64,000 bases of DNA from a virus, in IMG/VR virus record IMGVR_UViG_3300030419_004857, positions 62,001 through 126,000 of that record. One strand, given 5' to 3'. Both the position numbers and the translations under genes were made by a program. This document shows, piece after piece, positions 1 to 64,000 of the stretch (its first letter is position 1; the number at the start of each line of letters is the position of its first letter). The notes under the pieces are model-generated. The model worked only from the letters and a program-made list of their open reading frames with translations. It ran no database searches and was not told where the DNA came from.

Positions 1-3000
1 GATTGTTCATATAGTGGTCAAGAAGGGACAACACGTAATCGTCCGATATTCCACCCGACGACCGGACAACTGATTGGCCATAGCACTGGTCCCCCCGGAG
101 GCACTAGAAGAAATGATCTAAATATGCCTGACGGAGATCCGGCTGGTGGTAGATGTCTTCAAGATGGAGACACTCCAAATCAGTTTATGGCTTGTAGGTC
201 TTATACAGATGCCAATTTCAACAATCTTTATGGACAAGTGAATTTTGAACAGTGTCATAACGGATTTTGTATTGATGGTGCTGGAAATGTTTTGGGTTAT
301 GATAAAAGAGCTTGTTGTGCTGGTGGATTTACTTGGAAATATCCCCGCTGCTTAGACAGTTCTGGAAATCCGGTTGGTGGTAGCTGTGCAGGAGATGCGT
401 TAGATGGTTCGGATTGTAGTACTAAATCCGAGTGTGATTGTACGTTAGCAGAAGGCTGCGCGTGGGTGGAGGAATTTGATGAATGGGAATGTTCTGCGCA
501 GTATAAATCTAGCGGATACACATGGTCTCATAGCTGGATTACTGACCCCTCATCCGCAGATGTAAACGAATGTTGTGGTGGTCAGATTATTTCTGACAAG
601 GCCCCATCTCATCAACCTGCCGTATCTGGTGGTGGAGGTGAAGGATCTTTAGAGAAAGCAAAGGGGCAGCTTACCTGTATTACTCCTTATAAGGAATATA
701 TTCTTATACCCGGCGGCGCGCCTAACTTTCAATATGGGTGTAAAGCTGTAGACAATCCAACTCCAGAAGTTAGAAATGATCTTGGAAAAGCTGGCTCGGC
801 AGGCGTATTTACTTTAATTATAAGAGAGTGTAACTATAACGATAATTGTCTTGATTCACCTAGCGCGCAAGATGATAGTTTGATAGGAAAAGAGACCGTT
901 TTATATATACCAATTGATCAAATGATTAATTGTTCTGATTTTCGTCTTCCATTTGATCAAAGAACTGCTGAGTTAGGAAATCCAGCAGGGTTTTATCCAG
1001 AAGACGTAAACTGGTGTAATGATCCAGACGAAAATCGTGATGGTACTGCGGACATTAACGGAGAAGGATGCTCTCGTTTTTTGTATCAGGAAAGCGGCGT
1101 GATTCGAGATCGTACTATATATGAGAATGGGGCGCATCAGCTACATCAATTAAACTTGCAGGCCCAGCCATTCAAAGCAACAGAAAGTAACCAGTTAACG
1201 GCTAAAAGTTTAGATCAAGCAAGAGCAGATCAAGCAGCCCACTATGGCTGTGTGTGCGGGGCTGGAGTAGATTGCCCAGACTGTTTAATGGACATAAATC
1301 ACGGATTGGCATATTGGTTTGAAAATGATTTTGTTGGCACTGATTCGGCTTGTTCACAAGCCCGAACTCAAATTAAAGGTATTATTGATGGAGCGGCTAG
1401 TGCGAGAGAGGTATGGAGTTGTCATGATGATTGTGGTGACCCGTCTGGATACTTACATTATTGGTCTGGAGGATTAGAAGGTATAATTTATAGTTCGTCT
1501 CTGGTTGGAGACAGCGGTCTTTATACCGGAAGATTGGGCTATTGGGGCGCTACTGGATTATATCCTGCAAACATATATACTCCATATCAGCCTGAAAATA
1601 GTACTCCACCCATTAGCCACACTTTGGATAATTGTTATGGCTCTCATAGAGGGGGAAGATCTGGAGTTGTGGAGTTTGCCAGTAATACTTCTCCCATAGT
1701 GATTAAATCTACCAATCATGGTCTTGTGGACGATGATTTTATCAGCGTCAAGGGGGTTCTGGGCAATTTTAGCGCCAACACCTTGACGCTCGCAGAATGG
1801 AAGGCTATTTCTTGGCAGGATAAGCTGGGAGATGGTTGTGATGGGGAAGAGTGTCCTAAAATCTTTAATCCTCCGGGGCTTTGCGAAACAGCACCGTTTG
1901 ACACCAGCGGACTAGCAAGCGGATCAATAAGTCTACCTTTATGGGTTGTGGAGATTGTAGATAAAGACCATTTCCTCCTAAAGGACTGCAATGGAGATTA
2001 TAGCGATGGAACAATAGATTTTGCGCCCCAGTGCGATTCCACCTTCACCTGTGTAGATTATCTTGCCAACACAGTTGAAGTATGCCCTTGTAATACGCTT
2101 GACAATGTTCCAGATGTGATTTCATCAACCGCCGTTGATCTGTTAACAGATGAAGCTACATGTAAAACTTACGGTTATTGTCAGATTGTTTCGGGGTATC
2201 CAGACCCAAACACTATGATGACCAAGGACGACTGCATAACCCTAGCTAAGAAATATTCTCTATACGACGGAGGCGGAACTGCGCTTAATCCCGCCTTCCC
2301 CGGATCTTGTACAGATGGATGTAATGGAAGCTCCGTTGCTGCATCAGATTATCAAGACTGTATAGCTAAAACCAATAGTGGTTGTCCACCCAATGGGTGG
2401 GCAAATCCAAATTATCATTCCTGCGTGTCAGTTGTTGACAATGTTGCAAACTTTGATGCGTGTTGGTCAGGACACGATTGGAAGCCTGCCTCTACTGCCG
2501 ATCCATATAAGGATAAGGTTGGTAACTGGCCTGCCTGTCCATTTACCGGAGAGTGGACCCTTTGCGACCAGCTTAACCATGACACATGTACAATTAGAGA
2601 AATGTCTGGATCAAGAGATGGAACAGATCAATATCGTTTAGGATATGATCATACCTCTAAGATTAGGGAAGATCTTGCTAATGGTTACTATGTACAAATA
2701 GATCAAACTGAAGTTTGTCCAGTTTGTTGTGATCATTACATGCCAAAATCTTTAACGGCTACTATTAGCAGTATGTCTTCTCAATCATTAAATGATAGGT
2801 ATTGTCAGACTGATTGTAATGGAAATCTCCCGCCTGTAGTAGCAACAGGATATAAAGTTTTTCCCGGTGCTGATGAACCATATGTTTGTGAACCAGATCA
2901 GAATGGAAATTATGGTTTGGGTTGCGAAGATGGATACACGGGAGGGACATACTGTTGTGATTGTGTGAGCACTCCTGAAGGAGCCATTGCAGGATGTTTT

Positions 3001-6000
3001 GATTGTGGTAAAACCTATAGGATAGATTCTGATTGGCAAAAACTTGACGAATTGCCCGGCGCTGATGAACAGTTTAAAACCTGTTGTAGTTGTGATTGTG
3101 AGCCGGGAGATGTTAAAAAACCATCGTGTGAAAAGGATTTTCCCACGTTAGATGACTTCTTTGCTTGCAATGGCTGTTGTGGAGAACATGACGGAAAGCA
3201 AACCGATTGTGAAAATAATGGATGTGCCTATAATGCCTTAGACGGAAGTTGTAACTTGAAAGATGGCTGTGGTGGAACATGTGGTAATTTGTCATGTGAA
3301 GCTGATGACGCTGGTGGTGGTGGAGAGTGTAGAGCTACATACGGATCTTGTTCTGATATTACAACAGAATCAGCTTGTGATGGTGCAAGCGGGTGTAGCT
3401 GGAGTGAAGTTACGCCGGGGTCGGGATATTATACATGCGGTGGAAACATAAATAATGACATTTGTAATACTTATGATGACCCCGACGACTGTAATGATGA
3501 TGACTACTGCAACTTTGTAAATTTCACTTCTAACACTGGCACATGTAAATGTACCCCCTGTACTGGTTTTCCCGGTAGTAGAGATTTGAAGTGTGAAGAT
3601 CCTTTTGTGTGTGGCGGTGGAAACGGTGGAAATAGAGGCGGATGTACAGACACAAATTCTGCCTATTGTTCGGGGGGAATGGGGTTAGATAATCCAGATG
3701 GACAGGGCTGTGGAGACCCCGGCATTCCGGGCGCTGTAGCTGATTGCGTAATGCCCAAAAGAGAATATCATGAGGGATGTCCCGGTTTAGGCACAATTTC
3801 TTTTGATATGGAGTATAATGGGTCGTCGTGGGTTTCTGACTGGGTTGCAATGAATGATGTGGGTAAAAAACAATGTAAGCTCACTAACTATCCTGATTTT
3901 TGTAATGATGTTTTTTGTATAAAAAATGGAAAGGTTGTTATTCCAGCCGGGGGGGCATCTTGTGAGAGCGTTGGTGGGGAACTTAAGCCGGGGTGTCCTA
4001 ATAAGCCAATCGTAGGTGCTGACTGTGGCGCTTGTAGAGAAAAACAGTTTGATGGATATAATTGTGGGCCAGACGCTGATGACTGGCCTACAGGACAAGA
4101 TAATCATTATATCAGAACTGAAATGTATTGTGGAGATCTTGAGGATCAAGAGGCTCTTGTTAGCCATGCTGGCCCGCCTTATGGTGGATTGGTTTCTGAT
4201 GAACAATATCAGGGCGGATCAATGCATTTAAATGCGTGGATAACGACTTGTAAATATCCGTCTTGCGGACCCGGCAATTCTCCTTGTCCCGAGTCTGGGT
4301 GTTTTGGTGACTGTTCTGCCGCGCAAGATGGCTCTGTTCAACTTGTTACAACTGCCCACATACCCGGTGTAAATTGTGGAGCAAGATCGCCATGTGTAGG
4401 GTGTTGTGCATTTATGGAGCCTTTCTGCACGGTTACAGCGGGTGGGGGTTGGCTTTTCGACACAGAAGATTGCCCCCCTCAGACAAAAGGTTGTGGAATT
4501 CCTTGCGATGGGTCTTGTGAAGATGAATTGTTAACTTTGGTCGAATGCAAGGCTAGCGGGTTTGTTAAAAGTCCAAAAGCCCCGATGATATTTAATGTTC
4601 GGTTTGTTGATCATGGAGGAGAAGACCCAACAACTGGAAAAGTTCCGGGCAAGTTAATTGGAATGACTAACGCTCCTGCCTGTAATTGGCCAGCAGGCAC
4701 AAGTGTTAGTTTGGGTGTTTCAGATAGATTAATAGCAGAAACCGGAGGAGGAAGTGACGCTACGCCAATGTATGGTACAACTACTGATATCCTAGCCCTT
4801 CCTCCAAATTACCCACAGGGCACAGTACTGACTCAGGAGATTCCTATAAGCGAATATGACAATAACCTTATAGAACTGAACGTTGAAGATGTTAGAGCCT
4901 TCATGTCATATTCAGGAGCGTTAGATAGACATCTGTGGAGAAATACTAATACCGAACCGTTCCCGTATGGTAGATCCCCTTGGCCAGTCCTCCACCAAGC
5001 CGATACAGGAAACCCACAGGCTCTGAATAACCTTGAAAGAATAGGCAAAAAGATGCTCAGTGGGAGTGCCGCATCTTATGATCCGCAGAATAAAATTGTC
5101 AATATTGAAAACGTTTATGACGGAAACGGAGTTTTCTCTCATATCCTAGTTACTACAGACAGAGATCATGATCTTATTACAGGCGAAAAGATTATATTAG
5201 ATAGGGCTGAATGCTATGCGGCATCTTGCAGTTGCCCCGCTTATGATCCTGTTTCTGATGTTGGGGGATGCAGAAGAGTCGGGACGGGAACGGTGATAAT
5301 TGACGAGGATACTGAAGAAGCTGCTACCTCAGTTAAAAATGTTGACCAAGTCGGATGTCAGGCTCTGGGTGGGACATGGACTCCGTCAACGAATAAACTA
5401 ATATCGTGTCCGAAGGAGTGCGAGGTAAATGGGTGGTTTGATGAGGCTCCATGTGATCCGAATAAGGATAACAAACCGTGTAATTCTCCCAATTGTAGAA
5501 AGCCCCCCGGAGAACAACAAAAGGTGTGTTACGGCTGCGCTGGCTCTGTTGATGAAACCGCCATTGTTGCTGGTGTAGAAGAAGATCCTATAACCGATGA
5601 TCTCAACGGTTCCTATGTTGTCAAATTCATCTCCAGCAGATCATTTTCTATCCATTATGAGAAATATTTAGATTTTGATCAATACGGTTCGCAAGCTATT
5701 GGCTATGATCCTACAACCAATAACACTACCGGATTGGCTGCAAATACACTCAATGATTCCGATACGTGGAATGATAATGTAAAAGGAACACCGTGGGGCC
5801 ATGAAATTATGGTTGGTCCAGCGGTTGGTCCATTTGTAGATAAAGTAATTGATTGGTCTGGCACAGAGACTGCTGGAGGTGCTAGGTGGACACGTCACGC
5901 AGGAACTTTTAATGTCGTATTGCAAAATTTCGAGTATGTTGATAAACCGGGCACTGCATGCAGACAGGGTAATAGTCAGAATCCGGTAAATCTAGAATGG

Positions 6001-6162
6001 GATCTATTTTTTGAAAATGGATGTTGTAATAATAGACAACCTCCAAGAAACTTCGGATGTGAAGATAAGTGCTATCAGGGTGGAGGGCCAATGATAATCG
6101 ATTGGGTGGATAAAGATCAAGATAGAGGAAAAGCTGCTATTCATATAGCTGTAACAGAATAA
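1..6162 (+). CDS. Giant Cys-rich virion/tail-associated protein, 5' end outside the window
   Basis: The reading frame is open from base 1, so the gene starts left of the window; at least 2053 residues are visible. Cysteines are extremely frequent throughout (well over 100 by eye), often as CxxC, CC and CxC, with short modules of the form C-x-C-x-W (near 430-500 and 3360-3440). Two regions (about 1690-2010 and 5130-5680) resemble the 'HGL ... G' beta domains found repeatedly in phage tail proteins (FCCH-like): motifs TNHGL and VKGVLGN, then DRDHDL and ITGEKI. That makes a tail or fibre role likely. No transmembrane segment is seen; the N-terminus is missing. It is followed after 14 bases by a second Cys-rich gene. 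A host-binding or envelope-penetrating role is inference. Confidence 0.75.
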   Translation, partial: DCSYSGQEGTTRNRPIFHPTTGQLIGHSTGPPGGTRRNDLNMPDGDPAGGRCLQDGDTPNQFMACRSYTDANFNNLYGQVNFEQCHNGFCIDGAGNVLGYDKRACCAGGFTWKYPRCLDSSGNPVGGSCAGDALDGSDCSTKSECDCTLAEGCAWVEEFDEWECSAQYKSSGYTWSHSWITDPSSADVNECCGGQIISDKAPSHQPAVSGGGGEGSLEKAKGQLTCITPYKEYILIPGGAPNFQYGCKAVDNPTPEVRNDLGKAGSAGVFTLIIRECNYNDNCLDSPSAQDDSLIGKETVLYIPIDQMINCSDFRLPFDQRTAELGNPAGFYPEDVNWCNDPDENRDGTADINGEGCSRFLYQESGVIRDRTIYENGAHQLHQLNLQAQPFKATESNQLTAKSLDQARADQAAHYGCVCGAGVDCPDCLMDINHGLAYWFENDFVGTDSACSQARTQIKGIIDGAASAREVWSCHDDCGDPSGYLHYWSGGLEGIIYSSSLVGDSGLYTGRLGYWGATGLYPANIYTPYQPENSTPPISHTLDNCYGSHRGGRSGVVEFASNTSPIVIKSTNHGLVDDDFISVKGVLGNFSANTLTLAEWKAISWQDKLGDGCDGEECPKIFNPPGLCETAPFDTSGLASGSISLPLWVVEIVDKDHFLLKDCNGDYSDGTIDFAPQCDSTFTCVDYLANTVEVCPCNTLDNVPDVISSTAVDLLTDEATCKTYGYCQIVSGYPDPNTMMTKDDCITLAKKYSLYDGGGTALNPAFPGSCTDGCNGSSVAASDYQDCIAKTNSGCPPNGWANPNYHSCVSVVDNVANFDACWSGHDWKPASTADPYKDKVGNWPACPFTGEWTLCDQLNHDTCTIREMSGSRDGTDQYRLGYDHTSKIREDLANGYYVQIDQTEVCPVCCDHYMPKSLTATISSMSSQSLNDRYCQTDCNGNLPPVVATGYKVFPGADEPYVCEPDQNGNYGLGCEDGYTGGTYCCDCVSTPEGAIAGCFDCGKTYRIDSDWQKLDELPGADEQFKTCCSCDCEPGDVKKPSCEKDFPTLDDFFACNGCCGEHDGKQTDCENNGCAYNALDGSCNLKDGCGGTCGNLSCEADDAGGGGECRATYGSCSDITTESACDGASGCSWSEVTPGSGYYTCGGNINNDICNTYDDPDDCNDDDYCNFVNFTSNTGTCKCTPCTGFPGSRDLKCEDPFVCGGGNGGNRGGCTDTNSAYCSGGMGLDNPDGQGCGDPGIPGAVADCVMPKREYHEGCPGLGTISFDMEYNGSSWVSDWVAMNDVGKKQCKLTNYPDFCNDVFCIKNGKVVIPAGGASCESVGGELKPGCPNKPIVGADCGACREKQFDGYNCGPDADDWPTGQDNHYIRTEMYCGDLEDQEALVSHAGPPYGGLVSDEQYQGGSMHLNAWITTCKYPSCGPGNSPCPESGCFGDCSAAQDGSVQLVTTAHIPGVNCGARSPCVGCCAFMEPFCTVTAGGGWLFDTEDCPPQTKGCGIPCDGSCEDELLTLVECKASGFVKSPKAPMIFNVRFVDHGGEDPTTGKVPGKLIGMTNAPACNWPAGTSVSLGVSDRLIAETGGGSDATPMYGTTTDILALPPNYPQGTVLTQEIPISEYDNNLIELNVEDVRAFMSYSGALDRHLWRNTNTEPFPYGRSPWPVLHQADTGNPQALNNLERIGKKMLSGSAASYDPQNKIVNIENVYDGNGVFSHILVTTDRDHDLITGEKIILDRAECYAASCSCPAYDPVSDVGGCRRVGTGTVIIDEDTEEAATSVKNVDQVGCQALGGTWTPSTNKLISCPKECEVNGWFDEAPCDPNKDNKPCNSPNCRKPPGEQQKVCYGCAGSVDETAIVAGVEEDPITDDLNGSYVVKFISSRSFSIHYEKYLDFDQYGSQAIGYDPTTNNTTGLAANTLNDSDTWNDNVKGTPWGHEIMVGPAVGPFVDKVIDWSGTETAGGARWTRHAGTFNVVLQNFEYVDKPGTACRQGNSQNPVNLEWDLFFENGCCNNRQPPRNFGCEDKCYQGGGPMIIDWVDKDQDRGKAAIHIAVTE

Positions 6163-6176
6163 AGAGAGGAATTAAT

Positions 6177-6677
6177 ATGTCTTGTAAAGGATGTGGTGGA
6201 AATCAGCCAACTATAATACCAAGAGGGCTTCCTCAAGGTCCAACTGGCGAAACTACTCAGTGTCAATGCAATTTTCCAGATGGTCAGAATACAATCTTTT
6301 GTGACAGGCATAAGTGTACAAAAACTAAACCCTTGTATCATTTATGTAAATATAGAGAAGACTATTATCAATTGTGGGAGAGCGGACACGGACCAATGCA
6401 AACGGTATCTAAATACCAAGTTGAAGAAGAGCGTCCAACTCCAAAACCAGAAAAACCAAAGAAAACCACTGGGTTTTTTAAAGATGAAAATGAAGATTCA
6501 AAAGCTCAAGGTCTTGGAGATACTATTGCCAAAATTACCGAAGCTACTGGCATTAAGACAGTCGTAGATGCGGTTAGCGAAGCTACAGGAAGAGACTGTG
6601 GTTGCAGACAAAGGCAAAATAAATTGAACGAGATGTTTCCCTATAAACAAAAGAAAACAAAAGGGTTTTTTCAGTAA
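6177..6677 (+). CDS. Small Cys-rich protein, probably virion-associated
   Basis: 166 residues, begun at an ATG with AGAGAGGA just upstream, in the intergenic gap after the giant protein. The N-terminal third has CxxC (CKGC), CxC (CQC) and further Cys/His residues ending in LCKYREDYYQLW, which looks like a metal- or disulfide-stabilised knob. A Lys/Pro/Glu-rich linker follows, then a C-terminal DCGC-RQ-KLN segment. A short 'GFF' tail motif occurs twice (TTGFFKDE at about residues 98-105 and TKGFFQ at the end). Similar composition and adjacency suggest it works with the giant Cys-rich protein, perhaps as a chaperone or accessory. I recognise no named family. Confidence 0.7.
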   Translation: MSCKGCGGNQPTIIPRGLPQGPTGETTQCQCNFPDGQNTIFCDRHKCTKTKPLYHLCKYREDYYQLWESGHGPMQTVSKYQVEEERPTPKPEKPKKTTGFFKDENEDSKAQGLGDTIAKITEATGIKTVVDAVSEATGRDCGCRQRQNKLNEMFPYKQKKTKGFFQ

Positions 6678-6689
6678 TGGTGTATAATA
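6677..6689 (+). promoter_or_regulatory. Putative phage promoter, ATGGTGTATAATA
   Basis: The motif ATGGTGTATAATA holds a perfect TATAAT (6683-6688) and begins within the stop codon of the preceding gene. The same 13 bases occur on the minus strand at 52608-52622, in front of another putative structural gene. No clear -35 TTGACA is visible, so a phage sigma factor with an extended -10 element is plausible. A strong Shine-Dalgarno (AAGGAG, 6705-6710) and the ATG at 6719 follow. Confidence 0.55.
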
Positions 6690-6718
6690 CATTAGATTAT
6701 CTCTAAGGAGACACAAAT

Positions 6719-7429
6719 ATGGCAACAATTAGCTTTTATGCGGGCAGTACCGCAATTAATAACATATCAGGCTCTGGGCTAGGTTTCTTCGGTGGCTCCT
6801 TTGGTCAGTCTGTAGAGATTAATAAGTTTCAGGATACTACCTTTATTACTAACGGCGCTGGCACAACCCAAGCCGGTGCTGCCAACAACATTAAGTATTC
6901 TAGTGATATACTGGCCTTTGCCCCCGGTATTGTTCCAGCAACTGGTCTTAAGTATATTCCTAACGAGAAAGCTACTTGCAACGTAAGATTCACAAACGCA
7001 TCTGCTGTAAAAACGCAAAACGTTAGACTGAGAATCTTCGACAGGACCAACAAAGATCATCCCGCCAGCGGAGTGATCACTAGGGCTGCTGAATTACTTC
7101 ATCCTTCAACTTCATATAGCGTGGAAGGATCTGGAGACGCTACCTTTTGGGGAACTTCTACTCACACGGGGTCAGATGCTCAAGGAACATTCCAAGCCGG
7201 TTCCAATCCAAGTGTAAGACTTCCGGCGGGTGTTTACACGGTTGGCGGTAGTGGTATTATTGTACCTCTAGCCCAGTCTCCGGGGCCAAGTGGATATTAT
7301 GCTGGAGACGGCTCAGCAAATACTGCATCATACACCCAGCATGATTGGTATGTAGCTATTACAGCCTCTCCTGATAGTATCGGGAGCAAGACTCTATACG
7401 GTCTTTATGTAGAGCTTGAATATCTATAA
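6719..7429 (+). CDS. Putative virion structural protein
   Basis: 236 residues, rich in Gly, Ser, Thr and Ala, low in Cys, with a beta-rich appearance (alternating polar/hydrophobic, many GS and GT turns). There is no signal peptide or TM helix. AAGGAG lies 8 bases before the ATG. It has its own promoter-like element and is closed by a strong terminator 38 bases downstream, the arrangement expected for an abundantly made structural protein. No named fold can be assigned by reading; a capsid decoration or tail protein is inferred from composition and context. The gene at 51882-52541 has a similar composition (N-terminal MAT, Gly/Ser-rich) and the same promoter motif. Confidence 0.6.
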   Translation: MATISFYAGSTAINNISGSGLGFFGGSFGQSVEINKFQDTTFITNGAGTTQAGAANNIKYSSDILAFAPGIVPATGLKYIPNEKATCNVRFTNASAVKTQNVRLRIFDRTNKDHPASGVITRAAELLHPSTSYSVEGSGDATFWGTSTHTGSDAQGTFQAGSNPSVRLPAGVYTVGGSGIIVPLAQSPGPSGYYAGDGSANTASYTQHDWYVAITASPDSIGSKTLYGLYVELEYL

Positions 7430-7466
7430 ACGCAAAAATTTAATTGCAGTTGCCTTGGGTGGCAAT

Positions 7467-7499
7467 AAAAAACCCCGGCCTTTCACAGCCGGGGTTTTT
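7467..7499. terminator. Bidirectional intrinsic terminator
   Basis: CCCCGGC (7473-7479) pairs with GCCGGGG (7488-7494) around an 8-base loop. It is flanked by an A-run on the left and a T-run on the right, so it works on both strands. It separates the + strand structural genes (ending at 7429) from the minus-strand block (ending at 7521). Confidence 0.93.
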
Positions 7500-7520
7500 C
7501 ATTCCATCAGCTACCTATAT

Positions 7521-7856
7521 TTACTCTTCCTGTTGGGTTTCTTTATTCCATTTCACCCAGCCACGATCAGGTAGCCAATTGCCTTCCTTGTCCTTGCGTC
7601 TCGGGAAGAGCTTTCCTCCCGTCTTCATAGTGCCGAAGGCGAGCTTTGCGCCGCAATCCAAGCACCGAAGTTCGTAGTAGAGGTTGTCGTCGATGTTCCT
7701 AACTTGGAATCTCAGATTCTCACTACTACATTTTGCACACTCCGACTCATCAAAAATTTCCTGAAAAGTCGCTAGCTGCATAAACAGGTCGGTTTGAGTT
7801 TCGCTGTCAATCTCCACTGTCAGTCTACCGCTTCTGTTAGTGTATTGAACTTTCAT
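7521..7856 (-). CDS. Zinc-ribbon protein of recombination/repair context
   Basis: 111 residues from the ATG at 7856, which overlaps the stop of the preceding gene (TAATG) and has GGAG at proper spacing. An in-frame TTG 12 bases earlier is less likely. CxxC (CAKC) near residue 40 and CxxC (CLDC) near 65 form a zinc ribbon, followed by a conserved-looking FGTMKTGG and LFPRRKDK basic stretch and GWVKW. Small proteins of this type recur in phage genomes near single-strand annealing or nuclease genes. Function unknown; coupling to the next gene upstream suggests a partner of that protein in DNA metabolism (inference). Confidence 0.65.
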   Translation of the reverse strand: MKVQYTNRSGRLTVEIDSETQTDLFMQLATFQEIFDESECAKCSSENLRFQVRNIDDNLYYELRCLDCGAKLAFGTMKTGGKLFPRRKDKEGNWLPDRGWVKWNKETQQEE

Positions 7857-8758
7857 TAGTTTCTCCAATCTGATTGATAACCTAAAATATTTTCTGGAAT
7901 GGTATCTGTGTTATTTTGATATCCATTCAAAACCCCAATCATTTTTGTAGCACTCTCTCTTGTTACATCATTAATACTCCTGTAGACCTTTTCGCCAATA
8001 CTTATAAAACCCATAACATTTAAATCTAACTGTTTGCATTTGTTGTCAAGAAAATTGATCTGTTGCGAACTGATTCTGTCATCAGAATTATAGCTGCCAT
8101 CCGTTGTCTTCTCAACACTTCTTTGCACAATTTCCACAATATTCTTCTTTGCCAACTCTTCCGCCGCCAGAACTCGCAACTTCAGAGCCTTCCTGAGCGC
8201 TCTGCCTTCCGCTCTGGTACACGCAGTAGCAACAGGATGCGCGCAGAATAAATCGTCCGTATTTCCATGCCATACGTCAGCAGCTTCACTAAAGGTTTTA
8301 TATACGCCACTGTTCATCCAGTTGAACACCACCTTATATACAACCGTCGCTCTACCCGGACCATCAGAATCCGTAGGAGAATCCACCTGTGTAGGCCCAG
8401 TTTCTACGATGTCTCCAAGAAGAAATTCAGCCACTCTACGCAAACCGGCACAAACCGGATTACCATCGATAAGTTCATTTTTCTCAAAGTGTGACATTAC
8501 ATAATTGTGCCACTCAGGAGAAAAAATAGAGGGGGTGTCATCCTCTTGAACTACATCAGGACCGTCACCTCCAAGAACACCGTCTTCAAACATGTCATCT
8601 TCATGAAGACCAGTTTCTTTCAATACATTTTCTACCGATAACATTTCATCCTCCAAAATTTTTATCAAGTCTTGTTTTACTGCATTAGGGGGGATAGATA
8701 ATCCCATATCCTGTAGAAGTTTTTTCAATTCTTTGACGGTGCTGTCTTTAAAACTCAT
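7856..8758 (-). CDS. SAP/HeH-domain protein, possible ssDNA-annealing factor
   Basis: 300 residues. The first 40 residues (STVKELKKLLQ, then a basic second helix) look like a SAP/HeH nucleic-acid-binding hairpin. An acidic linker follows. A central domain (about 85-215) contains a VYKVVFNW strand and the helix HPVATACTRAEGRALRKAL, which is reminiscent of Rad52/Erf-like annealing proteins, though I cannot prove homology by eye. The C-terminus is helical with a Q-rich stretch. It overlaps its upstream neighbour by ATGA-type coupling and its downstream neighbour by TAATG, so it is co-translated with a nuclease-like and a zinc-ribbon protein. Confidence 0.5.
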   Translation of the reverse strand: MSFKDSTVKELKKLLQDMGLSIPPNAVKQDLIKILEDEMLSVENVLKETGLHEDDMFEDGVLGGDGPDVVQEDDTPSIFSPEWHNYVMSHFEKNELIDGNPVCAGLRRVAEFLLGDIVETGPTQVDSPTDSDGPGRATVVYKVVFNWMNSGVYKTFSEAADVWHGNTDDLFCAHPVATACTRAEGRALRKALKLRVLAAEELAKKNIVEIVQRSVEKTTDGSYNSDDRISSQQINFLDNKCKQLDLNVMGFISIGEKVYRSINDVTRESATKMIGVLNGYQNNTDTIPENILGYQSDWRN

Positions 8759-9543
8759 GATTCTATTTCTATTAACCTCTTTGTCGGTGGAGGAAATTCT
8801 TCTTCGATTTTCTTTAATTCAACAATGATAGAATTCAATACATCTCTCATGTTCTTAGCGGACAAATTTTTGATCAAGTTTTTGACTCGTATAATAGCAA
8901 AACCTCTGTTGATCAACAATCCGGCCTTTTGCGCATCTGCTCGAATGTGTCTTTGCAAATTTGCTTCTCCCCAGATTGGAAGAAAGTGCGCGGGGCCGTC
9001 TATTTCGATTGCCGTTCTTAACACAGGAAGGAAAAGATCCACCTCAAGTTTGTCATTCGCTAGCAGACCTCTCTTGTGAAATATAGTTTCGTAGCCAGCT
9101 TTTGTCAATCCCTCATAGACAAATTTTTCAATTTTGGACCCCTCTTTGCTGGCTTTTCGCACGGCTTCTGCCGCAGCCCGCCTCAAGTTATCCTTTTCCT
9201 GATCGCTCATTTGCTCCCATTGATATTTAGAGAGTTCGGAACGTCTGCCTCTTTCTTCATCGTCCATATTGTCCCAGAAGTTTGACATGCCATTGCTGAT
9301 TGCCACCTTTTCGGACTCTGTTCTCTGCTTTCCTTTAGTTGGATGTTCGTGTCTACCAGTACTAATCGCAACGGTCTGTGCCTGACTCTTAGTTCTTAAA
9401 TCCACTCCGAGAGACTTTAAGGCTCTTCTGATTTTGTTAGGATATGTGCTAAGCTCTTGAGCAATTTCATATGTGCTCTTCTGCTTAGTAATATACTGTT
9501 CGATTAGAAATTCTTTATGCTTCTGTGCAAATCTGCTGCTCAT
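8755..9543 (-). CDS. HTH plus Vsr-like (EDxHD-type) nuclease, possible homing endonuclease
   Basis: 262 residues. Residues 1-55 hold a helix-turn-helix (STYEIAQELS...IRRALKSLGV). Residues 60-125 are charged and resemble the DNA-binding repeats of homing nucleases. Residues 135-245 form a Vsr/PD-(D/E)xK-type core: LEVDLFLP, AIEIDGPAHF, then a D-K pair and a hydrophobic GFAIIRVKNL strand. EVDLF and EIDGP supply the expected acidic metal ligands. It may be a free-standing homing endonuclease or a phage repair/restriction enzyme. It overlaps the upstream gene by 29 bases. Confidence 0.65.
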   Translation of the reverse strand: MSSRFAQKHKEFLIEQYITKQKSTYEIAQELSTYPNKIRRALKSLGVDLRTKSQAQTVAISTGRHEHPTKGKQRTESEKVAISNGMSNFWDNMDDEERGRRSELSKYQWEQMSDQEKDNLRRAAAEAVRKASKEGSKIEKFVYEGLTKAGYETIFHKRGLLANDKLEVDLFLPVLRTAIEIDGPAHFLPIWGEANLQRHIRADAQKAGLLINRGFAIIRVKNLIKNLSAKNMRDVLNSIIVELKKIEEEFPPPTKRLIEIES

Positions 9544-10003
9544 CGGTAATCCTCACTATTTTCTTAAGGTTGAAATTGTTAACTATATGGTCTACTGTTC
9601 TGTTGGCGTAATTTTCGATAGCCAAAGCGTGCTCTTTGCTTCTTGCTATTAATTTTACATCTTTGTTGTTATAGGCTTGTATTAAGTAACTAAAATCTTT
9701 TCCATGTCTACGTGTCCATTCTAAATCCCACACATAAAAGTATTTAGCTTTAGCAAATGTGTTTATCATTGAAAGGGTTGTTGATACCGACGTAGATATT
9801 AAAATTCCATCAAATCCCCAAATCTCGTTTATGTTCATTGTGCCTACTTCAGGCTGAAGTATGGAGGTTGAGGAATTTTCAAAAAAGATCACAAAATCGC
9901 AATCGTCCGAACCTAGATACTCGTTTATATTTTTGATAACATAATACGACAATTGGCTGGCGCTTAAGTCATCAATAATAATTCCAATTTTATTTTCGTG
10001 CAT
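9515..10003 (-). CDS. Uncharacterised protein at the end of the glycan cluster
   Basis: 162 residues, alternating beta/alpha pattern (IGIIIDDL, DFVIFF, GILISTS, FYVWDLEW, VKLIARS), suggesting a Rossmann-like half domain similar to the N-terminal lobe of GT-B glycosyltransferases, but lacking a recognisable donor-binding lobe. WDLEWTRRHGKDF is the most distinctive stretch. It overlaps the GDP-fucose-synthase-like gene upstream by 14 bases, which ties it to the sugar operon. No function is assigned. Confidence 0.6.
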   Translation of the reverse strand: MHENKIGIIIDDLSASQLSYYVIKNINEYLGSDDCDFVIFFENSSTSILQPEVGTMNINEIWGFDGILISTSVSTTLSMINTFAKAKYFYVWDLEWTRRHGKDFSYLIQAYNNKDVKLIARSKEHALAIENYANRTVDHIVNNFNLKKIVRITDEQQICTEA

Positions 10004-10943
10004 CTGCTTCCTCTTTGTTTTCTATGTACCAATCGACGGTTTTTTGAATACCGTCTTTGACGGAGAGCGGGTCTATTTGTATAATTTGCTTCATTTTTTC
10101 AACACTTAGAAGCTTTTTCATTTGCCCGTCTGGCTTTTCTGTATTCCACACAACTTCGCCATCATATTGAACCGCTTCAGAAATATATTCTACCAGTTCT
10201 TTTATTGTAATGTCGTGTCCTGTTCCTATATTTAGTAGGTCGCTTTGGTTTTCGTATTTTTGCAAAGCCTGAACTATGGCATCAGCGGCGTCGTCCACGT
10301 ACATAAATTCCCTTTTTGGACTACCCGTCCCCCAACATTCTACCTCCTGCTCTCCCTCCTGTTTGGCCTCTACAAATTTCCTGATCAAAGCACCAACAAC
10401 TTTAGTTCTAAACAAATTAAAAGTGTCGTGTGGTCCATATAAATTAGTGACACATACAGGTACAGAATTGAAGTTGTATTGATCTATGTACGCTTCAGAT
10501 GCTGCCTGTAAAATTCTTTTAGCCACTCCGTGTGCTCGTATAGTCTTATTCGGTTGACCGCTCCAAAAATCTTCTTCATGCAATACTTCCATCCCTGTGT
10601 CTGGATACGCACAGGATGTCATTATAGTCAAAAGCTTCTTTACGTTAGCATACTCACAAGCGTGATGAATATTTAGACCCATGATTGTGTTCGTATAGAG
10701 TATGTCCGCTGGATACGCCCTGTTAAACTCTATTCCACCATTGTAACCGGCGCAATGTATACAGTAATCTGGACGTACCTCCATAAGGTATTCCATCAGG
10801 GAATACAGGTCCAATAGATTAACATGTTCAGATCCTATGGCTACAGGGATAGCTCCCGCTGTTCTCAGGGACTTCCGAAGAGCGCGTCCCAAAAATCCAG
10901 TTCCTCCGGTAACCAGTACCTTTTTTTGATCCAGATTAATCAT
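9990..10943 (-). CDS. GDP-L-fucose-synthase-like epimerase/reductase with altered active site
   Basis: 317-residue short-chain dehydrogenase. The Rossmann motif GGTGFLG is at residues 13-19, and the fold follows GDP-4-keto-6-deoxymannose epimerase/reductase closely (TSCAYP, NLYGPHDTFN, WGTGSPKREFMYVDD, LNIGTG, PDGQ). The usual catalytic YxxxK is replaced by HGVAK (codon CAC), and the downstream His of the NSH(V/I)IPAL motif is Lys (RTKVVGAL). TS-C is kept. The substitutions imply changed or lost epimerisation. It overlaps both neighbours by 4-14 bases. Two other relatives lie at 45724-46716 and 58959-59882. Confidence 0.85.
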   Translation of the reverse strand: MINLDQKKVLVTGGTGFLGRALRKSLRTAGAIPVAIGSEHVNLLDLYSLMEYLMEVRPDYCIHCAGYNGGIEFNRAYPADILYTNTIMGLNIHHACEYANVKKLLTIMTSCAYPDTGMEVLHEEDFWSGQPNKTIRAHGVAKRILQAASEAYIDQYNFNSVPVCVTNLYGPHDTFNLFRTKVVGALIRKFVEAKQEGEQEVECWGTGSPKREFMYVDDAADAIVQALQKYENQSDLLNIGTGHDITIKELVEYISEAVQYDGEVVWNTEKPDGQMKKLLSVEKMKQIIQIDPLSVKDGIQKTVDWYIENKEEADARK

Positions 10944-11863
10944 GAATACTGATGCCTTATTTGTAGTAAAGGAGTGACTTTAATTAATTGTTCTATACCT
11001 TGCTCCATGCTTACACTACATTGAAAACCTTCATCGTTGATTTTACTATAATCTACTTCATAATCTCTTTGATCAGAGTCTTCTCCTATCTCTGCGTAGT
11101 GTACGATAGCTCCTGTTTTTTCTCCAATATATTCTGCCAATTCCGCCTTTGTCCAATTTAAATTGTTGTCCCCAACATTGTATACGTTATGTTTCATATT
11201 TTCATAGTTTTCAATGCCATGAATAAAAGCTCTTGACATATCCTTCACATGAATAAAAGTTCTCCTAAAATGAGCCTGAAAAATATTCAGACACTTTTGC
11301 GTCATTGCTTGATACACAAAGTCGTTAACTAAAAGATTAACCCTCATACATGGGCTAACCCCAAAGCCTGTAGCAAATCTATAGGAAATTGTGTTGGGTG
11401 CAGATCTTATTTCCATTTCCGCAGCTTTCTTTGTTTCTCCATACAAAGACACGGCTCTTAACGGAGATTCTTCTGTACAGACCCCATCCACTTTGCCATA
11501 TACGCTTCCAGTAGAAGCAAAAATTAATGGAGTAGACTCATCTCTATGCTCCAATAAATTCAAAGCCCCGTCGATATTCACAGACGTGGCCAAGGAGGGC
11601 TGTTTTGCACAAGCGGGAAAACCAACAAGAGATGCCAAGTGAATAACTCCATCCACTCCATCTAATGCCTTAACGACATTACCCACACTTATCACGTCTC
11701 CGTACATGAATTCAAAGTTAGGATTTTCTACTAACCCTATCAAAGCATCGCATTGCCCCTTATGAAAGTTGTCTAGACAGCGCACTTTGTAGCCAGAATT
11801 CAAAAGATCTCTACAGAGCACATTTCCAACGTATCCGCCGCCACCGGTAACTAGTATTTTCAT
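10940..11863 (-). CDS. NAD-dependent sugar-nucleotide epimerase (UDP-glucose 4-epimerase-like)
   Basis: 307-residue extended SDR. GGGGYVG (residues 7-13) binds NAD; the D31-type acidic residue is in CLDNF; STGSVYG and YGETKK supply the Ser and YxxxK catalytic set. TFIHVKD and VYNVGD follow. The protein is the usual size of the GalE/RmlB/Gne group. Substrate cannot be read from sequence. The adjacent epimerases and glycosyltransferases place it in nucleotide-sugar supply. The 4-base overlap with the gene downstream indicates translational coupling. Confidence 0.87.
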   Translation of the reverse strand: MKILVTGGGGYVGNVLCRDLLNSGYKVRCLDNFHKGQCDALIGLVENPNFEFMYGDVISVGNVVKALDGVDGVIHLASLVGFPACAKQPSLATSVNIDGALNLLEHRDESTPLIFASTGSVYGKVDGVCTEESPLRAVSLYGETKKAAEMEIRSAPNTISYRFATGFGVSPCMRVNLLVNDFVYQAMTQKCLNIFQAHFRRTFIHVKDMSRAFIHGIENYENMKHNVYNVGDNNLNWTKAELAEYIGEKTGAIVHYAEIGEDSDQRDYEVDYSKINDEGFQCSVSMEQGIEQLIKVTPLLQIRHQYS

Positions 11864-11873
11864 GATTCATTCC

Positions 11874-12941
11874 TCAAAGTTTTTCTAGTATTCCCAAAAG
11901 TCTCTGGGCTTCGTTTGTAGTAGTTAGTCTGGTTTTCGTGTATTCGTGTAACTGATCGCGTATATCTAAATAGTTTTTTTCATCAAATCTATCAAAGTCA
12001 ATGCGGCCTCTTTCTTCTCCGGGCAATATCATTTTAGATGTTCCTATAAACGAATTCATATGAGGAGCATACGGAATTTTAGTGCCGGGATAAACACCTG
12101 TTATACTCTTAGCTCGCATGCACAGTTCCTTTGGAAATCGTTCTAAAGTTGTTCTGGGGCACAATTCTATGTCTGTAAAGAAAGGAACGCATCCACAGGC
12201 TAGTATTTCATAATGACGCATACAATCCCAGCCTTCGTCTAAAGCGTCTTCTCTCGCCTTTTTGCAGGTAAATGCAAAATAGCTTTTTTGGTAATCTGCG
12301 TAGTATTCTTTTTCGTTTTCATAAATGTATGATTTCTCATGGGGGTCGTCGCAGTCAGCAAAGGCTGGTATAAGGGGTGCAAAATCAAACGACTTGTCCA
12401 TTGGTTCACAAATTTTTTCTTTGGGAATGGAAAATGAGATTGAAAATGCGTGTGGGATTAATTCTTCGGACAGTTCTCTTTTAAAGTAGGTTACTTTTTT
12501 AGATATACTTGTATTTATATGTTTTCTCTCTCGTCCGTCAAGAATTGCAATTTTATTTTTAGGATAAATTTCCAGTAGATCGTCTAGCATCTCGTGGATA
12601 TGTTCGGCGTTATTGTCTATTGCGTCGGATTGACTGTGGTGAAGTGGGCATATGATATAGTCGTAGTATTTATTTTTTACCTTGCTGAAAAGATCGCTTC
12701 TGTCAATGTCTAAATCAGGCAATAGCCCATATGTGGTAAATCCTTTGCCAGACAAATCTTTAAACATCTCAGGCTTTTCTTCAAAGTCTCTCTTATACAA
12801 ATGCCACAATCTGGGTGCGTCAACAACATCTTCTCCCAAAAATGATCTTAGGCCATGAAAAATGGTATCGCAAAGATAATCCCCAACCTCAGACGGGTGT
12901 AAGTCAGACGTATTCATAATTGGTAGATATAATATCTTCAT
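11874..12941 (-). CDS. Glycosyltransferase-like protein (GT-B/exostosin-like)
   Basis: 355 residues starting at ATG 12941, overlapping its upstream neighbour by one base. The N-terminal half alternates strands and helices (MKILYLPIM, YDYIICPLHHS, KIAILDGRE). The C-terminal half has ARED-DEGWDCMRHYEILACGCVPFF, the acidic/Gly-Cys-Gly-Pro loop typical of GT-B and exostosin-like enzymes binding the sugar-nucleotide donor. No signal peptide or TM segment, so it acts in the cytoplasm. Acceptor and donor are unknown. Confidence 0.72.
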   Translation of the reverse strand: MKILYLPIMNTSDLHPSEVGDYLCDTIFHGLRSFLGEDVVDAPRLWHLYKRDFEEKPEMFKDLSGKGFTTYGLLPDLDIDRSDLFSKVKNKYYDYIICPLHHSQSDAIDNNAEHIHEMLDDLLEIYPKNKIAILDGRERKHINTSISKKVTYFKRELSEELIPHAFSISFSIPKEKICEPMDKSFDFAPLIPAFADCDDPHEKSYIYENEKEYYADYQKSYFAFTCKKAREDALDEGWDCMRHYEILACGCVPFFTDIELCPRTTLERFPKELCMRAKSITGVYPGTKIPYAPHMNSFIGTSKMILPGEERGRIDFDRFDEKNYLDIRDQLHEYTKTRLTTTNEAQRLLGILEKL

Positions 12942-13894
12942 TAAATCATCTCGCTTACAGCCTTTTTAATTGCATCGATAGATTTAGGATACTTCATTTC
13001 AAACCCAGTCTCCTTAAGCTTACTGTTATCAACCGATACAAGTTTATTGTCACCCTTCCAGTTGGCCTTTTCCCCTAACCACTCAATAGGCTTATGAATA
13101 TTACACACGTCCATTACGGCGTGTGCTATCTCTTCTACACTAGCTGTGTCATCAGAGACAACATTATAGACTCCAGACATGTCTGAAGTTGCGGCAAACA
13201 CAAAAGCATTGACAACGTCTGAAATATGACAAAACGGCTTGATTGATCCGGGTTGATCGCCCAGTACTTGTAGCGATTTTTCGTCCTCGTTTAACTTTCT
13301 TATAAAGTCCTTAAGCACGCCATGAGTAACTCCGTCCCCAACGGTAGCGCATAAACGTAAAGAGACCCCGTTTACCCTGTCCATATTATGATAAATATTC
13401 AGTAGACTTTCACAGGCTACCTTGCTAGCTCCATATACAGATGTTGGAACTGTTTTGTCGTCTTCATAGTATTTTCCAGTTTCAAAAAATTCCTCAAACC
13501 AGTCTCCGTAAACCACCACGGAAGAAGCTAGAACAATTCTACACCCCTCTGGAGCGTAATGTATAACCTTTTGGGTTCCAACAATATTGTCCATCACTAC
13601 TTTGTGCGGGTTAATTTCATCCAGTTTGCTGGTGGGGTATCCAGCAAGGTGAAAAATAACATCAGGTTTGTGTTCGGAGCATACTTTGTCAAAGATGTAA
13701 TAATCTGGCGATTCAATGTTTGACTCACCCAGATCACAAGCGTAATATTTTATGGGTTCTCCGAGATAGTCTTTAAAATTAATAGCTGGCCGTCTTCCCA
13801 TACAAATCAAATCGAACTTGTCTCGTTCGTATGTTAGCCTCTCGGTTAATTTTCTTCCTATGAAACCGCTGGCTCCAGTAAGTAATACTTTCAT
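12941..13894 (-). CDS. NAD-dependent epimerase/dehydratase
   Basis: 317-residue extended SDR. TGASGFIG (residues 6-13) is the dinucleotide motif, and ASSVVVYG then VYGASK carry Ser, Tyr and Lys of the catalytic triad. PFCHISD and YNVVSDD are the usual later landmarks. It is intact in length and active-site residues, unlike the 9990-10943 relative. ATGA-type overlap with the upstream glycosyltransferase. Substrate unknown; UDP- or dTDP-hexose is most common for this type. Confidence 0.87.
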   Translation of the reverse strand: MKVLLTGASGFIGRKLTERLTYERDKFDLICMGRRPAINFKDYLGEPIKYYACDLGESNIESPDYYIFDKVCSEHKPDVIFHLAGYPTSKLDEINPHKVVMDNIVGTQKVIHYAPEGCRIVLASSVVVYGDWFEEFFETGKYYEDDKTVPTSVYGASKVACESLLNIYHNMDRVNGVSLRLCATVGDGVTHGVLKDFIRKLNEDEKSLQVLGDQPGSIKPFCHISDVVNAFVFAATSDMSGVYNVVSDDTASVEEIAHAVMDVCNIHKPIEWLGEKANWKGDNKLVSVDNSKLKETGFEMKYPKSIDAIKKAVSEMI

Positions 13895-14934
13895 TTTATC
13901 ATGCCTTTGTATAGTGTTAAGCAGTTGTCTTTTTCATTTTTCATTCCAAGTTCTTCAAATATTTTTGCGACTCTGTGAAAGTATGTATGTCTATCTAGGA
14001 CGCAATTATAACCCTTGGTAATATGTTTCTCTCTTTTTTCTGGATGCTTGATGTAGTGCTCTATCTTATTTTTAAAATCCATTGGGCTTTTTGCAAAAAC
14101 AATTTCGCCATTTGGAAAAATTTCTTCTGCCATAGACTTAACGTAGTCTGAAATACAAAATCCCTGACTCATTAATATTTTAAAAGGTCTTTCAATAACA
14201 TCGTACCCAAAATCTTGCGAGTGTGGTTCACTTACATTTGGACAAATCTTAGCGGATCTAAAAACGTGTTTCACCTCATCGTTGTTGATACTCCCTAAGT
14301 ATTGTACTACTGGCCAGTCAGAATTGCCAAATATTTTTATATTATATTTTCCAACAGGCTTGCACAATGGAATCAAATACTTATCAATGGATTTTGCTTT
14401 GTACTCCCAGTACCCTCCAACAAAAGATAGGTCACTCTTGTATTCCGGCTTTTCCTCGCCGTTAGCATAGTCGAATACATCCGCCGCATGAATCAGGGAG
14501 ACCGGTTTAACTCCTATATCTTTCCATTTATTGTGAGTAACTTTCATCCACTTGGCTGTGTAGTGATTGTGAACAAAATCAGGCTTGCCAGTCTCCTCCT
14601 TTAGTTTTTCAACCCATTTTATTTCATCTTCTCGGGCAGACAAAACTGGATACTTATCTTTATCTATGTCTTTCTGCATATCTCCCCAATCGGACGCCCG
14701 CATCACTACCTTTAGATGAGGTCTCTCTTTTATACACGTAAATAGCGCCCTGTCTAGGTTATAGGTTTGTCCTAGAAAGATATCTGGCTCCATTTCATCA
14801 AAAGCGTCAAACGCAGGAACTTCATGCACGTCCCATACCCCCACGTCATGACCCATTGCGTTAAAAACCCTAGCCCACCCCATTCTGATGTAGTAATGTG
14901 CGTGAGGTCCATCACTAGATATCATTATTTTCAT
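13891..14934 (-). CDS. CgeB-like GT-B glycosyltransferase
   Basis: 347 residues. N-terminal MKIMISSDGPH and GVWDVHEVPAFDAF describe the acceptor lobe. The C-terminal lobe reads DFGYDVIERPFKILMSQGF then a long helix with HPEKREKHITKGYN, as in spore-coat/CgeB-type glycosyltransferases (Glyco_trans_1_2). No membrane segment. The 4-base overlap with the nucleotidyltransferase upstream shows the donor-making and donor-using enzymes are co-translated. Confidence 0.78.
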   Translation of the reverse strand: MKIMISSDGPHAHYYIRMGWARVFNAMGHDVGVWDVHEVPAFDAFDEMEPDIFLGQTYNLDRALFTCIKERPHLKVVMRASDWGDMQKDIDKDKYPVLSAREDEIKWVEKLKEETGKPDFVHNHYTAKWMKVTHNKWKDIGVKPVSLIHAADVFDYANGEEKPEYKSDLSFVGGYWEYKAKSIDKYLIPLCKPVGKYNIKIFGNSDWPVVQYLGSINNDEVKHVFRSAKICPNVSEPHSQDFGYDVIERPFKILMSQGFCISDYVKSMAEEIFPNGEIVFAKSPMDFKNKIEHYIKHPEKREKHITKGYNCVLDRHTYFHRVAKIFEELGMKNEKDNCLTLYKGMIK

Positions 14935-15650
14935 GTTTTTATATCCCTCAAGGAGTCCACTTCTTGTATCTTCATTCCCTTCGGCTCTACTGTCTCAATT
15001 TCAAAACCTTCGTCTATAATGATATTAAACAATTCAAAGGGATACATTTTGTTTCTTTTTCTATTGGAGCATAGGGCTTTAAACAGTGATAAAACCTCGC
15101 CCTCCAGATAGATAATCTGACCCCACTTAATGTCTAAGCCGTAAGCGAAATTAGTAACCAAGTTATCAACCACGGTGACCCCCACCTCTTCATTCTTAAA
15201 ACTGTTTTTAGAATCTACCACCACGCACGAATTACCATCGGTCAGGTTGGTGATTGATTTTGTATTAAAAATAAGATCGCCGTAGATTATTAATACTCTT
15301 GTATTAGTTATACTGTTTAATGCGAGCCTTAAACTTTCTACAACATTAGTTTCAGAATAGAATTGATTTTCTATAATTCTAACGCCCTTGGGAATGGTTT
15401 TAATTACCCTGTCTGCCTCAAAACCAACCACTGTGGTGATCTCGGAATTTGGATAGACTTTTTTAACATTTTTAATTATGTTTTCAATTATTGTCTGAGT
15501 TGTAGAAATTGGAAGTAGGCATTTAGGACCGTAGGATTTCATCCTATGTCCGGTTCCAGCCGCAGGAATAATAACAGATAAATCATTATTCTCGATTGTT
15601 GTGGATGGTCGTTTTTTGACCGCTGTTGTATATCTGTTATATTTTTTCAT
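14931..15650 (-). CDS. Sugar-phosphate nucleotidyltransferase
   Basis: 239 residues. After a basic N-terminus, SVIIPAAGTGHRM...KCLLPI (about 29-48) is the nucleotide-binding signature of GlmU/RmlA-type NTP transferases, with the Lys of KCLLPI in place. ENVVESL-like and VLIIYGDLIF (Asp for metal) follow. The C-terminus is short, with no left-handed beta-helix acetyltransferase domain, so it should only make the NDP-sugar. It would activate a hexose-1-phosphate for the adjoining transferases; which sugar is unknown. Confidence 0.83.
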   Translation of the reverse strand: MKKYNRYTTAVKKRPSTTIENNDLSVIIPAAGTGHRMKSYGPKCLLPISTTQTIIENIIKNVKKVYPNSEITTVVGFEADRVIKTIPKGVRIIENQFYSETNVVESLRLALNSITNTRVLIIYGDLIFNTKSITNLTDGNSCVVVDSKNSFKNEEVGVTVVDNLVTNFAYGLDIKWGQIIYLEGEVLSLFKALCSNRKRNKMYPFELFNIIIDEGFEIETVEPKGMKIQEVDSLRDIKT

Positions 15651-16449
15651 TGGCTCTAGCAGTTAGCTTGTGTCTAATTTTTGCCCAATTTTCCTCCCAG
15701 ACATCCCTATTCACCACGAAGCTAGAGTTATCTCCCGTTACTCGAACAAGAGTTAAGGATTCTGGAATATGGACTATCATGTATTTTTCACTTATTCTAG
15801 TCCACAAGTCGTAATCTTCGCAAACCCTCATAGTCTTGTCATAGTATCCGGTGTTTTCTTTTACGTCTATCAAGGCTTGCTTATTAATTATCGATCCGCT
15901 ATGAACAATACACTCTTCTAGCAGCCTTCTTCTGCTAAAAGGCTCCTTAAATTCTCTTATCATCTTTCCTGTGTTTATTGTGTATGTGTCATAATCACCA
16001 TAAACGGCTCCAATACGATCCATATCTTCCATCATGATATTGACACATTTTGAAATTTTATTCGGCTTCATTTCATCATCTGAATCTAAGACCGCATATA
16101 TGTCCGTAGACTCCAATGTGTATTTTATTCCTTCGTTTCTAGCATCACTAGGTCCACCGTTTGGTTTTTTAACAGCGACCAAGCCTCTTTTTTTGACCTT
16201 GCCTCTATGATTGATGGTGTCGGTTAATACTTCAATGTTTTCGTGTGCTTTTCTAGAAACAGTTTGTCCAAAGATACCTTCAATTTTATCCCACGATCCA
16301 TCTGTAGAACCGTCGTCTATGATACATGCGCACAAAGGCCCATCGTAATCTTGCTTGATGGCACTATTGTAAGCTTTTATGATATAATCCTGATCGTTAT
16401 AGTTAGCGATCAGTACTGTTACTCTTGGTAAAGACATCTGATAATTCAT
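15637..16449 (-). CDS. Family 2 glycosyltransferase (GT-A)
   Basis: 270 residues. VTVLIANYND at the N-terminus, IIDDGSTDGSW, GPSDARNEG and AVLDSDDEM (the metal-binding DxD) form the complete GT2 core. EDYDLWTRIS near the C-terminus carries the ED catalytic-base motif. There are no TM helices, so it is a soluble inverting transferase. The start could also be the Met four residues later. It overlaps its upstream neighbour by 47 bases, unusually long for this region. Confidence 0.9.
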   Translation of the reverse strand: MNYQMSLPRVTVLIANYNDQDYIIKAYNSAIKQDYDGPLCACIIDDGSTDGSWDKIEGIFGQTVSRKAHENIEVLTDTINHRGKVKKRGLVAVKKPNGGPSDARNEGIKYTLESTDIYAVLDSDDEMKPNKISKCVNIMMEDMDRIGAVYGDYDTYTINTGKMIREFKEPFSRRRLLEECIVHSGSIINKQALIDVKENTGYYDKTMRVCEDYDLWTRISEKYMIVHIPESLTLVRVTGDNSSFVVNRDVWEENWAKIRHKLTARANEKI

Positions 16450-17251
16450 CCCATGTATACACTAGGCTGGCTTTTGACCCGTCTTCGTTTTGAATATTTT
16501 TAATTTTTAATTCTAGAGTGTCTTCTAAATTTCCGTGAAGATGCTTATGTAAAACGCTGTGAACAGTCATCATACTTACTTCATCTTTGCTTTTCACCAT
16601 GCCGATATTTAGTAACTGCGTGTTAATGGCATGACTTAAAATTTCGTCCATATTATGGATAATTGTGTCCCCAGCTTTGAGCACGCAATAAAATCCATTT
16701 TTTACATTCAAAAATCCAATATCTATGCGATCAAAACTAGTAGATGTTTCCGTTGTTACCTTCATGATTTTATAATCTGTACCTTCAGAAAAAATATCCT
16801 GCGCCTCTTGAAGCAATTCTAAGGGTGACAACTGAGCGTTTGGTAGATTATTGACTACAATGAAATAGCCCGGAGGGTATTTTAATCCGTCATGAATACT
16901 TTTTACCGTTTTGGATATGTCTGCAAAGATTTCGTCTTTATCTTTAGGTTCTTCAATTAGAATCATGAACCCAATTTTGGGAATGGTCTCTTTTTCGTAT
17001 ACTTTGACTAAGTCCTTTCCAGAGTGAAGCTCCGACCATGATTCCAGTCTATATCCAGTACACACTCCATCAATAACATAAAATTCTTTGTCATGGTCTT
17101 CTGCTTCTATAACTTCAATATCATTTTTTGTAAAGTGTTCTATGCGATTTAAATCGCATGATACTTGTGTTTTTCCAATGTAATGAGCAAAGGCACATTT
17201 TTTGCAACTTGTCGAAAGCGTATTTACTTGATTAAATGCGTCGTAGGTCAT
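16403..17251 (-). CDS. Cys-cluster protein with degenerate GT-A-like region
   Basis: 282 residues. Residues 15-33 (CKKCAFA ... VSCDLNR) plus a later Cys give a CxxC...C...C metal-binding-like cluster. From about residue 90 a sequence resembling the first half of GT-A enzymes follows (IGFMILIEEP, ISKTVKSI, GYFIVVNN), without a clear DxD. It may be a regulatory or inactive glycosyltransferase relative. It lies between a methyltransferase and a GT2 gene. I do not recognise a named family. Confidence 0.6.
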   Translation of the reverse strand: MTYDAFNQVNTLSTSCKKCAFAHYIGKTQVSCDLNRIEHFTKNDIEVIEAEDHDKEFYVIDGVCTGYRLESWSELHSGKDLVKVYEKETIPKIGFMILIEEPKDKDEIFADISKTVKSIHDGLKYPPGYFIVVNNLPNAQLSPLELLQEAQDIFSEGTDYKIMKVTTETSTSFDRIDIGFLNVKNGFYCVLKAGDTIIHNMDEILSHAINTQLLNIGMVKSKDEVSMMTVHSVLHKHLHGNLEDTLELKIKNIQNEDGSKASLVYTWDELSDVFTKSNSTDR

Positions 17252-17721
17252 GGTCTTTCGCCTTCTATTACTAGATTGAATCCATCAGTTCTCTTTTTTA
17301 AGATTTTTACACCACAAGATTCCAATTTTTTTTGCAAGTCTTCAATGGTGGCATGACTCATTAACACGTCCCAAGGCCCAGAAAACGTGCCATGAGTAAG
17401 CAGGTTAAATTCTACAATGTTAATTTCCTTATAGTAAAACATTTTACTGACCTGATGAGCGTCTATACCGCCGATTACGATTTTTCCACCATGTCTTAAT
17501 TTTTTCACCCAGTGTAACAAAGTCTGATCGGCCTCATTAGCCTCCAGATAACCAAGAACGTTTTCAGCTATCAATTCGGTGCATTCGGAATCCAGAACTA
17601 ATTCATCTAGATTTCGTATATCGGCCTTAACGCTACCCTCGACATTCCCGCCCGTAATGGGGTCTATATTGAGATAGCCCGGCTTAACCAGTTCCTTACC
17701 CACGCTGATATGTATTTTCAT
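17248..17721 (-). CDS. Small SAM-dependent methyltransferase-like protein
   Basis: 157 residues. MKIHISVGKELVKPGYLNID followed by KADIRNLDEL, ELIAENVLGYL and LRHGGKIVIGG match the compact methyltransferase-11 type common in polysaccharide clusters, in which the first strand Gly-rich loop is degenerate. The ENVLGYLE stretch corresponds to the 'hvlEH' region. Likely role: methylation of a sugar or glycan terminus, inferred from context. ATGA-type overlap with the gene downstream. Confidence 0.65.
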   Translation of the reverse strand: MKIHISVGKELVKPGYLNIDPITGGNVEGSVKADIRNLDELVLDSECTELIAENVLGYLEANEADQTLLHWVKKLRHGGKIVIGGIDAHQVSKMFYYKEINIVEFNLLTHGTFSGPWDVLMSHATIEDLQKKLESCGVKILKKRTDGFNLVIEGERP

Positions 17722-17722
17722 G

Positions 17723-18742
17723 TCATCCTCTAAAACAAATTTGAGAAGCTGTATTAAATATATTATCCCAGTTTCTTATAAATTGATTCTGTGAGAAACG
17801 CCCTTCAATAGTTTTCCTAGCTTCGGCTCCCAATTTTTGAGATAATTCTTCATCGTTTAACAAATCTATTAAATATTGTTCCAACTCTTTTTCATCATTG
17901 CTGATGAACCCATTGATTCCATTTTCTATTATTTCAGGTATCATACATGTGGAAGTAGAGACCACTGCACACCCACATGCCATAGCTTCAAGCAACGCTG
18001 TAGGTACAGGAGATATGGTAGACGTGTTTAAAAAGATTCTGCTCGTTTGGTAATTTTTGACAAGCTCCTCTGTATTTTTTGCTGGTTCAGATAGACCCGG
18101 AGTATCGCCCACAACAAATGTTGGCAATTTGTTAGCAACCCTCTGCCATATGTTAAAACCGCAGCACCAATCTCTGTTAATCCAATCGTTTACAACTGAC
18201 AAGATATGATCTTCTCTTTCAACTTCTGCATCTGGTTTAAACAATTCACAATCTACACCATGATGGATTACTGCTGTGTCGCCATTATTTTGCCACTTCC
18301 ATTTGTCGATACTAAACTCAGAGATGAAAACATTTATGTCTCCGCGCATATTCTGTAGTGATTGTAGAATTTCGGCTGACCAGTTGGGAACTGGCAGCGT
18401 ATGTTCAAGACTAACAAGTGGTAGGTGTAAATTTTTTGAAAATTGGTTTGCTATTTGATACTGCCCAAACTTATTTTGAGACAATACTAGATCTAAATCA
18501 AGATGCAAAGGTATCTGATCTTCTTTTAGGTCTTTATTGAGTAATTGATAGTTTTCGGGAATTTTGGCATAAGATTCGTTCCAGTCTTTTATACCGTCTG
18601 CTCTATAAGAGTAGAAATTGTGCCCCGTTCTGCATAAAAGACTTTCGTATCTTTCGTGTGTAGGAAAGGTTAAAATGTTGAGCGGTTCAGATATACGTCT
18701 GACAGAGGCTCTCATTATTGATGATACTGGACTAGTTGGCAT
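17723..18742 (-). CDS. GT-B glycosyltransferase (family 4-like)
   Basis: 339 residues. The C-terminal lobe has LNTSTISPVPTALLEAMACGCAVVSTS and PEIIENGINGFI, the E-x7-E donor-binding signature of GT4. The N-terminal lobe is shorter than usual (SIDKW...HHGVDCELFKP marks the linker). No membrane segment. The start overlaps the preceding gene by 11 bases. Retaining transferase acting on an unknown glycan. Confidence 0.87.
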   Translation of the reverse strand: MPTSPVSSIMRASVRRISEPLNILTFPTHERYESLLCRTGHNFYSYRADGIKDWNESYAKIPENYQLLNKDLKEDQIPLHLDLDLVLSQNKFGQYQIANQFSKNLHLPLVSLEHTLPVPNWSAEILQSLQNMRGDINVFISEFSIDKWKWQNNGDTAVIHHGVDCELFKPDAEVEREDHILSVVNDWINRDWCCGFNIWQRVANKLPTFVVGDTPGLSEPAKNTEELVKNYQTSRIFLNTSTISPVPTALLEAMACGCAVVSTSTCMIPEIIENGINGFISNDEKELEQYLIDLLNDEELSQKLGAEARKTIEGRFSQNQFIRNWDNIFNTASQICFRG

Positions 18743-19865
18743 TTAACGCCTCTTTTATCAGGGTTCCTATTGCCTCATGAGAGTGGTTATACGCAGACTT
18801 CAACCCCTGACTCTTCATCTCTTTATACGGTTCTTTGTTTTCATCACGAGACATGTTATATATTCTTCTCATCTCTTTCATAAGCTTCAATATATCTATC
18901 GACACCCATCTTTCATAACCAGTATATAATTCTACAAATGTGTCAATCATTCCACTTACCGGCTCTACCCTGCCATCGACTAAAACGCCGCCACCATTAT
19001 TTAAAAAGTCTGCCATTCCCCCGACGTTTGTACAAATGGGAGTTTTTCCAAATCCCATAGCATCAAAAGCTGGAATACACCACGCCTCTCCGTAACTAGG
19101 CATTACAAAACAATCGCATCCAGAATGAAGACGATACAGATCCTCTTGACTAAGAAAGTCGGTAATTATTAGATCTTCTTTGTAGTCGTCAAGTGATGGA
19201 TATAGCTTTAAATCAGATTTTACCTGATCACAAAGTGATTTAACTTCTCCAGCACATTCATCTGGAGAAAGACCATACTTGTTTGTTTTTATAACCATCG
19301 ATACTGGTTCGGTAGCATGAAACTCTAGATGAAACGCTTTGATCAAAGCCTCTAGATTTTTCCTTTTGTTTAGCTCTCCGATAAAATAAAAAATGAATGA
19401 GTCCTGTGAGTTTGGTAATTCAAACTTCTTATAGCCACGTTCAAATTTAGAAAAGTCTGTGGCGTGTGGGATAATTTTGATTGGTACATTAACCCCGCAA
19501 TTCTGCGAAGAAGAAGCCATCTCGTTATTAATAACCCAAGCCTCGTCCATAAGGTTTATCTTTTCCACCCAAGGCGGTTTTACAAACAAGTCTGTTTCCG
19601 TAGCGTATAAGGCGATATTTTTTTCGAATCTTCCATTGTAATCCATCATATGGGGCAGAACATGCTGGATACATACGTCACAACCTCTACTATCTCTACC
19701 CTCTAGTTCAGTTAAACGTGCAGGAATTTCTGGATTTCTGACATTTAATTTAACCGGTCTTGGAACAACGTTTATTCCAACCGAGTCCATAGCAAGGATA
19801 TAATCCGTAGCGGCATTGCCCCATCCGGTTCCATCTCTATAACATCCTATATATAATACTTTCAT
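18732..19865 (-). CDS. GT-B glycosyltransferase (family 4-like)
   Basis: 377 residues. MKVLYIGCYRDGTGWGNAA gives the acceptor-side loop. FYFIGELNKRKNLEALI is the typical start of the donor lobe, and SYGEAWCIPAFDAMGFGKTPIC is the GT4 E-x7-E-like motif with the second Glu replaced by Asp. GGMADFL follows. Overlaps both neighbours (4 and 11 bases). Donor and acceptor unknown. Confidence 0.87.
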   Translation of the reverse strand: MKVLYIGCYRDGTGWGNAATDYILAMDSVGINVVPRPVKLNVRNPEIPARLTELEGRDSRGCDVCIQHVLPHMMDYNGRFEKNIALYATETDLFVKPPWVEKINLMDEAWVINNEMASSSQNCGVNVPIKIIPHATDFSKFERGYKKFELPNSQDSFIFYFIGELNKRKNLEALIKAFHLEFHATEPVSMVIKTNKYGLSPDECAGEVKSLCDQVKSDLKLYPSLDDYKEDLIITDFLSQEDLYRLHSGCDCFVMPSYGEAWCIPAFDAMGFGKTPICTNVGGMADFLNNGGGVLVDGRVEPVSGMIDTFVELYTGYERWVSIDILKLMKEMRRIYNMSRDENKEPYKEMKSQGLKSAYNHSHEAIGTLIKEALNAN

Positions 19866-21511
19866 CTGCCAACCCTGTTATATCTTTGTGTTTCCCATTT
19901 GTTTCTATGATTACAGAGTTGTGCAGCCATATTGTAAGCCTTCTCTTTGTCAAAAGATTCATATTGAGGCTTAACAAATTGATAAGAATCTTCATTTACA
20001 TAAGTATCTCCGGTTCCTTGTATGAACATCCCGTAATTTAAGTCTCGTATCATTCTAGCTTCCATATAACTGTTTAGTTTCTCTGGGTCGCCTAGAACAT
20101 TGATAATTAACCATTGTACGTATTCTCGGGGGCTTAGGTTTTCGGGAACCTGCGTTAAGGGCTGGTGGATTACAGGTGGGGACAGCCATGTTTCCTCTGA
20201 TGGGGGAACAATCACGCTATCAAAATAATCTTCCCACTTTTTAGCGGTGGCGTCCCATTGGTAATGTTTGTCAAAATTTGATTTGGTTTTATCTGATAAT
20301 TTCTTTCTATCTTGTTCTGATAGATTAAAAAACTCGTTCATTTTAGCGGCGGTATAATCATTGTCTGGCACAGCCCTGTTGCACCCAGTTTCCAATTCTT
20401 GGTACACAGCCTTCACTTTTAGAGGAATCCCCTCCAGTTTACGCACCACGCTGGACATAGCGGAATAATCAATGCTCATAACCGGAATAGCACAAGCCGC
20501 AGCTTCTACTTGGGGTAAACCAAACCCCTCACTGTTTGCGTATTGGATATATAAGTCGAATGTATTTGTTATCTTGGAGAGATCTTGGTAAGATACCCCT
20601 TTTTGCACGTTGGACAATCCTGCGGCATATGAATTACAACGAACGCATTTGGCTCTAGCGTCCGAAAAGAACATCGGAAAAACATGTTCGCAGTGCTGAC
20701 AAACATAAGTAAATATAACTTTGCTACTGAGTCCATACCTATTTATTAACTTTGGTATATCCCATCCCAAGTCTGGGTAACTGGTGTGGCAGTAAAGGTA
20801 AACGTCGGATCTACCAGAAACGTTTAAGAATTTTCTAAATGCCTCAAATAGATCTGGAAATAGTTTCCGTCTCTGGTTTCTCATTATTGTTCCCACAATT
20901 TGCATAGATGGATCAAAACCCATACTTATCTTGTGGTTAATTTTATTTTCCACCGGGGTATATGCGGCGTTGGCGGAAGGAGGGGCAGAACCCAGACATT
21001 TGATTACATTATTGCTTTCTCGTTTAAGTAGGTCTCGGCCCCAATCTGAATAGGCAAAAACTGCATCGGCATTAGAGAAGGTAGATAGCCACTGTTCGTT
21101 TTGTGGTTCAGCGTCTACTGTTGGCATAATTGCCCAATTGAAAAGTCTTCTAAATGGAGACCTTTCTTGGTAATCTATCATCCAAAAATCTCTGATATCA
21201 AAAACGATATCAGGAAGAAAATCTAGAAGGACATTTTCAAACTGCCATTCACCAAACTGATTTGTTGGAACAGAGTTGTATGTATCAACTTCCTGTTTGT
21301 TTGTTAAGTCTGGGAGATTACCATAAAAACCCCAAGGGATTTCTTTAGCTCTTGGGTCCGTATCGTCTCCATAACTAGCAAATTCAGCCAGATCATACTT
21401 TCCAGTATTAAAAAGCCTTCTCATTACTTCTCTACCGTAAGTTGCATATCCAGTATTAAGATATGTAGCTTCGCAACAAAGAAGAATCCTTTTTTTTCTA
21501 TTCATTGGCAT
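19862..21511 (-). CDS. Large GT-B glycosyltransferase with an inserted zinc ribbon
   Basis: 549 residues, longer than the GT4 norm (350-420). The N-terminal lobe opens with LLCCEATYLNTGYATYGREV. The donor lobe has MRNQRRKLFPDLF and ANSEGFGLPQVEAAACAIPV (E-x7-E). Between them, about residues 270-300, sits CQHC...CVRC, a zinc-ribbon insertion not standard for the family. A C-terminal extension of about 90 residues (after 460) is of unknown role. The insert may bind protein or nucleic acid, or stabilise the acceptor loop. Overlaps the sigma-factor gene by 14 bases. Confidence 0.85.
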   Translation of the reverse strand: MPMNRKKRILLCCEATYLNTGYATYGREVMRRLFNTGKYDLAEFASYGDDTDPRAKEIPWGFYGNLPDLTNKQEVDTYNSVPTNQFGEWQFENVLLDFLPDIVFDIRDFWMIDYQERSPFRRLFNWAIMPTVDAEPQNEQWLSTFSNADAVFAYSDWGRDLLKRESNNVIKCLGSAPPSANAAYTPVENKINHKISMGFDPSMQIVGTIMRNQRRKLFPDLFEAFRKFLNVSGRSDVYLYCHTSYPDLGWDIPKLINRYGLSSKVIFTYVCQHCEHVFPMFFSDARAKCVRCNSYAAGLSNVQKGVSYQDLSKITNTFDLYIQYANSEGFGLPQVEAAACAIPVMSIDYSAMSSVVRKLEGIPLKVKAVYQELETGCNRAVPDNDYTAAKMNEFFNLSEQDRKKLSDKTKSNFDKHYQWDATAKKWEDYFDSVIVPPSEETWLSPPVIHQPLTQVPENLSPREYVQWLIINVLGDPEKLNSYMEARMIRDLNYGMFIQGTGDTYVNEDSYQFVKPQYESFDKEKAYNMAAQLCNHRNKWETQRYNRVGR

Positions 21512-22031
21512 TTCGCAATGTTTGAATTATGCTTTGTAATTTTAAATCAACAACCCGTTTAGAACAGTGTAATTCTTCTGCGATTTCTTTGTTGGTGTGG
21601 TTTTGAAGTTTCAGTTGGAGAATAAATTTCTCGTTTGCTGTGAGATAGTCTGGGATAAATTCCATGATTTTATCTTTGTCAAAAAACTTTTGATCTCCAG
21701 CCGCAGAATCTAACAGATTGGTATCGTATATAATCTTTGGCTTTTTTCTTTTGGGGTCTTTTCTTTTGTAGTTTAGAAATGCATTTTTTATGCACAAAGT
21801 GGCAAAAGTGGAGAACTTAGATTTTGTTTCATCATATTTTCTTATGGCTTTCAATAGAGCTATTAGTCCAACCTGAATGAAATCTTCAAGGTTAGATTTA
21901 TTGTCGTCACCTAAAAAAGAAAGAGCCTGAGAAACGACTAGTCCATAATGTTCATGAACCAGTTCGTTCTCAAGCCCTTCTCCGTTTTTTATTATCACTT
22001 CATCATTCATCTGTTGTGTCTGACACGGCAT
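21498..22031 (-). CDS. Small sigma-70-like RNA polymerase sigma factor
   Basis: 177 residues (an alternative start at Met 8 would give 170). Region 2 is clear: DFIQVGLIALLKAIRKYDETKSKFSTFAT, with core-binding and -10 recognition helices. Region 4 is at the C-terminus: TANEKFILQLKLQNHTNKEIAEELHCSKRVVDLKL, a helix-turn-helix. Regions 1.1 and 3 are lacking. It would redirect the host RNA polymerase to phage promoters. A second sigma factor is encoded at 52630-53115. It lies just downstream of SSB in the same operon. Confidence 0.9.
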   Translation of the reverse strand: MPCQTQQMNDEVIIKNGEGLENELVHEHYGLVVSQALSFLGDDNKSNLEDFIQVGLIALLKAIRKYDETKSKFSTFATLCIKNAFLNYKRKDPKRKKPKIIYDTNLLDSAAGDQKFFDKDKIMEFIPDYLTANEKFILQLKLQNHTNKEIAEELHCSKRVVDLKLQSIIQTLRNANE

Positions 22032-22407
22032 CTAGAACAGTTTCTTTTGAATCTTCTGTCTTGGTGGTGTCACCATAATTATTATTGAATAACTTAAATT
22101 CCTTAACACGGAATCTAATTTGGAACTTCTTGTTGCCCTCTTTATCTACCCAAGAATTATTGCGCGCAGAAGCAACTAAATCAACAATGTCACCCTTCTT
22201 GCAGTATTTATTTAATGTGGTGGCTCCTGAATCCCATGCTTCAAAATCGAGATAGCTTACTGTCTTCTTTTTGTCACCATTCTTTTCTCGTCTGTATTCA
22301 CTCACTGCGAGAGTGAAAGTAAGAAGATCCGTGTTTTCTAGTTTAATAAGCTTAGGATCACCAGCAAGACGACCAATAAATCTACAGTAGTTAGAAATAG
22401 TATTCAT
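22003..22407 (-). CDS. ssb: Single-stranded DNA-binding protein
   Basis: 134 residues, one OB fold (FIGRLAGDPKL, LLTFTLAVSE, YLDFEAWD, KGDIVDLVASARNNSW). The C-terminus is acidic (ETVLDAVSDTTDE) but lacks the DDIPF tip used to recruit bacterial partners, so partner binding is probably phage-specific. The ATG has AAGGATTG upstream and a TATAAT promoter 33-38 bases before it. It overlaps the sigma gene. It protects ssDNA for the split polymerase encoded immediately upstream. Confidence 0.92.
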   Translation of the reverse strand: MNTISNYCRFIGRLAGDPKLIKLENTDLLTFTLAVSEYRREKNGDKKKTVSYLDFEAWDSGATTLNKYCKKGDIVDLVASARNNSWVDKEGNKKFQIRFRVKEFKLFNNNYGDTTKTEDSKETVLDAVSDTTDE

Positions 22408-22424
22408 ATCAATCCTTCCAATAG

Positions 22425-22445
22425 AGTCCAGTTTTCTATATTATA
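22425..22445 (-). promoter_or_regulatory. Putative promoter of the ssb/sigma/glycan operon
   Basis: On the minus strand TATAAT (22445-22440) is followed 7 bases later by ACTGGACT (22432-22425) around the expected start site. The promoter at 52595-52616 has the same TATAATATA and ACTGGACT 8 bases later. It lies in the 60-base gap between the polymerase C-half and ssb, the only clear gap in this region. Confidence 0.5.
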
Positions 22446-22467
22446 GCTGTTTTATACAAAAATCGCA

Positions 22468-24039
22468 CTAAATTTGAAAAACATCCTCCACGACCATGCC
22501 GTCGTGATCAGATTTTCGTGATGTGGCACACGATAATATCACAGTGTTTTCACCATATAAAATCCCCTTATATTTTTGCAATTGTTCTGGGAAGATAGTA
22601 ACAGAATCTACGCTTCCCGTTTGGTCTTCGACACACAAAAACGCCATATCCTTACCCTTAGACTTACCCTTTTTAATCGTATACTTCCTGATGTCAGTTA
22701 GAGTAACGGCAAGTTTCATTTTTCCCTGTTTGCCGTCTAGAAACTCTTTGCAGGTAGTGTCTGCCATGCTAGTGTCGCATGATTCCACTTTGGAATAAGT
22801 TAGAGGTACTCCCAGATAGCCCTCCTCTGTTCTGGTTATCCATTCTGGATCGTCATCCAGAGGATACGATGGTGACTTTGTATGAAGAATTAGATCTTCA
22901 ACTATTGCGCACCTGTTTACATTGGAAGTCCCGCCACCGTTTTTCTTAGTCGGGGCTAGTGCGGTTAAAGCTTCCAAGAGACTTGAATAATTTGACTGTT
23001 TATCAGAAACCCAAGATCGTTCTAACTTTGTTAATTTTTTCCAAGTGTCAAATTCGTCTAACATTTTGGTTCGACTGTTATTGGTATTTGGAACTATGCC
23101 TAAAGAGATCATAGCAACAACAATCGAAGAATTAGCATTCATGGAGAGGTTGACTAGAAACTCGTACCAAGACCAATCTTCTACCTTTTTGTTTAGCAGC
23201 TTTTCGGCCTTTTCGGATTCTTCTTTTAGCTTTATAATTTGTTTTGAGCCTATAGATTTAATGTTTTTAAACCCAAAATGGATTTTATCACCAATAATAA
23301 CAGTGTCTTCGTTCATAGCTCCTAACGAAGGAGGCTGAATGAAAATGTCATTAACCTTCGCGTCAATTACCAGTTCCTTTACTTCCTGCTGTGGATCTTG
23401 TTTTCCGTCAGAGAAGTGCAAATACTGGGAATAGAACTCAAGTGGAAAATGTGCTTTAGCATAAGCAGACCAGTAAGCACAAATAGCATAAGAAACAGCA
23501 TGGGACTTATTAAAAGCATAACGACTTGATTTTTCAATCCAGCCGAATATCTCCTCCGCTGTTTCTTTAGGAACAATATCTTCATTTTCTGATCCTTCAA
23601 GAAACCTCTTTTTAACTTCAATCATCAAGTCAGCCTTTTTCTTGCCGATTGCCTTCCTTAGATCGTCGGCTTCTTGCAAATTGAACCCTGCAATTCTTTG
23701 GGCAATTTCCATGGACTGTTCTTGGTATACCAAAACCCCCTGCGTTTTTTCCAAAATTGGCTCTAACGCATCGTGCAGATAAGTTACCTGCTCTTTGCCA
23801 TGTTTGCGATCAACATAATGCTGCGTCATTGATTTGCCGTCAACAATTGCTTTGAGACACCCCGGACGTAGCAACGCAACCAAAGCGGCTAACTCTTCAA
23901 GATTTCTCGGTTTAAGCCTTTTTGCCCAAGATTTACCCAGACTACTCTCTAACTGAAAAACCCCCTTGGTTCTGCCCGCACAAATAAGATCCCAAGCCTG
24001 AGCATCTTCATATCCAATGTTGCTTACATCAAATTTCAT
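22468..24039 (-). CDS. dnaE: DNA polymerase III alpha subunit, C-terminal half (fingers, HhH, OB)
   Basis: 523 residues that begin exactly where the fingers region of DnaE begins: GVFQLES (about residue 26), LVALLRPGCL, YVDRKHGKE, VLVYQEQSMEIAQRIAGF, LRKAIGKKK, YAFNKSHAVSYA. Then come the (HhH)2-like IKSIGSKQI and a C-terminal OB fold (RKYTIKKGKSKGKDMAFLCVEDQ, VTIFPE). The palm and PHP portions are encoded separately at 24954-26858. ATG 24039 has AGGAAAAA upstream. No intein sequence precedes the first domain. The two halves presumably associate in trans. Confidence 0.93.
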   Translation of the reverse strand: MKFDVSNIGYEDAQAWDLICAGRTKGVFQLESSLGKSWAKRLKPRNLEELAALVALLRPGCLKAIVDGKSMTQHYVDRKHGKEQVTYLHDALEPILEKTQGVLVYQEQSMEIAQRIAGFNLQEADDLRKAIGKKKADLMIEVKKRFLEGSENEDIVPKETAEEIFGWIEKSSRYAFNKSHAVSYAICAYWSAYAKAHFPLEFYSQYLHFSDGKQDPQQEVKELVIDAKVNDIFIQPPSLGAMNEDTVIIGDKIHFGFKNIKSIGSKQIIKLKEESEKAEKLLNKKVEDWSWYEFLVNLSMNANSSIVVAMISLGIVPNTNNSRTKMLDEFDTWKKLTKLERSWVSDKQSNYSSLLEALTALAPTKKNGGGTSNVNRCAIVEDLILHTKSPSYPLDDDPEWITRTEEGYLGVPLTYSKVESCDTSMADTTCKEFLDGKQGKMKLAVTLTDIRKYTIKKGKSKGKDMAFLCVEDQTGSVDSVTIFPEQLQKYKGILYGENTVILSCATSRKSDHDGMVVEDVFQI

Positions 24040-24048
24040 AAATTTTTC

Positions 24049-24732
24049 CTACAGATGAATTCTACCGTCTGCAAACGCTTGTTCAAATTTAATCTTTGGG
24101 GACATTTTTCGATAGAGCTTCATAAAAGCTATTAGTAGATTTGCCGTATCTTTTACATCTTGTAGGGCGTCGTGAGCATTATCCTTTGGAACGCCCAACA
24201 AATCTCTCATCGAATCCATGCTGATAGATTTAACATCGGAATTATTTTCGAACCAAAGCCACACAGTTTCCATCAAGTCAATCTTATGAATTCTATTGAA
24301 CAGAACCTGTTCCCCCCTCTTTTTATCAATAGGTCCATATTCAGAACACATTCTTTCAACTATGTGCATATCAAAGCCGTGAATATTATATCCGGCCATT
24401 ACTGGCGCGTAGTAAGGAGTTTTCTTAAAGTTGTATTTATTTACAAAATTAGTAAATTTGTTCCATACGGTTTTAGGTAAGGGGGCTTTTGCTAAAAGCT
24501 TTCTTTCCTTTTTGGTCACCGCCAACGCCTCATCTTCTATAGGGTCTAAACCTGCGGCCACCGCCTTCTCATCATCCAAGATGGGGCGAATTTCGCTATT
24601 AAAGTAGCCACCCGGCTGCACGGTCAATTTTCTTCCGTGAATCGCCACGGCGGCAACTTGTGTGGGTTGAGTTTTGTGAGGGTTTCTGCTCCCGGTTTCA
24701 AAATCGACAACAATAATATCCCGGTAATTCAT
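24049..24732 (-). CDS. DnaQ-like 3'-5' exonuclease (DEDDh)
   Basis: 227 residues. Exo I: VVDFETG (Asp, Glu). Exo II: GYNIHGFD (Asp). Exo III: NAHDALQDVKDTANL (His, Asp). All five DEDDh residues are present. It lies between the two halves of the polymerase, 9 bases from each neighbour, so it is very likely the proofreading or epsilon-like subunit. A pol III exonuclease of about 180-240 residues is normal; no clamp-binding motif is obvious. Confidence 0.92.
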   Translation of the reverse strand: MNYRDIIVVDFETGSRNPHKTQPTQVAAVAIHGRKLTVQPGGYFNSEIRPILDDEKAVAAGLDPIEDEALAVTKKERKLLAKAPLPKTVWNKFTNFVNKYNFKKTPYYAPVMAGYNIHGFDMHIVERMCSEYGPIDKKRGEQVLFNRIHKIDLMETVWLWFENNSDVKSISMDSMRDLLGVPKDNAHDALQDVKDTANLLIAFMKLYRKMSPKIKFEQAFADGRIHL

Positions 24733-24741
24733 GGCGTTCCT

Positions 24742-24957
24742 TTATTTTTTGAGTTTATATTTGATTTCTAGAAATTTACTGATGGCCCTGTCAATATTAT
24801 AATAAAATTTACTAAATTTGTATTTATGATTGTCAGAATGTACCTGATAAACATCCTCTCTTGGAACTATACGTTCTATACAACAAATGCATACATCGTC
24901 TACTTCTTCGTAATGTCCAAGCTCCAACTTGCGCCTTATTTTTTGTCTAACTGTCAT
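24742..24957 (-). CDS. Small basic Cys protein inside the polymerase operon
   Basis: 71 residues: MTVRQKIRRKLELGHYEEVDDVCICCIERI then a Lys/Tyr-rich helix to KYKLKK. CxCC at residues 23-26 suggests metal binding or a redox site. It overlaps the end of the polymerase N-half by 4 bases (ATGA) and precedes the exonuclease, so it is co-translated with the polymerase set. It could be a bridging subunit for the split enzyme, but there is no homology evidence. Confidence 0.6.
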   Translation of the reverse strand: MTVRQKIRRKLELGHYEEVDDVCICCIERIVPREDVYQVHSDNHKYKFSKFYYNIDRAISKFLEIKYKLKK

Positions 24958-26858
24958 TGGTTTGGTTCCAGTACACTTCTAATTCCCATGATTTTGTCCA
25001 ATAGAGAAACTCCTAAAATATCGAATTTAACATGACCCATTGCTTCTAAATCGTTCATTTCCATCCCCGCTATCTTTTCAGACCCCTTTTTATCTCGTAC
25101 CATGGGGCAGACTTTATCTAAACTATTAGATGAGATAACCACCCCAGCCGCATGCTTTCCTTGAGATTTAAATGTACCCTCAATTCTCATGGCCTGTTCA
25201 AACAGCTTTGAATAGTCCCCCTCCAAAGTTCCATCATCGTTTAGTCTACAATAATCTCTTAACGTGTCGGGCTGATTTGCTAAAGCCCATTCGATGACAG
25301 ACTGTCCCCCCATGTCAGCTAGCTGGTCTGAGATTTCATGTTCATGAGGTAGACTTTTAGTGATCACGTTCATCTCATCGTATGAACACGCCTGATTCAT
25401 TCTAAGCACTTCTTTTAGGGCGCTTCGACCCTGCAATCTTCCAAACGTAACCATTTGCCCGACCTTGTCTCTTCCATATTTTTCTCTGATATAGTCGATG
25501 GTTTCATCGCGCTTGGTGGCCGGTACATCTATATCAATATCGGGCAAAGAGATATGGTCTTCTGTGTTTCTTCCGGCGTTATAAAATCTTTCGAAAATTA
25601 AACCGTGTTCTATAGGATCAACCTGTGTAACGCCTATGAGATAAGAAACCAAACATCCTGCGGCAGACCCCCTCCCCGGACCCGGAAGCCAATCGTTTTC
25701 TTTTATATTTGCTACGATATCTCTAACGATTAAAAAATATCCAGATAGATTGGCATCACTGATTACCTCTAACTCTTTAGTGATTCTGTCCACATAAATA
25801 TTTTCATTCGGACCAAGTTTGCTGGTGTTGCTTAACTTTGCCTTCCAGCCCTCTCTGCACAACTGTCTGAGATAGGTTTCTTCTTCCACGTCTTCTGGAC
25901 ACTTGAACTTTGGAAGAGTCGGAGATCCTAAGATGTCATATTCTTCACACATGTCTGCTATTTGCATTGAATTCTTTAGTTCAGATTCTGTATGCAACTT
26001 AGACATTTCTTCATATGTCGGGATATGAAAATTGTTCGACTTTAAAAATCCAGAAAATCCCACATCTTCATTGTTGTCCAACTTTCTCTTAATGTCTCTA
26101 AGAGGAGTTTTCATAGCAGAGCATAACAACAATAGGTGGTCGCTAGCATCTTCTTTGGTGGGATAGTGTGAATCTGCCGTTGCGACAGACGGGATAGAAT
26201 ACTTTTTAGAGACGTATCTTAACCCCTGAGCGACCAACTTTGCTGCCGGGGAAACTTCTTCGTCTATACATTGAATTTCGATAAGAAAATTCTCTTTGCC
26301 AAAAATGTCTTTATACAAATTTGCCTGACTAAGAACTTTTGACTCCCAATCTGGATTAATGTACCTTTTAACTTCTTCTTCTGTTGAGGCTTTGTATGCA
26401 GATTTAGGGTCTTCGAAAATACAATTCGCTAACTCACTACCAAGATGACCGCTAAATGCAATTAAGTCTCCGTTCGCGTGCTCTTTTAAAATATCAAGAT
26501 CTAATCTAGGTTTAAAATAAAACAAATCCTCATCGTTACTTCGAGAAGTAATCTCGATTAGATTTTTCCAGCCATTAATGTTTTTTGCCAATACCACCAG
26601 ATGGCTTAGAGATCTATTTGAAACATCTTTAACTGTTGCTGGCTGATCGCTGATATATAGCTCGCATCCCAATATAGGCTTTATGTTCTTGTCCTTCATT
26701 GCTTTTGTAAAGGCTACTGCTCCAGCTATCGTTCCATGATCTGTAACAGCACAAGAATTATATCCTAGCTCAGAACATCTTGAAGCGACTTGTTCGGGCT
26801 TTGAGAGTCCATCCAACAGGCTGTAGTGAGTATGCAAATGTAGAGGTGTCCAATTCAT
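24954..26858 (-). CDS. dnaE: DNA polymerase III alpha subunit, N-terminal half (PHP and palm)
   Basis: 634 residues. The PHP domain has intact metal ligands: HLHTHYSLLDG, AVTDHGTIAGA, LGCELYI, ATADSHY, which suggests an active proofreading nuclease. The palm has LPGPGRGSAAGCLVSYL and PDIDIDVP (two catalytic Asp), and the third catalytic Asp in HVKFDILG near residue 613. The protein stops about 21 residues later, where normal DnaE continues to GVFQLES; that part starts the gene at 24039. The C-terminus (GIRSVLEPNQ) shows no split-intein sequence. Confidence 0.93.
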   Translation of the reverse strand: MNWTPLHLHTHYSLLDGLSKPEQVASRCSELGYNSCAVTDHGTIAGAVAFTKAMKDKNIKPILGCELYISDQPATVKDVSNRSLSHLVVLAKNINGWKNLIEITSRSNDEDLFYFKPRLDLDILKEHANGDLIAFSGHLGSELANCIFEDPKSAYKASTEEEVKRYINPDWESKVLSQANLYKDIFGKENFLIEIQCIDEEVSPAAKLVAQGLRYVSKKYSIPSVATADSHYPTKEDASDHLLLLCSAMKTPLRDIKRKLDNNEDVGFSGFLKSNNFHIPTYEEMSKLHTESELKNSMQIADMCEEYDILGSPTLPKFKCPEDVEEETYLRQLCREGWKAKLSNTSKLGPNENIYVDRITKELEVISDANLSGYFLIVRDIVANIKENDWLPGPGRGSAAGCLVSYLIGVTQVDPIEHGLIFERFYNAGRNTEDHISLPDIDIDVPATKRDETIDYIREKYGRDKVGQMVTFGRLQGRSALKEVLRMNQACSYDEMNVITKSLPHEHEISDQLADMGGQSVIEWALANQPDTLRDYCRLNDDGTLEGDYSKLFEQAMRIEGTFKSQGKHAAGVVISSNSLDKVCPMVRDKKGSEKIAGMEMNDLEAMGHVKFDILGVSLLDKIMGIRSVLEPNQ

Positions 26859-26862
26859 TATT

Positions 26863-27567
26863 CTATATTCCGTCTATTCGATTTCTGTGTTTAGCAATCT
26901 CGTATTGCATAAGAATTCCACCGCGCATGCCATCACTATCCTCTACGAAACTATGTGTTGACCTCTGAATTGCTAGACTGGGCACACAGATATAGAAATT
27001 ATATTGTCTAGCCATCTTCGTTCCTAAAATCCAATCTATGGGACCGATTGGATCGTATGTTACGAGCTTCTCAATTATATTACGTTTGAGAATACATGCA
27101 TGAAAACCCGCATGTCTCTGTGATTGCTCGATCTTGAACTTTTCATACATCTCATAATGCGGCGGGTTTCCACCGTGATACGAACCCAGCCACAAACCGT
27201 CCCATTCTTTGTATTCTATTTGTTGAAGATTTTCTACAAAATCATTGGTGAAGTAAGCGTCGTCTTCTAGAAAGAGCGCATTACTCACCCCTTCTTCCAG
27301 AACAATGTTCATCATTTCTTTATGACATTTCCATGCGTTGTACGCATTGGGACGGTTTACCCATGAATTATGACCAGATGTTAACGGTTTCTCGTTATTA
27401 TCCACCTTGTCATAGACGTGTCCATCTAATGATTGCCCATCGCCAGCGATAAACTTGTGCATGGGTCTACCGAATATGCTCTTTACCTGTTCGTCCAATT
27501 CGGACCAGAGCTTCACCCTCTTATCTAAACACAAACAAATAATCTTATCTATATCTGATATGTTCAT
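26863..27567 (-). CDS. LPS-type glycosyltransferase (family 25-like)
   Basis: 234 residues from ATG 27567, which overlaps the preceding stop as ATGA; an in-frame TTG upstream (27591) is less likely. DKIICLCLDKR opens the fold, ALFLEDDAYF is the GT25 ExDD-type metal-binding motif, and ACILKRNIIEKL and PIDWILG follow. Family 25 adds galactose or other hexoses to lipooligosaccharide. It sits between the polymerase and a FkbM methyltransferase, so sugar genes are interleaved with replication genes. Confidence 0.8.
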   Translation of the reverse strand: MNISDIDKIICLCLDKRVKLWSELDEQVKSIFGRPMHKFIAGDGQSLDGHVYDKVDNNEKPLTSGHNSWVNRPNAYNAWKCHKEMMNIVLEEGVSNALFLEDDAYFTNDFVENLQQIEYKEWDGLWLGSYHGGNPPHYEMYEKFKIEQSQRHAGFHACILKRNIIEKLVTYDPIGPIDWILGTKMARQYNFYICVPSLAIQRSTHSFVEDSDGMRGGILMQYEIAKHRNRIDGI

Positions 27568-28241
27568 CTTATGTAGATCCCATCTCCCCAAGAATGATGC
27601 GCCATGTAAGTGTCTACTCTGTCAAATCCGTATCCCGATAAAAATTCGTCAATCTCGCTCGCTTTAGCTCCTCCTACATAAAGCTCCTCAAAGGCCAACT
27701 CTGTGTAGATAACTTTACAAGAACCTGACTCTAGATATTTTTTCATGCCTTCCAGAGCCTTCATTTCTGCACCCTGCAAATCCATATTCAGGAATTCAAA
27801 GTCTTTTGGATTGAATTCATGCCTCTTGAAGAGGGTGTCCAGTGTAATTGTGTTAACTTTAACCTGAGAAACTTCATCAATATGAGGGTAATATTCTTTG
27901 TGTTTTCCCAAAGAAAGAAGTGATGAACAGCCGCAGTTACCCTGTTCAGGAAAATTATGATAATTTTGACGATCATCAGGATAAATAATTTTAAAATCGA
28001 CCGTGCTATCATCTACATCCGAAATAGCATAATCAAATACATTCTGAAAATTCTCGTCAAAATCATATAAATTTTTACGAATGATAGGTAGCAAGTCTGG
28101 ATTTGCCTCAACCCAAATTACACGATCTATTTCGCAAGCTCTGTACTCATACCTTTCTTCTGCCTTACAGGCTCCTAAATGAATAGCCCCTTTAATGTTT
28201 AGGTTGTAACGACTAATTATGCTTGCTAATGATTCTATCAT
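27564..28241 (-). CDS. FkbM-family methyltransferase
   Basis: About 225 residues, taking ATG 28241; a GTG at 28265 is an alternative. GAIHLGAC (SAM loop), VIWVEANPD (acidic end of strand 2), DYAISDVD, and FLNMDLQGAEMKALEGM are FkbM landmarks (the last equals the DIEGxE motif). The family O-methylates sugars or other hydroxyls. It is coupled by ATGA to the GT25 gene downstream, so the two probably act on the same glycan. Confidence 0.85.
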   Translation of the reverse strand: MIESLASIISRYNLNIKGAIHLGACKAEERYEYRACEIDRVIWVEANPDLLPIIRKNLYDFDENFQNVFDYAISDVDDSTVDFKIIYPDDRQNYHNFPEQGNCGCSSLLSLGKHKEYYPHIDEVSQVKVNTITLDTLFKRHEFNPKDFEFLNMDLQGAEMKALEGMKKYLESGSCKVIYTELAFEELYVGGAKASEIDEFLSGYGFDRVDTYMAHHSWGDGIYIR

Positions 28242-28242
28242 T

Positions 28243-29247
28243 TTACTGTGCCGCCCTTCCACCACCAGCCCCGTATGATCCTATTTTGTCAACATTGCCA
28301 TATTCAAGAACCACTTTGTTTACCCCCTTTTTTCTCACTTCGTCTCTAATATGTTGACACATGCTTTTTTTAGCACCGGATTTGTACGGGGCGCTGAATT
28401 TGCATAATTTTTGACATTTCCAGTGGGTGTTTTCATTTGAAAGGAGTTTAGGATGACTCACATCACGGATATATTTGAACTTTCGTTTTAATATATTCTC
28501 TGCTTTTTTGTAATCAGTGTCATCAAAACACATCGAAAACAATCCGCCATCATTTATGTAAAATATACTTACTGAAAAATCGTAGTCTGGGTACAGATTT
28601 TTTAGGGCGTAGTAGTATAAAAGAAGCTGGGTGTCTTTTTGTAGACTCTCAAGGGTTTTCTCCTCCCCCGTGGCCCAGTTCAGCCTTCTGCCAGTTTTGT
28701 AGTCGATCAACTCGTAGTAATTCTCTTCGTGTTTCACGATTAAGTCAACAGTCCCTTTGATCGCCAAGTTTCCTTTTATGATTTTTCCGCCGATATCGTA
28801 AGAAAATTTGGCCCAAGGCTTATCAATTTCTATATCAAAAAACTTCTCGGTTGCAAACACGTTTTGATTTCTAGGATCTAGGAGTCCATTATTATAACTA
28901 ATGGCCTTTTCCACCCAGCCTGTACATTTCTTAAGTTCAGCCTTACTCAGATCCACATCTGGTTCTAAGTCGGTGTAATAATCAAACGCTTTTTCCGTAA
29001 CTTTTGGAATATTGTCACATTCCTTGAGCGAAAATCTTCCTAACTCGCCATCCCCAAAGCTCTTATTTCCTCTCTGCATGCAAAGCTTTTTATCAGCCAA
29101 TACCTGCAAAGCTTTATGGACGATGGTTCCCATAAGAGCTTTTTTATTTGTTTTATCCTTAAAAGCCAAATTATACTGTAGGAAGTATTTCTGCTCACAG
29201 AAATCCAAAGTACCCAAGCTACTACTTCTGTGATAACAAACTATCAT
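28243..29247 (-). CDS. Cas4/RecB-like PD-(D/E)XK nuclease with Fe-S-type cysteines
   Basis: 334 residues. LGTLDFCEQKYFLQY near the N-terminus gives the first Cys. GTIVHKAL carries the catalytic His, GTVDLI the Asp, and YELIDYKTGR the D-x-K core; QLLLYYYAL is motif QxxxY. WKCQKLCKF and a later Cys complete a four-Cys iron-sulfur cluster as in Cas4 and AddB. It is a phage replication/recombination nuclease lying with primase and recombinase genes. No cas1/cas2 genes or CRISPR repeats are near, so it is not a CRISPR component. Confidence 0.88.
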   Translation of the reverse strand: MIVCYHRSSSLGTLDFCEQKYFLQYNLAFKDKTNKKALMGTIVHKALQVLADKKLCMQRGNKSFGDGELGRFSLKECDNIPKVTEKAFDYYTDLEPDVDLSKAELKKCTGWVEKAISYNNGLLDPRNQNVFATEKFFDIEIDKPWAKFSYDIGGKIIKGNLAIKGTVDLIVKHEENYYELIDYKTGRRLNWATGEEKTLESLQKDTQLLLYYYALKNLYPDYDFSVSIFYINDGGLFSMCFDDTDYKKAENILKRKFKYIRDVSHPKLLSNENTHWKCQKLCKFSAPYKSGAKKSMCQHIRDEVRKKGVNKVVLEYGNVDKIGSYGAGGGRAAQ

Positions 29248-29734
29248 TTAATTCATTTAACTCACTTATTTTAAGGTTGAAACAGTCCGCTTTTACTACA
29301 AAATTATTTGATGGATCTACGTCCCCTTTATTAAGAAAGGTTGCTTTGGAGAAATATTCATCTCTACCCATGACTCCTAAGATCCAAGCAGTTTTCCATT
29401 CATTGGGTTTACTTTTGTGCCATTCTATACGCACAAAAATGTAAGCATCGCATCTTTGGTGGTCGCTAGTTTTGGCTATTGAACACTCATAGAACGGCTT
29501 TGGTGGAGATGTGCAGCGTTTTGTTTTCACGTCGATCTTAAGGTCGCCCTTTATTATATCATAGTCGTATTTATCTACAATTTGCCCATTAATTAAATTG
29601 TTAACAACTTCTTCCCCCAGAAACCCCGCGATGTTTCCACGACCTCTAGTGATAGAATTATTAATTACACCCATAGATTTTGAGCGTTCTTTAGCCTTCT
29701 TAAGCATCTCCTTGGTAATTTCAACTTCAAACAT
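29222..29734 (-). CDS. Putative PD-(D/E)XK-type nuclease
   Basis: 170 residues. IAGFLGEEVV (Glu), then DYDIIKGDLKIDVKTK with a D-x-K doublet like a restriction-type core, then ECSIAK and CDAYIFVRI strands. Proteins with this profile are found beside replication genes in large phages. Overlaps both neighbours. A structural or sequence search is needed for the family; DNA-end processing is my inference. Confidence 0.65.
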   Translation of the reverse strand: MFEVEITKEMLKKAKERSKSMGVINNSITRGRGNIAGFLGEEVVNNLINGQIVDKYDYDIIKGDLKIDVKTKRCTSPPKPFYECSIAKTSDHQRCDAYIFVRIEWHKSKPNEWKTAWILGVMGRDEYFSKATFLNKGDVDPSNNFVVKADCFNLKISELNELNDSLLSQK

Positions 29735-30089
29735 TTAATTCTCTCCCGTATTCATCTTCCAATCTTACAATATCTTCTTCGGAACATTTTCCAAACTGCA
29801 TCTCGTAAGCAACAATGTCATCGTTTCCATTATTTATCAGTTGATGAGATTCATTCGTCTTTATATGAAAATATGATCCGGGTCCAACCTTCCATACAGA
29901 GGCATTAAGTCTCATTGCACCCCTCCCAGACACCACATACCAAAATTCCTCTCGTTTGTGGTGAAGCTGGTATGATATTGACTGTCCGGGTTGCACAACA
30001 ATTTTTTTAAAAACAACTTGGTCGTTTCTAAAATAATCCTTATAATATCCCCAAGGCTTACCTACTTGGTCACTTTTGCTTTCAGCCAT
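29727..30089 (-). CDS. Cupin, mannose-6-phosphate-isomerase type II-like
   Basis: 120 residues from ATG 30089 (AAGGAG at 5-base spacing; the GTG two codons earlier is weaker). KPWGYY, then QLHHKREEFWYVVSG (His-x-His-like and Glu ligands) and SYFHIKTNESHQLIN (final His) form a complete single cupin barrel. It matches the C-terminal domain of ManC-type enzymes, which interconvert mannose/fructose-6-phosphate. That would feed GDP-mannose and then the GDP-fucose-synthase relatives. The overlap with the dNMP kinase is 28 bases. Confidence 0.82.
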   Translation of the reverse strand: MAESKSDQVGKPWGYYKDYFRNDQVVFKKIVVQPGQSISYQLHHKREEFWYVVSGRGAMRLNASVWKVGPGSYFHIKTNESHQLINNGNDDIVAYEMQFGKCSEEDIVRLEDEYGRELNV

Positions 30090-30826
30090 CCCCACTCCTT
30101 TAGCGTGTTTAACAAGAGTTTATTAGATTCATCTATACTCATTGAAGAATTATCTATCACACAGTCGAAACCATCATATTCGTTAAGAGCAATTTCGCTA
30201 GCATGTTCATCTTCAAAGGGGTTTCTAGTTAGTCTGATGACTTTTCCACCCGCCTTTTGTAAAGCTTCTACTTCGTTTGGAAATCTACAATCAGCAACAA
30301 TCGCTAACTCTGTACCACTTTTATGAATTCTATCAATACAAGCCGCCGTCCAAATATCTGGTTTAATGGTCCTACAAATATCTGTTCCAAATACTTGCAT
30401 AAATTCTCTGGCTGTTAAATAACCTTCCTTATTCTTAACGCCCGGAATATGCTCCCACTTTATGTTAACAGGGGTGTTTTTGTCATCGTCGGACCCGTGA
30501 CACTGTTCGTAATTTAGGCCAAAAAGACCGATGCATAGCGCTTTTAGTGGGTCTGCAAAACTAAAGGCTTTCACGAATGGCCAGATATTTTGACTAGCAT
30601 ACATGCTAAACTCGTAATCGGTTCTGAACACGTCAATAATTCCAACACCCTCCACCTCCTCCCCTTTCTCGTCCAAGGATGTGGTGTTTACAAGAATTTC
30701 CCCCCGGTCATTCATAAAAAATTTATCAATTATATCATGAAATTTCATTTGATATCCATGAAGAAAATTGGCGCATGTGGTTTTTCCACTTTGCTTAGAT
30801 CCTGATATTCCCAAAATGTGCTGCAT
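30062..30826 (-). CDS. Deoxynucleoside monophosphate kinase (T4 gp1-like)
   Basis: 254 residues. P-loop GISGSKQSGKTT (residues 6-17). AFSFADPLK and the long REFMQVFGTDICRTIKPDIW motif are characteristic of phage dNMP kinases, and VADCRFPNEVEAL is the acid-rich binding segment. It phosphorylates dNMPs (including phage-modified ones) toward the dNTP pool. TAATG coupling to the primase upstream places it in the replication operon. Confidence 0.9.
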   Translation of the reverse strand: MQHILGISGSKQSGKTTCANFLHGYQMKFHDIIDKFFMNDRGEILVNTTSLDEKGEEVEGVGIIDVFRTDYEFSMYASQNIWPFVKAFSFADPLKALCIGLFGLNYEQCHGSDDDKNTPVNIKWEHIPGVKNKEGYLTAREFMQVFGTDICRTIKPDIWTAACIDRIHKSGTELAIVADCRFPNEVEALQKAGGKVIRLTRNPFEDEHASEIALNEYDGFDCVIDNSSMSIDESNKLLLNTLKEWGWLKAKVTK

Positions 30827-31875
30827 TATACTAATCCTTCTAATTGAGGTACAAGTTCTGAGTGAATTTGTTGTATTGTCATCTCTCCGACATCTTTGGT
30901 AGATATTTCCGGGTAAACTATGTGAAACAGCCTCTCACACTTTTTAGTAATAGATTCTTTGGCTTTCTGACCAGCGGAATCGTTATCGCTTAAAATCACT
31001 ACGTTTAAGGCTCCAGAGGTTTCCAAAATTCTTGCCTGTGCATCGCTTAAGCTGGAACCAAACATCCCTACGCTGTTAGTGAGTCCCGCCTCGTGCAGCC
31101 TCCAGACATCTCCCTGTCCTTCGACTAGGATCACACTTCGAGTTTCTCTGATTTTATCTTTAGCCAACCAATACCCATAGAGCCACATGCCGGAATTAAA
31201 ACTTTTGGAATTGATCCATTTTCTTCCATTACAATTTTCCTCCTGTGACCTACCAACACACCCCACCATAAATTGATAGTCATCATCATATACAGGAGCA
31301 ACAACGCGATGTTTCATCTGCTTGGTGGTATCTGTACACACACCCACATCAAATTTTTCCAAAGTTTCTGTTTTGTACCCTCTATTAACATAATAGATGG
31401 CGGGTCTCTGTAGCATCTCTTTAACTTTTTGTCTTGGGATTCCACTAGTAGGACGGGGTTTTTCCTCATAAACATCCCTATAGATTTTTTCAAAATGATC
31501 TTTTGATAGTTTGCTTCCTTCTGTTTTAAGCTCCTGAGACGACGTATTAACAAATTCAATAGCAAATTCTACAGCGTCTTGAAAAGAAACGTCGTCTTCT
31601 TTTTGGGCGCTCAGAATACCTCTGATTAGCCCAATCGGACTGTGAACATATTTTTTTTCACACGAATGAGTCCAGCATCTCCAGCATCCAAAAAAAGAAC
31701 CTCTTTTAGTAGTTATAGTAAACGCTTCTGGATTATCAGCCCCCTCATGTATAGGACAAGATGTAGTTAGACGATCATAGCTTTCTACATACCTTATTCC
31801 AAAATAATCCAAAAGATCTTTCATTTTACAAGCGAGCTTTTCTGATAAAATTGTCAATTCTTTTTGTGTAATCAA
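30826..31875 (-). CDS. dnaG: DnaG-like DNA primase
   Basis: 349 residues, shorter than bacterial DnaG (about 600). Zinc site CPIH...C-W-RC-W-THSC (about residues 40-72). Toprim core: VILVEGQGDVWRL (Glu) and VVILSDNDSAGQKA (DxD-type). The C-terminal helicase-binding domain is missing or very short. It lies directly downstream of the DnaB helicase gene with a 4-base overlap, so the two form the primosome. Confidence 0.93.
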   Translation of the reverse strand: MITQKELTILSEKLACKMKDLLDYFGIRYVESYDRLTTSCPIHEGADNPEAFTITTKRGSFFGCWRCWTHSCEKKYVHSPIGLIRGILSAQKEDDVSFQDAVEFAIEFVNTSSQELKTEGSKLSKDHFEKIYRDVYEEKPRPTSGIPRQKVKEMLQRPAIYYVNRGYKTETLEKFDVGVCTDTTKQMKHRVVAPVYDDDYQFMVGCVGRSQEENCNGRKWINSKSFNSGMWLYGYWLAKDKIRETRSVILVEGQGDVWRLHEAGLTNSVGMFGSSLSDAQARILETSGALNVVILSDNDSAGQKAKESITKKCERLFHIVYPEISTKDVGEMTIQQIHSELVPQLEGLV

Positions 31876-33329
31876 AATGGACTCTCCTCAACACTGCCGC
31901 TGTCTGTTAAAAATCCTTCTTTGTGCTGATTAACACCAGCAGCAACCTCTCTTCTTGTCTCTTTTTCTATGATCTCAGCAGTTGAACCATGCATAGCAAT
32001 ATTGATATAGTCGTATTCTTCGAGACCGGGTCCATGTCTAGATTCAATTGGAATTAATTTTCTGTTTCCACTTTCCCCTTGGTCTTCAGCTATTTCTTCA
32101 TCCGACTTCCGCTTGAAAATTGAAAAACTACTGCACAGCCAAATCAATCTGTCGGACCCACTAACTACATCCGTAGATTCTTTGGTAATGCCGTCTCTGT
32201 TAAGCTGCACAAAAGAAAGGCATGGGCAATCATACTTAACGCAAAAGTTGTGAAGCTCTGTAATTTGAAATCCCAGAACCTGAAACTCCTGCATATTGTT
32301 ATTAATTTTGTCAGAAGTCATCAACTTTAAATAATCATATATAATCATGCAGTCATTTACACGACCATTTTCATCATACCCAACATTTTTTATAATCCAC
32401 CTTCTCATTATGGATAAGGTTTCTTCAAACGGCTTTCCCGCAATAGCTATGTAGCTCAGTGGGGCGTCTTTTAGTTTCTCTACTGCCTGACGAACCCTTT
32501 CTCTGGTTCCAGAGTTTTTAGCAAATGTACCTGCGGCTATATCATTAATATTAACGCCGCTATTTTTTGCTATCAATCTGTTCATATGATCTTCCTTGGA
32601 CATTTCTGTATCAAGATACAATACAGGAATACCAAGCGTTCCGGCAATGTGCAATCCAACATTTCCAGCCAACATGCTCTTACCAACCTTTGGTCTAGCT
32701 GCGATAAGATCTACACACTTTCTTCTGAAGCCACCACCAATCGCTGCGTCATATTTAGCAAAACCACTACTTAGACCCAAAATGTCTGATGGGTTTTCCT
32801 CCAAATGACGAATGTAATCTTCTACCTCGTCACCTAAGACTAGAGGCTTTTCTTCTACAGAACCATTTAAAGATGACGAAAGTTCGAATATAGGGGCTTC
32901 AGCAACGTTGATGATTTCATCAACAGTTTCGTCTCCGGTTACATCTGATATATCGGTTATGATCTGTTTGGCTTGAACGCTTATCTGTCTAGCGATTTCT
33001 AATTTCTTCAGCTTTACAGCGTGATGTCTGACATTCTCTAAGCCAATGTCAACACTAGACATGGCCTTAATGTGACTGCCTGAAATTTGATTTTCAAACC
33101 ACGAATCAAGTCCAAGGTCGTTAGCAGCACTCAGTATAGAGGGTAAATCAACGGTATCGCTATTATCTAGAACCTTTTTCACACACGCATATAAGATCTG
33201 GTTTTCTTCTAAGGTAAACGTATCAACAGTTATTATGTCGTCAATGTCAATGAAAGCATCTGAGCCGTGCTGTAGAATACCGGATAGTACGGCTCGTTCC
33301 GATGCCGAGTTGTTTATCGTTTTTGCCAT
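31872..33329 (-). CDS. dnaB: Replicative DNA helicase, DnaB-like
   Basis: 485 residues. The N-terminal domain SERAVLSGILQHG is the DnaB N collar. The RecA-like ATPase has LGLSSGFAKYD, Walker A ARPKVGKSM, LYLDTEMS, Walker B CMIIYDYLKLM and SFVQLNRDG (arginine-finger region). It unwinds DNA ahead of the fork. It overlaps primase (4 bases) and touches a zinc-finger protein gene upstream (1 base). No inteins were seen. Confidence 0.95.
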   Translation of the reverse strand: MAKTINNSASERAVLSGILQHGSDAFIDIDDIITVDTFTLEENQILYACVKKVLDNSDTVDLPSILSAANDLGLDSWFENQISGSHIKAMSSVDIGLENVRHHAVKLKKLEIARQISVQAKQIITDISDVTGDETVDEIINVAEAPIFELSSSLNGSVEEKPLVLGDEVEDYIRHLEENPSDILGLSSGFAKYDAAIGGGFRRKCVDLIAARPKVGKSMLAGNVGLHIAGTLGIPVLYLDTEMSKEDHMNRLIAKNSGVNINDIAAGTFAKNSGTRERVRQAVEKLKDAPLSYIAIAGKPFEETLSIMRRWIIKNVGYDENGRVNDCMIIYDYLKLMTSDKINNNMQEFQVLGFQITELHNFCVKYDCPCLSFVQLNRDGITKESTDVVSGSDRLIWLCSSFSIFKRKSDEEIAEDQGESGNRKLIPIESRHGPGLEEYDYINIAMHGSTAEIIEKETRREVAAGVNQHKEGFLTDSGSVEESPF

Positions 33330-33778
33330 TACTTTCTCGTTACGCAGTTATCACACCTGTAGAAATCGCCAACAACCAGCGTCTCGTTAACTATAGTTTC
33401 GCTTCCACATAGATGACACTTCACTTCAACCGTTTTTACAGGATTTCTTGTTCGGGGAGTGGGAGTATATTCGGGAGTCTCTATGTCCCTTGCTTCTTCC
33501 CTGTCGTCAACGAACTGATTCTCTTTAACAACGATAGATTCCATTCTTGCCAGTCTTTTTTTACCCTCTTGCGGATTGTCAGTTTTTGATGGCGCTATAA
33601 AAGAATCTCCCGTGTGGGATTCTGAACTGGCTACTTCATCTGCGACAACGGTTTCTTCCTCGACATCTTCCTCACTAGGTGGATCAACAACTTCACCAGT
33701 TAATTGCGCAAAACCTTTAGAAACCATCTCCATATTATTATTTGCAATCCCCTTCTTAATTACATCTAGTGGTGTCAT
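33329..33778 (-). CDS. Uncharacterised protein with C-terminal zinc ribbon
   Basis: 149 residues. A helical N-terminus (MTPLDVIKKGIANNNMEMVSKGFAQLTG), a long acidic disordered middle, then CHLCGSET...YRCDNC, a four-Cys zinc ribbon. It sits one base from dnaB, which suggests a helicase-loading or clamp-like accessory, similar in position to phage loader genes. No homology to loaders is visible; this is a positional guess. Confidence 0.6.
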   Translation of the reverse strand: MTPLDVIKKGIANNNMEMVSKGFAQLTGEVVDPPSEEDVEEETVVADEVASSESHTGDSFIAPSKTDNPQEGKKRLARMESIVVKENQFVDDREEARDIETPEYTPTPRTRNPVKTVEVKCHLCGSETIVNETLVVGDFYRCDNCVTRK

Positions 33779-34275
33779 GAATATGTTTTCCTTTTACTTA
33801 ATTCCATTAATGAGTCTGCCATTTTTCTAATGTCTCTAGTTTTATCTGTAAGCCAAAGAACTCTGGCTTCAACGTGCAATTTAATCTCATTTACTTTTCT
33901 AGCGAAATCGTTTCCTGCTATGGCCTGTTGATACTTCTGTTCATATTTGGTATACTTTGTTCCATACTGATCTATTTCTTTAGCGAGAATTCTCCACAGG
34001 GCGTTATTACACCATTCTAGTTTTGCTAGATTTTTATTATATACCCTTTGTATGTGACTACAGTAAGCGTATAAAAGATAAGCTACTTCAGCGCATTGTT
34101 CAGCGGTCAGATTTGAAATCTGGTCTGCTTTTAGAGACAAAACAAGCTCTACTTCGGGATTGACCTTTTTGTCAACAATTCCCTCGGAAGAAATATATTT
34201 TTCTGTAGTTGCTAAGAATTTCTCTAAGGATTCATCAGCGTTCAAGAATTGCTCTTTTCCATTCATCTTCATCAT
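33775..34275 (-). CDS. Helical protein between recombinase and helicase genes
   Basis: 166 residues, nearly all helical with heptad-like spacing (EQCAEVAYLLYAYCSHIQRVYNK, then KYEQKYQQAIAG). In T4-like phages the recombination mediator UvsY lies in a comparable position and is also small and helical, but I see no specific motif. It overlaps the start of the nuclease-like gene upstream by 41 bases. Three candidate ATGs lie within the first four codons. Confidence 0.6.
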   Translation of the reverse strand: MMKMNGKEQFLNADESLEKFLATTEKYISSEGIVDKKVNPEVELVLSLKADQISNLTAEQCAEVAYLLYAYCSHIQRVYNKNLAKLEWCNNALWRILAKEIDQYGTKYTKYEQKYQQAIAGNDFARKVNEIKLHVEARVLWLTDKTRDIRKMADSLMELSKRKTYS

Positions 34276-34657
34276 CCGAATATTTAAAAATAACGATGGA
34301 TAAACTATTTAATTCGCACCATCTGATTTTGTCTCTGTCTCTAGCTTTAGACTTAAAGAATCCGGCTTTGGTTTTATGGTAAAACGGATTAAACTCATAG
34401 TGTTGCATTCCATGGGCTTCAACGATTAAATCGTGTGAAGGTAGAAAAAAGTCTGCATACAGAGTGGATTTACGGGTCAACGTCTGACTTCCGGGCAGAG
34501 TGACCTCTTCCAGAATTATAGATCGTGGAAACAGTTCTCGCAACACCAATCTAGACGCCCCGTGTAGGTTGGATCTGGGGCGGGTGCTGTCTTTTTTTGG
34601 GATATAATTAGAAAGATCCCAGTTCCTTTTTCTGCCATCAAATCCAACGGCTTTCAA
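34235..34657 (-). CDS. Vsr-fold nuclease-like protein with a TTG start
   Basis: 140 residues. The only in-frame start near the 5' end is TTG at 34657, overlapping the recombinase stop (TTGA). The next Met is about residue 83. The core STLYADFFLPSHDLIVEAHG (Asp and Glu), MQHYEF, then DRDKIRWCELN and LSIVIFKY is the Vsr/very-short-patch fold with a D-x-E motif. The first Cys-type zinc site of true Vsr is absent. It may be a resolvase-like or homing enzyme wedged beside the recombinase. Confidence 0.65.
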   Translation of the reverse strand: MKAVGFDGRKRNWDLSNYIPKKDSTRPRSNLHGASRLVLRELFPRSIILEEVTLPGSQTLTRKSTLYADFFLPSHDLIVEAHGMQHYEFNPFYHKTKAGFFKSKARDRDKIRWCELNSLSIVIFKYSDDEDEWKRAILER

Positions 34658-35733
34658 AACATAGACCCTATTTGCTTTTGCAGTATTTCTAATGTAATGG
34701 GGTAGTCGTTTAAAAATCTAACCACTTTATCCTGACCTTGGAATTGTAGAAATGATTTAACGGCCTTCTCATTTTCCATATCTATTTCGTTTTCTTCAAA
34801 TAGATGTTTGATCTGATCTTTGTTTTCAATCAAGTAATTGCAGGTGAACCAAGCGCCCGCCTTGCCTATAAGATCCAGATCTACAGCCATGATGAACAAT
34901 TCCTGAGTCATATCAATTCCATGACCGTATCTCAACCAACCTTGAGCTTCTCCACCGGGAAAACCGCCAGCCGCAGAGGTGAGAATCTTCCAGTTAATCA
35001 TTTGGCCGATTTGCTTACCGCCAGATTCCCACGGCTTTATATACTTAATTTCCAGTATATTGTCTGTTTGATATTGAATACCTCTACCGCCGTCTGCAAC
35101 CTTAGTTTTGCCAAAGCCAGAAGTGTTGGCGATTAGATGCGTTATCATGATTACTACTGCTCGCTGTTTTGGTACGATCCCGCCCAACTTCTTGGTCCAA
35201 TTTTTTAGAAGCTTTGGGAGTGATGGTCTGAACTGAGCGTTCACATCGTCAATCAATTCTTTTTCTGGTATTAAGGAAGAGATTGAATCTATAATTAATA
35301 CGCAATTTGGCGTCTGTTTAATGTAGGATTCTGCAATATTGAGATAATACTCTGCACTCATTGGCTCTTCATGAGTTCCTACAACTTTTATCCCGTCTCG
35401 ATTTAGTCCATGAACGCCTTCAAGATTCATAGCCTTTAGCCTACCTTCTGCGTTAAGGTAGATAATAGGTCTGCTACCATACTCTTTCTTTTGGCAGGTG
35501 GCGGCAAATTGTAATGCGGTAGTGGTTTTTCCACTTTTAGGGTCGCCGGTTAGAGTCACCCAACTCCCCTCTTTAATTCCGCCCCCCAAAGCTAGATCCA
35601 GTGCGGGGCTAAGCGGAATAGTTTTGAAGTTCTTAATTTCTTCAAATACGTCAGACCCACTCCTAACCACCTCTCCGTATTTCTTAATGATCTCTTTGGT
35701 TGTAGGGTCTTCAAGAAAAGTTTGTTTAGCCAT
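34654..35733 (-). CDS. RecA/UvsX-like recombinase
   Basis: 359 residues. Walker A GDPKSGKTTTAL (about 58-69), Walker B CVLIIDSISSL, then MITHLIANTSGFGK and ADGGRGIQYQTDNILEIKY, giving loop L2-like sequences. The order and length match phage RecA/UvsX. It catalyses strand exchange for recombination-dependent replication. The C-terminus is not acidic like bacterial RecA. It is followed by the TTG-start nuclease gene and preceded by an uncharacterised gene with an 8-base overlap. Confidence 0.9.
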   Translation of the reverse strand: MAKQTFLEDPTTKEIIKKYGEVVRSGSDVFEEIKNFKTIPLSPALDLALGGGIKEGSWVTLTGDPKSGKTTTALQFAATCQKKEYGSRPIIYLNAEGRLKAMNLEGVHGLNRDGIKVVGTHEEPMSAEYYLNIAESYIKQTPNCVLIIDSISSLIPEKELIDDVNAQFRPSLPKLLKNWTKKLGGIVPKQRAVVIMITHLIANTSGFGKTKVADGGRGIQYQTDNILEIKYIKPWESGGKQIGQMINWKILTSAAGGFPGGEAQGWLRYGHGIDMTQELFIMAVDLDLIGKAGAWFTCNYLIENKDQIKHLFEENEIDMENEKAVKSFLQFQGQDKVVRFLNDYPITLEILQKQIGSMF

Positions 35734-36142
35734 CTAGTCCTCTTATCTTTTGAGTTAGTCCTTTTTTTCCATAAGGCTTCATCGGCCTTTTATCGGTATT
35801 GTCTTCGTACTTGCCATCCTTCTTTGGTTGATTGTCTATCCTTTTTTGCTCTTGAACAATCAATCCCTCCAAAGACTTTACCCTAAGAGAGTAGATACTT
35901 CTCCCTCTATCGGATTTTAATGCTCCTATGATGGCTTTGTCAGTATATTTTTTTAGGAGTTGGTAAGCTTTGGTAACTTGGCTTTTAAACTTGGACTGCC
36001 ATTTTTTAGTGTTCCATAGCTTATATCCGGGTCTGCCTTCGTTAAATCTTTCAGCCTCACGAAGACAAACCATTTCAGCAATATACTGAGCAGCGTTACA
36101 AGGTTGACCAGTGGTAACGTGCTTGTAGTTTTTATCAGTCAC
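35726..36142 (-). CDS. Uncharacterised basic phage protein (GTG start)
   Basis: 138 residues from GTG 36142, overlapping the previous stop by 8 bases. Basic, helical (KWQSKFKSQVTKAYQLLKKYTDKAIIGALK), ending in a Lys/Gly-rich tail. AAQYIAEMVCLREAERFNE near the N-terminus recurs in hypothetical phage proteins. Position next to the recombinase suggests DNA binding. No family assigned. Confidence 0.6.
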   Translation of the reverse strand: MTDKNYKHVTTGQPCNAAQYIAEMVCLREAERFNEGRPGYKLWNTKKWQSKFKSQVTKAYQLLKKYTDKAIIGALKSDRGRSIYSLRVKSLEGLIVQEQKRIDNQPKKDGKYEDNTDKRPMKPYGKKGLTQKIRGLDG

Positions 36143-36587
36143 TCAAAATACCTTTTTTAGCAATCAATGATTCTTCTGATTCAATGGGGTCTCTTAACTC
36201 AACAGTCTCTGGAACAAGTTCGGGAAGTCGCCACTTTCTTACTTGCAGAGTATCACCGTTTAGGGTTCCTATAATAAAAGAGTGTACGGTTTCGTCCCCG
36301 AACAAAAAGGCTCCCGCTCCCTTGCAAAAGAAATATCCGTCACAATTAGATTCTATAGATTTCACATTTCCTTTGTTCCTAATCTTCATATCCGTAATGT
36401 GTAAATCGTTTTCTTCACAATAAATTTTCAACCTTATCCATGCACTCTCTGGATAGACATTGGGTCTATAATCATCCTGATACACAGATTCTCCATTTGA
36501 CAAAGTAACCATCCATATAGGATTAGAATCTGCATAAACGCTAACGTACTCATTTAGCTCTTTTGATACAAGATCATTACTCATCAT
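36135..36587 (-). CDS. Uncharacterised phage protein
   Basis: 150 residues, mixed alpha/beta. The stretch MVTLSNGESVYQDDYRP and AWIRLKIYCEENDL is a pattern I associate with hypothetical proteins in many phages. A Cys-Asp-Gly-Tyr-Phe-Phe-Cys pair may bind metal. It overlaps its upstream neighbour by 11 bases and its downstream neighbour by 8. Function unknown. Confidence 0.6.
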   Translation of the reverse strand: MMSNDLVSKELNEYVSVYADSNPIWMVTLSNGESVYQDDYRPNVYPESAWIRLKIYCEENDLHITDMKIRNKGNVKSIESNCDGYFFCKGAGAFLFGDETVHSFIIGTLNGDTLQVRKWRLPELVPETVELRDPIESEESLIAKKGILSD

Positions 36588-36897
36588 TCTTAGGGGTCCA
36601 AATGTGTCCGGTTCTGTCTATTTCGCTTGTTGTTTTTGTTGCGTCGGATAGTTCGGAAGCTGCTGGAGTCATAACGGAGACACCCTTTTTCCCCGTTGCG
36701 GTATTTGTTCCCATTAAGTTTCCAACAGTATGACCGTCTATTTTTTTTGAACCTTCTTCTTTTGTAGATGTCTTTAAATAGTTCTTGATAACTTTTTCAG
36801 ACCTATTCAAATCTTCTGCAAACTCTTTTAAAGAAGCCTCGTTGTTATCCAGATAGAACTTCTCTGCCTTATTGAGGGGACCACTTTTTTTAGACAT
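36577..36897 (-). CDS. Small HTH-like protein
   Basis: 106 residues. The first 45 residues (AEKFYLDNNEASLKEFAEDLNRSEKVIKNYLK) look like a helix-turn-helix of the MerR/sigma-region type. The rest is low-complexity Thr/Ser/Lys ending IDRTGHIWTPKNDE. A regulatory or DNA-binding role is plausible. It overlaps both neighbours. Confidence 0.6.
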   Translation of the reverse strand: MSKKSGPLNKAEKFYLDNNEASLKEFAEDLNRSEKVIKNYLKTSTKEEGSKKIDGHTVGNLMGTNTATGKKGVSVMTPAASELSDATKTTSEIDRTGHIWTPKNDE

Positions 36898-37186
36898 TTG
36901 TTATGTAACTCCTTTCGGCTCTCGTAAACGAGTTCTTGCTTTTTGTTTTTAAATAGTGAGAATAAAAATCGAAGGTTTCTTTTGTAACTAGCTTAAATGA
37001 AAAGAACGCAGACATGGATCGCTCTTTTCCACTATCAATACCTGTAGGGTCAAACATTCTATTGTTTAAAAACTTAATAAAGTATAGTGTTTTATTCGGA
37101 TATTCCTTAATTTTTGCACAGCATTTCTGATCCTGTTCGTTGATTAGTTCACCATTCTTATCCAGATGCGTTACAGCTTCCATCAT
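36890..37186 (-). CDS. Uncharacterised small protein
   Basis: 98 residues, with KCCAKIKEYPNKTLYFIKFLNNRMFDPTG and a basic C-terminus (KTKSKNSFTRAERSYI). Two adjacent Cys near residue 22. It reads as a single alpha/beta domain. Starts 6 bases after the stop of the zinc-ribbon gene and overlaps the next gene by 8. No family recognised. Confidence 0.55.
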   Translation of the reverse strand: MMEAVTHLDKNGELINEQDQKCCAKIKEYPNKTLYFIKFLNNRMFDPTGIDSGKERSMSAFFSFKLVTKETFDFYSHYLKTKSKNSFTRAERSYITNV

Positions 37187-37192
37187 TATCCC

Positions 37193-37438
37193 CTAAGAAA
37201 TATAAAGATGTGTTACTCCGCCTTCGTTGTAGTCCATATCTTTAATCGATCTTTCGACACATGGACGTATGCGATATTCGCCTTCTAACACGGTTACCCA
37301 GCTTTCGCCACCGCAATCATCGACAGAGCAATGAGCTATGATTTTTTCAATTTTATCCGACTCATGAGATTTTGCCATCTCAACCAATTCTGCTCCGCAA
37401 TCGGCGCATTTTATAAATTTTATTAAACCGTCGTCCAT
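37193..37438 (-). CDS. Small zinc-ribbon protein
   Basis: 81 residues. CADC at residues 11-14 and CSVDDC around residue 37-42 make a CxxC...CxxxxC zinc site. The C-terminus is acidic and Tyr-rich. It shares a base with the FmdB-like gene upstream. Small zinc ribbons of this kind are common between phage replication genes; no function assigned. Confidence 0.6.
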   Translation of the reverse strand: MDDGLIKFIKCADCGAELVEMAKSHESDKIEKIIAHCSVDDCGGESWVTVLEGEYRIRPCVERSIKDMDYNEGGVTHLYIS

Positions 37439-37770
37439 TATTGCTTTCCGGTCCTGACGTATCGGTGTTTTTGACCATCACTCATATTATTGATGTCGGA
37501 AGAGGTTGCGCCCCCAGATTTATGATACCAAACTTCCTCCTTTTTGTCAACCTTTTTATCCTGACCGCCTCTCTTTTTTGCGTTCTGCTCTCCCAATTGT
37601 CCCAGAGTAGTCGCCTCTCCGTGAACAAAACCGCTAGTTCTCTCTATGACTCTTTGCAATTTGTGCTTCTTACATTCCGGGCATTTTTTTCGAGTTTTAT
37701 ACTCTCTCATCGGAATAACTTCGGAAAACCTGTGATCACAAGCATTGCATTTATATGCGTATTCTGGCAT
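37438..37770 (-). CDS. FmdB-family zinc-ribbon protein
   Basis: 110 residues. MPEYAYKCNACDHRFSEV and then CPECKKHKLQRVI give the canonical FmdB/putative regulatory zinc ribbon (CxxC...CxxC). The rest is a basic, disordered tail (KKRGGQDKKVDKKEEVW, then GGATSS). In hosts these are small regulators; in phages their target is unknown. One base overlaps the neighbouring zinc-ribbon gene. Confidence 0.82.
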   Translation of the reverse strand: MPEYAYKCNACDHRFSEVIPMREYKTRKKCPECKKHKLQRVIERTSGFVHGEATTLGQLGEQNAKKRGGQDKKVDKKEEVWYHKSGGATSSDINNMSDGQKHRYVRTGKQ

Positions 37771-37771
37771 T

Positions 37772-38113
37772 TTACCGTCCTAAATAATACAATAAACAAA
37801 ACTGTAATATTGACAATGTAATTGTAACAATCCAAGCATAACGTTTTTTCCAGTGGTATAAGAATATCAAAGCGCCTAAAGACGTGACTGTTCCCGCCAT
37901 CTTGATGCCCATAAAAAGAGCCACATCGCCTTGATCTAATTCTATAAGATATCTACCAATGGGATTTTCTTCGATTTGAGCTATGATATGTTGATTCTTA
38001 ATACACCAATACAAATCTACCGAAGAAATCAAACCTATAGACAGCCACAAAAGAGCAAAATAATACTTATGGTATTCCTTTGGTATTATGGGAGCTATAT
38101 GAAATTTACTCAT
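37772..38113 (-). CDS. Small membrane protein, probably three TM helices
   Basis: 113 residues with hydrophobic segments at about 18-36 (FALLWLSIGLISSVDLYW), 66-84 (VALFMGIKMAGTVTSLGAL) and 91-110 (YAWIVTITLSILQFCLLYYL). A cytoplasmic N-terminus of about 16 residues (basic HYK) is plausible. It overlaps the phoH stop by 8 bases. Could be an inner-membrane anchor or holin-like protein; no family is evident. Confidence 0.65.
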   Translation of the reverse strand: MSKFHIAPIIPKEYHKYYFALLWLSIGLISSVDLYWCIKNQHIIAQIEENPIGRYLIELDQGDVALFMGIKMAGTVTSLGALIFLYHWKKRYAWIVTITLSILQFCLLYYLGR

Positions 38114-38756
38114 CTTCCAGTCGATCCAAAACTTTAGCTATAATTTTATTCCTGATTATATCGCATCTTTCTAATTCTACAAGCCCTACGCCTTTGAGAT
38201 TGTCCAATCTGTCTAAACACTCTTCCAGCCCCCCTTTAAGGTTTTGTGGAAGATCAGACTGTTCTATGTCGCCATTTATTACGCATTTAGATTGAGACCC
38301 CATCCTCGTAATCAACATCTTTATTTGTTCATACGTAGCGTTTTGTGCCTCATCTAGTATTATAAACGAATTATGGAAATTTCTCCCACGCATATACTCA
38401 AGTGGGCAAATTTCTACATGCTTTTCCTTGATAAGTCTTTCTGTAACCTGTGTTGACAAGTACATATTCATTTCTTCAAAAATAGGAACGAGATATGGAT
38501 GTATCTTGTCTTGAAAAGTTCCCGGTAGAAATCCCAACCCCTTACCCGATTCTACTACTGGTCTGGTAACTATTATTCTGTCTATTTTACCCTCCAGTAT
38601 CTGCCCACAGGCCACTCCCACAGCTATGGTAGTTTTACCAGTTCCCGCTGGACCTATACATATTGTTATATCAGAATCAATCATTTCTCTGATATATTTT
38701 GCTTGATTTTCTGTTTTTGGTTTAAGTTTTCTACCAGCGCGTTTTTTTCTTTGCAT
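38106..38756 (-). CDS. phoH: PhoH-like ATPase
   Basis: 216 residues. Walker A CIGPAGTGKTTIAV (about 32-45), VTRPVVE, then FIILDEAQNAT (Walker B with Gln) and TRMGSQSKCVINGDIEQSD. This is the short PhoH core without KH or PIN domain, the form common in phages. The cellular role is poorly defined, with possible links to phosphate stress or RNA metabolism. The N-terminus (MQRKKRAGRKLKPK) is strongly basic. Confidence 0.92.
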   Translation of the reverse strand: MQRKKRAGRKLKPKTENQAKYIREMIDSDITICIGPAGTGKTTIAVGVACGQILEGKIDRIIVTRPVVESGKGLGFLPGTFQDKIHPYLVPIFEEMNMYLSTQVTERLIKEKHVEICPLEYMRGRNFHNSFIILDEAQNATYEQIKMLITRMGSQSKCVINGDIEQSDLPQNLKGGLEECLDRLDNLKGVGLVELERCDIIRNKIIAKVLDRLEDE

Positions 38757-38759
38757 ATG

Positions 38760-39206
38760 TTATTTACCTGATGAACCAAAACCGCCACTGCCTCTATCGG
38801 TTTCATTCAGGTCTACAACTTCCCGCAAATAAAAATTATCTACTTTTTGAATTAAAATTTGGGCTATCCTGTCCCCTGAATTAATCGTATAGGGACGGTC
38901 GTTACTGTTATATAAACAAACCTTAATTTCTCCTCTGTATCCAGAGTCCACAACTCCAGCAAATCTATGGATGCCTTTTACACCCATAGAAGATCTATCC
39001 CAAATAAGACCAGCATGGTTTCTTGGTAAAGCCATGGCTATTCCAGTTGGGATCAATTTAGATTCTTTAGGATTTAAAATTATCTCCTTTTCGGTACAAA
39101 CATACAAGTCAAAACCGGCGTCTGTTAAATTCGCTTTAGTGGGAATGGTTGCGTTTTGTTTTAGTCTTTGAACTTCAATCCCCCCCACCTCTGCTGAAAT
39201 TGCCAT
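38760..39206 (-). CDS. dut: dUTP diphosphatase
   Basis: 148 residues, standard trimeric dUTPase length. All five motifs: DAGFDLYV, WDRSSMGVKG, GVVDSGYRGEIKV, GDRIAQILI, and RGSGGFGSSGK. It hydrolyses dUTP to dUMP and pyrophosphate, keeping uracil out of the phage DNA and supplying the thymidylate route. AAGGAG lies upstream of ATG 39206. A TATAAT (39239-39234) stands before it within the end of the nrdJ gene. Confidence 0.95.
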   Translation of the reverse strand: MAISAEVGGIEVQRLKQNATIPTKANLTDAGFDLYVCTEKEIILNPKESKLIPTGIAMALPRNHAGLIWDRSSMGVKGIHRFAGVVDSGYRGEIKVCLYNSNDRPYTINSGDRIAQILIQKVDNFYLREVVDLNETDRGSGGFGSSGK

Positions 39207-39233
39207 CCGTTATCGCTCCTTGCTTAAGTTTAG

Positions 39234-39239
39234 ATTATA
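39234..39239 (-). promoter_or_regulatory. Candidate -10 element (TATAAT) before dut
   Basis: On the minus strand TATAAT is followed by CTAAACTTAAGC and then the dut Shine-Dalgarno. It overlaps the last codon of the ribonucleotide reductase gene. No -35 consensus; it does not carry the GGTG extension seen at 6677 and 52622. Confidence 0.3.
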
Positions 39240-41415
39240 TTTCACACTTTCCTCCAGCACATGCTATCTCATGTTCTGGCACTACATTATCTTCTTCCTC
39301 TATGCATTCGGTATAATCTACAGAAGAATAGGAGCGTTTAACGTCAACCCATTCTTTCCAATTGTAGACATCCTTCATGCAGTAAGTGAGACTTTTAATA
39401 TCACCATCCATATACTTATCAGCAAATCTTTGACATCTATCGGCCCAATCCTTCTTGCCGTTACCTTTAACCTTTTGACCAAGACCCAGCAAGGCATCGC
39501 AAGCAGCCCACAGATTGTCTTCCCATAAGTTCAACGCAACTTCAATTAACCCACTAACAAATACGGCTCCGTCTCCATAATGAGACACCATTTCGCTAGG
39601 TAAGTAAATAGTGGTGAAAGGAGCTTGGGGATAGTCTTTATCCCCGCTCACTGGAAGAAGTGAAACTCCACAGAAGTATCTACGATTCTTGTAGATGAAT
39701 TTTTCTACTTCGTCCCACTCTTCTGGTTTAACATTAATAGTGTTTGATACATTATGCTGTAAATACGATTGAACACAAAGAGAGTCGGTTTTTCCTACCA
39801 TAACCCAATTTTGCTGGGTGCTCTTAACATAATTTAGAAGACCGATGGCGCTGATCTTGTTCTTTAATTTGGACCCGTCTGGAACCTCTATACAGAAGGA
39901 TATCACATCATCAGAGTCATTAGCGGACCAGACTGATTCCTCACAGGCTCTAGGATTTGTCTTTCTGAAATGCTGGTAGATGTTTTCCATTTTATTAGCT
40001 TGCACACGTCTAATGTACCGCTTGGCGTGGTGTGGATGAATGCCGGAACTAGTACCAAGAATGCATGAAGCCGTACCTTCTGGCTTGATACATGTTGCCC
40101 TAGCGGCTTGATTGATACCAATAATTTTAGCTATTTCTTTGTTCGCTTTCTTGACCTCTCTCGCTCCTTCTTTTTGTATATCTGGGTCAAGACAAATTTT
40201 ATGTTGTTCCATTATGCCGGTCATTGAAACCCCAAGCAGAGCTTCACGCTTAAGGATCTTCTCTGTGATTTCTCCTAGATATGGCATGGATGTAAAGCCA
40301 GCTTGTAAAGTTCCTATTATGGATGCGGCTCTACAAGACTCTAGAAACTCTTTCTTAGTCTTGATCTTGGCGCAATTGATTGTGCTAAGATTACAAGCTT
40401 GCCAGCCCGTTTCTCCGGTTTCGTCGTCGATTGGATAAAGTCCAATTTCAACACAAGGATTGACAACAAATTCTGTAGAGTCTGCCCATACAAAACCCGG
40501 CTCTCCAAACTCCTTCACTGACTGCATCAAAGAAGAAAATTGTTCAGGAGTCGTTGAATCCCGTAGTAAAAGAGCAGAATTATTAGACCTGCCACGTTGA
40601 GGATTATCGTGAAACCAATTACCAGTCTTTGCCATTGCCATATCTTCATCGTCTGGCGAAAAAACACAAATCGTAGCACTTCTGCGTACACCGCCAGAAA
40701 TAACAGCGTCAGCAGCATGCATAACAACATCGTAGACATGAATTGGCTCCAATTTCTTTACACTGAATAACGCCTCTTTTATAGCCTTGTCTAAAACCTT
40801 TTTGATATTAGTAAGGGCTTTTTTAAGAGGCTCTGGACCGGGAGCTTTTCCTGAACTGGAGCTAAGATAAGATCCGGCAGGTCTGATTTCAGAAAAATCA
40901 AAGTTTACATTCTTCCCTTCGTATTCAGGAAACAGGCCACTATCCACAAAATAGCTGCTGACTAAAACTCCAACTGCGTCAGACCATCCCTCAATAGTAT
41001 CTGGTATTGTGTATTTTTTTGTGCCTTCTTTTTTAAGAATGATATCCGGTAATTTTTTTACGTGGTGTTTTTGAACCGAAAAGCCCACCCCGCAGCCACA
41101 CAATAAAAGATACATGCATTCCTGAAAAAATCGTGGTCTATCGGAAAACGATGCAATGCAATTATATACTCTAGCGTTATGCTTAACTATTGGAGAGCCT
41201 CCAAACTGTAAGGCTCTTTGTGATCCTAGAACTCTCTTTTTATACATCATATCATATGCCCATTCGATTTCCCCATTTGCTTCTGGGTACTGAGCATACA
41301 TCATGTTTTTAACTCTGTCTACTGACTCTTTCCAAGTCTCTCTTCTTTTTTTCTCTGGAATCCACCTTGCGTATTTACCGACAAAGGTGTAATTTTGCAA
41401 TTCCGTTAGCGACAT
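39235..41415 (-). CDS. nrdJ: Adenosylcobalamin-dependent ribonucleotide reductase (class II, monomeric)
   Basis: 726 residues, size and layout of the Lactobacillus-type ribonucleoside-triphosphate reductase. VLGSQRALQFGG near residue 62, VYNCIASFSD, GCGVGFSVQ, then SNNSALLLRD, VNPCVEIGLYPI (active-site Cys and Glu), LSTINCAKI, IKPEGTAS, HHAKRYIRRVQ. The C-terminus CAGGKCEI carries the CxxxxC redox pair. It makes dNTPs without oxygen or a second subunit, but needs B12 from the host or environment. It shares one base with the SNase-like gene upstream. Confidence 0.95.
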   Translation of the reverse strand: MSLTELQNYTFVGKYARWIPEKKRRETWKESVDRVKNMMYAQYPEANGEIEWAYDMMYKKRVLGSQRALQFGGSPIVKHNARVYNCIASFSDRPRFFQECMYLLLCGCGVGFSVQKHHVKKLPDIILKKEGTKKYTIPDTIEGWSDAVGVLVSSYFVDSGLFPEYEGKNVNFDFSEIRPAGSYLSSSSGKAPGPEPLKKALTNIKKVLDKAIKEALFSVKKLEPIHVYDVVMHAADAVISGGVRRSATICVFSPDDEDMAMAKTGNWFHDNPQRGRSNNSALLLRDSTTPEQFSSLMQSVKEFGEPGFVWADSTEFVVNPCVEIGLYPIDDETGETGWQACNLSTINCAKIKTKKEFLESCRAASIIGTLQAGFTSMPYLGEITEKILKREALLGVSMTGIMEQHKICLDPDIQKEGAREVKKANKEIAKIIGINQAARATCIKPEGTASCILGTSSGIHPHHAKRYIRRVQANKMENIYQHFRKTNPRACEESVWSANDSDDVISFCIEVPDGSKLKNKISAIGLLNYVKSTQQNWVMVGKTDSLCVQSYLQHNVSNTINVKPEEWDEVEKFIYKNRRYFCGVSLLPVSGDKDYPQAPFTTIYLPSEMVSHYGDGAVFVSGLIEVALNLWEDNLWAACDALLGLGQKVKGNGKKDWADRCQRFADKYMDGDIKSLTYCMKDVYNWKEWVDVKRSYSSVDYTECIEEEDNVVPEHEIACAGGKCEI

Positions 41416-41813
41416 TATCTTTCCCTACCGTACTTTTTCTTAGTTGCGTGACCGTCCATTACCATTCTTTCAGATATGTCTTCTCCGTCGACAAAAACAT
41501 ATCCTAAAACTCTATTGAAGGTAAACACATCTTTTATTTCTCCGTCTTCGTCTGCTGGAATGAAAAGAACAACATCCTTGTTAAACTTTTTTCTTCCGTA
41601 GTATAAAACTCTTTTCCCCAACAGATCTTCTATGTGGTGCTTGGCCGCTAAACCCTTCTCTTTTTCTTCTAGGTCTCCAGTTCGAGTTTCCGCACACCAG
41701 CAGTCCTTTAATCTCACTCTAATTGTTTTTTCTATTTTTAGATCTATCGTATCACCATCTACAACATTTACTACTTTTGCGTCTGTAACGATGCCTTTGG
41801 GTGGTTCTTGCAT
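41415..41813 (-). CDS. Staphylococcal-nuclease-like protein
   Basis: 132 residues. VVNVVDGDTIDL, RVRLKDCWCAETR (arginine and glutamate of the SNase active site; the usual Asp is Cys here), LLGKRVLYYGR, RVLGYVFVDGEDISERMVMDGHA. It is a compact OB-fold nuclease with no signal peptide, so it would act inside the cell, perhaps on host DNA or RNA. A 43-base overlap with the methyltransferase gene upstream. Confidence 0.8.
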   Translation of the reverse strand: MQEPPKGIVTDAKVVNVVDGDTIDLKIEKTIRVRLKDCWCAETRTGDLEEKEKGLAAKHHIEDLLGKRVLYYGRKKFNKDVVLFIPADEDGEIKDVFTFNRVLGYVFVDGEDISERMVMDGHATKKKYGRER

Positions 41814-42439
41814 GATTGTAACCGTATATGAATTGTTGAGTCTGATTCTTCATTTTCATATCCTGTGATTAACGAGCCATCCCATTTGGTCCTGACATAA
41901 TCTAGCAACTCATCTCTGTTGTAATAGTGTAGATTCGGATCTCTGTATTGAGTTTCTGTGGTATCATCTAGGAAATTAAACGCGACATGTTTATTCGCTA
42001 GCTCACACAGATTTTCGATCCCTCTCCTTATGTGAGAGTTGTTATCGTCCACTTTTATGGTAAAAGTTCCGCTAGCAAAAACATAGTCCCACGAGGTTGG
42101 AAGTCCTGACACTCCGAATTCAGCCAGTCGAGACAGACTTCCGTTTAAGAAAGTTCCATCTGGATTTTTTCTGCAAGCTTCTCTGATCATCATAGTGTTA
42201 ATATCTATTCCAGTGTAAGAAACATCGGAATACTTTTGCAAGTAGCCCAAAAAATCTCCAACACCACATCCCACGTCAAGTACAGAACAACCATCTAGGT
42301 CATGGTCTAGAACCAATTGGCTCCATCTGTTTTCTTGAGTGTCTTTACTGGCCCAGCCTACAAATCTGCTATCTGATGAATCTGTAAGTATCAGATGTTT
42401 TCCGTAGTACTTTAATATCCTTTGGTAGTCTTCTATCAT
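41771..42439 (-). CDS. SAM-dependent methyltransferase
   Basis: 222 residues from ATG 42439 (the TTG three codons earlier is less likely). SVLDVGCGVGDFL (SAM loop), YTGIDINTMMI (acidic residue), and GSLSRLAEF then SWDYVFASGTFTI fit class I methyltransferases. Its start lies about 10 bases downstream of a perfect terminator hairpin (42450-42475), so expression may depend on readthrough or on the small ORF upstream. Substrate unknown. Confidence 0.82.
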   Translation of the reverse strand: MIEDYQRILKYYGKHLILTDSSDSRFVGWASKDTQENRWSQLVLDHDLDGCSVLDVGCGVGDFLGYLQKYSDVSYTGIDINTMMIREACRKNPDGTFLNGSLSRLAEFGVSGLPTSWDYVFASGTFTIKVDDNNSHIRRGIENLCELANKHVAFNFLDDTTETQYRDPNLHYYNRDELLDYVRTKWDGSLITGYENEESDSTIHIRLQSCKNHPKASLQTQK

Positions 42440-42445
42440 GGTACG

Positions 42446-42475
42446 CAAAAAGGTTCGCAGATTTCTGCGAACCTT
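42446..42475 (-). terminator. Intrinsic terminator/attenuator hairpin
   Basis: An 11-bp perfect stem, AAGGTTCGCAG (42450-42460) with CTGCGAACCTT (42465-42475), loop 4 bases, followed on the minus strand by TTTTT. It ends the short unit started at the 42536-42544 promoter and stands directly before the methyltransferase ATG, so it may also attenuate that gene. Confidence 0.9.
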
Positions 42476-42483
42476 GTTAATCT

Positions 42484-42510
42484 TTACACTATAGTTTGTT
42501 TGATAAGCAT
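42484..42510 (-). CDS. Eight-residue leader-like ORF
   Basis: On the minus strand GAAGGAATAACATC precedes ATG 42510, giving the peptide MLIKQTIV and a TAA stop. The gap between AAGGA and ATG is 8 bases. It lies between a TATAAT promoter (42541-42536) and a terminator hairpin (42475-42450). Size and arrangement recall an attenuation leader or a very short transcript with a translated end. Only the context supports it. Confidence 0.4.
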   Translation of the reverse strand: MLIKQTIV

Positions 42511-42535
42511 GATGTTATTCCTTCGTTTGTATATG

Positions 42536-42544
42536 ATTATACAC
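42536..42544 (-). promoter_or_regulatory. Putative promoter GTGTATAAT
   Basis: On the minus strand GTGTATAAT (-10 TATAAT at 42541-42536) matches the core of the motifs at 6681-6688 and 52611-52619. It lies in the 145-base gap after the dCMP deaminase gene, followed within 30 bases by a Shine-Dalgarno, a mini-ORF and a terminator. The -35 region has no consensus. Confidence 0.5.
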
Positions 42545-42592
42545 GAAAGCGGATCAATTCACTTTTAATTTTCTAGTTCTTGACCATATCAT

Positions 42593-43045
42593 TTAGGAAG
42601 GCAGATGTGGGTCAAGATAGGTAATTACAAGACCATTTTCGAGCAGATGGTTGTACACAATTTTGTCTTCTTCTGTTTCCCCGTGAGCTTTGGAACCTTT
42701 TGGGACGTACCACTCACGAACCCCCGTTTGCCACAAAAGTTTTGCACAAGTGGAGCAAGGCAGGTGTGTAATGTAAGCTTTGTAGCAGTCAATCTGTTTA
42801 ACGACTAAATTGCTTACCGCGTTGGCTTCTGCATGTACTATGAACGGATACTTGTCAGGTCTGGTGGTGGGGAGATCGTCTTCTTTTACCGAAGAACAAA
42901 ACCCATTATACCCAACCCCAACGATTATATTGGGGTTGCCAACTATCACACATCCAACTTTGGTTTCTGAATCATGACTGCGTATAGACGCATAATGCGC
43001 CATACCCATAAAGTACTCATCCCACGTTGGTCGATTCGTAACCAC
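42593..43045 (-). CDS. Deoxycytidylate deaminase (GTG start)
   Basis: 150 residues. RPTWDEYFMGMAHYASIRSHD is the standard opening of phage dCMP deaminase. GTG 43045 has AAGGA upstream and starts before that segment; the first Met inside it would cut it. Zinc ligands: HAEANA (His, Glu) and PCSTCAKLL (two Cys). GVGYNGF is the substrate loop. It converts dCMP to dUMP, working with dUTPase toward dTMP. Its 5' end overlaps the small basic ORF at 43017-43124. Confidence 0.92.
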   Translation of the reverse strand: MVTNRPTWDEYFMGMAHYASIRSHDSETKVGCVIVGNPNIIVGVGYNGFCSSVKEDDLPTTRPDKYPFIVHAEANAVSNLVVKQIDCYKAYITHLPCSTCAKLLWQTGVREWYVPKGSKAHGETEEDKIVYNHLLENGLVITYLDPHLPS

Positions 43046-43124
43046 GTTTTTGATTCCTTGTTCTTCTTTCCCTTTTTAGCTTCTTCTTGTCTCTTTTACT
43101 TTTACGTCTTACTGTTTTACCCAT
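43017..43124 (-). CDS. Very small, highly basic protein (35 residues)
   Basis: ATG 43124 stands two bases after the stop of the gene at 43126-43485. The peptide starts MGKTVRRKSKRDKKKLKRER and ends ESTNVG; 16 of 35 residues are Lys or Arg. It fills an 80-base gap and overlaps the 5' end of the deaminase gene in another frame. No Shine-Dalgarno is visible, so translation would rely on coupling to the upstream stop. A nucleic-acid-binding peptide is the natural guess. Confidence 0.5.
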   Translation of the reverse strand: MGKTVRRKSKRDKKKLKRERRTRNQKRGYESTNVG

Positions 43125-43125
43125 T

Positions 43126-43485
43126 TTAAAAAGCTCTAATAAAATTGTTCGCTGTAACTGTTTTCATTTGATTGAAGGAAAGTGGTTCAGATAAAATACA
43201 TAGATCGTAGTCTCCGGTAGTTTCTTTAACCTGCTTTGGGGTTAAGGTCTCGTATTTTCCACGAAACCCCATACACCGCACGGCGTATTTCATGATCTCT
43301 TCTTGATTGTTAGAAATTTCTAGGATTCTGTCAAGATGAGAAACCAGAACCCCCTCTTTGTCGAAAAATTTTTTCAGATATACACATTTGTATAATACAT
43401 TTTTCTCGTGTCTTTTATCCACATAACCAACAAAACTAATTATGCGAGACAGCGGCTTTTTCCAATCTCCTAGATCCTTGCTCAC
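43126..43485 (-). CDS. Uncharacterised protein (GTG start)
   Basis: 119 residues from GTG 43485 with GGAGG seven bases upstream. Alpha/beta with ISFVGYVDKRHEKNVLYKCVYLKKFF, then VRCMGFRGKYETLTPKQVKETTGDYDLCILSEPLSF. The final DYDLCIL and LSFNQMKTV may form a nucleotide-binding half fold. Between a beta-propeller-like protein and the deaminase; no family recognised. Confidence 0.6.
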   Translation of the reverse strand: MSKDLGDWKKPLSRIISFVGYVDKRHEKNVLYKCVYLKKFFDKEGVLVSHLDRILEISNNQEEIMKYAVRCMGFRGKYETLTPKQVKETTGDYDLCILSEPLSFNQMKTVTANNFIRAF

Positions 43486-43487
43486 GT

Positions 43488-44411
43488 CTAATCCTCCAAA
43501 ATTTCTAAACCATGGACACAGTGTCTAATATCGTCGCTTAACTGAATTTCTTTTTCGAATTCGTTTGTCTTTATATTATACACCAAAATTCTGGCTGGAG
43601 AAGAACCCACGAGGACCGTGTCTCCAGAGCGGGCCAGACCCCTATTCCAGTTATTAGTGGCAATGTCGTCAAGATGATAAACAGCTTTTTTCATTCTCGG
43701 AAGCTTTATAAATTGAAAGATATTTCCATCTTTATCTTTAGAAATTCCCAAACAACTCCAGCTAGTGAGATTCGCCAACACCATATCATCATATTTATAA
43801 AAGTTGTGAATAAAACTCTTGCTTCTGTTCGGCATCATTGGCATAGCTCCGACCGCGTTCATAGTTTCAAAATCATACAAACAGCTAATCAAACCAGAAA
43901 AAACCAATCTTCCGCTATGTGAACAGATGGAGTTTATGTGATAATTATCATCTACTGGAGCACCACCGGGTTCTATCTCTCTTAATCCGGTCAAAACTTT
44001 ATGATCTTGCATGCTCTCACCCAAGACCTCCCAAAATCCCTTGAGATTAAAATCTAAATCCAAACATGCAATAGCATCATACGAAGTTGAAGTCGCCCAT
44101 ATTTGATCTCTAAAAACACAGATTTCATGTATAGATCTTAAAACCGACTCGTCTTTATGACTGCGTTTTATTTCAAACGTTTGTCTATCTAGCTCCAAAA
44201 ATCCGGTAGAGTTTGAGACAATTATCCTGTCGTCTAAGACGGCTATGCCTCTAAGACCCCGTTCGCCCCCTCTTTCATTTTCGTTGGTAAAATCTTCGTC
44301 GTATTCCATATAGTGAAGAATTTCTTCAGTATCAGTGTCTATGACATAGAATCCACCATGTATATCGCCGGGCTTTGCGGCTCTCACCACTGTGGTGCAT
44401 ACAATTTTCAT
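43488..44411 (-). CDS. Beta-propeller-like protein in the second sugar cluster
   Basis: 307 residues with repeated beta units of about 45 residues: GLRGIAVLDDRIIVSNSTGFLEL, IHEICVFRDQIWATSTSYDAIACLD, INSICSHSGRLVFSGL, GLARSGDTVLVGSSPARILVYN. Spacing suggests a six-bladed propeller of the kind in DUF4915-like proteins. The first Met starts ATGA-coupled with the acetyltransferase stop downstream. No signal peptide. It may bind a glycan or a protein partner; context is sugar metabolism. Confidence 0.7.
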   Translation of the reverse strand: MKIVCTTVVRAAKPGDIHGGFYVIDTDTEEILHYMEYDEDFTNENERGGERGLRGIAVLDDRIIVSNSTGFLELDRQTFEIKRSHKDESVLRSIHEICVFRDQIWATSTSYDAIACLDLDFNLKGFWEVLGESMQDHKVLTGLREIEPGGAPVDDNYHINSICSHSGRLVFSGLISCLYDFETMNAVGAMPMMPNRSKSFIHNFYKYDDMVLANLTSWSCLGISKDKDGNIFQFIKLPRMKKAVYHLDDIATNNWNRGLARSGDTVLVGSSPARILVYNIKTNEFEKEIQLSDDIRHCVHGLEILED

Positions 44412-44854
44412 AATACCTTTTTCATCCCGTTATCTATTTTTATAAATCCAAACTGGTTATAAAAGGGTATATTCTTGTCAGAGCAATTCAAAATGACTTT
44501 GTAACACTTTTGCTGTTTTGCAGTCTTGATAAGACTCTTGATAAGCAAGCTTCCTATTCCAGCCCCTCTATGAGATCTTAAAACAACCACATCTTCAATG
44601 TGACCCGCAAACTTGCCGCTAATTTTTTGTTCAGTTAAAAGAGAAGCAGTTCCTACAATGTGTGAGCCAGAACTAGCTACGACTATATGATAGCTATCAT
44701 TATCAATAAAGTCATTCCATAGTTTGTCAAAGTTTTTATCTATTTTGTCTTCGTACCATTCTGTCAAATCCACATTTAACGAAGGAGATAATTCATTAAG
44801 TAATTTGAAGTAATGGATGTCAAGATCGGGTCTTTGTAAATTTCTAATCTTCAT
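44408..44854 (-). CDS. GNAT acetyltransferase, GNA1-like
   Basis: 148 residues. AGHIEDVVVLRSHRGAGIGSLLIKSL is the acetyl-CoA binding motif (R-G-x-G-x-G/S), and CYKVILNCSDKNIPFYNQFGF follows. GHIEDVVV, CYK(V/I)xLxC and NxxFYxxFGF match glucosamine-6-phosphate N-acetyltransferase of the eukaryotic GNA1 type more closely than bacterial GNATs. It would give GlcNAc-6-phosphate for UDP-GlcNAc, feeding the glycosyltransferases (inference). Confidence 0.82.
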   Translation of the reverse strand: MKIRNLQRPDLDIHYFKLLNELSPSLNVDLTEWYEDKIDKNFDKLWNDFIDNDSYHIVVASSGSHIVGTASLLTEQKISGKFAGHIEDVVVLRSHRGAGIGSLLIKSLIKTAKQQKCYKVILNCSDKNIPFYNQFGFIKIDNGMKKVL

Positions 44855-45722
44855 GGAATGTTACCATGAATTCTTGAAACGGTTTAGAAATGTGTTTGAA
44901 ATCAAACTGTTTATAATCAATTGTTTTACCCTTCAAATATCTTTCGTTAATGTCCTCGTCAGTTATTCCCGGTTCAATTTCATCCTCTTTGACTCCCTTG
45001 TCATGTATACGATTTATACTGTTATGTATGACCATGCTGTATTCTGGACAGGACATTAAGTAAGGAACCTTTTTTGATAAATTCCCTTCATATAACATTT
45101 TTTGTAGAGTCACTTCGAAATCTGCTTTGCCATAAATTGGAGTCGATGACTCTAGGACATCTTTCAAAACAGAGCTTCTGTATATATGTCCATTTGTAGA
45201 AAAAGGAATTGCAAAGTTTGTGTATGGCTCAATTAACGTAGCATCCCACGCCAAAAATTTGTCCAGAACAAACTCGCCCTCAGATGGAATGTCAGCAAAA
45301 TAGTCTTCGTTCTCGTATGGGTTCTGTATTACGGTATTATTTCCCAATCTCAAGGAGAGGGTACACGGGTTGTATTTGGAAAATAATTCGAAAACGATCC
45401 GGTAAGATAGATCATTGGAAAACAAAACATTTTGGTCGTTAAAGATACATGTTAACAATCTAGCGTTTTTTAGGTAGAAGAGCAGATCGTCACTAAGATT
45501 TGTAGACTCTCTTTCGGCCCATCTTACGGGGTATTTATGACTGTATCTATGTTTTTGATAAAATCTTTGTTGGGCTACCATGTAACCCTTTTGTAGCTCT
45601 GGACTGGAGTATTTATAAAGAACAGTAATGTCAAAAAGGTTTCTTCCATTTTGATACAGACTGTCTAGTAGTAGGTTTAGTTGGGCTGGCTTGTCTTCTG
45701 AGACGATAACTGTGCTAATCAT
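44844..45722 (-). CDS. GT-A-like glycosyltransferase, paralogue A
   Basis: 292 residues from ATG 45722; the upstream ATG at 45740 would add six residues, but alignment with two paralogues (54857-55747 and 55747-56595) starts at this Met (MISTVIVSEDKPAQLNLLLDSL). Shared landmarks are TVLYKYSS, CTLSLRLGNNTV, GHIYRS, INERYLKGKTIDYKQFD. At the presumed DxD position it has FNDQN, against VDDCI and TDDDI in the others, so metal binding looks impaired. Overlaps the GNAT gene by 11 bases. Confidence 0.75.
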   Translation of the reverse strand: MISTVIVSEDKPAQLNLLLDSLYQNGRNLFDITVLYKYSSPELQKGYMVAQQRFYQKHRYSHKYPVRWAERESTNLSDDLLFYLKNARLLTCIFNDQNVLFSNDLSYRIVFELFSKYNPCTLSLRLGNNTVIQNPYENEDYFADIPSEGEFVLDKFLAWDATLIEPYTNFAIPFSTNGHIYRSSVLKDVLESSTPIYGKADFEVTLQKMLYEGNLSKKVPYLMSCPEYSMVIHNSINRIHDKGVKEDEIEPGITDEDINERYLKGKTIDYKQFDFKHISKPFQEFMVTFHED

Positions 45723-45723
45723 A

Positions 45724-46716
45724 TCAGACGATTTCACCATTAGGTAGTTCGCTCTTGCGTGTTTTCATGACAGAGCTTCGTGTTTGTTCAACCCAATCTA
45801 TCGTCTGCTTTAAACCATCTTCTATAGAAGTTTTAGCCTCGAATCCAAGTTTCTGTTTGCATTGAGAAACGTCTAGATATTTTCTTGGTTGTCCTTCGGG
45901 TGGCTGGTCATGCCACACCAGTTTTCCTTCATAGTTCATTATCTCGCATACTTTTGTAATCAAATCTCTGATATTAACTTCAACCCCGTTTCCTACATTA
46001 ATTATGTCTGATCCATGAAATCCTTCCATAGCAAAAATTATACTTTCAACAGCATCGTCAACATATAAAAATTCTCTACTCGTTTGATCATGATTCCATA
46101 CGGGAAATTCTTTTGTACCTTCTTGAATATTATACTTAACTCTAGTGATAATATCTGGAATTATACGATTCCATCTGGGATCAATTTTATCTTCGGGACC
46201 ATATATTGTTGGAAATATCAGTGACGTAGCACTGAACCCGAACTGTTTACCGTAAGCTGCTACAAGCTCCATTAGGGAGCGCTTCGCCACACCATAGGAC
46301 CATAGAAACGGATCTGGAGGACCGTTCCATAAATCCGTTTCCTTAAAAGGAATGGGACATGTGTCTGGATAACTAATTATGGGGGCAGACATAATAAATT
46401 TAAGGCAATTGTAATGTCTTGCCTCTTCTATTACTTTAAGTCCCATATTCAAATTTTCATATATGAATCCGCCGGGATAACGAGCGGAGGCTTCAAAACC
46501 ACCAGTCCTTGCGGCTAGGTGAATTACTATCTCTGGCTGTATACGCTGAAACAACCATCCGACAGTAGACTCCTCCCCCAAATCAGTGCCGCTTCTAGTA
46601 CCACCCACAGCGAAGACATGTTCATATCCCCTGTGTTTTAGAACATTGTAGAGACGGGTTCCCAAAAAGCCCTTGCCGCCCGTTATAAGAATCCTGTGGT
46701 GCTTTTGAATTTCCAT
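45724..46716 (-). CDS. GDP-fucose-synthase-like epimerase/reductase, divergent
   Basis: 330 residues. GGKGFLG, FLYVDDA, INVGNG, PEGQPRKYLDVS fit the GDP-L-fucose synthase family. YGVAK keeps the catalytic Tyr and Lys, but the usual SS-C segment reads SAPIISYP (Cys lost) and the later His is Arg (RWNRIIPD). Different residues are lost than in the 9990 relative. It touches the thioredoxin-fold gene and precedes the paralogue A transferase. Confidence 0.83.
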   Translation of the reverse strand: MEIQKHHRILITGGKGFLGTRLYNVLKHRGYEHVFAVGGTRSGTDLGEESTVGWLFQRIQPEIVIHLAARTGGFEASARYPGGFIYENLNMGLKVIEEARHYNCLKFIMSAPIISYPDTCPIPFKETDLWNGPPDPFLWSYGVAKRSLMELVAAYGKQFGFSATSLIFPTIYGPEDKIDPRWNRIIPDIITRVKYNIQEGTKEFPVWNHDQTSREFLYVDDAVESIIFAMEGFHGSDIINVGNGVEVNIRDLITKVCEIMNYEGKLVWHDQPPEGQPRKYLDVSQCKQKLGFEAKTSIEDGLKQTIDWVEQTRSSVMKTRKSELPNGEIV

Positions 46717-47042
46717 TATAGCTCTTCTAAGAAAGTTACCAATTCTTCTGGTGGCATATTGTTAGCCTTCTTTTTGACGTTATGTTCTTCATCCATGATA
46801 ACCACCGTGGGATATCTCTCTATTTGGAATTCTGATATCAAGTGCTGGTTTTCTGGATTGTCTAGAAAAAGAAAATGCGGTTTTCCACCGTAATAAGCTT
46901 TGGACGCCTTGACAACTTTGCCATCTGTCCAAACCTGATCCTTCATTTGTTTACAGTGTGGACACCAGTTAGTAACAAAAACTACTATTTGATGTTTTTT
47001 CTTTTTACAGCCTGACCCAAACAGTTTGTCAAACATATCCAA
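46716..47042 (-). CDS. Thioredoxin-fold protein (WCPHC)
   Basis: 108 residues. IVVFVTNWCPHCKQMKDQVW gives a CxxC active site with Pro-His rather than Gly-Pro, suggesting a more oxidising, glutaredoxin/DsbA-like potential. FQIERYPTVVIMD has the cis-Pro. The N-terminus (MDMFDKLFGSGCKKKK) has an extra Cys but no hydrophobic signal, so it is cytoplasmic. It lies downstream of the exported protease gene and one base from the epimerase gene. Electron donor for Cys-rich proteins or for the RNR CxxxxC is possible. Confidence 0.85.
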   Translation of the reverse strand: MDMFDKLFGSGCKKKKHQIVVFVTNWCPHCKQMKDQVWTDGKVVKASKAYYGGKPHFLFLDNPENQHLISEFQIERYPTVVIMDEEHNVKKKANNMPPEELVTFLEEL

Positions 47043-47043
47043 C

Positions 47044-47958
47044 CTATTTCAAAAGAGTTGGGAACCTAATACTATCTTTGGTTGTTATAGATTTTCCATC
47101 GGTTTTAGACGGAGTGCCACCTTCAGTTGGTAGCGATACAATGTCCTTTAGGGAAGGAACATCTGTGGTCGTATCTATAGCCCACAAGATAGACTCTTTT
47201 TTTGCCCACGTTCTCATACGTCGAACTGGGACAATAAAGTTAAAGGTTTCTCCAGCACCTCTTACAAGCATTCCTACATATTGGCCAGCCTTATCTCCAG
47301 ACCTCTCACTTAGAAAGACACCGCCACCGCTTGAACCGGGAAATGCCGTCACGGTGGTCTGATCGAAGACAACGCCGTCTCCTGAGCCTAAATCAAGAAC
47401 TCTACCGACTTGAGAACAAATACCTCGCGTCATCGAATTACTTCCGACTTGGCCTAGTAATGAGCCTACATGATATAATTCAGTACCCACAGTGGTTGGA
47501 GTATTTTCTGCATAGAAGGTGGTGGTTTTAGTGATAAAGCCCTTCTTTCTCACCATAAGCAAGGCAAGATCTTCACCGTTTTCTGAATCACTGTATTTGA
47601 TAACCTTGGCGTCCATTTTCAGTTCGCCAACACGCCTCCCATCTTCTATAAGCTCCTTAACAATCTGAGCGTCCTTGAATTCAACCACAGTTGTGGTCCG
47701 ACCATCCTTTATCACCTTTCTAACGGATCTTAGATTGTCTACAACGTGTCCAGCAGTCCAGACGAAATTAATTTTTTCTACTCTGCCGGGTGAGACTAGA
47801 ACATCTCTAGTAATCAGAACACCGGAGCCTTCCCCAAGGCCAGACTTTACTGTTACAGATACGTCCTGTAAGTGTTGGTAAAGCTGCTTGTCCGCTGAGA
47901 ATGCGGAGGAGCCGAGGACAAAGAGTAATACAATAGTACCTAAGATCGCTTTTTTCAT
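47044..47958 (-). CDS. Secreted trypsin-like serine protease
   Basis: 304 residues from ATG 47958 (GGAAGGAAACC upstream; the ATG at 47979 lacks a ribosome site). MKKAILGTIVLLFVLGSSAFSA is a Sec signal peptide with a type I cleavage site. Triad: WTAGHV (His), GEDLALL (Asp), TAFPGSSGGGVFL (Ser, G-x-S-G-G). No PDZ domain follows. It would act in the periplasm or outside the cell. It sits downstream of a terminator and next to the membrane-anchored relative at 48842-50830. Confidence 0.88.
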   Translation of the reverse strand: MKKAILGTIVLLFVLGSSAFSADKQLYQHLQDVSVTVKSGLGEGSGVLITRDVLVSPGRVEKINFVWTAGHVVDNLRSVRKVIKDGRTTTVVEFKDAQIVKELIEDGRRVGELKMDAKVIKYSDSENGEDLALLMVRKKGFITKTTTFYAENTPTTVGTELYHVGSLLGQVGSNSMTRGICSQVGRVLDLGSGDGVVFDQTTVTAFPGSSGGGVFLSERSGDKAGQYVGMLVRGAGETFNFIVPVRRMRTWAKKESILWAIDTTTDVPSLKDIVSLPTEGGTPSKTDGKSITTKDSIRFPTLLK

Positions 47959-47984
47959 GGTTTCCTTCCTTAGTGTCATTGGGG

Positions 47985-48016
47985 AAAAAATAAGGGGTTT
48001 TTGTCCAGAACCCCTT
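47985..48016 (-). terminator. Intrinsic terminator
   Basis: AAGGGGTT (47992-47999) pairs with AACCCCTT (48009-48016), with a nine-base loop. On the minus strand it is followed by ATTTTTT. It ends the transcript through 48034-48822, separating it from the protease gene. Confidence 0.85.
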
Positions 48017-48033
48017 AACTGGCGTTTATTTTA

Positions 48034-48822
48034 CTAAACGGTTTCACCACCCTGCATTCTACGCTCTAGCTCACGCTGGGGCGAGTTTCCATCATTTTCC
48101 GCAACGCCGGGGGCAACCTGAACGTTGGGAGTAGAGATAGCACGCAGTTCATCTTCTGTAAATTCACTACCAAGGGCCGGATGCTTGATCCATTCGATGG
48201 TTGGAATATGACTAACATCATAGTTGGCAAAATGCTCTGCTGTCAGATAGTACGGGTTTTCATCATCGAAAACTGCATGAGCTTCGACAACAGGAACCCT
48301 GAATAATTCAACAGCCATAAGACGATAAGCCTCACGGAAAAGCTTCTTCATTTCTACAGCGGTAGAATCACTCCAGTCATTAGCCCAAGTGTTCTCGGAA
48401 AGCTGAGCAATGTCACTCATGCCCTGAAGGCATAGCTCAATCCATCTTCGGCAATAGTCATTCTTAACATCAAAATAACGAACTGGATAAATCTTGAAGG
48501 CTCTACGCTCGTGTGTAATATGGTGAGCTTCGAGTCTTTCCATGTTATCCGGCTTAGTGTTTGTGTCAATTAGATTGCACAGACGAACAAACATATTGTG
48601 ATGATGCTTGACGGCAGATAGTGTCGGCGGGCCGGGAACGAAGCAGTCAGTACGTACACTGAAAGCCTGAAGATGTTCTCCAACCTTTTCAAACAGCCTA
48701 GCCATTGCCATGTTATAGGTTTCTTTGTTGTCTCCAACATTAGGAATGCCCCACTTGACCCCCTCAAACATGTAGGGAAGTATGGCGTCGTGAGTCGGAA
48801 TTACCAAATTTTCGTTAGACAT
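48034..48822 (-). CDS. Uncharacterised protein in the protease region
   Basis: 262 residues, helical, many His/Tyr/Trp. Segments AHHITHERRAF, YCRRWIELCLQGMSDI and AVELFRVPVVEAHAVFDD. It has no signal peptide or TM. It is followed by a strong terminator and preceded by 19 bases after the membrane-anchored protease. In that setting it may be a virion or maturation protein. No family recognised. Confidence 0.6.
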   Translation of the reverse strand: MSNENLVIPTHDAILPYMFEGVKWGIPNVGDNKETYNMAMARLFEKVGEHLQAFSVRTDCFVPGPPTLSAVKHHHNMFVRLCNLIDTNTKPDNMERLEAHHITHERRAFKIYPVRYFDVKNDYCRRWIELCLQGMSDIAQLSENTWANDWSDSTAVEMKKLFREAYRLMAVELFRVPVVEAHAVFDDENPYYLTAEHFANYDVSHIPTIEWIKHPALGSEFTEDELRAISTPNVQVAPGVAENDGNSPQRELERRMQGGETV

Positions 48823-48841
48823 AGTAGATCACCCACTTTCT

Positions 48842-50830
48842 TTATTCGATATTAAATTTTTCTTTAAGTCTCTGACGTAATAGCGTATCAATTTGATTCA
48901 TTGTCATAGTTTGGTCATTTTGATATTCGTTGACCAACTCTCCAAATATAGTCATGATTTGTTCAGCAGTAGCTTGTTTTCTGGTGCTGAACGGAACATT
49001 CAAAAATTGTGGTGGCAATCCATGCGCCGCAACAACTTGTTGGTAATGAGGTTCAACAACCGGAAGTCCTCCATAGGGAGCAAATCCGGGGTGAAGACCT
49101 CCTTGTTGTAAATCCTTGTCGATATCATTGGTTGTTTTGCCCTGCGGCAATGATTCTAGGGGCATTACATACTCGTTGTCGTGCGAATGTTTATGGTTAT
49201 GAATATGTTCATGCTCATGTATATGTTTTTCGACCTCTGAACACCCAGAGGCGTCTCCATCTATATTATACCCCTCTTCTCGATCATTGTCAATTTCTTT
49301 TTCGTCTTCTTCTTCTTTTCTTCGTCTTCGTCTCCTATTTAGTAGGAATGGAACGCCATATTTAAGAGCAAGCATTCCTAAGCTTGCTCCACCGAGGGTA
49401 AAACTGACATTCTCAACCGTATTGCCATTTCCTCCAGTCACATCATCCATGTAATGTCCAGAGCCTTCTTTAAGATTTGATATCTCTCCATCTTTTTCTA
49501 CAATAAATCCTAACAACTGGTCTATTCTAGATTTTAAAGTATCTTTTTGGCCTTCAACAGTTCCCAAAAGATCTCTCAACCCGTTTACCTCATTTTGAGA
49601 GTCCAATAGACTGCTGTTAGTTCCACTAAGCTCAGCCTTTAAGCTTTCAGACAAAGCCTCTAGATTTGTAAGCTTCTCTTTTAGCTCGGTAATCTTATCA
49701 AGGTACTCCTGACGCTCTTTGTCAAAATCAGGTGGGGGATCAACAGGATCGCCGGGATCAGGTCTTCCCGGCCAACCGTTAAATCCACCACCGTTGTCAG
49801 GAGGTTGAGGGTTTGGGTTTGGGTTTGGGTTCGGTGGTGGACAACGGTTAAATGGACACCACGGGAACAGACCATTACCTTCGTATAGCTCTCCAACTCT
49901 TATTCCACCGTAGTATCTTGCAGTATCTGCAATACCACCATCCTGAAACTTGAGTTCGGGGCAAAACATAAATTCACCCTTCTTGGTTCTCCTGAGACCA
50001 CCATCTTTTGGTATGACAACATGGTCACTAATCTTGTGCCCACAGTGCGGACAAACCTGATTCAATCTTTCTTTTGCGGATTTTTTAGTCTCGTCTTTCT
50101 CATAAACAACATTATATGAAGCCTCTATAGGATGTCCCTGACCGTCACCTTCTATGATAGCATAAATCTGTTTTAGAGATAGGCCAGCACCATAATCTGT
50201 AGGACCATCGTCAGTCCAAGCACCGTCGCCAACTCTCCAAGCAAGAAGGATACCTATTCTGGTTTGTAGTTCTCCTTCGCTATCTTTAACATTAATAAGT
50301 ACGCCGCTGCCAGATTGCCCACCGATAGGAGCGGCATTGAAACTAACAGTGGCTCCATGATTTCTAATAACCCTGCCCTTCCAAGAGCAAGCCCATTGTG
50401 CAGAGGGGCATCCGCCAGCTATAACAAGATCGTTGGCCTTTATCGGTGTTCCCTTTGGAGCTAGAGGAATAACTCTGGGAGGATAATGACCAAAATACTT
50501 TTTCTTAACTGATATAATAGACAGATCTAAAGCTGTTCCATCTTCATAAGCAGTATACTCTGTCTTAAAAGGAATCATTGCGGATTTATAGCCGTCTTGA
50601 AAGAACTCTACATGGCCTCTTCTGGCTCGACCTACAACGTGTCCGTTTGTTAGGATATAGTACTTGTCTTCATCTTCTTGGAAGACCGTGCCTGAACCTC
50701 TACCCTCACTGGTATTAACCCTACATACTCCTTCCAAAGCCTCGTCCATCGTAAGCGGTTTGGCAAAACCTAAAGCTGGGAAGAGCGTCATTATTGCCAA
50801 AACTACAACAGCTTGTATTAGTTTTTTCAT
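48842..50830 (-). CDS. Membrane-anchored trypsin-like protease with zinc ribbon, coiled coil and His-rich tail
   Basis: 662 residues, five parts. Residues 1-24: Sec signal peptide (VVVLAIMTLFPALGFAK). 25-235: chymotrypsin-fold protease, with TNGHVV (His), ALDLSII (Asp) and GGQSGSGVLI (Ser). 260-295: CPHCG...CPELKF zinc site. 340-365: Pro-Asn repeat (PNPNPNPNPQPP), Gly-rich. 380-470: coiled coil. 490-510: TM helix (SFTLGGASLGMLALKYGVPF), then RRRRRRK stop-transfer, acidic stretch, and a His-rich tail (HIHEHEHIHNHKHSH). Protease outside, His-rich tail inside. Fusion not known to me. Confidence 0.87.
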   Translation of the reverse strand: MKKLIQAVVVLAIMTLFPALGFAKPLTMDEALEGVCRVNTSEGRGSGTVFQEDEDKYYILTNGHVVGRARRGHVEFFQDGYKSAMIPFKTEYTAYEDGTALDLSIISVKKKYFGHYPPRVIPLAPKGTPIKANDLVIAGGCPSAQWACSWKGRVIRNHGATVSFNAAPIGGQSGSGVLINVKDSEGELQTRIGILLAWRVGDGAWTDDGPTDYGAGLSLKQIYAIIEGDGQGHPIEASYNVVYEKDETKKSAKERLNQVCPHCGHKISDHVVIPKDGGLRRTKKGEFMFCPELKFQDGGIADTARYYGGIRVGELYEGNGLFPWCPFNRCPPPNPNPNPNPQPPDNGGGFNGWPGRPDPGDPVDPPPDFDKERQEYLDKITELKEKLTNLEALSESLKAELSGTNSSLLDSQNEVNGLRDLLGTVEGQKDTLKSRIDQLLGFIVEKDGEISNLKEGSGHYMDDVTGGNGNTVENVSFTLGGASLGMLALKYGVPFLLNRRRRRRKEEEDEKEIDNDREEGYNIDGDASGCSEVEKHIHEHEHIHNHKHSHDNEYVMPLESLPQGKTTNDIDKDLQQGGLHPGFAPYGGLPVVEPHYQQVVAAHGLPPQFLNVPFSTRKQATAEQIMTIFGELVNEYQNDQTMTMNQIDTLLRQRLKEKFNIE
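49809..49829 (+). repeat. Perfect G-quadruplex motif (GGGTTT repeat)
   Basis: Four GGG runs separated by TTT on the plus strand (GGG at 49809-49811, 49815-49817, 49821-49823, 49827-49829). It encodes, on the minus strand, the Pro-Asn repeat of the protease. The G-rich strand is the template for transcription of that gene, so a G4 would impede RNA polymerase. Confidence 0.85.
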
Positions 50831-50835
50831 GACCT

Positions 50836-51489
50836 TTACCAGTCCTTACTGATGGTGAATTGATACTTGAAAAGTGCTGACCTAGCTAAATCAGCGGGCG
50901 TAACAGCCGTGTCTGCTAAGTACGGCACTGGATCTACATACGCTTTGCGGTAAGCATAAGCGACAGCAGTGCTGCACACGAAGACATTTGTTGGTTCTTC
51001 ATCCTTGATATTCTGTTTTGCTAACCTACAGAACGGTAAATAGTGCTTAGCTAATTTCATGAAGTTTTTCCAGCCATAGGGTAGGCCGGTAAGATCTAGC
51101 ATAACATCCGAAACCGAATGAGCGACAGATTCACTAAAGATATCTATTTGCTCTTTTTCCTCATATGCAACCTTTATAGATCTTTGCTCTTCATTACTAG
51201 GCCAGCCGCTAAATTTATTGTGGTGCAATATATGAGCCGGTCTGAATACATCAATATTATCCGGGTGTGTTTCAACTTGACTCTTTAGAGAAACAGATCT
51301 AGCGCCTTTAAATTCTCTAAATTCTACACACTCCAAATTTCTTCCATCCCAATGGGCCATAGCCGCATGACTATGAACACCGCTCCCATATCTTTTTATC
51401 AACCAAGAAATTAGTCCCTCACCACGAAAGAGAAGCACGTCTGCCTCTTTGATGTACGTCTTGGCTTCGTGATAAGGAACTAAAATCAT
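50836..51489 (-). CDS. YiiX-like (permuted NlpC/P60) papain-fold peptidase
   Basis: 217 residues. DVLLFRGEGLISWLIKRYGSGVHSHAAMAHW is the His-bearing segment, and NVFVCSTAVAYAYRKA holds the catalytic Cys, in the order of the YiiX/NlpC-like group. No signal peptide. It is preceded by a one-TM protein of 106 residues, so a lysis or envelope-penetration pair is possible. It starts 3 bases from that gene and precedes the membrane-anchored protease. Confidence 0.75.
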   Translation of the reverse strand: MILVPYHEAKTYIKEADVLLFRGEGLISWLIKRYGSGVHSHAAMAHWDGRNLECVEFREFKGARSVSLKSQVETHPDNIDVFRPAHILHHNKFSGWPSNEEQRSIKVAYEEKEQIDIFSESVAHSVSDVMLDLTGLPYGWKNFMKLAKHYLPFCRLAKQNIKDEEPTNVFVCSTAVAYAYRKAYVDPVPYLADTAVTPADLARSALFKYQFTISKDW

Positions 51490-51491
51490 TA

Positions 51492-51812
51492 CTATTTTTC
51501 TTCCAGCTTTTTGTCTATTCTATCTAATATGTCAGCAATTCTCCTTTGATCATTGACTATTTGCGTCATGATTTGCTGCATATCTTTTTGAACTTCTGCC
51601 CAGCTTCTGGGCACATAAACTAGCGGAGTCCCGTCTGAGTCTTGTCTGGATATAACTTTATAAGTATGTTGCATCCAGTCTCGCTCTTCATCCATAAGAA
51701 CAGATTTTGGCGGAACAGATTTTAAAATTAGAATTTCAATGACCTTCCCTAAACCCATAACTATGGCAACTATAGCTGCCAACGCCGGAATCGAAAGAAT
51801 GTCTACATCCAT
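51492..51812 (-). CDS. One-TM protein with C-terminal coiled coil
   Basis: 106 residues from ATG 51812, which has GGAG nine bases upstream; the TTG at 51869 is inside the hairpin region and less likely. IPALAAIVAIVMGLGKVIEILIL is the membrane helix. The C-terminus (EVQKDMQQIMTQIVNDQRRIADILDRIDKKLEEK) is a clear coiled coil. It resembles small phage lysis or tail-tube/anchor proteins. It lies directly upstream of the papain-like peptidase. Confidence 0.6.
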   Translation of the reverse strand: MDVDILSIPALAAIVAIVMGLGKVIEILILKSVPPKSVLMDEERDWMQHTYKVISRQDSDGTPLVYVPRSWAEVQKDMQQIMTQIVNDQRRIADILDRIDKKLEEK

Positions 51813-51833
51813 CAATTTATTCTCCAGAAAAGG

Positions 51834-51863
51834 GTCAGGGGGCCACGCTTGTGACCCCCATGA
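51834..51863 (-). terminator. Hairpin after the structural gene, probable terminator
   Basis: GGGGG...CAC (51838-51846) pairs imperfectly with GTG-ACCCCC (51851-51859). On the minus strand CCCTTTT follows. Position just behind the single structural gene supports termination; the T-run is short. Confidence 0.55.
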
Positions 51864-51881
51864 CCACAAAAAAATTATGGA

Positions 51882-52541
51882 TTAGCCACCAGTGACAGCA
51901 CTGTAATCCATGAGGTTTTCAACTCCCGTGCCGTCGCCACTTACAGAAGCGCCGTCAAAGTTTACGAAGTTGATAAGTACTGCAAACTCGCCCGGAATAG
52001 CTCTGCTTGCTGCGGCAGCACTATCAGCAGATGCGCCTCCACCAACCGGATTGATATAGGTAGACTTCGTACCCTTGCCGGTTCTAGTGCCGCTAAGAGC
52101 GCCCGTACCGAATATATCAAGGATCGTGTCGGCCCAAGTACCATATTGGTAATTGCTTTCAGTACTATGAATGTTTCCAGCGGGACGACTTGTGCCATCG
52201 GAGCCGAGGACATTCAGAATATCTGCGGTAGCCGCCTTGCCACCAATAAGTGTTTGCACTCCGCGAGCCAAAAAGCCACTGTTGGCTTTTGTTCTTGAGA
52301 CTGCATGACCGCTTGGGTTGTAAGCAAGGTCTTGACTTGAAACAGTTTTGTCTACCCAAGTCGAATCAAATACTAGTGAACCATAAGAATCAGCACCATC
52401 TACTAAGGAGATGATATCTTTGTTTGTCCACCTAGAACTAGAGATGGTTCCGCCATGTGCAATTACGCCACTGTCGGAATCTCCGCTAACTCCAGTTACA
52501 ACGCCGCCTGTAGCCGTCTGTGTATGTGTGCTCGTAGCCAT
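51882..52541 (-). CDS. Putative structural protein, single-gene transcription unit
   Basis: 219 residues, rich in Gly, Ser, Thr and Ala; beta-like (DIISLVDGADSYGSLVFDSTW). No TM or signal. It has its own promoter-like element (52608-52622), the longest 5' untranslated region here (about 65 bases) and a hairpin at its end, the layout of an abundant virion protein. The composition and the start MAT echo the protein at 6719-7429. Which virion part it forms is unknown. Confidence 0.6.
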   Translation of the reverse strand: MATSTHTQTATGGVVTGVSGDSDSGVIAHGGTISSSRWTNKDIISLVDGADSYGSLVFDSTWVDKTVSSQDLAYNPSGHAVSRTKANSGFLARGVQTLIGGKAATADILNVLGSDGTSRPAGNIHSTESNYQYGTWADTILDIFGTGALSGTRTGKGTKSTYINPVGGGASADSAAAASRAIPGEFAVLINFVNFDGASVSGDGTGVENLMDYSAVTGG

Positions 52542-52594
52542 GATATTGCCTTTCTATAAGCAATGATCGATTCCTTTATTTCCTATTTATTGAT

Positions 52595-52622
52595 AGTCCA
52601 GTCCTTGTATATTATACACCAT
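52595..52622 (-). promoter_or_regulatory. Putative promoter ATGGTGTATAATATA with downstream ACTGGACT
   Basis: On the minus strand ATGGTGTATAATATA (52622-52608), identical over 13 bases to the motif at 6677-6689, then ACTGGACT (52602-52595) 8 bases after TATAAT as at 22425-22432. It lies in an 88-base gap between a sigma-factor gene and the putative structural gene. Confidence 0.6.
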
Positions 52623-52629
52623 AAAGAAA

Positions 52630-53115
52630 TTATTCTGACACATACTCTTTTAGCTTTTCGAGAGCGGATATGATGTATCTTCTTGCAGTTTCCCTACTGT
52701 AGTTGTTTTTTTTGCCTATTTCTTCCATTGTGAGGTTGTCAAAAAACCTTTGTTTGATTACAGTTCTTAATCTAGGGTGTAACTTTTGTAAAAGATCCTT
52801 GATTTCTGCTATTTCTACATCATTGCAAACGCCGTAATTCTCTTGGTATTCGACAGATTTCTTATGTTTGTTGATGGAATAAAGCTGTTTTTTGCACTCC
52901 CAGTCTGCACGCTTATAAAGAAAAGAGGTGAACTTGCCACCCTTCTCGGGGTCAAAAGCTTTTAAAGCTTCCCAGAGCGCTATTAATTTGCATCTTTCTA
53001 GTTCGTCTGCTGGAATAGATTTGACATATCTAGAACATGCCTTGTTAAGAATATTGATATTGTTTCTGTCCTTAGAAGCTTCATCAAATTCTTTGTTTCC
53101 TATGGGGGTGAGCAT
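52630..53115 (-). CDS. Second small sigma-70-like factor
   Basis: 161 residues from ATG 53115 with GGAAGGATAAAT upstream (an in-frame TTG at 53148 is less likely). Region 2: LIALWEALKAFDPEKGGKFTSFLYKRADWE. Region 4: LHPRLRTVIKQRFFDNLTMEEIGKKNNYSRETARRYI, a helix-turn-helix. It is distinct from the sigma at 21498-22031. Located just upstream of the putative structural gene and its promoter, so it may be the late factor (inference). Confidence 0.88.
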   Translation of the reverse strand: MLTPIGNKEFDEASKDRNNINILNKACSRYVKSIPADELERCKLIALWEALKAFDPEKGGKFTSFLYKRADWECKKQLYSINKHKKSVEYQENYGVCNDVEIAEIKDLLQKLHPRLRTVIKQRFFDNLTMEEIGKKNNYSRETARRYIISALEKLKEYVSE

Positions 53116-53137
53116 ATTTATCCTTCCTAAGACCTCC

Positions 53138-53767
53138 TTATAAGTCAAACCCTCTTTGTATTATAGATCCGCCAAACTTCTCTTTATCCGCTTCATACCC
53201 AAAAAGAGTTTCTAGGTAGTCTCCGTCATTTGCATCGTTTGTGCTGGCGTAATCTATTTCTCCTTCTGGACTTACATATATAGCCCAATACTTATCAGAA
53301 GAAATTATATTCTTAATAAGAGCGACGGCGTCCTCTACATCCTGAGTCATGTCATCGTCTTTAGCGGGTTTTTTCTTTTTGGTCTTTGAGAGATCACATA
53401 TAGATTTCTCTAGCTTGTGTCTCACATTTTTAAAATCAAAAAGCTTGCCCACACCAACGAAAAATCTGTATCTGCTCAAGACCATCAAAAGTTCTATACC
53501 TCTGATTTTCTCGATTTTTTCTTGCACACTTTTGGTAATATCAAAATTTGTATGCCCAGTCCAGCAATCAAGCTGTTTAATGGGATTTGCTTTATCGTGA
53601 AGCTGAAAAATGCCAATCGGAGTGCTAACCAGTTTTGGAATTTTTTTCATCAAAGCCATGGCATCCGACGCTAACTCTTCATCCTCGTCGTCTATCTCTA
53701 ACATTTCTGCTATTTCTTGCTCTATTAGATCGGCGTCCCATTTTTCCCACGCTATAACCTTTTTCAT
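53138..53767 (-). CDS. Uncharacterised protein
   Basis: 209 residues: acidic, helical N-terminus (EQEIAEMLEIDDEDEELASDAMALM), middle WTGHTNFDIT and IRGIELLMVLSRYRFFVGVGKLFD, a Lys-rich hinge, and a C-terminus with YWAIYVSPEGEIDY. No signal, TM or motif of a known family. Ends 23 bases before the sigma-factor start. Confidence 0.6.
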   Translation of the reverse strand: MKKVIAWEKWDADLIEQEIAEMLEIDDEDEELASDAMALMKKIPKLVSTPIGIFQLHDKANPIKQLDCWTGHTNFDITKSVQEKIEKIRGIELLMVLSRYRFFVGVGKLFDFKNVRHKLEKSICDLSKTKKKKPAKDDDMTQDVEDAVALIKNIISSDKYWAIYVSPEGEIDYASTNDANDGDYLETLFGYEADKEKFGGSIIQRGFDL

Positions 53768-53800
53768 TATTAAGCCCTCTTGGGGGTAATCGAAGACGCA

Positions 53801-54214
53801 TTATTCACTCGCTTCTTGTATGTTTCTAGCCACGTCTGTTGGTCTTACCACTAAATCATCACTATCTTCTTTTGTCTGATCAAGGGAAAATAAAGACAAC
53901 GCCTCCTTGGCTCGCTCTTCTTCCCAATGTGCCAAATGCCTCAATATATCTATGTATAATTCTGAGCGGTCTTTATTGGAACATTCTTGCTGTAAAAATT
54001 TTAAAGTATCTTCTTGAAGAGATCCAATAGATACACTATGTAACAATTCGGCAAATCGCAAGTGGTCTCCGTCTCCAGAAGACCACTCGCAATCTACCCA
54101 AATCGTATTATCTTTATCAACAACGTAAGTTAAAGACGCAATGATACCCTCCATGGTATCCTCATCCTTTTTTTTGCGCCAAAAGGCTCTTGTAAACAAA
54201 TTTAAAAATTTCAT
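53801..54214 (-). CDS. Uncharacterised protein
   Basis: 137 residues: basic N-terminus (MKFLNLFTRAFWRKKKDED), then YVVDKDNTIWVDCEW and helical segments LQEDTLKFLQQECSNK and DILRHLAHWEEERAKEALSLF. ATGA-type overlap with the 63-residue gene upstream suggests a shared role. No family recognised. Confidence 0.55.
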   Translation of the reverse strand: MKFLNLFTRAFWRKKKDEDTMEGIIASLTYVVDKDNTIWVDCEWSSGDGDHLRFAELLHSVSIGSLQEDTLKFLQQECSNKDRSELYIDILRHLAHWEEERAKEALSLFSLDQTKEDSDDLVVRPTDVARNIQEASE

Positions 54215-54402
54215 CCAATATCCTTAATACAGTTTAGGCAACTATCTGCATGCTCATAATCTTGAAGTGCATTAATTGCTTCTTCTACGATATTAGAATG
54301 ATCTCCAATACCTATGAAATTTAGAGTATACAGTTGATACCTAACAAGAGCTTCCTCTCTCTTAGCTTCAAAATGTTTAATAACAGCCTTCTTAGCATCC
54401 AT
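54211..54402 (-). CDS. Uncharacterised small helical protein
   Basis: 63 residues, two predicted helices, with a C-terminal C-x2-C (CLNCIKDIG) that may bind metal. Coupled by a 4-base overlap to the 137-residue gene downstream. No family recognised. Confidence 0.5.
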   Translation of the reverse strand: MDAKKAVIKHFEAKREEALVRYQLYTLNFIGIGDHSNIVEEAINALQDYEHADSCLNCIKDIG

Positions 54403-54430
54403 GTTTTTTCCTCACGTGGTTGTAAAAAAA

Positions 54431-54604
54431 TTAAGCAGCCCTTAGACTATCGCCAACAATCCAAGCACCACCCAGAAGCACTACGTGGTTAACTTGCTCC
54501 GCTGATAGGCCAAGACCCAGACCGTCAAAAATGACGAAAGCAACGCCACCAATGGCGAGCCAAAATCTACGAGATCCAAAAAGTGATTGTATCTTGTTCA
54601 GCAT
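54431..54604 (-). CDS. Small hydrophobic membrane protein, holin-like in size
   Basis: 57 residues from ATG 54604 (GGAGG seven bases upstream; the tandem ATG at 54607 is possible). After MLNKIQSLFGSRR, FWLAIGGVAFVIFDGLGLGL and VVLLGGAWIVGDSL make one or two membrane segments. Size and hydrophobicity fit a holin or an inner-membrane accessory, but no holin family is identified. It lies between a Cys-rich membrane protein and the helical small genes. Confidence 0.5.
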   Translation of the reverse strand: MLNKIQSLFGSRRFWLAIGGVAFVIFDGLGLGLSAEQVNHVVLLGGAWIVGDSLRAA

Positions 54605-54641
54605 CATCAGTCCTCCATCTAAAGTAAAGAAACAACAAAAT

Positions 54642-54657
54642 AACACCAACTGGTGTT
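54642..54657 (-). terminator. Weak hairpin after the Cys-rich membrane protein gene
   Basis: AACACC/GGTGTT six-bp stem with a four-base loop, followed on the minus strand by ATTTTG. Short stem and poor T-run make termination uncertain. Confidence 0.3.
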
Positions 54658-54672
54658 TGTTCACTCGTTCAC

Positions 54673-54873
54673 TCAGCCCTTACATCCGCACACGCCGCCA
54701 GACAAACATACACAGTTATCACCACATGCACAGTCATCACAAACGCAAGCAGTCTTGTCCCCAGCGTGTGGGCAAACATGACTGTGTCCCAAAAGTGGAC
54801 ACCAGTGTAATGAATAACCAATTCCCACGCCGATTAAAAGGCATAGCCAATGATTCTTAATTAGATCTAGCAT
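54673..54873 (-). CDS. Membrane-anchored, metallothionein-like Cys-rich small protein
   Basis: 66 residues from ATG 54873 (AAGGAG seven bases upstream). LCLLIGVGIGYSLHW is a TM or lipoprotein-like segment. The C-terminal half holds about ten Cys (CVCDDCACGDNCVCLSGG, then CGCKG) in CxC and CxxC spacing with Asp/His, as in metal-binding peptides. It could sequester zinc or copper, or be an extracellular disulfide knot. Composition echoes the giant Cys-rich protein. Confidence 0.65.
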   Translation of the reverse strand: MLDLIKNHWLCLLIGVGIGYSLHWCPLLGHSHVCPHAGDKTACVCDDCACGDNCVCLSGGVCGCKG

Positions 54874-55747
54874 ATTCATGCTCCTTCTGTAAAAATTTAA
54901 AACTTAATGGTATCTCATTGTGACACCACGACACGTTTTGGAACATAGGTTCCAAAGCATTTAAATCAATAACCTCTCCATCAAGATAACGTTTGTTCAA
55001 ATCACTCTCAGTATGTGGGTTAATTTGTCCTGAAATCATTGGTGGATCTTGAACACAGTTGCAAGGAATGCTAAAAAGAACATTCTGTCTGTATGCCACC
55101 ATATGATCTCCGAGACTGTTGGTTTCGTCAAAAACTTTTCCACCTCTCCTTGTTCTTCCAGCTAATATTCCCTCCCACTGTCTTAAATAATCAAACTCAT
55201 ACTTCGTAGTTAATTCCGCTAATTCGCCGCCCCTATAAATATGACCGTCTAACGAAATAGGATATCCGTAATTCAATTTTGAATCCCATTCTAGCCAATT
55301 CCATTTAACAAAATGAGGACTAACGACGGGGTTCTGTAAGTAGTATTTATATTTTGGTTGTAGGTAATCTTGTACTGCGGTGTTCAACCCCATGCGAAAA
55401 GAAAAACAAAACACGTCATCTTCAAATTGTTGTTCAATCAATCCTGCCCCACTAGGAAGCTTCTTATAAAAAATACAGTCGTCTACAATCCCGCAGATAT
55501 AGCCAGCACTATAATCAATAATAGTTCCAATAAAGTCTTTTGTAAAGTCTTTTTCTCTTTGCCACTCGATATTTTCCAAAATTTTTTCTTCTTGTAGTTT
55601 TATATATCCAGCTTCATATTCGTCATTGGATGCAGTATATAGGATATGAATTTTTGTAAAGACATCGTTCGTATTTTGTTTGATACTTTCTAATAACAAT
55701 CTAAGCTGACAAGCTCTGTCTTTTGACGGCACTAAAGCGTTTATCAT
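54857..55747 (-). CDS. GT-A-like glycosyltransferase, paralogue B
   Basis: 296 residues. MINALVPSKDRACQLRLLLESI aligns with the paralogues at 45722 and 56595. Shared: HILYTASNDEYEAGY, FSFRMGLNTAVQ, SLDGHIYRGGEL, LNKRYLDGEVIDLNAL. YICGIVDDCIF may be the metal-binding D-D site. TAATG overlap with paralogue C shows tandem duplication. It overlaps the Cys-rich gene downstream by 17 bases. Confidence 0.8.
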   Translation of the reverse strand: MINALVPSKDRACQLRLLLESIKQNTNDVFTKIHILYTASNDEYEAGYIKLQEEKILENIEWQREKDFTKDFIGTIIDYSAGYICGIVDDCIFYKKLPSGAGLIEQQFEDDVFCFSFRMGLNTAVQDYLQPKYKYYLQNPVVSPHFVKWNWLEWDSKLNYGYPISLDGHIYRGGELAELTTKYEFDYLRQWEGILAGRTRRGGKVFDETNSLGDHMVAYRQNVLFSIPCNCVQDPPMISGQINPHTESDLNKRYLDGEVIDLNALEPMFQNVSWCHNEIPLSFKFLQKEHEYARSN

Positions 55748-56595
55748 TAATTTTCCGATTCAAAGTGATATTGAATTTCTTGATGACATCCTTTCACATT
55801 GGAAAAATCCATAGCGTCCAGATCTATGAATTGCCCAGATAAAAATAATCTGTTCAGTTCTCTTAATTCAACTCCATAAACCTCTCCAGCTTTATTCTTT
55901 GATGATCCAACAATGTTTATAGGGTCGTTTACAACAACGCTTTCATTAAGACAGGCCATAAAAGGGGGTGAAGTTTGTCGATTAAAACTATCGGATTTCT
56001 CAAAATTGTTGGGAGTATCAAAGTCGTATGTCATCATTTTCAAGATTCGTTTTGTTTTGTATATGTGACCATCAACAGAAAAGGGATAGCCAAAATTGGT
56101 ATTGTTGGGAATTTTAGTCCAATCCCAGACTACATACTCGCCATTATTTACTATTATTTTTTCCTTGGGAAGAGGGCATATTGTTTGATTGTACTGACTT
56201 TGTACTGTTGTATTTGACCCAAGTCTTAATGAAAGACATAATAACAGATCCTTTTTATCATTAAAATGCTCGAACAGTGTGTCAACAGAATTTATAGAAA
56301 TATCTATTCTTCTATAAACAATGTCATCGTCAGTAAAAAAGCAAACATATTTGTCTGACTGGTTGATTGCTTCTAATGTTATCTTTTTGAAATCTGAAGG
56401 AGGTGTTTGTTGTTTAATCCATCGTATATTTTTGTGCTGACTTTGTAGTAGATCATATCCCTCTTGAAATTCATTATCGGATGCGCTATAAATTATTGTT
56501 ATATCAAAAAGATGAGAACAATTTTTTCTTATACTATCTAAAAGCAAGTTGAGTTGACTGGCTCTGTCTTTGGAAAAGATAATAGCAGATATCAT
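55747..56595 (-). CDS. GT-A-like glycosyltransferase, paralogue C
   Basis: 282 residues. MISAIIFSKDRASQLNLLLDSI, YSASDNEFQEGYDLL, YVCFFTDDDIVYR (full DDD motif), LSLRLGSNTTVQSQY, FSVDGHIYKT, LNRLFLSGQFIDLDAMD. It is the most intact member of the three. It is tandem with paralogue B (TAATG coupling). The GT-A assignment is from motif order; donor and acceptor are unknown. Confidence 0.8.
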   Translation of the reverse strand: MISAIIFSKDRASQLNLLLDSIRKNCSHLFDITIIYSASDNEFQEGYDLLQSQHKNIRWIKQQTPPSDFKKITLEAINQSDKYVCFFTDDDIVYRRIDISINSVDTLFEHFNDKKDLLLCLSLRLGSNTTVQSQYNQTICPLPKEKIIVNNGEYVVWDWTKIPNNTNFGYPFSVDGHIYKTKRILKMMTYDFDTPNNFEKSDSFNRQTSPPFMACLNESVVVNDPINIVGSSKNKAGEVYGVELRELNRLFLSGQFIDLDAMDFSNVKGCHQEIQYHFESEN

Positions 56596-56597
56596 TA

Positions 56598-56927
56598 TTA
56601 CTCCTTTGGAACACAGTTTCCATCTTTCTCTACGTATCCTTCGTTACAATTGGGTGGATAGCCAGCCTTATCATCGGCATAAGATTCTGATACTTTATTT
56701 AAAATATGATCTGGCATTTTTGATGCTTCAATAAGATCTTGCGCTCGCTGCGTTAGAAAGTAATGATGTTTTTTATATTCGGCGCTTGACATAGTACCAT
56801 CTCTCCATTGACTATGGCAAAACGCCACCCTTTGTTGTTGATTTGGAAACTTGTTTTTGGATTCTCTACTAGCCATACATCTTGATATAAATTTAGACTG
56901 TCTCTCGCCTTCACGGGGATGTGGCAT
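56598..56927 (-). CDS. Small phage protein of the 'EGERQSKFISRCM' type
   Basis: 109 residues. HPREGERQSKFISRCMASRESK, then FPNQQQRVAFCHSQWRDG, a pattern widespread in phage genomes, often next to head or protease genes. The C-terminus YPPNCNEGYVEKDGNCVPK is a short Cys-loop. Function unknown. Overlaps the glycosyltransferase upstream by 17 bases. Confidence 0.7.
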   Translation of the reverse strand: MPHPREGERQSKFISRCMASRESKNKFPNQQQRVAFCHSQWRDGTMSSAEYKKHHYFLTQRAQDLIEASKMPDHILNKVSESYADDKAGYPPNCNEGYVEKDGNCVPKE

Positions 56928-57999
56928 TGATAATCTCCTTGGCTGTATTCTCCCAAGAATACTTTTTAGCGGTCTCTATGCCGCCGGAATTTGTATGTAG
57001 ATTTCCAGATTGTTTGAGGTCATGAATCATGCGCAGATGTTCTACTAAAGAGTTAAATTGTGCGTCTTCAATTTTGGCCCAGTTGCCTTGTCCAAAAAAC
57101 CACTTGCCGTCCTGTGCTGGTTCAACACCGTCTGTGTCTATCAGAAGACAATTATTGTTATTGCAAAATTCAGTATGCGCGGAATAATTGGTGGCTATCA
57201 CCTGTTTTCCGCAACTCATCATCTCCAGTAACTCTAAATTCCAACCTTCTGCTCTAGCAGGAAACACTCCACAATCTGTTTGTATCATAATATTATACAC
57301 ATCATTTTGCGTTTGCTGCCTCGGAATCATTCTAATCTTATTACCCAATCCAGACTCCTTGTACATCATCTCCCAATTGGCGTTTTCTTCCCTAGAATAG
57401 AAAGGGTTTTCGCACATCATCCATAGTTCAACATCGTCTTCTTCTCCAAAGGCTTCATTAAAAGCTTTAACAAGTATATCATGCCCTTTTCTTACTTCCC
57501 ACTTGCCACAATTGAAGAAGACCGTCTCTTTTCTGGGGGAAGGTGCTTCTCTGAAAATATCTCTGTCTACTCCTAAAGGTATAATATGAGTATTAAGGGC
57601 TATGTTGTCATTTTTATATTGATTATACAAATTGGTAACTACAACATCTTTTGCCCACTGACTGCAAACAAAGATCTTATCTAGGTAGTCTAGGTGGTGC
57701 ATCTCTTGGGCGGTGAACGTGTCCAGTTCAAAAATGGGAAATCCTATGTGTTGTCCCCTGCCGATGAATTCAGCCATTGCATGTTGATGCCATATGCGTA
57801 TACATGGGGCATGAAAATCAGGAACCCCGGCGTTGTTCACACAGGATTGTAATACGTTAGAGTATTCGGGAGGGGCTTCTACGTGTCCTATGGTAAATAG
57901 ACTTACATCATGCTCCAATTCTGACAAAGCCTTAACAATATTAAGACCCGCTATACCGTAGCCCAACTGGTTAATGGGCGATATGACGTTTAGATTCAT
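56911..57999 (-). CDS. GT-B glycosyltransferase (family 4-like)
   Basis: 362 residues. SPINQLGYGIAGLNIVKAL is the acceptor-lobe loop. FFNCGKWEVRKGHDIL begins the donor lobe and ARAEGWNLELLEMMSCGKQVIAT is the E-x7-E signature. No membrane segment. Overlaps the neighbour upstream by 29 bases. Unknown donor. Confidence 0.88.
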   Translation of the reverse strand: MNLNVISPINQLGYGIAGLNIVKALSELEHDVSLFTIGHVEAPPEYSNVLQSCVNNAGVPDFHAPCIRIWHQHAMAEFIGRGQHIGFPIFELDTFTAQEMHHLDYLDKIFVCSQWAKDVVVTNLYNQYKNDNIALNTHIIPLGVDRDIFREAPSPRKETVFFNCGKWEVRKGHDILVKAFNEAFGEEDDVELWMMCENPFYSREENANWEMMYKESGLGNKIRMIPRQQTQNDVYNIMIQTDCGVFPARAEGWNLELLEMMSCGKQVIATNYSAHTEFCNNNNCLLIDTDGVEPAQDGKWFFGQGNWAKIEDAQFNSLVEHLRMIHDLKQSGNLHTNSGGIETAKKYSWENTAKEIINATSP

Positions 58000-58924
58000 C
58001 TATTTGTTCCTTCCAGTACGATAATTTTGCCCGACTTAGATCATATTCCATATTTTGAAACTTTTCATGCTGATCTTGTAAAAAGTTATAGTTGATTTGA
58101 TTCCAGTTGTCAATAATTAATATTGGCAAATCTCTTAAATATTGTGTGGTTGGAGAATTCAAAACTATGGGAATGCAGCCTACATAAATAGCCTCCAACG
58201 TTCGATAACAATCCACTCCGTTTCCCGCAGGACATACAACAAAAGCATGTTGGGCTAATTCATCTAAAAACTCAGAAAATTCCTTTGGCTCTTCTACGAT
58301 TGTCATCCAGTGGGTTTTATTGGATTTAAAAGCTTGTAGCAGACCGTGTCTCTCTACGGTATAATTTTGCCAATTGATATACAACCAGTTTTGTTTTTCG
58401 TTTCCAGCATATTTTTTGGTTTTAGATATTTCTTCGCTGGCATCTTTTCCCACACCAAGCGGAATGCCTTGAATTCTTTTGTCATAGGTCATGGAGTTGA
58501 CTAAAAACCACTTCTTTACGTTTGGGGGAATCTCATTAAAAGTAGCTCTGGTATGCGCATAACATCTAACCGAGTACATATCCTCTATATCGCATTGATC
58601 TCGGTCACAGGGGGCGGGAATTTCTAAAGAATTATATTCCAAGCGGGGAATAATTGATTGAGCATACGTAGAAAGCCATTTTAACATATCCATGCAAACC
58701 GGATATTCTTTTTGGAGAGCCACTCCATAATCACTGAATCCACTTATGACAACATACTCATTGTTGGTGTGGCTACATTTATCAAAAAATTCTGTAATAT
58801 GTTCTATATTACAATATACAACTCCAGATTCTGGAATGGAGTCATCTTTGTGATCAATCTCATAATTACAATCTCCAAGATCCATCCACGACTTCACCGT
58901 TATAATATCATCTTTTGAAATCAT
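57971..58924 (-). CDS. Exostosin-like glycosyltransferase
   Basis: 317 residues. The C-terminal half reads HAFVVCPAGNGVDCYRTLEAIYVGCIPIVL, the donor-binding signature of exostosin-type GT-B enzymes. The N-terminal half (YVVISGFSDYG, WFLVNSMTYDKRIQGIPLG) is the acceptor lobe. Cys-rich loop CDRDQCDIEDMYSVRC. No signal peptide. It is followed by the GT4 gene and preceded by the fucose-synthase gene after a 34-base gap. Confidence 0.78.
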   Translation of the reverse strand: MISKDDIITVKSWMDLGDCNYEIDHKDDSIPESGVVYCNIEHITEFFDKCSHTNNEYVVISGFSDYGVALQKEYPVCMDMLKWLSTYAQSIIPRLEYNSLEIPAPCDRDQCDIEDMYSVRCYAHTRATFNEIPPNVKKWFLVNSMTYDKRIQGIPLGVGKDASEEISKTKKYAGNEKQNWLYINWQNYTVERHGLLQAFKSNKTHWMTIVEEPKEFSEFLDELAQHAFVVCPAGNGVDCYRTLEAIYVGCIPIVLNSPTTQYLRDLPILIIDNWNQINYNFLQDQHEKFQNMEYDLSRAKLSYWKEQIDESKRHIAH

Positions 58925-58958
58925 TTATCAGACTCGCTGACTCATTGAGCTATGAACA

Positions 58959-59882
58959 CTAAAAATATAGTTTTTGGGTTTTCTCTAAGTAGCTTACAGT
59001 CTTCTCTAAGCCGGATTTTAATTCCGTTTTTGCTTCAAAACCCAAAAGCTCTTTTGCTTTAGAGACATCTAAACATCGTCTCGGTTGTCCATCCGGCTTT
59101 GTTGTATCATACTCGATTTTACCATCAAAATTCATTATATCTGCTATCATCTCTACGAGGTCGCAGATTTTTATTTCTTTTCCTGTTCCAATATTAATCG
59201 GATCTGGTGGAACATCTTTTTCTACTGCGAACCGGACTGCCTCCGCACAATCTTCAACGTACAAAAATTCTCTGGACGCTTGTCCGGTTCCCCACAGTGT
59301 AATACTCTTTTCGTTATTACGGATAGCATGTTTTACTTTTAGTATTAATGCAGGAATTACATGTCCGCTGGTGAGATTAAAATGATCATATGGACCATAC
59401 ATATTTACTGGCAATAAATTGACACCGTTGAATCCATACTGTTCATGATATGTTTCTATTAACTTCATTAGAGCCTTTTTGGCTATACCATATGGAGCAT
59501 TGGTTTCTTCTGGATAGCCATTCCATAATTCCGATTCTTGAAATGGAACCGGAGTAAACTTGGGGTAGGAACATACTGTACCTAGAAGAACAAACTTCTT
59601 AATCCCGTGTGTGTGGGAGCTATGGATTAGATTCGTTCCCATGATTAGGTTTTCATACATAAACTTACCGGGGTTTTCTTTGTTTGCTCCTATGCCTCCA
59701 ACAGAACCGGCTGTGTGTACCACCACGTCTGGCTCTGCATCTTCTAATAGTTGATCGCACAGTTGTTGATTTCTCAGATCGTAAAATCCAGAACCAACCC
59801 CGTAGGCTTCATAAGATTCTTTAAGGATAGGTTCTAAATTCCTACCTAAAAATCCAGTTACACCTGTTATTAATATTTTCAT
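58959..59882 (-). CDS. fcl: GDP-L-fucose synthase
   Basis: 307 residues. GVTGFLG (NADPH), VCSYP (Cys kept), PYGIAKK (Tyr and Lys kept), NMYGPYDHFN, SGHVIPAL (His kept), WGTGQASREFLYVED, INIGTG, PDGQPRRCLDVS. This is the most canonical of the three relatives, so it is the one expected to convert GDP-4-keto-6-deoxymannose to GDP-L-fucose. No GDP-mannose dehydratase is seen in the window; the host or another part of the genome must supply it. Starts after an 81-base gap. Confidence 0.9.
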   Translation of the reverse strand: MKILITGVTGFLGRNLEPILKESYEAYGVGSGFYDLRNQQLCDQLLEDAEPDVVVHTAGSVGGIGANKENPGKFMYENLIMGTNLIHSSHTHGIKKFVLLGTVCSYPKFTPVPFQESELWNGYPEETNAPYGIAKKALMKLIETYHEQYGFNGVNLLPVNMYGPYDHFNLTSGHVIPALILKVKHAIRNNEKSITLWGTGQASREFLYVEDCAEAVRFAVEKDVPPDPINIGTGKEIKICDLVEMIADIMNFDGKIEYDTTKPDGQPRRCLDVSKAKELLGFEAKTELKSGLEKTVSYLEKTQKLYF

Positions 59883-59963
59883 ACTGACTCAGAGGCTAAC
59901 GCAAAGAAGCGGGTAAATTGGGCAGAGACAAAAAAATAAAAAGGGCTAAATAAAAAGAAGAAA
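59883..59963. other. 81-base gap without a gene
   Basis: A/T-rich spacer between the small gene at 59964 and the fucose-synthase gene. I see no promoter consensus, hairpin or ribosome-binding pattern beyond runs of A on the plus strand. Confidence 0.5.
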
Positions 59964-60194
59964 CTACTTACCACTTTCAGAAAAACGTTTTTCAACAAAA
60001 TTCCAGTCAACATTGTTATATACTTCTTTGACACAGGAAACAAAAAAAGGATGAGATTTTTTAGCTTCTAGACATAACATACGAAAATGAGGTTGTATAG
60101 ATTTGACCGGACCATTCAACCCCTGTTTATCCACATAATCGCAAACTATACTGGTAGCCCTATTGGGAAAACTAGACACTGAAACTTTTTCCAC
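59964..60194 (-). CDS. Uncharacterised small protein
   Basis: 76 residues if read from GTG 60194, which has AGGAGG eight bases upstream; an ATG at 60215 is also possible. Helical: VCDYVDKQGLNG, LCLEAKKSHPFFVSCVKEVY, WNFVEKRFSESGK. Its start region lies inside the 3' end of the IscA-like gene, so the two are coupled. No family recognised. Confidence 0.55.
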   Translation of the reverse strand: MEKVSVSSFPNRATSIVCDYVDKQGLNGPVKSIQPHFRMLCLEAKKSHPFFVSCVKEVYNNVDWNFVEKRFSESGK

Positions 60195-60507
60195 AGCCGC
60201 ATCCTCCTGTTGCATTTGGATTTTCAAAAACAAAACCGCGCTTCATTAAATCTTCATACCAATCAATCGTAACGCCTTGAATAAAAGGCTCACTCCTTTT
60301 ATCCACTACTATTCCTATACCCGCTTGTGAATACATGCTATCATTGTTAACTGAATATTCTGATTCTTCTATAAAGCCCATGTTATATTCAAATCCAGAA
60401 CATCCTCCACCAACGACACTAACCCGAAGCAACCTATTGGTTGCCTCGGGCGTGTCGTTCATGAGTTTTTTTAATTCTTTAACTGCTGCTTCAGTTAAAG
60501 TTATCAT
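60172..60507 (-). CDS. iscA: A-type iron-sulfur cluster assembly protein (IscA/ErpA-like)
   Basis: 111 residues, standard length. ITLTEAAVKELKKLM, RVSVVGGGCSGFEYNMGF (first Cys), and the C-terminal GGCGCGKSF with the Cys pair. All three cluster-ligand Cys are present. It carries Fe-S clusters to targets; the Cas4-like nuclease is one Fe-S client in this window. Overlaps the DUF1501 gene by 4 bases (ATGA). Confidence 0.93.
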   Translation of the reverse strand: MITLTEAAVKELKKLMNDTPEATNRLLRVSVVGGGCSGFEYNMGFIEESEYSVNNDSMYSQAGIGIVVDKRSEPFIQGVTIDWYEDLMKRGFVFENPNATGGCGCGKSFSV

Positions 60508-61742
60508 AGAATGACCTTTGCATCACTCTCTACGAAGTATCTTGGACGACCAGCAAAGTCAATCTTCTGAGTTTGAGGATCAATTCCAAGATGAGCAAAC
60601 AAAGTAGCAGTAACATCCTTTGGGCCAAATGGGTCGCTCTTTGGAGTTTCCACCTTGGAAGTGGATTCTCCAATTACCCTGCCCATATCGAAGTCCCCAC
60701 CGCTGAACATAAGAGGACTAAGCTGGGGCCAGTGATCCCTACCACCATTTTTGTTAACACGGTAGGTTCGACCAAACTCTCCTGTCACAACTAGCAACAC
60801 ATCCTTGCTCATACCCCTGTCCTCTAGGTCATCAATAAAGGTGGACAAAGCGTGGTCAAGTGGCGGCATTCTTCCATCAAGAGACTTAGCGATATTGCTA
60901 TGCATGTCCCAGCCTCCATAATGGAGCGTAACAAACCTAGTTCCATTTTCAACTAGGCGTCGGGCTAGAAGCATTTGTTCTCCCAATCCCTTGCCGTATC
61001 TATTACGGTTTGCTTCTGGTTCTTTTTTGAGATCAAAAGCCTCGCTAGCCTTGCCTAGAATTAGGCCATAAGACTGCTTACGCAAATCCGGCCAGATTTC
61101 AAGGTCGTTCTCAATCTTCAACCTATCCAGCCCACCGATAAGATCTCGCCTTTGAAGGAAGCGGTTGTTCTCCACTCTGGACTGAAGGTTTTTCACGCCT
61201 TCTCCACTTGCTTCGTATGGCTTATACTGACCACCAAGCCAAGCGGGTCCGTCAAAAGTGATACCATTGATCTTTACATAGCTTGGCATACCATTAATAG
61301 GATGGTTTGTTCCGTACATAGAAGATACAATAGAACCATATGAAGGTTCGGTCTGCATTGACTGTGGGGTATTATCAGTTGAGTTATGACCAGTCATTAC
61401 CCAATGAGTGCCAGTTCTGTGACTAGAATTTCTGTGAGCAAATGATCTAACAATAGCAATCTTATCTGACCTAGTAGCCAGCTTGAGGAAGTTGCCACCA
61501 AGCAAGAAATCTCCCTTGGTCATAATTGCCCCATTGGTAGACCGCACTCCAACTGGAGCAGAGGGCTTGGGGTCAAAAGTTTCAATATGAGTTGCGCCCC
61601 CACCTAGCCACAACCAAACTACTGACTTTTCACCAGTAGGAAGATTGGCCGCATTAGCATCTGTTAGACCTACAGAAGAAAGAGCGGCGCTAATTCCTCC
61701 AACTTTCATAAAATCGCGTCTATTGAATTGAACATTAAACAT
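60504..61742 (-). CDS. DUF1501 protein with Tat signal (planctomycete-type)
   Basis: 412 residues. FNRRDFMKVGGISAALSSVGL is a twin-arginine signal, and ANAA is a likely cleavage site. The mature part has WLWLGGGATHIETFDPKP, HRTGTHWVMTGH, NGTRFVTLHYGGWDMHSN, VTGEFGRT, GGRDHWPQLSPL, the landmark series of DUF1501 (alkaline-phosphatase/sulfatase superfamily). The family is abundant in Planctomycetota and related phyla. It would be exported folded. It ends 4 bases inside the IscA start and begins 8 bases inside the preceding gene. Confidence 0.92.
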   Translation of the reverse strand: MFNVQFNRRDFMKVGGISAALSSVGLTDANAANLPTGEKSVVWLWLGGGATHIETFDPKPSAPVGVRSTNGAIMTKGDFLLGGNFLKLATRSDKIAIVRSFAHRNSSHRTGTHWVMTGHNSTDNTPQSMQTEPSYGSIVSSMYGTNHPINGMPSYVKINGITFDGPAWLGGQYKPYEASGEGVKNLQSRVENNRFLQRRDLIGGLDRLKIENDLEIWPDLRKQSYGLILGKASEAFDLKKEPEANRNRYGKGLGEQMLLARRLVENGTRFVTLHYGGWDMHSNIAKSLDGRMPPLDHALSTFIDDLEDRGMSKDVLLVVTGEFGRTYRVNKNGGRDHWPQLSPLMFSGGDFDMGRVIGESTSKVETPKSDPFGPKDVTATLFAHLGIDPQTQKIDFAGRPRYFVESDAKVIL

Positions 61743-61992
61743 TGGGCTTCTCCTTGGTATACCAATTTAGACGGCTTGTATTGTAACGCTTAGGATCTGC
61801 AAGACCGTTATCTAGTCTATTCTTATCCGTTATATAGTAACCATGCTCATCCTGTATCACAACTTTATTTTCGTCATTAAGTTCTTCGGTCTTTTCTTCA
61901 TCGACCATTGACTCATGACTGCCATACCTTGTAGGATATGTGTAAGGTTCTGGCTTTTTGATAATCCTTTTCTGTCTAAGCTGTCGTACCAT
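61735..61992 (-). CDS. Uncharacterised small protein preceding the DUF1501 gene
   Basis: 85 residues: basic start MVRQLRQKRIIKKPEPYTYPTR, acidic middle, then KVVIQDEHGYYITDKNRLDNG. Overlaps both neighbours (8 and 17 bases). It may be a soluble companion; no family recognised. Confidence 0.55.
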   Translation of the reverse strand: MVRQLRQKRIIKKPEPYTYPTRYGSHESMVDEEKTEELNDENKVVIQDEHGYYITDKNRLDNGLADPKRYNTSRLNWYTKEKPNV

Positions 61993-62542
61993 TTTTTACT
62001 CCATATACTTTTTCAAAATCAAAGAATCTCCATCTATCTAAATGATCCACAGTTTCGGAAGAATCTATTTCTCTAAGGTAGGCTAGAAGGTCTGCCCAAG
62101 TAGAAAAGATTAACTCGTGGGGTATAACCCCAAACAACCAATTAGGTAAACTGTTCTTTCCCTGCTCACATTTGATAAGCACTGGCTTCTTTTGGAAGAC
62201 TGCCATAAATGCTTCATGGTAAGAACCACACATATGAACATCTACATCTAAATCCATAACCAGAAAATGTGCAATATCCACCATTCTCAAATCAACTGCA
62301 CAAATTGGTTTCATAATTTCAGAAACCTTGGCGTAGTTGCCCACTTCTTTATAATAGTTGATGGCATTTCTTGTGGTTTCATCTTCTGGGGCGAAGTCAC
62401 TAGGTTTGTTGCAAGGGTTGTATACCCCAACACCCAAGTCGTAAAGATGGGGAGTAATCCATTCCCTCCAAGCAACCCCGCCATCCTCGACGCGATCCAT
62501 AGCGCCGCATAAGTAACAAGTCATACCTTTTAATCTGTTCAT
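61976..62542 (-). CDS. 2'-deoxyribosyltransferase-like protein
   Basis: 188 residues from ATG 62542 (GAGGCG upstream); an in-frame TTG at 62602 lies inside the terminator. MTCYLCGAMDRVEDGGVAWREW resembles the start of nucleoside 2-deoxyribosyltransferases and related MazG-like salvage proteins (Tyr, Gly, Asp). DLRMVDIAHFLVMDLD and MCGSYHEAFMA carry the usual acid and Glu sites. Salvage or hydrolysis of deoxynucleosides is plausible. Confidence 0.65.
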   Translation of the reverse strand: MNRLKGMTCYLCGAMDRVEDGGVAWREWITPHLYDLGVGVYNPCNKPSDFAPEDETTRNAINYYKEVGNYAKVSEIMKPICAVDLRMVDIAHFLVMDLDVDVHMCGSYHEAFMAVFQKKPVLIKCEQGKNSLPNWLFGVIPHELIFSTWADLLAYLREIDSSETVDHLDRWRFFDFEKVYGVKNGTTA

Positions 62543-62560
62543 TTTATATCGCCTCGTAAA

Positions 62561-62610
62561 ATAAAAAGCACCCCTCTTTGGCTTGATCGAGGGTGAGACC
62601 AAAGAGGGGT
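62561..62610 (-). terminator. Intrinsic terminator
   Basis: ACCCCTCTTTGG (62570-62581) pairs with CCAAAGAGGGGT (62599-62610), a 12-bp perfect stem with a 17-base loop. On the minus strand it is followed by GCTTTTTATTTT. It ends the transcript of the 62620 gene. Confidence 0.93.
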
Positions 62611-62619
62611 ACTGAACAT

Positions 62620-63123
62620 TTAACCTTTCTTATAAAGATCTTTTAATAGGCTTTCTACATTATAATATTTCTTAGATTTGACGGCTTCATTGACCATCCT
62701 AGTAGCTTCCGCTTTAGAGTGACCCATTGATCTCAAAGTTTCAACAGCATCTTCAATCACAGTTTTTGGAGTGGAAATCTTGTCCTTAACTTCTTCCTTT
62801 TTAAGAACGTGTTTGACAACCCACTCTCTAGCTCTGTGATCTCCTCCTTTAGCATCGTCAATAGCCATCCTACAAATCTCGTCCCAATCATCCTCACTAA
62901 ATGGCTTCCTACTTTTCTTCCTAACTGTTGCAACTGTTTTTACTACAGGAGTAGCAGGAACAGCAGCAGGAGTAGGAGTGGCGTAGCTTACAGCATCCTC
63001 ATCATCATCTACGAACACCTTTAGAAAGCCAACACGAAAATTATAAGCGATGATTAGCACAAATATAATACCATAAATAGCCTGTTCACCATTAAAGTTT
63101 GGAGTATAGGCGAGCATGGTCAT
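62620..63123 (-). CDS. Membrane protein with RuvA C-terminal-like domain
   Basis: 167 residues. One TM helix near residues 14-35 (AIYGIIFVLIIAYNFRVGFL), an acidic/Pro-Ala linker, a basic helical segment (KPFSEDDWDEICRMAIDD), and a C-terminal unit VIEDAVETLRSMGHSKAEATRMVNEAV like the three-helix RuvA domain III (UBA-like). AAGG lies seven bases before ATG 63123. It could tether a DNA or protein partner to the membrane. Ends before the terminator at 62610. Confidence 0.65.
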   Translation of the reverse strand: MTMLAYTPNFNGEQAIYGIIFVLIIAYNFRVGFLKVFVDDDEDAVSYATPTPAAVPATPVVKTVATVRKKSRKPFSEDDWDEICRMAIDDAKGGDHRAREWVVKHVLKKEEVKDKISTPKTVIEDAVETLRSMGHSKAEATRMVNEAVKSKKYYNVESLLKDLYKKG

Positions 63124-63132
63124 AGGACTACC

Positions 63133-63999
63133 TTAGTTAAGACCGGGATTATAACCTTCGTCGTTCCAGTCTTGCTCATCATATTCCTCAACATCCTCAT
63201 TACGATGCATAAGGGTGGTCATGAAGTTAGCGAAGTCGTCCTGACTCCATTCTTGGCTATTCTGGTGATGGACAGGTTGCTCAAGTTTTCCCTCGTAATC
63301 AGCAACCACTTCGTATGCACAAGTACGAACCTTCTGGCACTCACAATCGAGAGGCACAGAAACAACATCCTTGGGGTTCACCTTGACGATAACCACTTTA
63401 TCATCGGTCTCTGGATCACCATTAATACGACTATAGCCTTCCACATACTCGATTGCACCACAGTGAAGACCTTCGCTGCAACCAACGTCACAGTTGTCGT
63501 TCACCTTACGGCGCTTCATGCCTACTTGCTGACCAACACTATTATCAATAGTGCCAGACCACTTATCCTTGTAGTCATGGGTTACAGCCTTGTATGCCAG
63601 AAAACATCCATCATCAGTAATAGGCAGATTCTTATGCTCAAGGAAGGAGTACAATTCCTCCACAGCACGATTGCTGGGATTCTCAAGTACGTTGGCCAAG
63701 AAATTAAGCATAGGCTTGAAAGGGAAGCCATCCCTCATCATTTGCATAACACGATCAGTTAGCGCGTTATGAATCTCCTCTCCGTCATACTGAAGGATGC
63801 CATCCTTAATATCAACTTTTCCCTCAGTATAATTGAGGATAGACTTAGGGATGTCGAGCAACGGGATCAAAGTAGCTTCATCGTTGTTACCAAGGCATTC
63901 CTTAATTGCCATGTAATTAGGATGGTCATGTCCAACTGTGTGACTTTCGTTGTTCACAACGATTGTCATAGTTCCGTTACCGCTTACAATGTAATTCAT
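63133..63999 (-). CDS. T4 rIIB-like protein
   Basis: 288 residues; the ATG is at 63999, one base from the window edge. PITDDGCFLAYKAVTHDYKDKWSGTIDNSVG and VGCSEGLHCGAIEYVEGY, then VVIVKVNPKDVVSVPLDCECQKVRTCAYEV are the rIIB-type core. rIIB in T4 is a membrane-associated exclusion/lysis-timing factor; whether it acts the same way here is unknown. The C-terminus is acidic (EEYDEQDWNDEGYNP). Confidence 0.85.
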   Translation of the reverse strand: MNYIVSGNGTMTIVVNNESHTVGHDHPNYMAIKECLGNNDEATLIPLLDIPKSILNYTEGKVDIKDGILQYDGEEIHNALTDRVMQMMRDGFPFKPMLNFLANVLENPSNRAVEELYSFLEHKNLPITDDGCFLAYKAVTHDYKDKWSGTIDNSVGQQVGMKRRKVNDNCDVGCSEGLHCGAIEYVEGYSRINGDPETDDKVVIVKVNPKDVVSVPLDCECQKVRTCAYEVVADYEGKLEQPVHHQNSQEWSQDDFANFMTTLMHRNEDVEEYDEQDWNDEGYNPGLN

Positions 64000-64000
64000 T

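What the first reader, a model, noticed from the sequence alone, without database searches (positions are those of the whole stretch)
22468..26858. DNA polymerase III alpha split into two genes with the exonuclease between them
The PHP and palm half (24954-26858) ends just after the third catalytic Asp motif HVKFDILG; the other half (22468-24039) begins just before GVFQLES. The break lies between palm and fingers, well before the site where cyanobacterial DnaE is split (by family knowledge). Neither half carries intein-like sequence. A DnaQ-like exonuclease (24049-24732) and a 71-residue CxCC protein (24742-24957) are between them. Two gene products must assemble in trans into one polymerase, perhaps with the exonuclease and the small protein as bridge. 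PHP metal ligands look intact, so two proofreading activities may coexist.
Basis: partly seen in the sequence, partly recalled or inferred. Interest (0 to 1): 0.82.

Follow-up and report, generated by a model that had tools for sequence, protein, structure and literature searches.

The report
Phage replicase split into two genes
A large group of uncultured phages carries the catalytic subunit of its DNA-copying enzyme (DNA polymerase III alpha) as two separate proteins, split between palm and fingers with a proofreading exonuclease gene between them; the split arose once and was kept, so the polymerase must work as an assembly of two chains.

Summary
In a 161-kb phage record a DnaE-type Pol III alpha is encoded by a 634-aa gene (PHP, palm, thumb and all three catalytic Asp) and a 523-aa gene (fingers, HhH, OB), with a DEDDh exonuclease and a 71-aa gene between them. 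It is not a local mutation or an assembly error. In IMG/VR, 143 distinct loci have the same break with the exonuclease between the halves; only a 27%-identical relative is intact. The split sequences form one clade apart from intact bacterial and phage DnaE (bootstrap/SH-aLRT 100/100). The halves together restore the normal linker length, carry no intein or intron remnant, evolve under strong purifying selection (dN/dS 0.04-0.05), and are the only polymerase detected in this record. The best reading is a non-covalent two-chain C-family replicase co-translated with its proofreader. The 71-aa gene as a bridge is not supported: that slot holds unrelated cargo in other loci. PHP metal ligands are kept in about 60% of the phages and lost in the rest, while the exonuclease motif is invariant. 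Split phage polymerases are known (T4-type gp43; a minimal PHP-less Pol III alpha in jumbo phages), so this is a new variant. Assembly and activity are untested.

The parts
24954..26858 (-). N-half of Pol III alpha (634 aa): PHP domain, palm and thumb, all three catalytic Asp (D440, D442, D613)
   Evidence: (D440/D442/D613 in 139 of 139 relatives), AlphaFold pLDDT 87.7, pTM 0.88, Foldseek to Taq/Mtb/E. coli Pol III alpha E 1e-46
24742..24957 (-). 71-aa ORF overlapping the N-half stop (ATGA); variable cargo slot, not conserved
24049..24732 (-). DnaQ-like DEDDh 3'-5' exonuclease (227 aa), the constant gene between the halves
   Evidence: DEDDh residues in all 143 relatives (one sequence truncated at its start); dN/dS about 0.013
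22468..24039 (-). C-half of Pol III alpha (523 aa): fingers, HhH region, OB fold; own start codon with Shine-Dalgarno-like GTAGGAAAAATTTATG
   Evidence: AlphaFold pLDDT 82.4; Foldseek full-length to Pol III alpha E 2.5e-23
22003..22407 (-). SSB-like protein, conserved neighbour downstream
   Evidence: PF00436 E 3e-15; present downstream in most related loci
21498..22031 (-). sigma-factor-like protein, conserved neighbour
   Evidence: PF04542 E 1.6e-15
28243..29247 (-). PD-(D/E)XK nuclease, conserved immediately upstream of the N half in most relatives
30826..31875 (-). DNA primase
31872..33329 (-). DnaB-like replicative helicase

Best explanation
This is a natively two-chain C-family replicative DNA polymerase. 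One polycistronic mRNA carries N half, small cargo gene, exonuclease, C half (gene order, overlaps and spacing are shown; the single transcript is inferred from them). The N chain supplies PHP, thumb and the catalytic palm; the C chain supplies fingers, HhH and OB domains (shown by sequence and predicted fold). The two chains bind non-covalently across the normal palm-fingers interface and rebuild one Pol III alpha (inferred). The DEDDh exonuclease, translated just before or overlapping the C half, is the dedicated proofreader (inferred from invariant active site, strongest purifying selection and fixed position). The break arose once in the ancestor of this phage clade (supported by the tree), probably through insertion of a mobile endonuclease or other gene into the linker (inferred).
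For: 143 distinct viral loci with the same break and the exonuclease between; one clade, support 100 and 100/100; catalytic Asp in 139 of 139 and DEDDh in all 143; linker arithmetic 21.5 + 29 aa against 48 aa intact, no room for intein halves; median dN/dS 0.040, 0.048, 0.013 for N, C, exonuclease; no family A or B polymerase and one copy of each half in the record; each half folds confidently alone and matches Pol III alpha; separate start/stop codons, ATGA and short-gap coupling; N half and exonuclease 6 kb apart in two phages, which argues strongly against read-through or bypass. Precedent: T4-type gp43 43A/43B co-purify and are active, Aeh1 NrdA pieces are active (PMC2988022).
Against: No experiment, and no complex prediction could be run here. 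No cultured member is known. No DnaN-type clamp in the record and no QxxLF-like clamp motif in the C half (141 of 143) or exonuclease (142 of 143), so how it becomes processive is open. The record may be incomplete, so another polymerase cannot be fully excluded. The direct link of the exonuclease to the polymerase is only genomic.
Confidence: 0.86

Rival explanations
1. The two pieces are joined after all, by protein trans-splicing, trans-spliced introns or a programmed translational event, giving one alpha chain as in cyanobacterial DnaE.
For: Relatives do carry an intein (L040), an intein-like in-frame insert (L052) and a split intein (L048) in DnaE; cultured phages KLEB27-3, EF1 and Jayan have intron-interrupted DnaE.
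Against: At this break tails are far too short for intein halves; no Rfam match at E<=1 in window 21000-28000; intact genes with own starts lie between, up to 6 kb; in the intron cases exons abut exactly, here both ends are variable.
Confidence: 0.03
2. The split pair is a non-essential or specialised second polymerase (repair or one strand), with replication done by the host enzyme or an undetected polymerase, as suggested for the minimal split Pol III alpha of jumbo phages.
For: Iyer et al. describe such a role for a minimal split Pol III alpha beside family B (PMC7824862); no clamp gene found here.
Against: No family A or B polymerase in the record; genes sit with DnaB, primase and SSB in a conserved replication block; very low dN/dS.
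Confidence: 0.08
3. Assembly error or lone frameshift/decay in this phage.
For: None found.
Against: 143 distinct loci from many metagenomes, same break, purifying selection on both halves.
Confidence: 0.01

Closest known systems
Intact DnaE / Pol III alpha (bacterial and phage, e.g. Taq 2hpi, MTATph1, OzzyJ)
   Same: All domains from PHP to OB, catalytic Asp triad, fold
   Different: One chain; nearest intact sequences about 35% identical; no exonuclease within the gene
Split minimal Pol III alpha of group 2.2 jumbo phages (Iyer et al. 2021, PMC7824862)
   Same: Pol III alpha catalytic parts on two separate proteins expected to reassemble
   Different: That version lacks PHP and other domains, its genes are distantly located, and it accompanies a family B polymerase; ours is near full-length, one operon, the only polymerase detected in this record
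Cyanobacterial DnaE split by a split intein
   Same: Replicative DnaE on two genes
   Different: Break is inside the fingers and rejoined by trans-splicing (own knowledge; PMC3919608 notes the intein split); here the break is upstream, without intein
Genes-in-pieces in T4-like phages: gp43 43A/43B (phage 25, 44RR), Aeh1 nrdA
   Same: Split phage replication enzyme working non-covalently, shown biochemically (PMC2988022)
   Different: Family B polymerase or RNR; insert is a homing endonuclease or spacer; not described there as fixed over a large clade
Intron-interrupted phage DnaE (KLEB27-3, EF1, Jayan)
   Same: Annotated as two Pol III alpha genes with something between
   Different: Introns, group I-like: exons abut in KLEB27-3 and Jayan; Rfam gpI E 0.005 and 0.0007 for KLEB27-3 and EF1, none for Jayan

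Membership tests
C-family DNA polymerase (DnaE type) | PHP + Pol III alpha palm + fingers domains in the usual order | tested here: met
   PF02811, PF07733, PF17657 over cut-off on two ORFs
C-family DNA polymerase (DnaE type) | Three catalytic Asp | tested here: met
   D440, D442, D613 in 139 of 139
C-family DNA polymerase (DnaE type) | Single polypeptide | tested here: not met
   Separate ORFs in 144 loci
Split-intein DnaE (cyanobacterial type) | Intein N and C fragments at the break | tested here: not met
   N tail at most 43 aa, no intein domain
Intron-split phage gene | Exons abut, group I/II core between | tested here: not met
   Own start/stop codons, no Rfam hit at E<=1
Minimal split Pol III alpha of jumbo phages | No PHP, distant genes, beside family B polymerase | tested here: not met
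   PHP present, one operon, no PF00136 (definition)
Genes-in-pieces (non-covalent split enzyme) | Two chains co-purify and are active together | not testable with these tools
   needs the bench
DEDDh exonuclease (DnaQ-like) | D-x-E, D, H-x4-D motifs | tested here: met
   D10, E12, D121, H187, D192; all 143, one sequence truncated at its start

The most novel reading that the evidence does not exclude
The exonuclease is a third structural core subunit that holds the palm chain and the fingers chain together (an obligate three-chain replicase), which would explain why its gene stays between the halves in 143 loci, overlaps the C-half start in many close relatives, and is the most constrained of the three.
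Probability: 0.2. Interest if true: 0.82.

Novelty: new variant of a known kind. Interest (0 to 1): 0.64.

Why it matters
Split C-family replicases are known as intein-joined pairs or a minimal PHP-less jumbo-phage version. Here a near full-length one, the only polymerase detected in this record, stays in two pieces across a diverse clade of uncultured phages. It makes testable whether the palm-fingers interface alone can hold a replicase together. The clade also holds a natural experiment on proofreading: the DEDDh exonuclease is constant while the PHP site is intact in about 60% and decayed in the rest. Gene callers that expect one DnaE will mis-score these phages.

Tried and rejected
Introns at the break: no Rfam match. 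Cultured two-gene DnaE (KLEB27-3, EF1, Jayan) looked like the same thing but are introns (Rfam found no intron core in Jayan, but its exons abut). L147, a Clostridia MAG flagged as split, breaks elsewhere, with overlapping frames, and looks like a frameshift. Bacteroides phage SJC03 has a similar exonuclease, but its neighbours look terminase- and ligase-like and its DnaE is elsewhere in one frame. No cultured phage with the same break was seen among those inspected. L086-like relatives in IMG/VR: none found. Bridge role of the 71-aa protein: rejected by its replacement with unrelated genes. Dassa 2009 and Kazlauskas 2016 are not in the library, so their content was not checked.

Full report
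What was checked. The window lies at 62001-126000 of a 161,265-base virus record. The 634-aa ORF at 24954-26858 has PHP and Pol III alpha palm domains, the 523-aa ORF at 22468-24039 has the fingers domain, and the 227-aa ORF between is an RNase_T/DnaQ-like exonuclease. Aligned to Taq Pol III alpha, the N half runs to residue 631 and the C half starts at 643. By E. coli numbering the break is just before residue 584, past the third catalytic Asp and before GVFQLES.

It is not a lone event. Searches of IMG/VR with each half and with alignments and frame analysis gave 143 distinct loci in which both halves are separate ORFs with the exonuclease between them (one of the 143, L085, is a contig in a Flavobacteriales MAG), one locus (L086, in a Lokiarchaeota MAG) split without the exonuclease between, and one intact distant relative (L060, about 27%). 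Cellular contigs fetched with the same profile were intact in 75 of 80 cases. In a tree of palm plus fingers, the split sequences are one side of one branch with SH-aLRT 100 and bootstrap/SH-aLRT 100/100 after removing long branches and thinning the rows. The simplest account is one origin and stable inheritance.

It is not spliced. The N chain ends 15-43 residues (median 21.5) after KFD; the C chain starts a median of 29 residues before FQLE; intact proteins have a median of 48 between. Nothing is lost and nothing the size of an intein half is added. Rfam finds no intron at E<=1 in window 21000-28000. In the window the N stop overlaps the next start (ATGA), the exonuclease has its own Shine-Dalgarno-like sequence, and the C half starts 9 nt after the exonuclease with its own; in many close relatives the C start lies inside the exonuclease 3' end (-20 nt). 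In two phages about 6 kb lie between the N half and the exonuclease, metabolic genes in the one read in detail. For contrast, three cultured phages annotated with two alpha genes (KLEB27-3, EF1, Jayan) are intron cases; in KLEB27-3 and Jayan the exons abut at a conserved motif. Rfam supports a group I core in KLEB27-3 and EF1 and found none in Jayan.

Both halves are functional genes. Catalytic D440, D442 and D613 are invariant in 139 N halves; DEDDh is invariant in the 143 exonucleases, one of them truncated at its start. Median dN/dS over 14 close pairs is 0.040 (N), 0.048 (C) and 0.013 (exonuclease). AlphaFold models are confident for each half alone (pLDDT 87.7 and 82.4; pTM 0.88 and 0.64), and both match Pol III alpha in the PDB. 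The record shows no family A or B polymerase, a single copy of each half and no DnaN-type clamp. The region lies in a replication block with DnaB, primase, PD-(D/E)XK nuclease, SSB and sigma factor.

Proofreading. The PHP ligand set (nine positions; five His, three acidic, one Cys in Mtb DnaE1, PMC5636811) is kept in 7-9 positions in 85 loci, the window included with His in place of Cys, and in three or fewer in 53; 47 loci lack most of about residues 100-235 of the PHP region. The PHP state needs at least three changes on the tree. Barros et al. linked PHP decay to a separate exonuclease in bacteria (PMC3666897); here the exonuclease is constant and the PHP varies.

The slot. The gene between N half and exonuclease is variable: the 71-aa family (48 loci; elsewhere in 8; not found on the locus in 87), a 59-aa CC family, HNH endonucleases, uracil-DNA-glycosylase-like, FkbM, epimerase and others (several named from sequence appearance). 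Related loci also carry an intein with HNH (L040), an intein-like in-frame insert (L052), a split intein with a nuclease (L048, a three-piece DnaE) and LAGLIDADG inserts before PDIDID (L058, L061). The gene is thus a frequent target of mobile elements, which makes an insertion origin of the break plausible but unproved.

Known precedents. Non-covalent split phage enzymes are established (gp43 43A/43B co-purify and are active; Aeh1 NrdA; PMC2988022). A minimal split Pol III alpha without PHP, on distant genes beside a family B polymerase, was described in jumbo phages (PMC7824862). I found no description of the present arrangement in the papers held, but key papers (Dassa 2009; Kazlauskas 2016) are not held.

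What is shown and what is inferred. Shown: the split, its conservation, single clade, lack of splicing signals, selection, domain content. Inferred: assembly in trans, replicative role, proofreading by the adjacent exonuclease, origin by insertion. Not known: host, clamp, and any benefit of the split.

Noticed in passing
L342:2211-8112 (a similar 6 kb gap in L341, not read): About 6 kb cassette of metabolic genes between N half and exonuclease in a related phage: glyoxalase-like, aldehyde dehydrogenase, amidinotransferase-like, aminotransferase, UDP-glucose dehydrogenase-like, saccharopine-dehydrogenase-like; looks like amino-acid (lysine) catabolism. Named from sequence appearance only.
   Followed up: no
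L048:10515-13340: Three-piece DnaE: besides the palm-fingers break, a split intein at SFNK/SH in the fingers with a nuclease ORF (DUF559/NUMOD3-like) between.
   Followed up: partly
L040:10624-12975 and L052:9500-11866: C half interrupted near residue 60: in L040 by an in-frame intein with HNH (Pfam), in L052 by an intein-like in-frame insert not tested with Pfam.
   Followed up: partly
L058:8263-9223 and L061:7560-8801: N half interrupted just before the catalytic PDIDID motif by a LAGLIDADG ORF; no Rfam intron match, so the way it is spliced or split is open.
   Followed up: partly
L086 (SHMW01000005.1, binned as Lokiarchaeota): Deep-branching phage-like replication block with the same DnaE split but DUF4326 and another ORF in place of the exonuclease; possible virus of an Asgard archaeon or misbinned phage.
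   Followed up: partly
47 loci such as L193, L198, L220: Most of about residues 100-235 of the PHP region missing, although PHP is said to be always present in C-family polymerases.
   Followed up: partly
window 124-6162: 2012-aa ORF on the opposite strand with no Pfam match.
   Followed up: no
window 26863-28265: A 242-aa ORF with no Pfam match (looks glycosyltransferase-like) and an FkbM methyltransferase sit just upstream of the N half in this phage; not found there in the close relatives examined.
   Followed up: no
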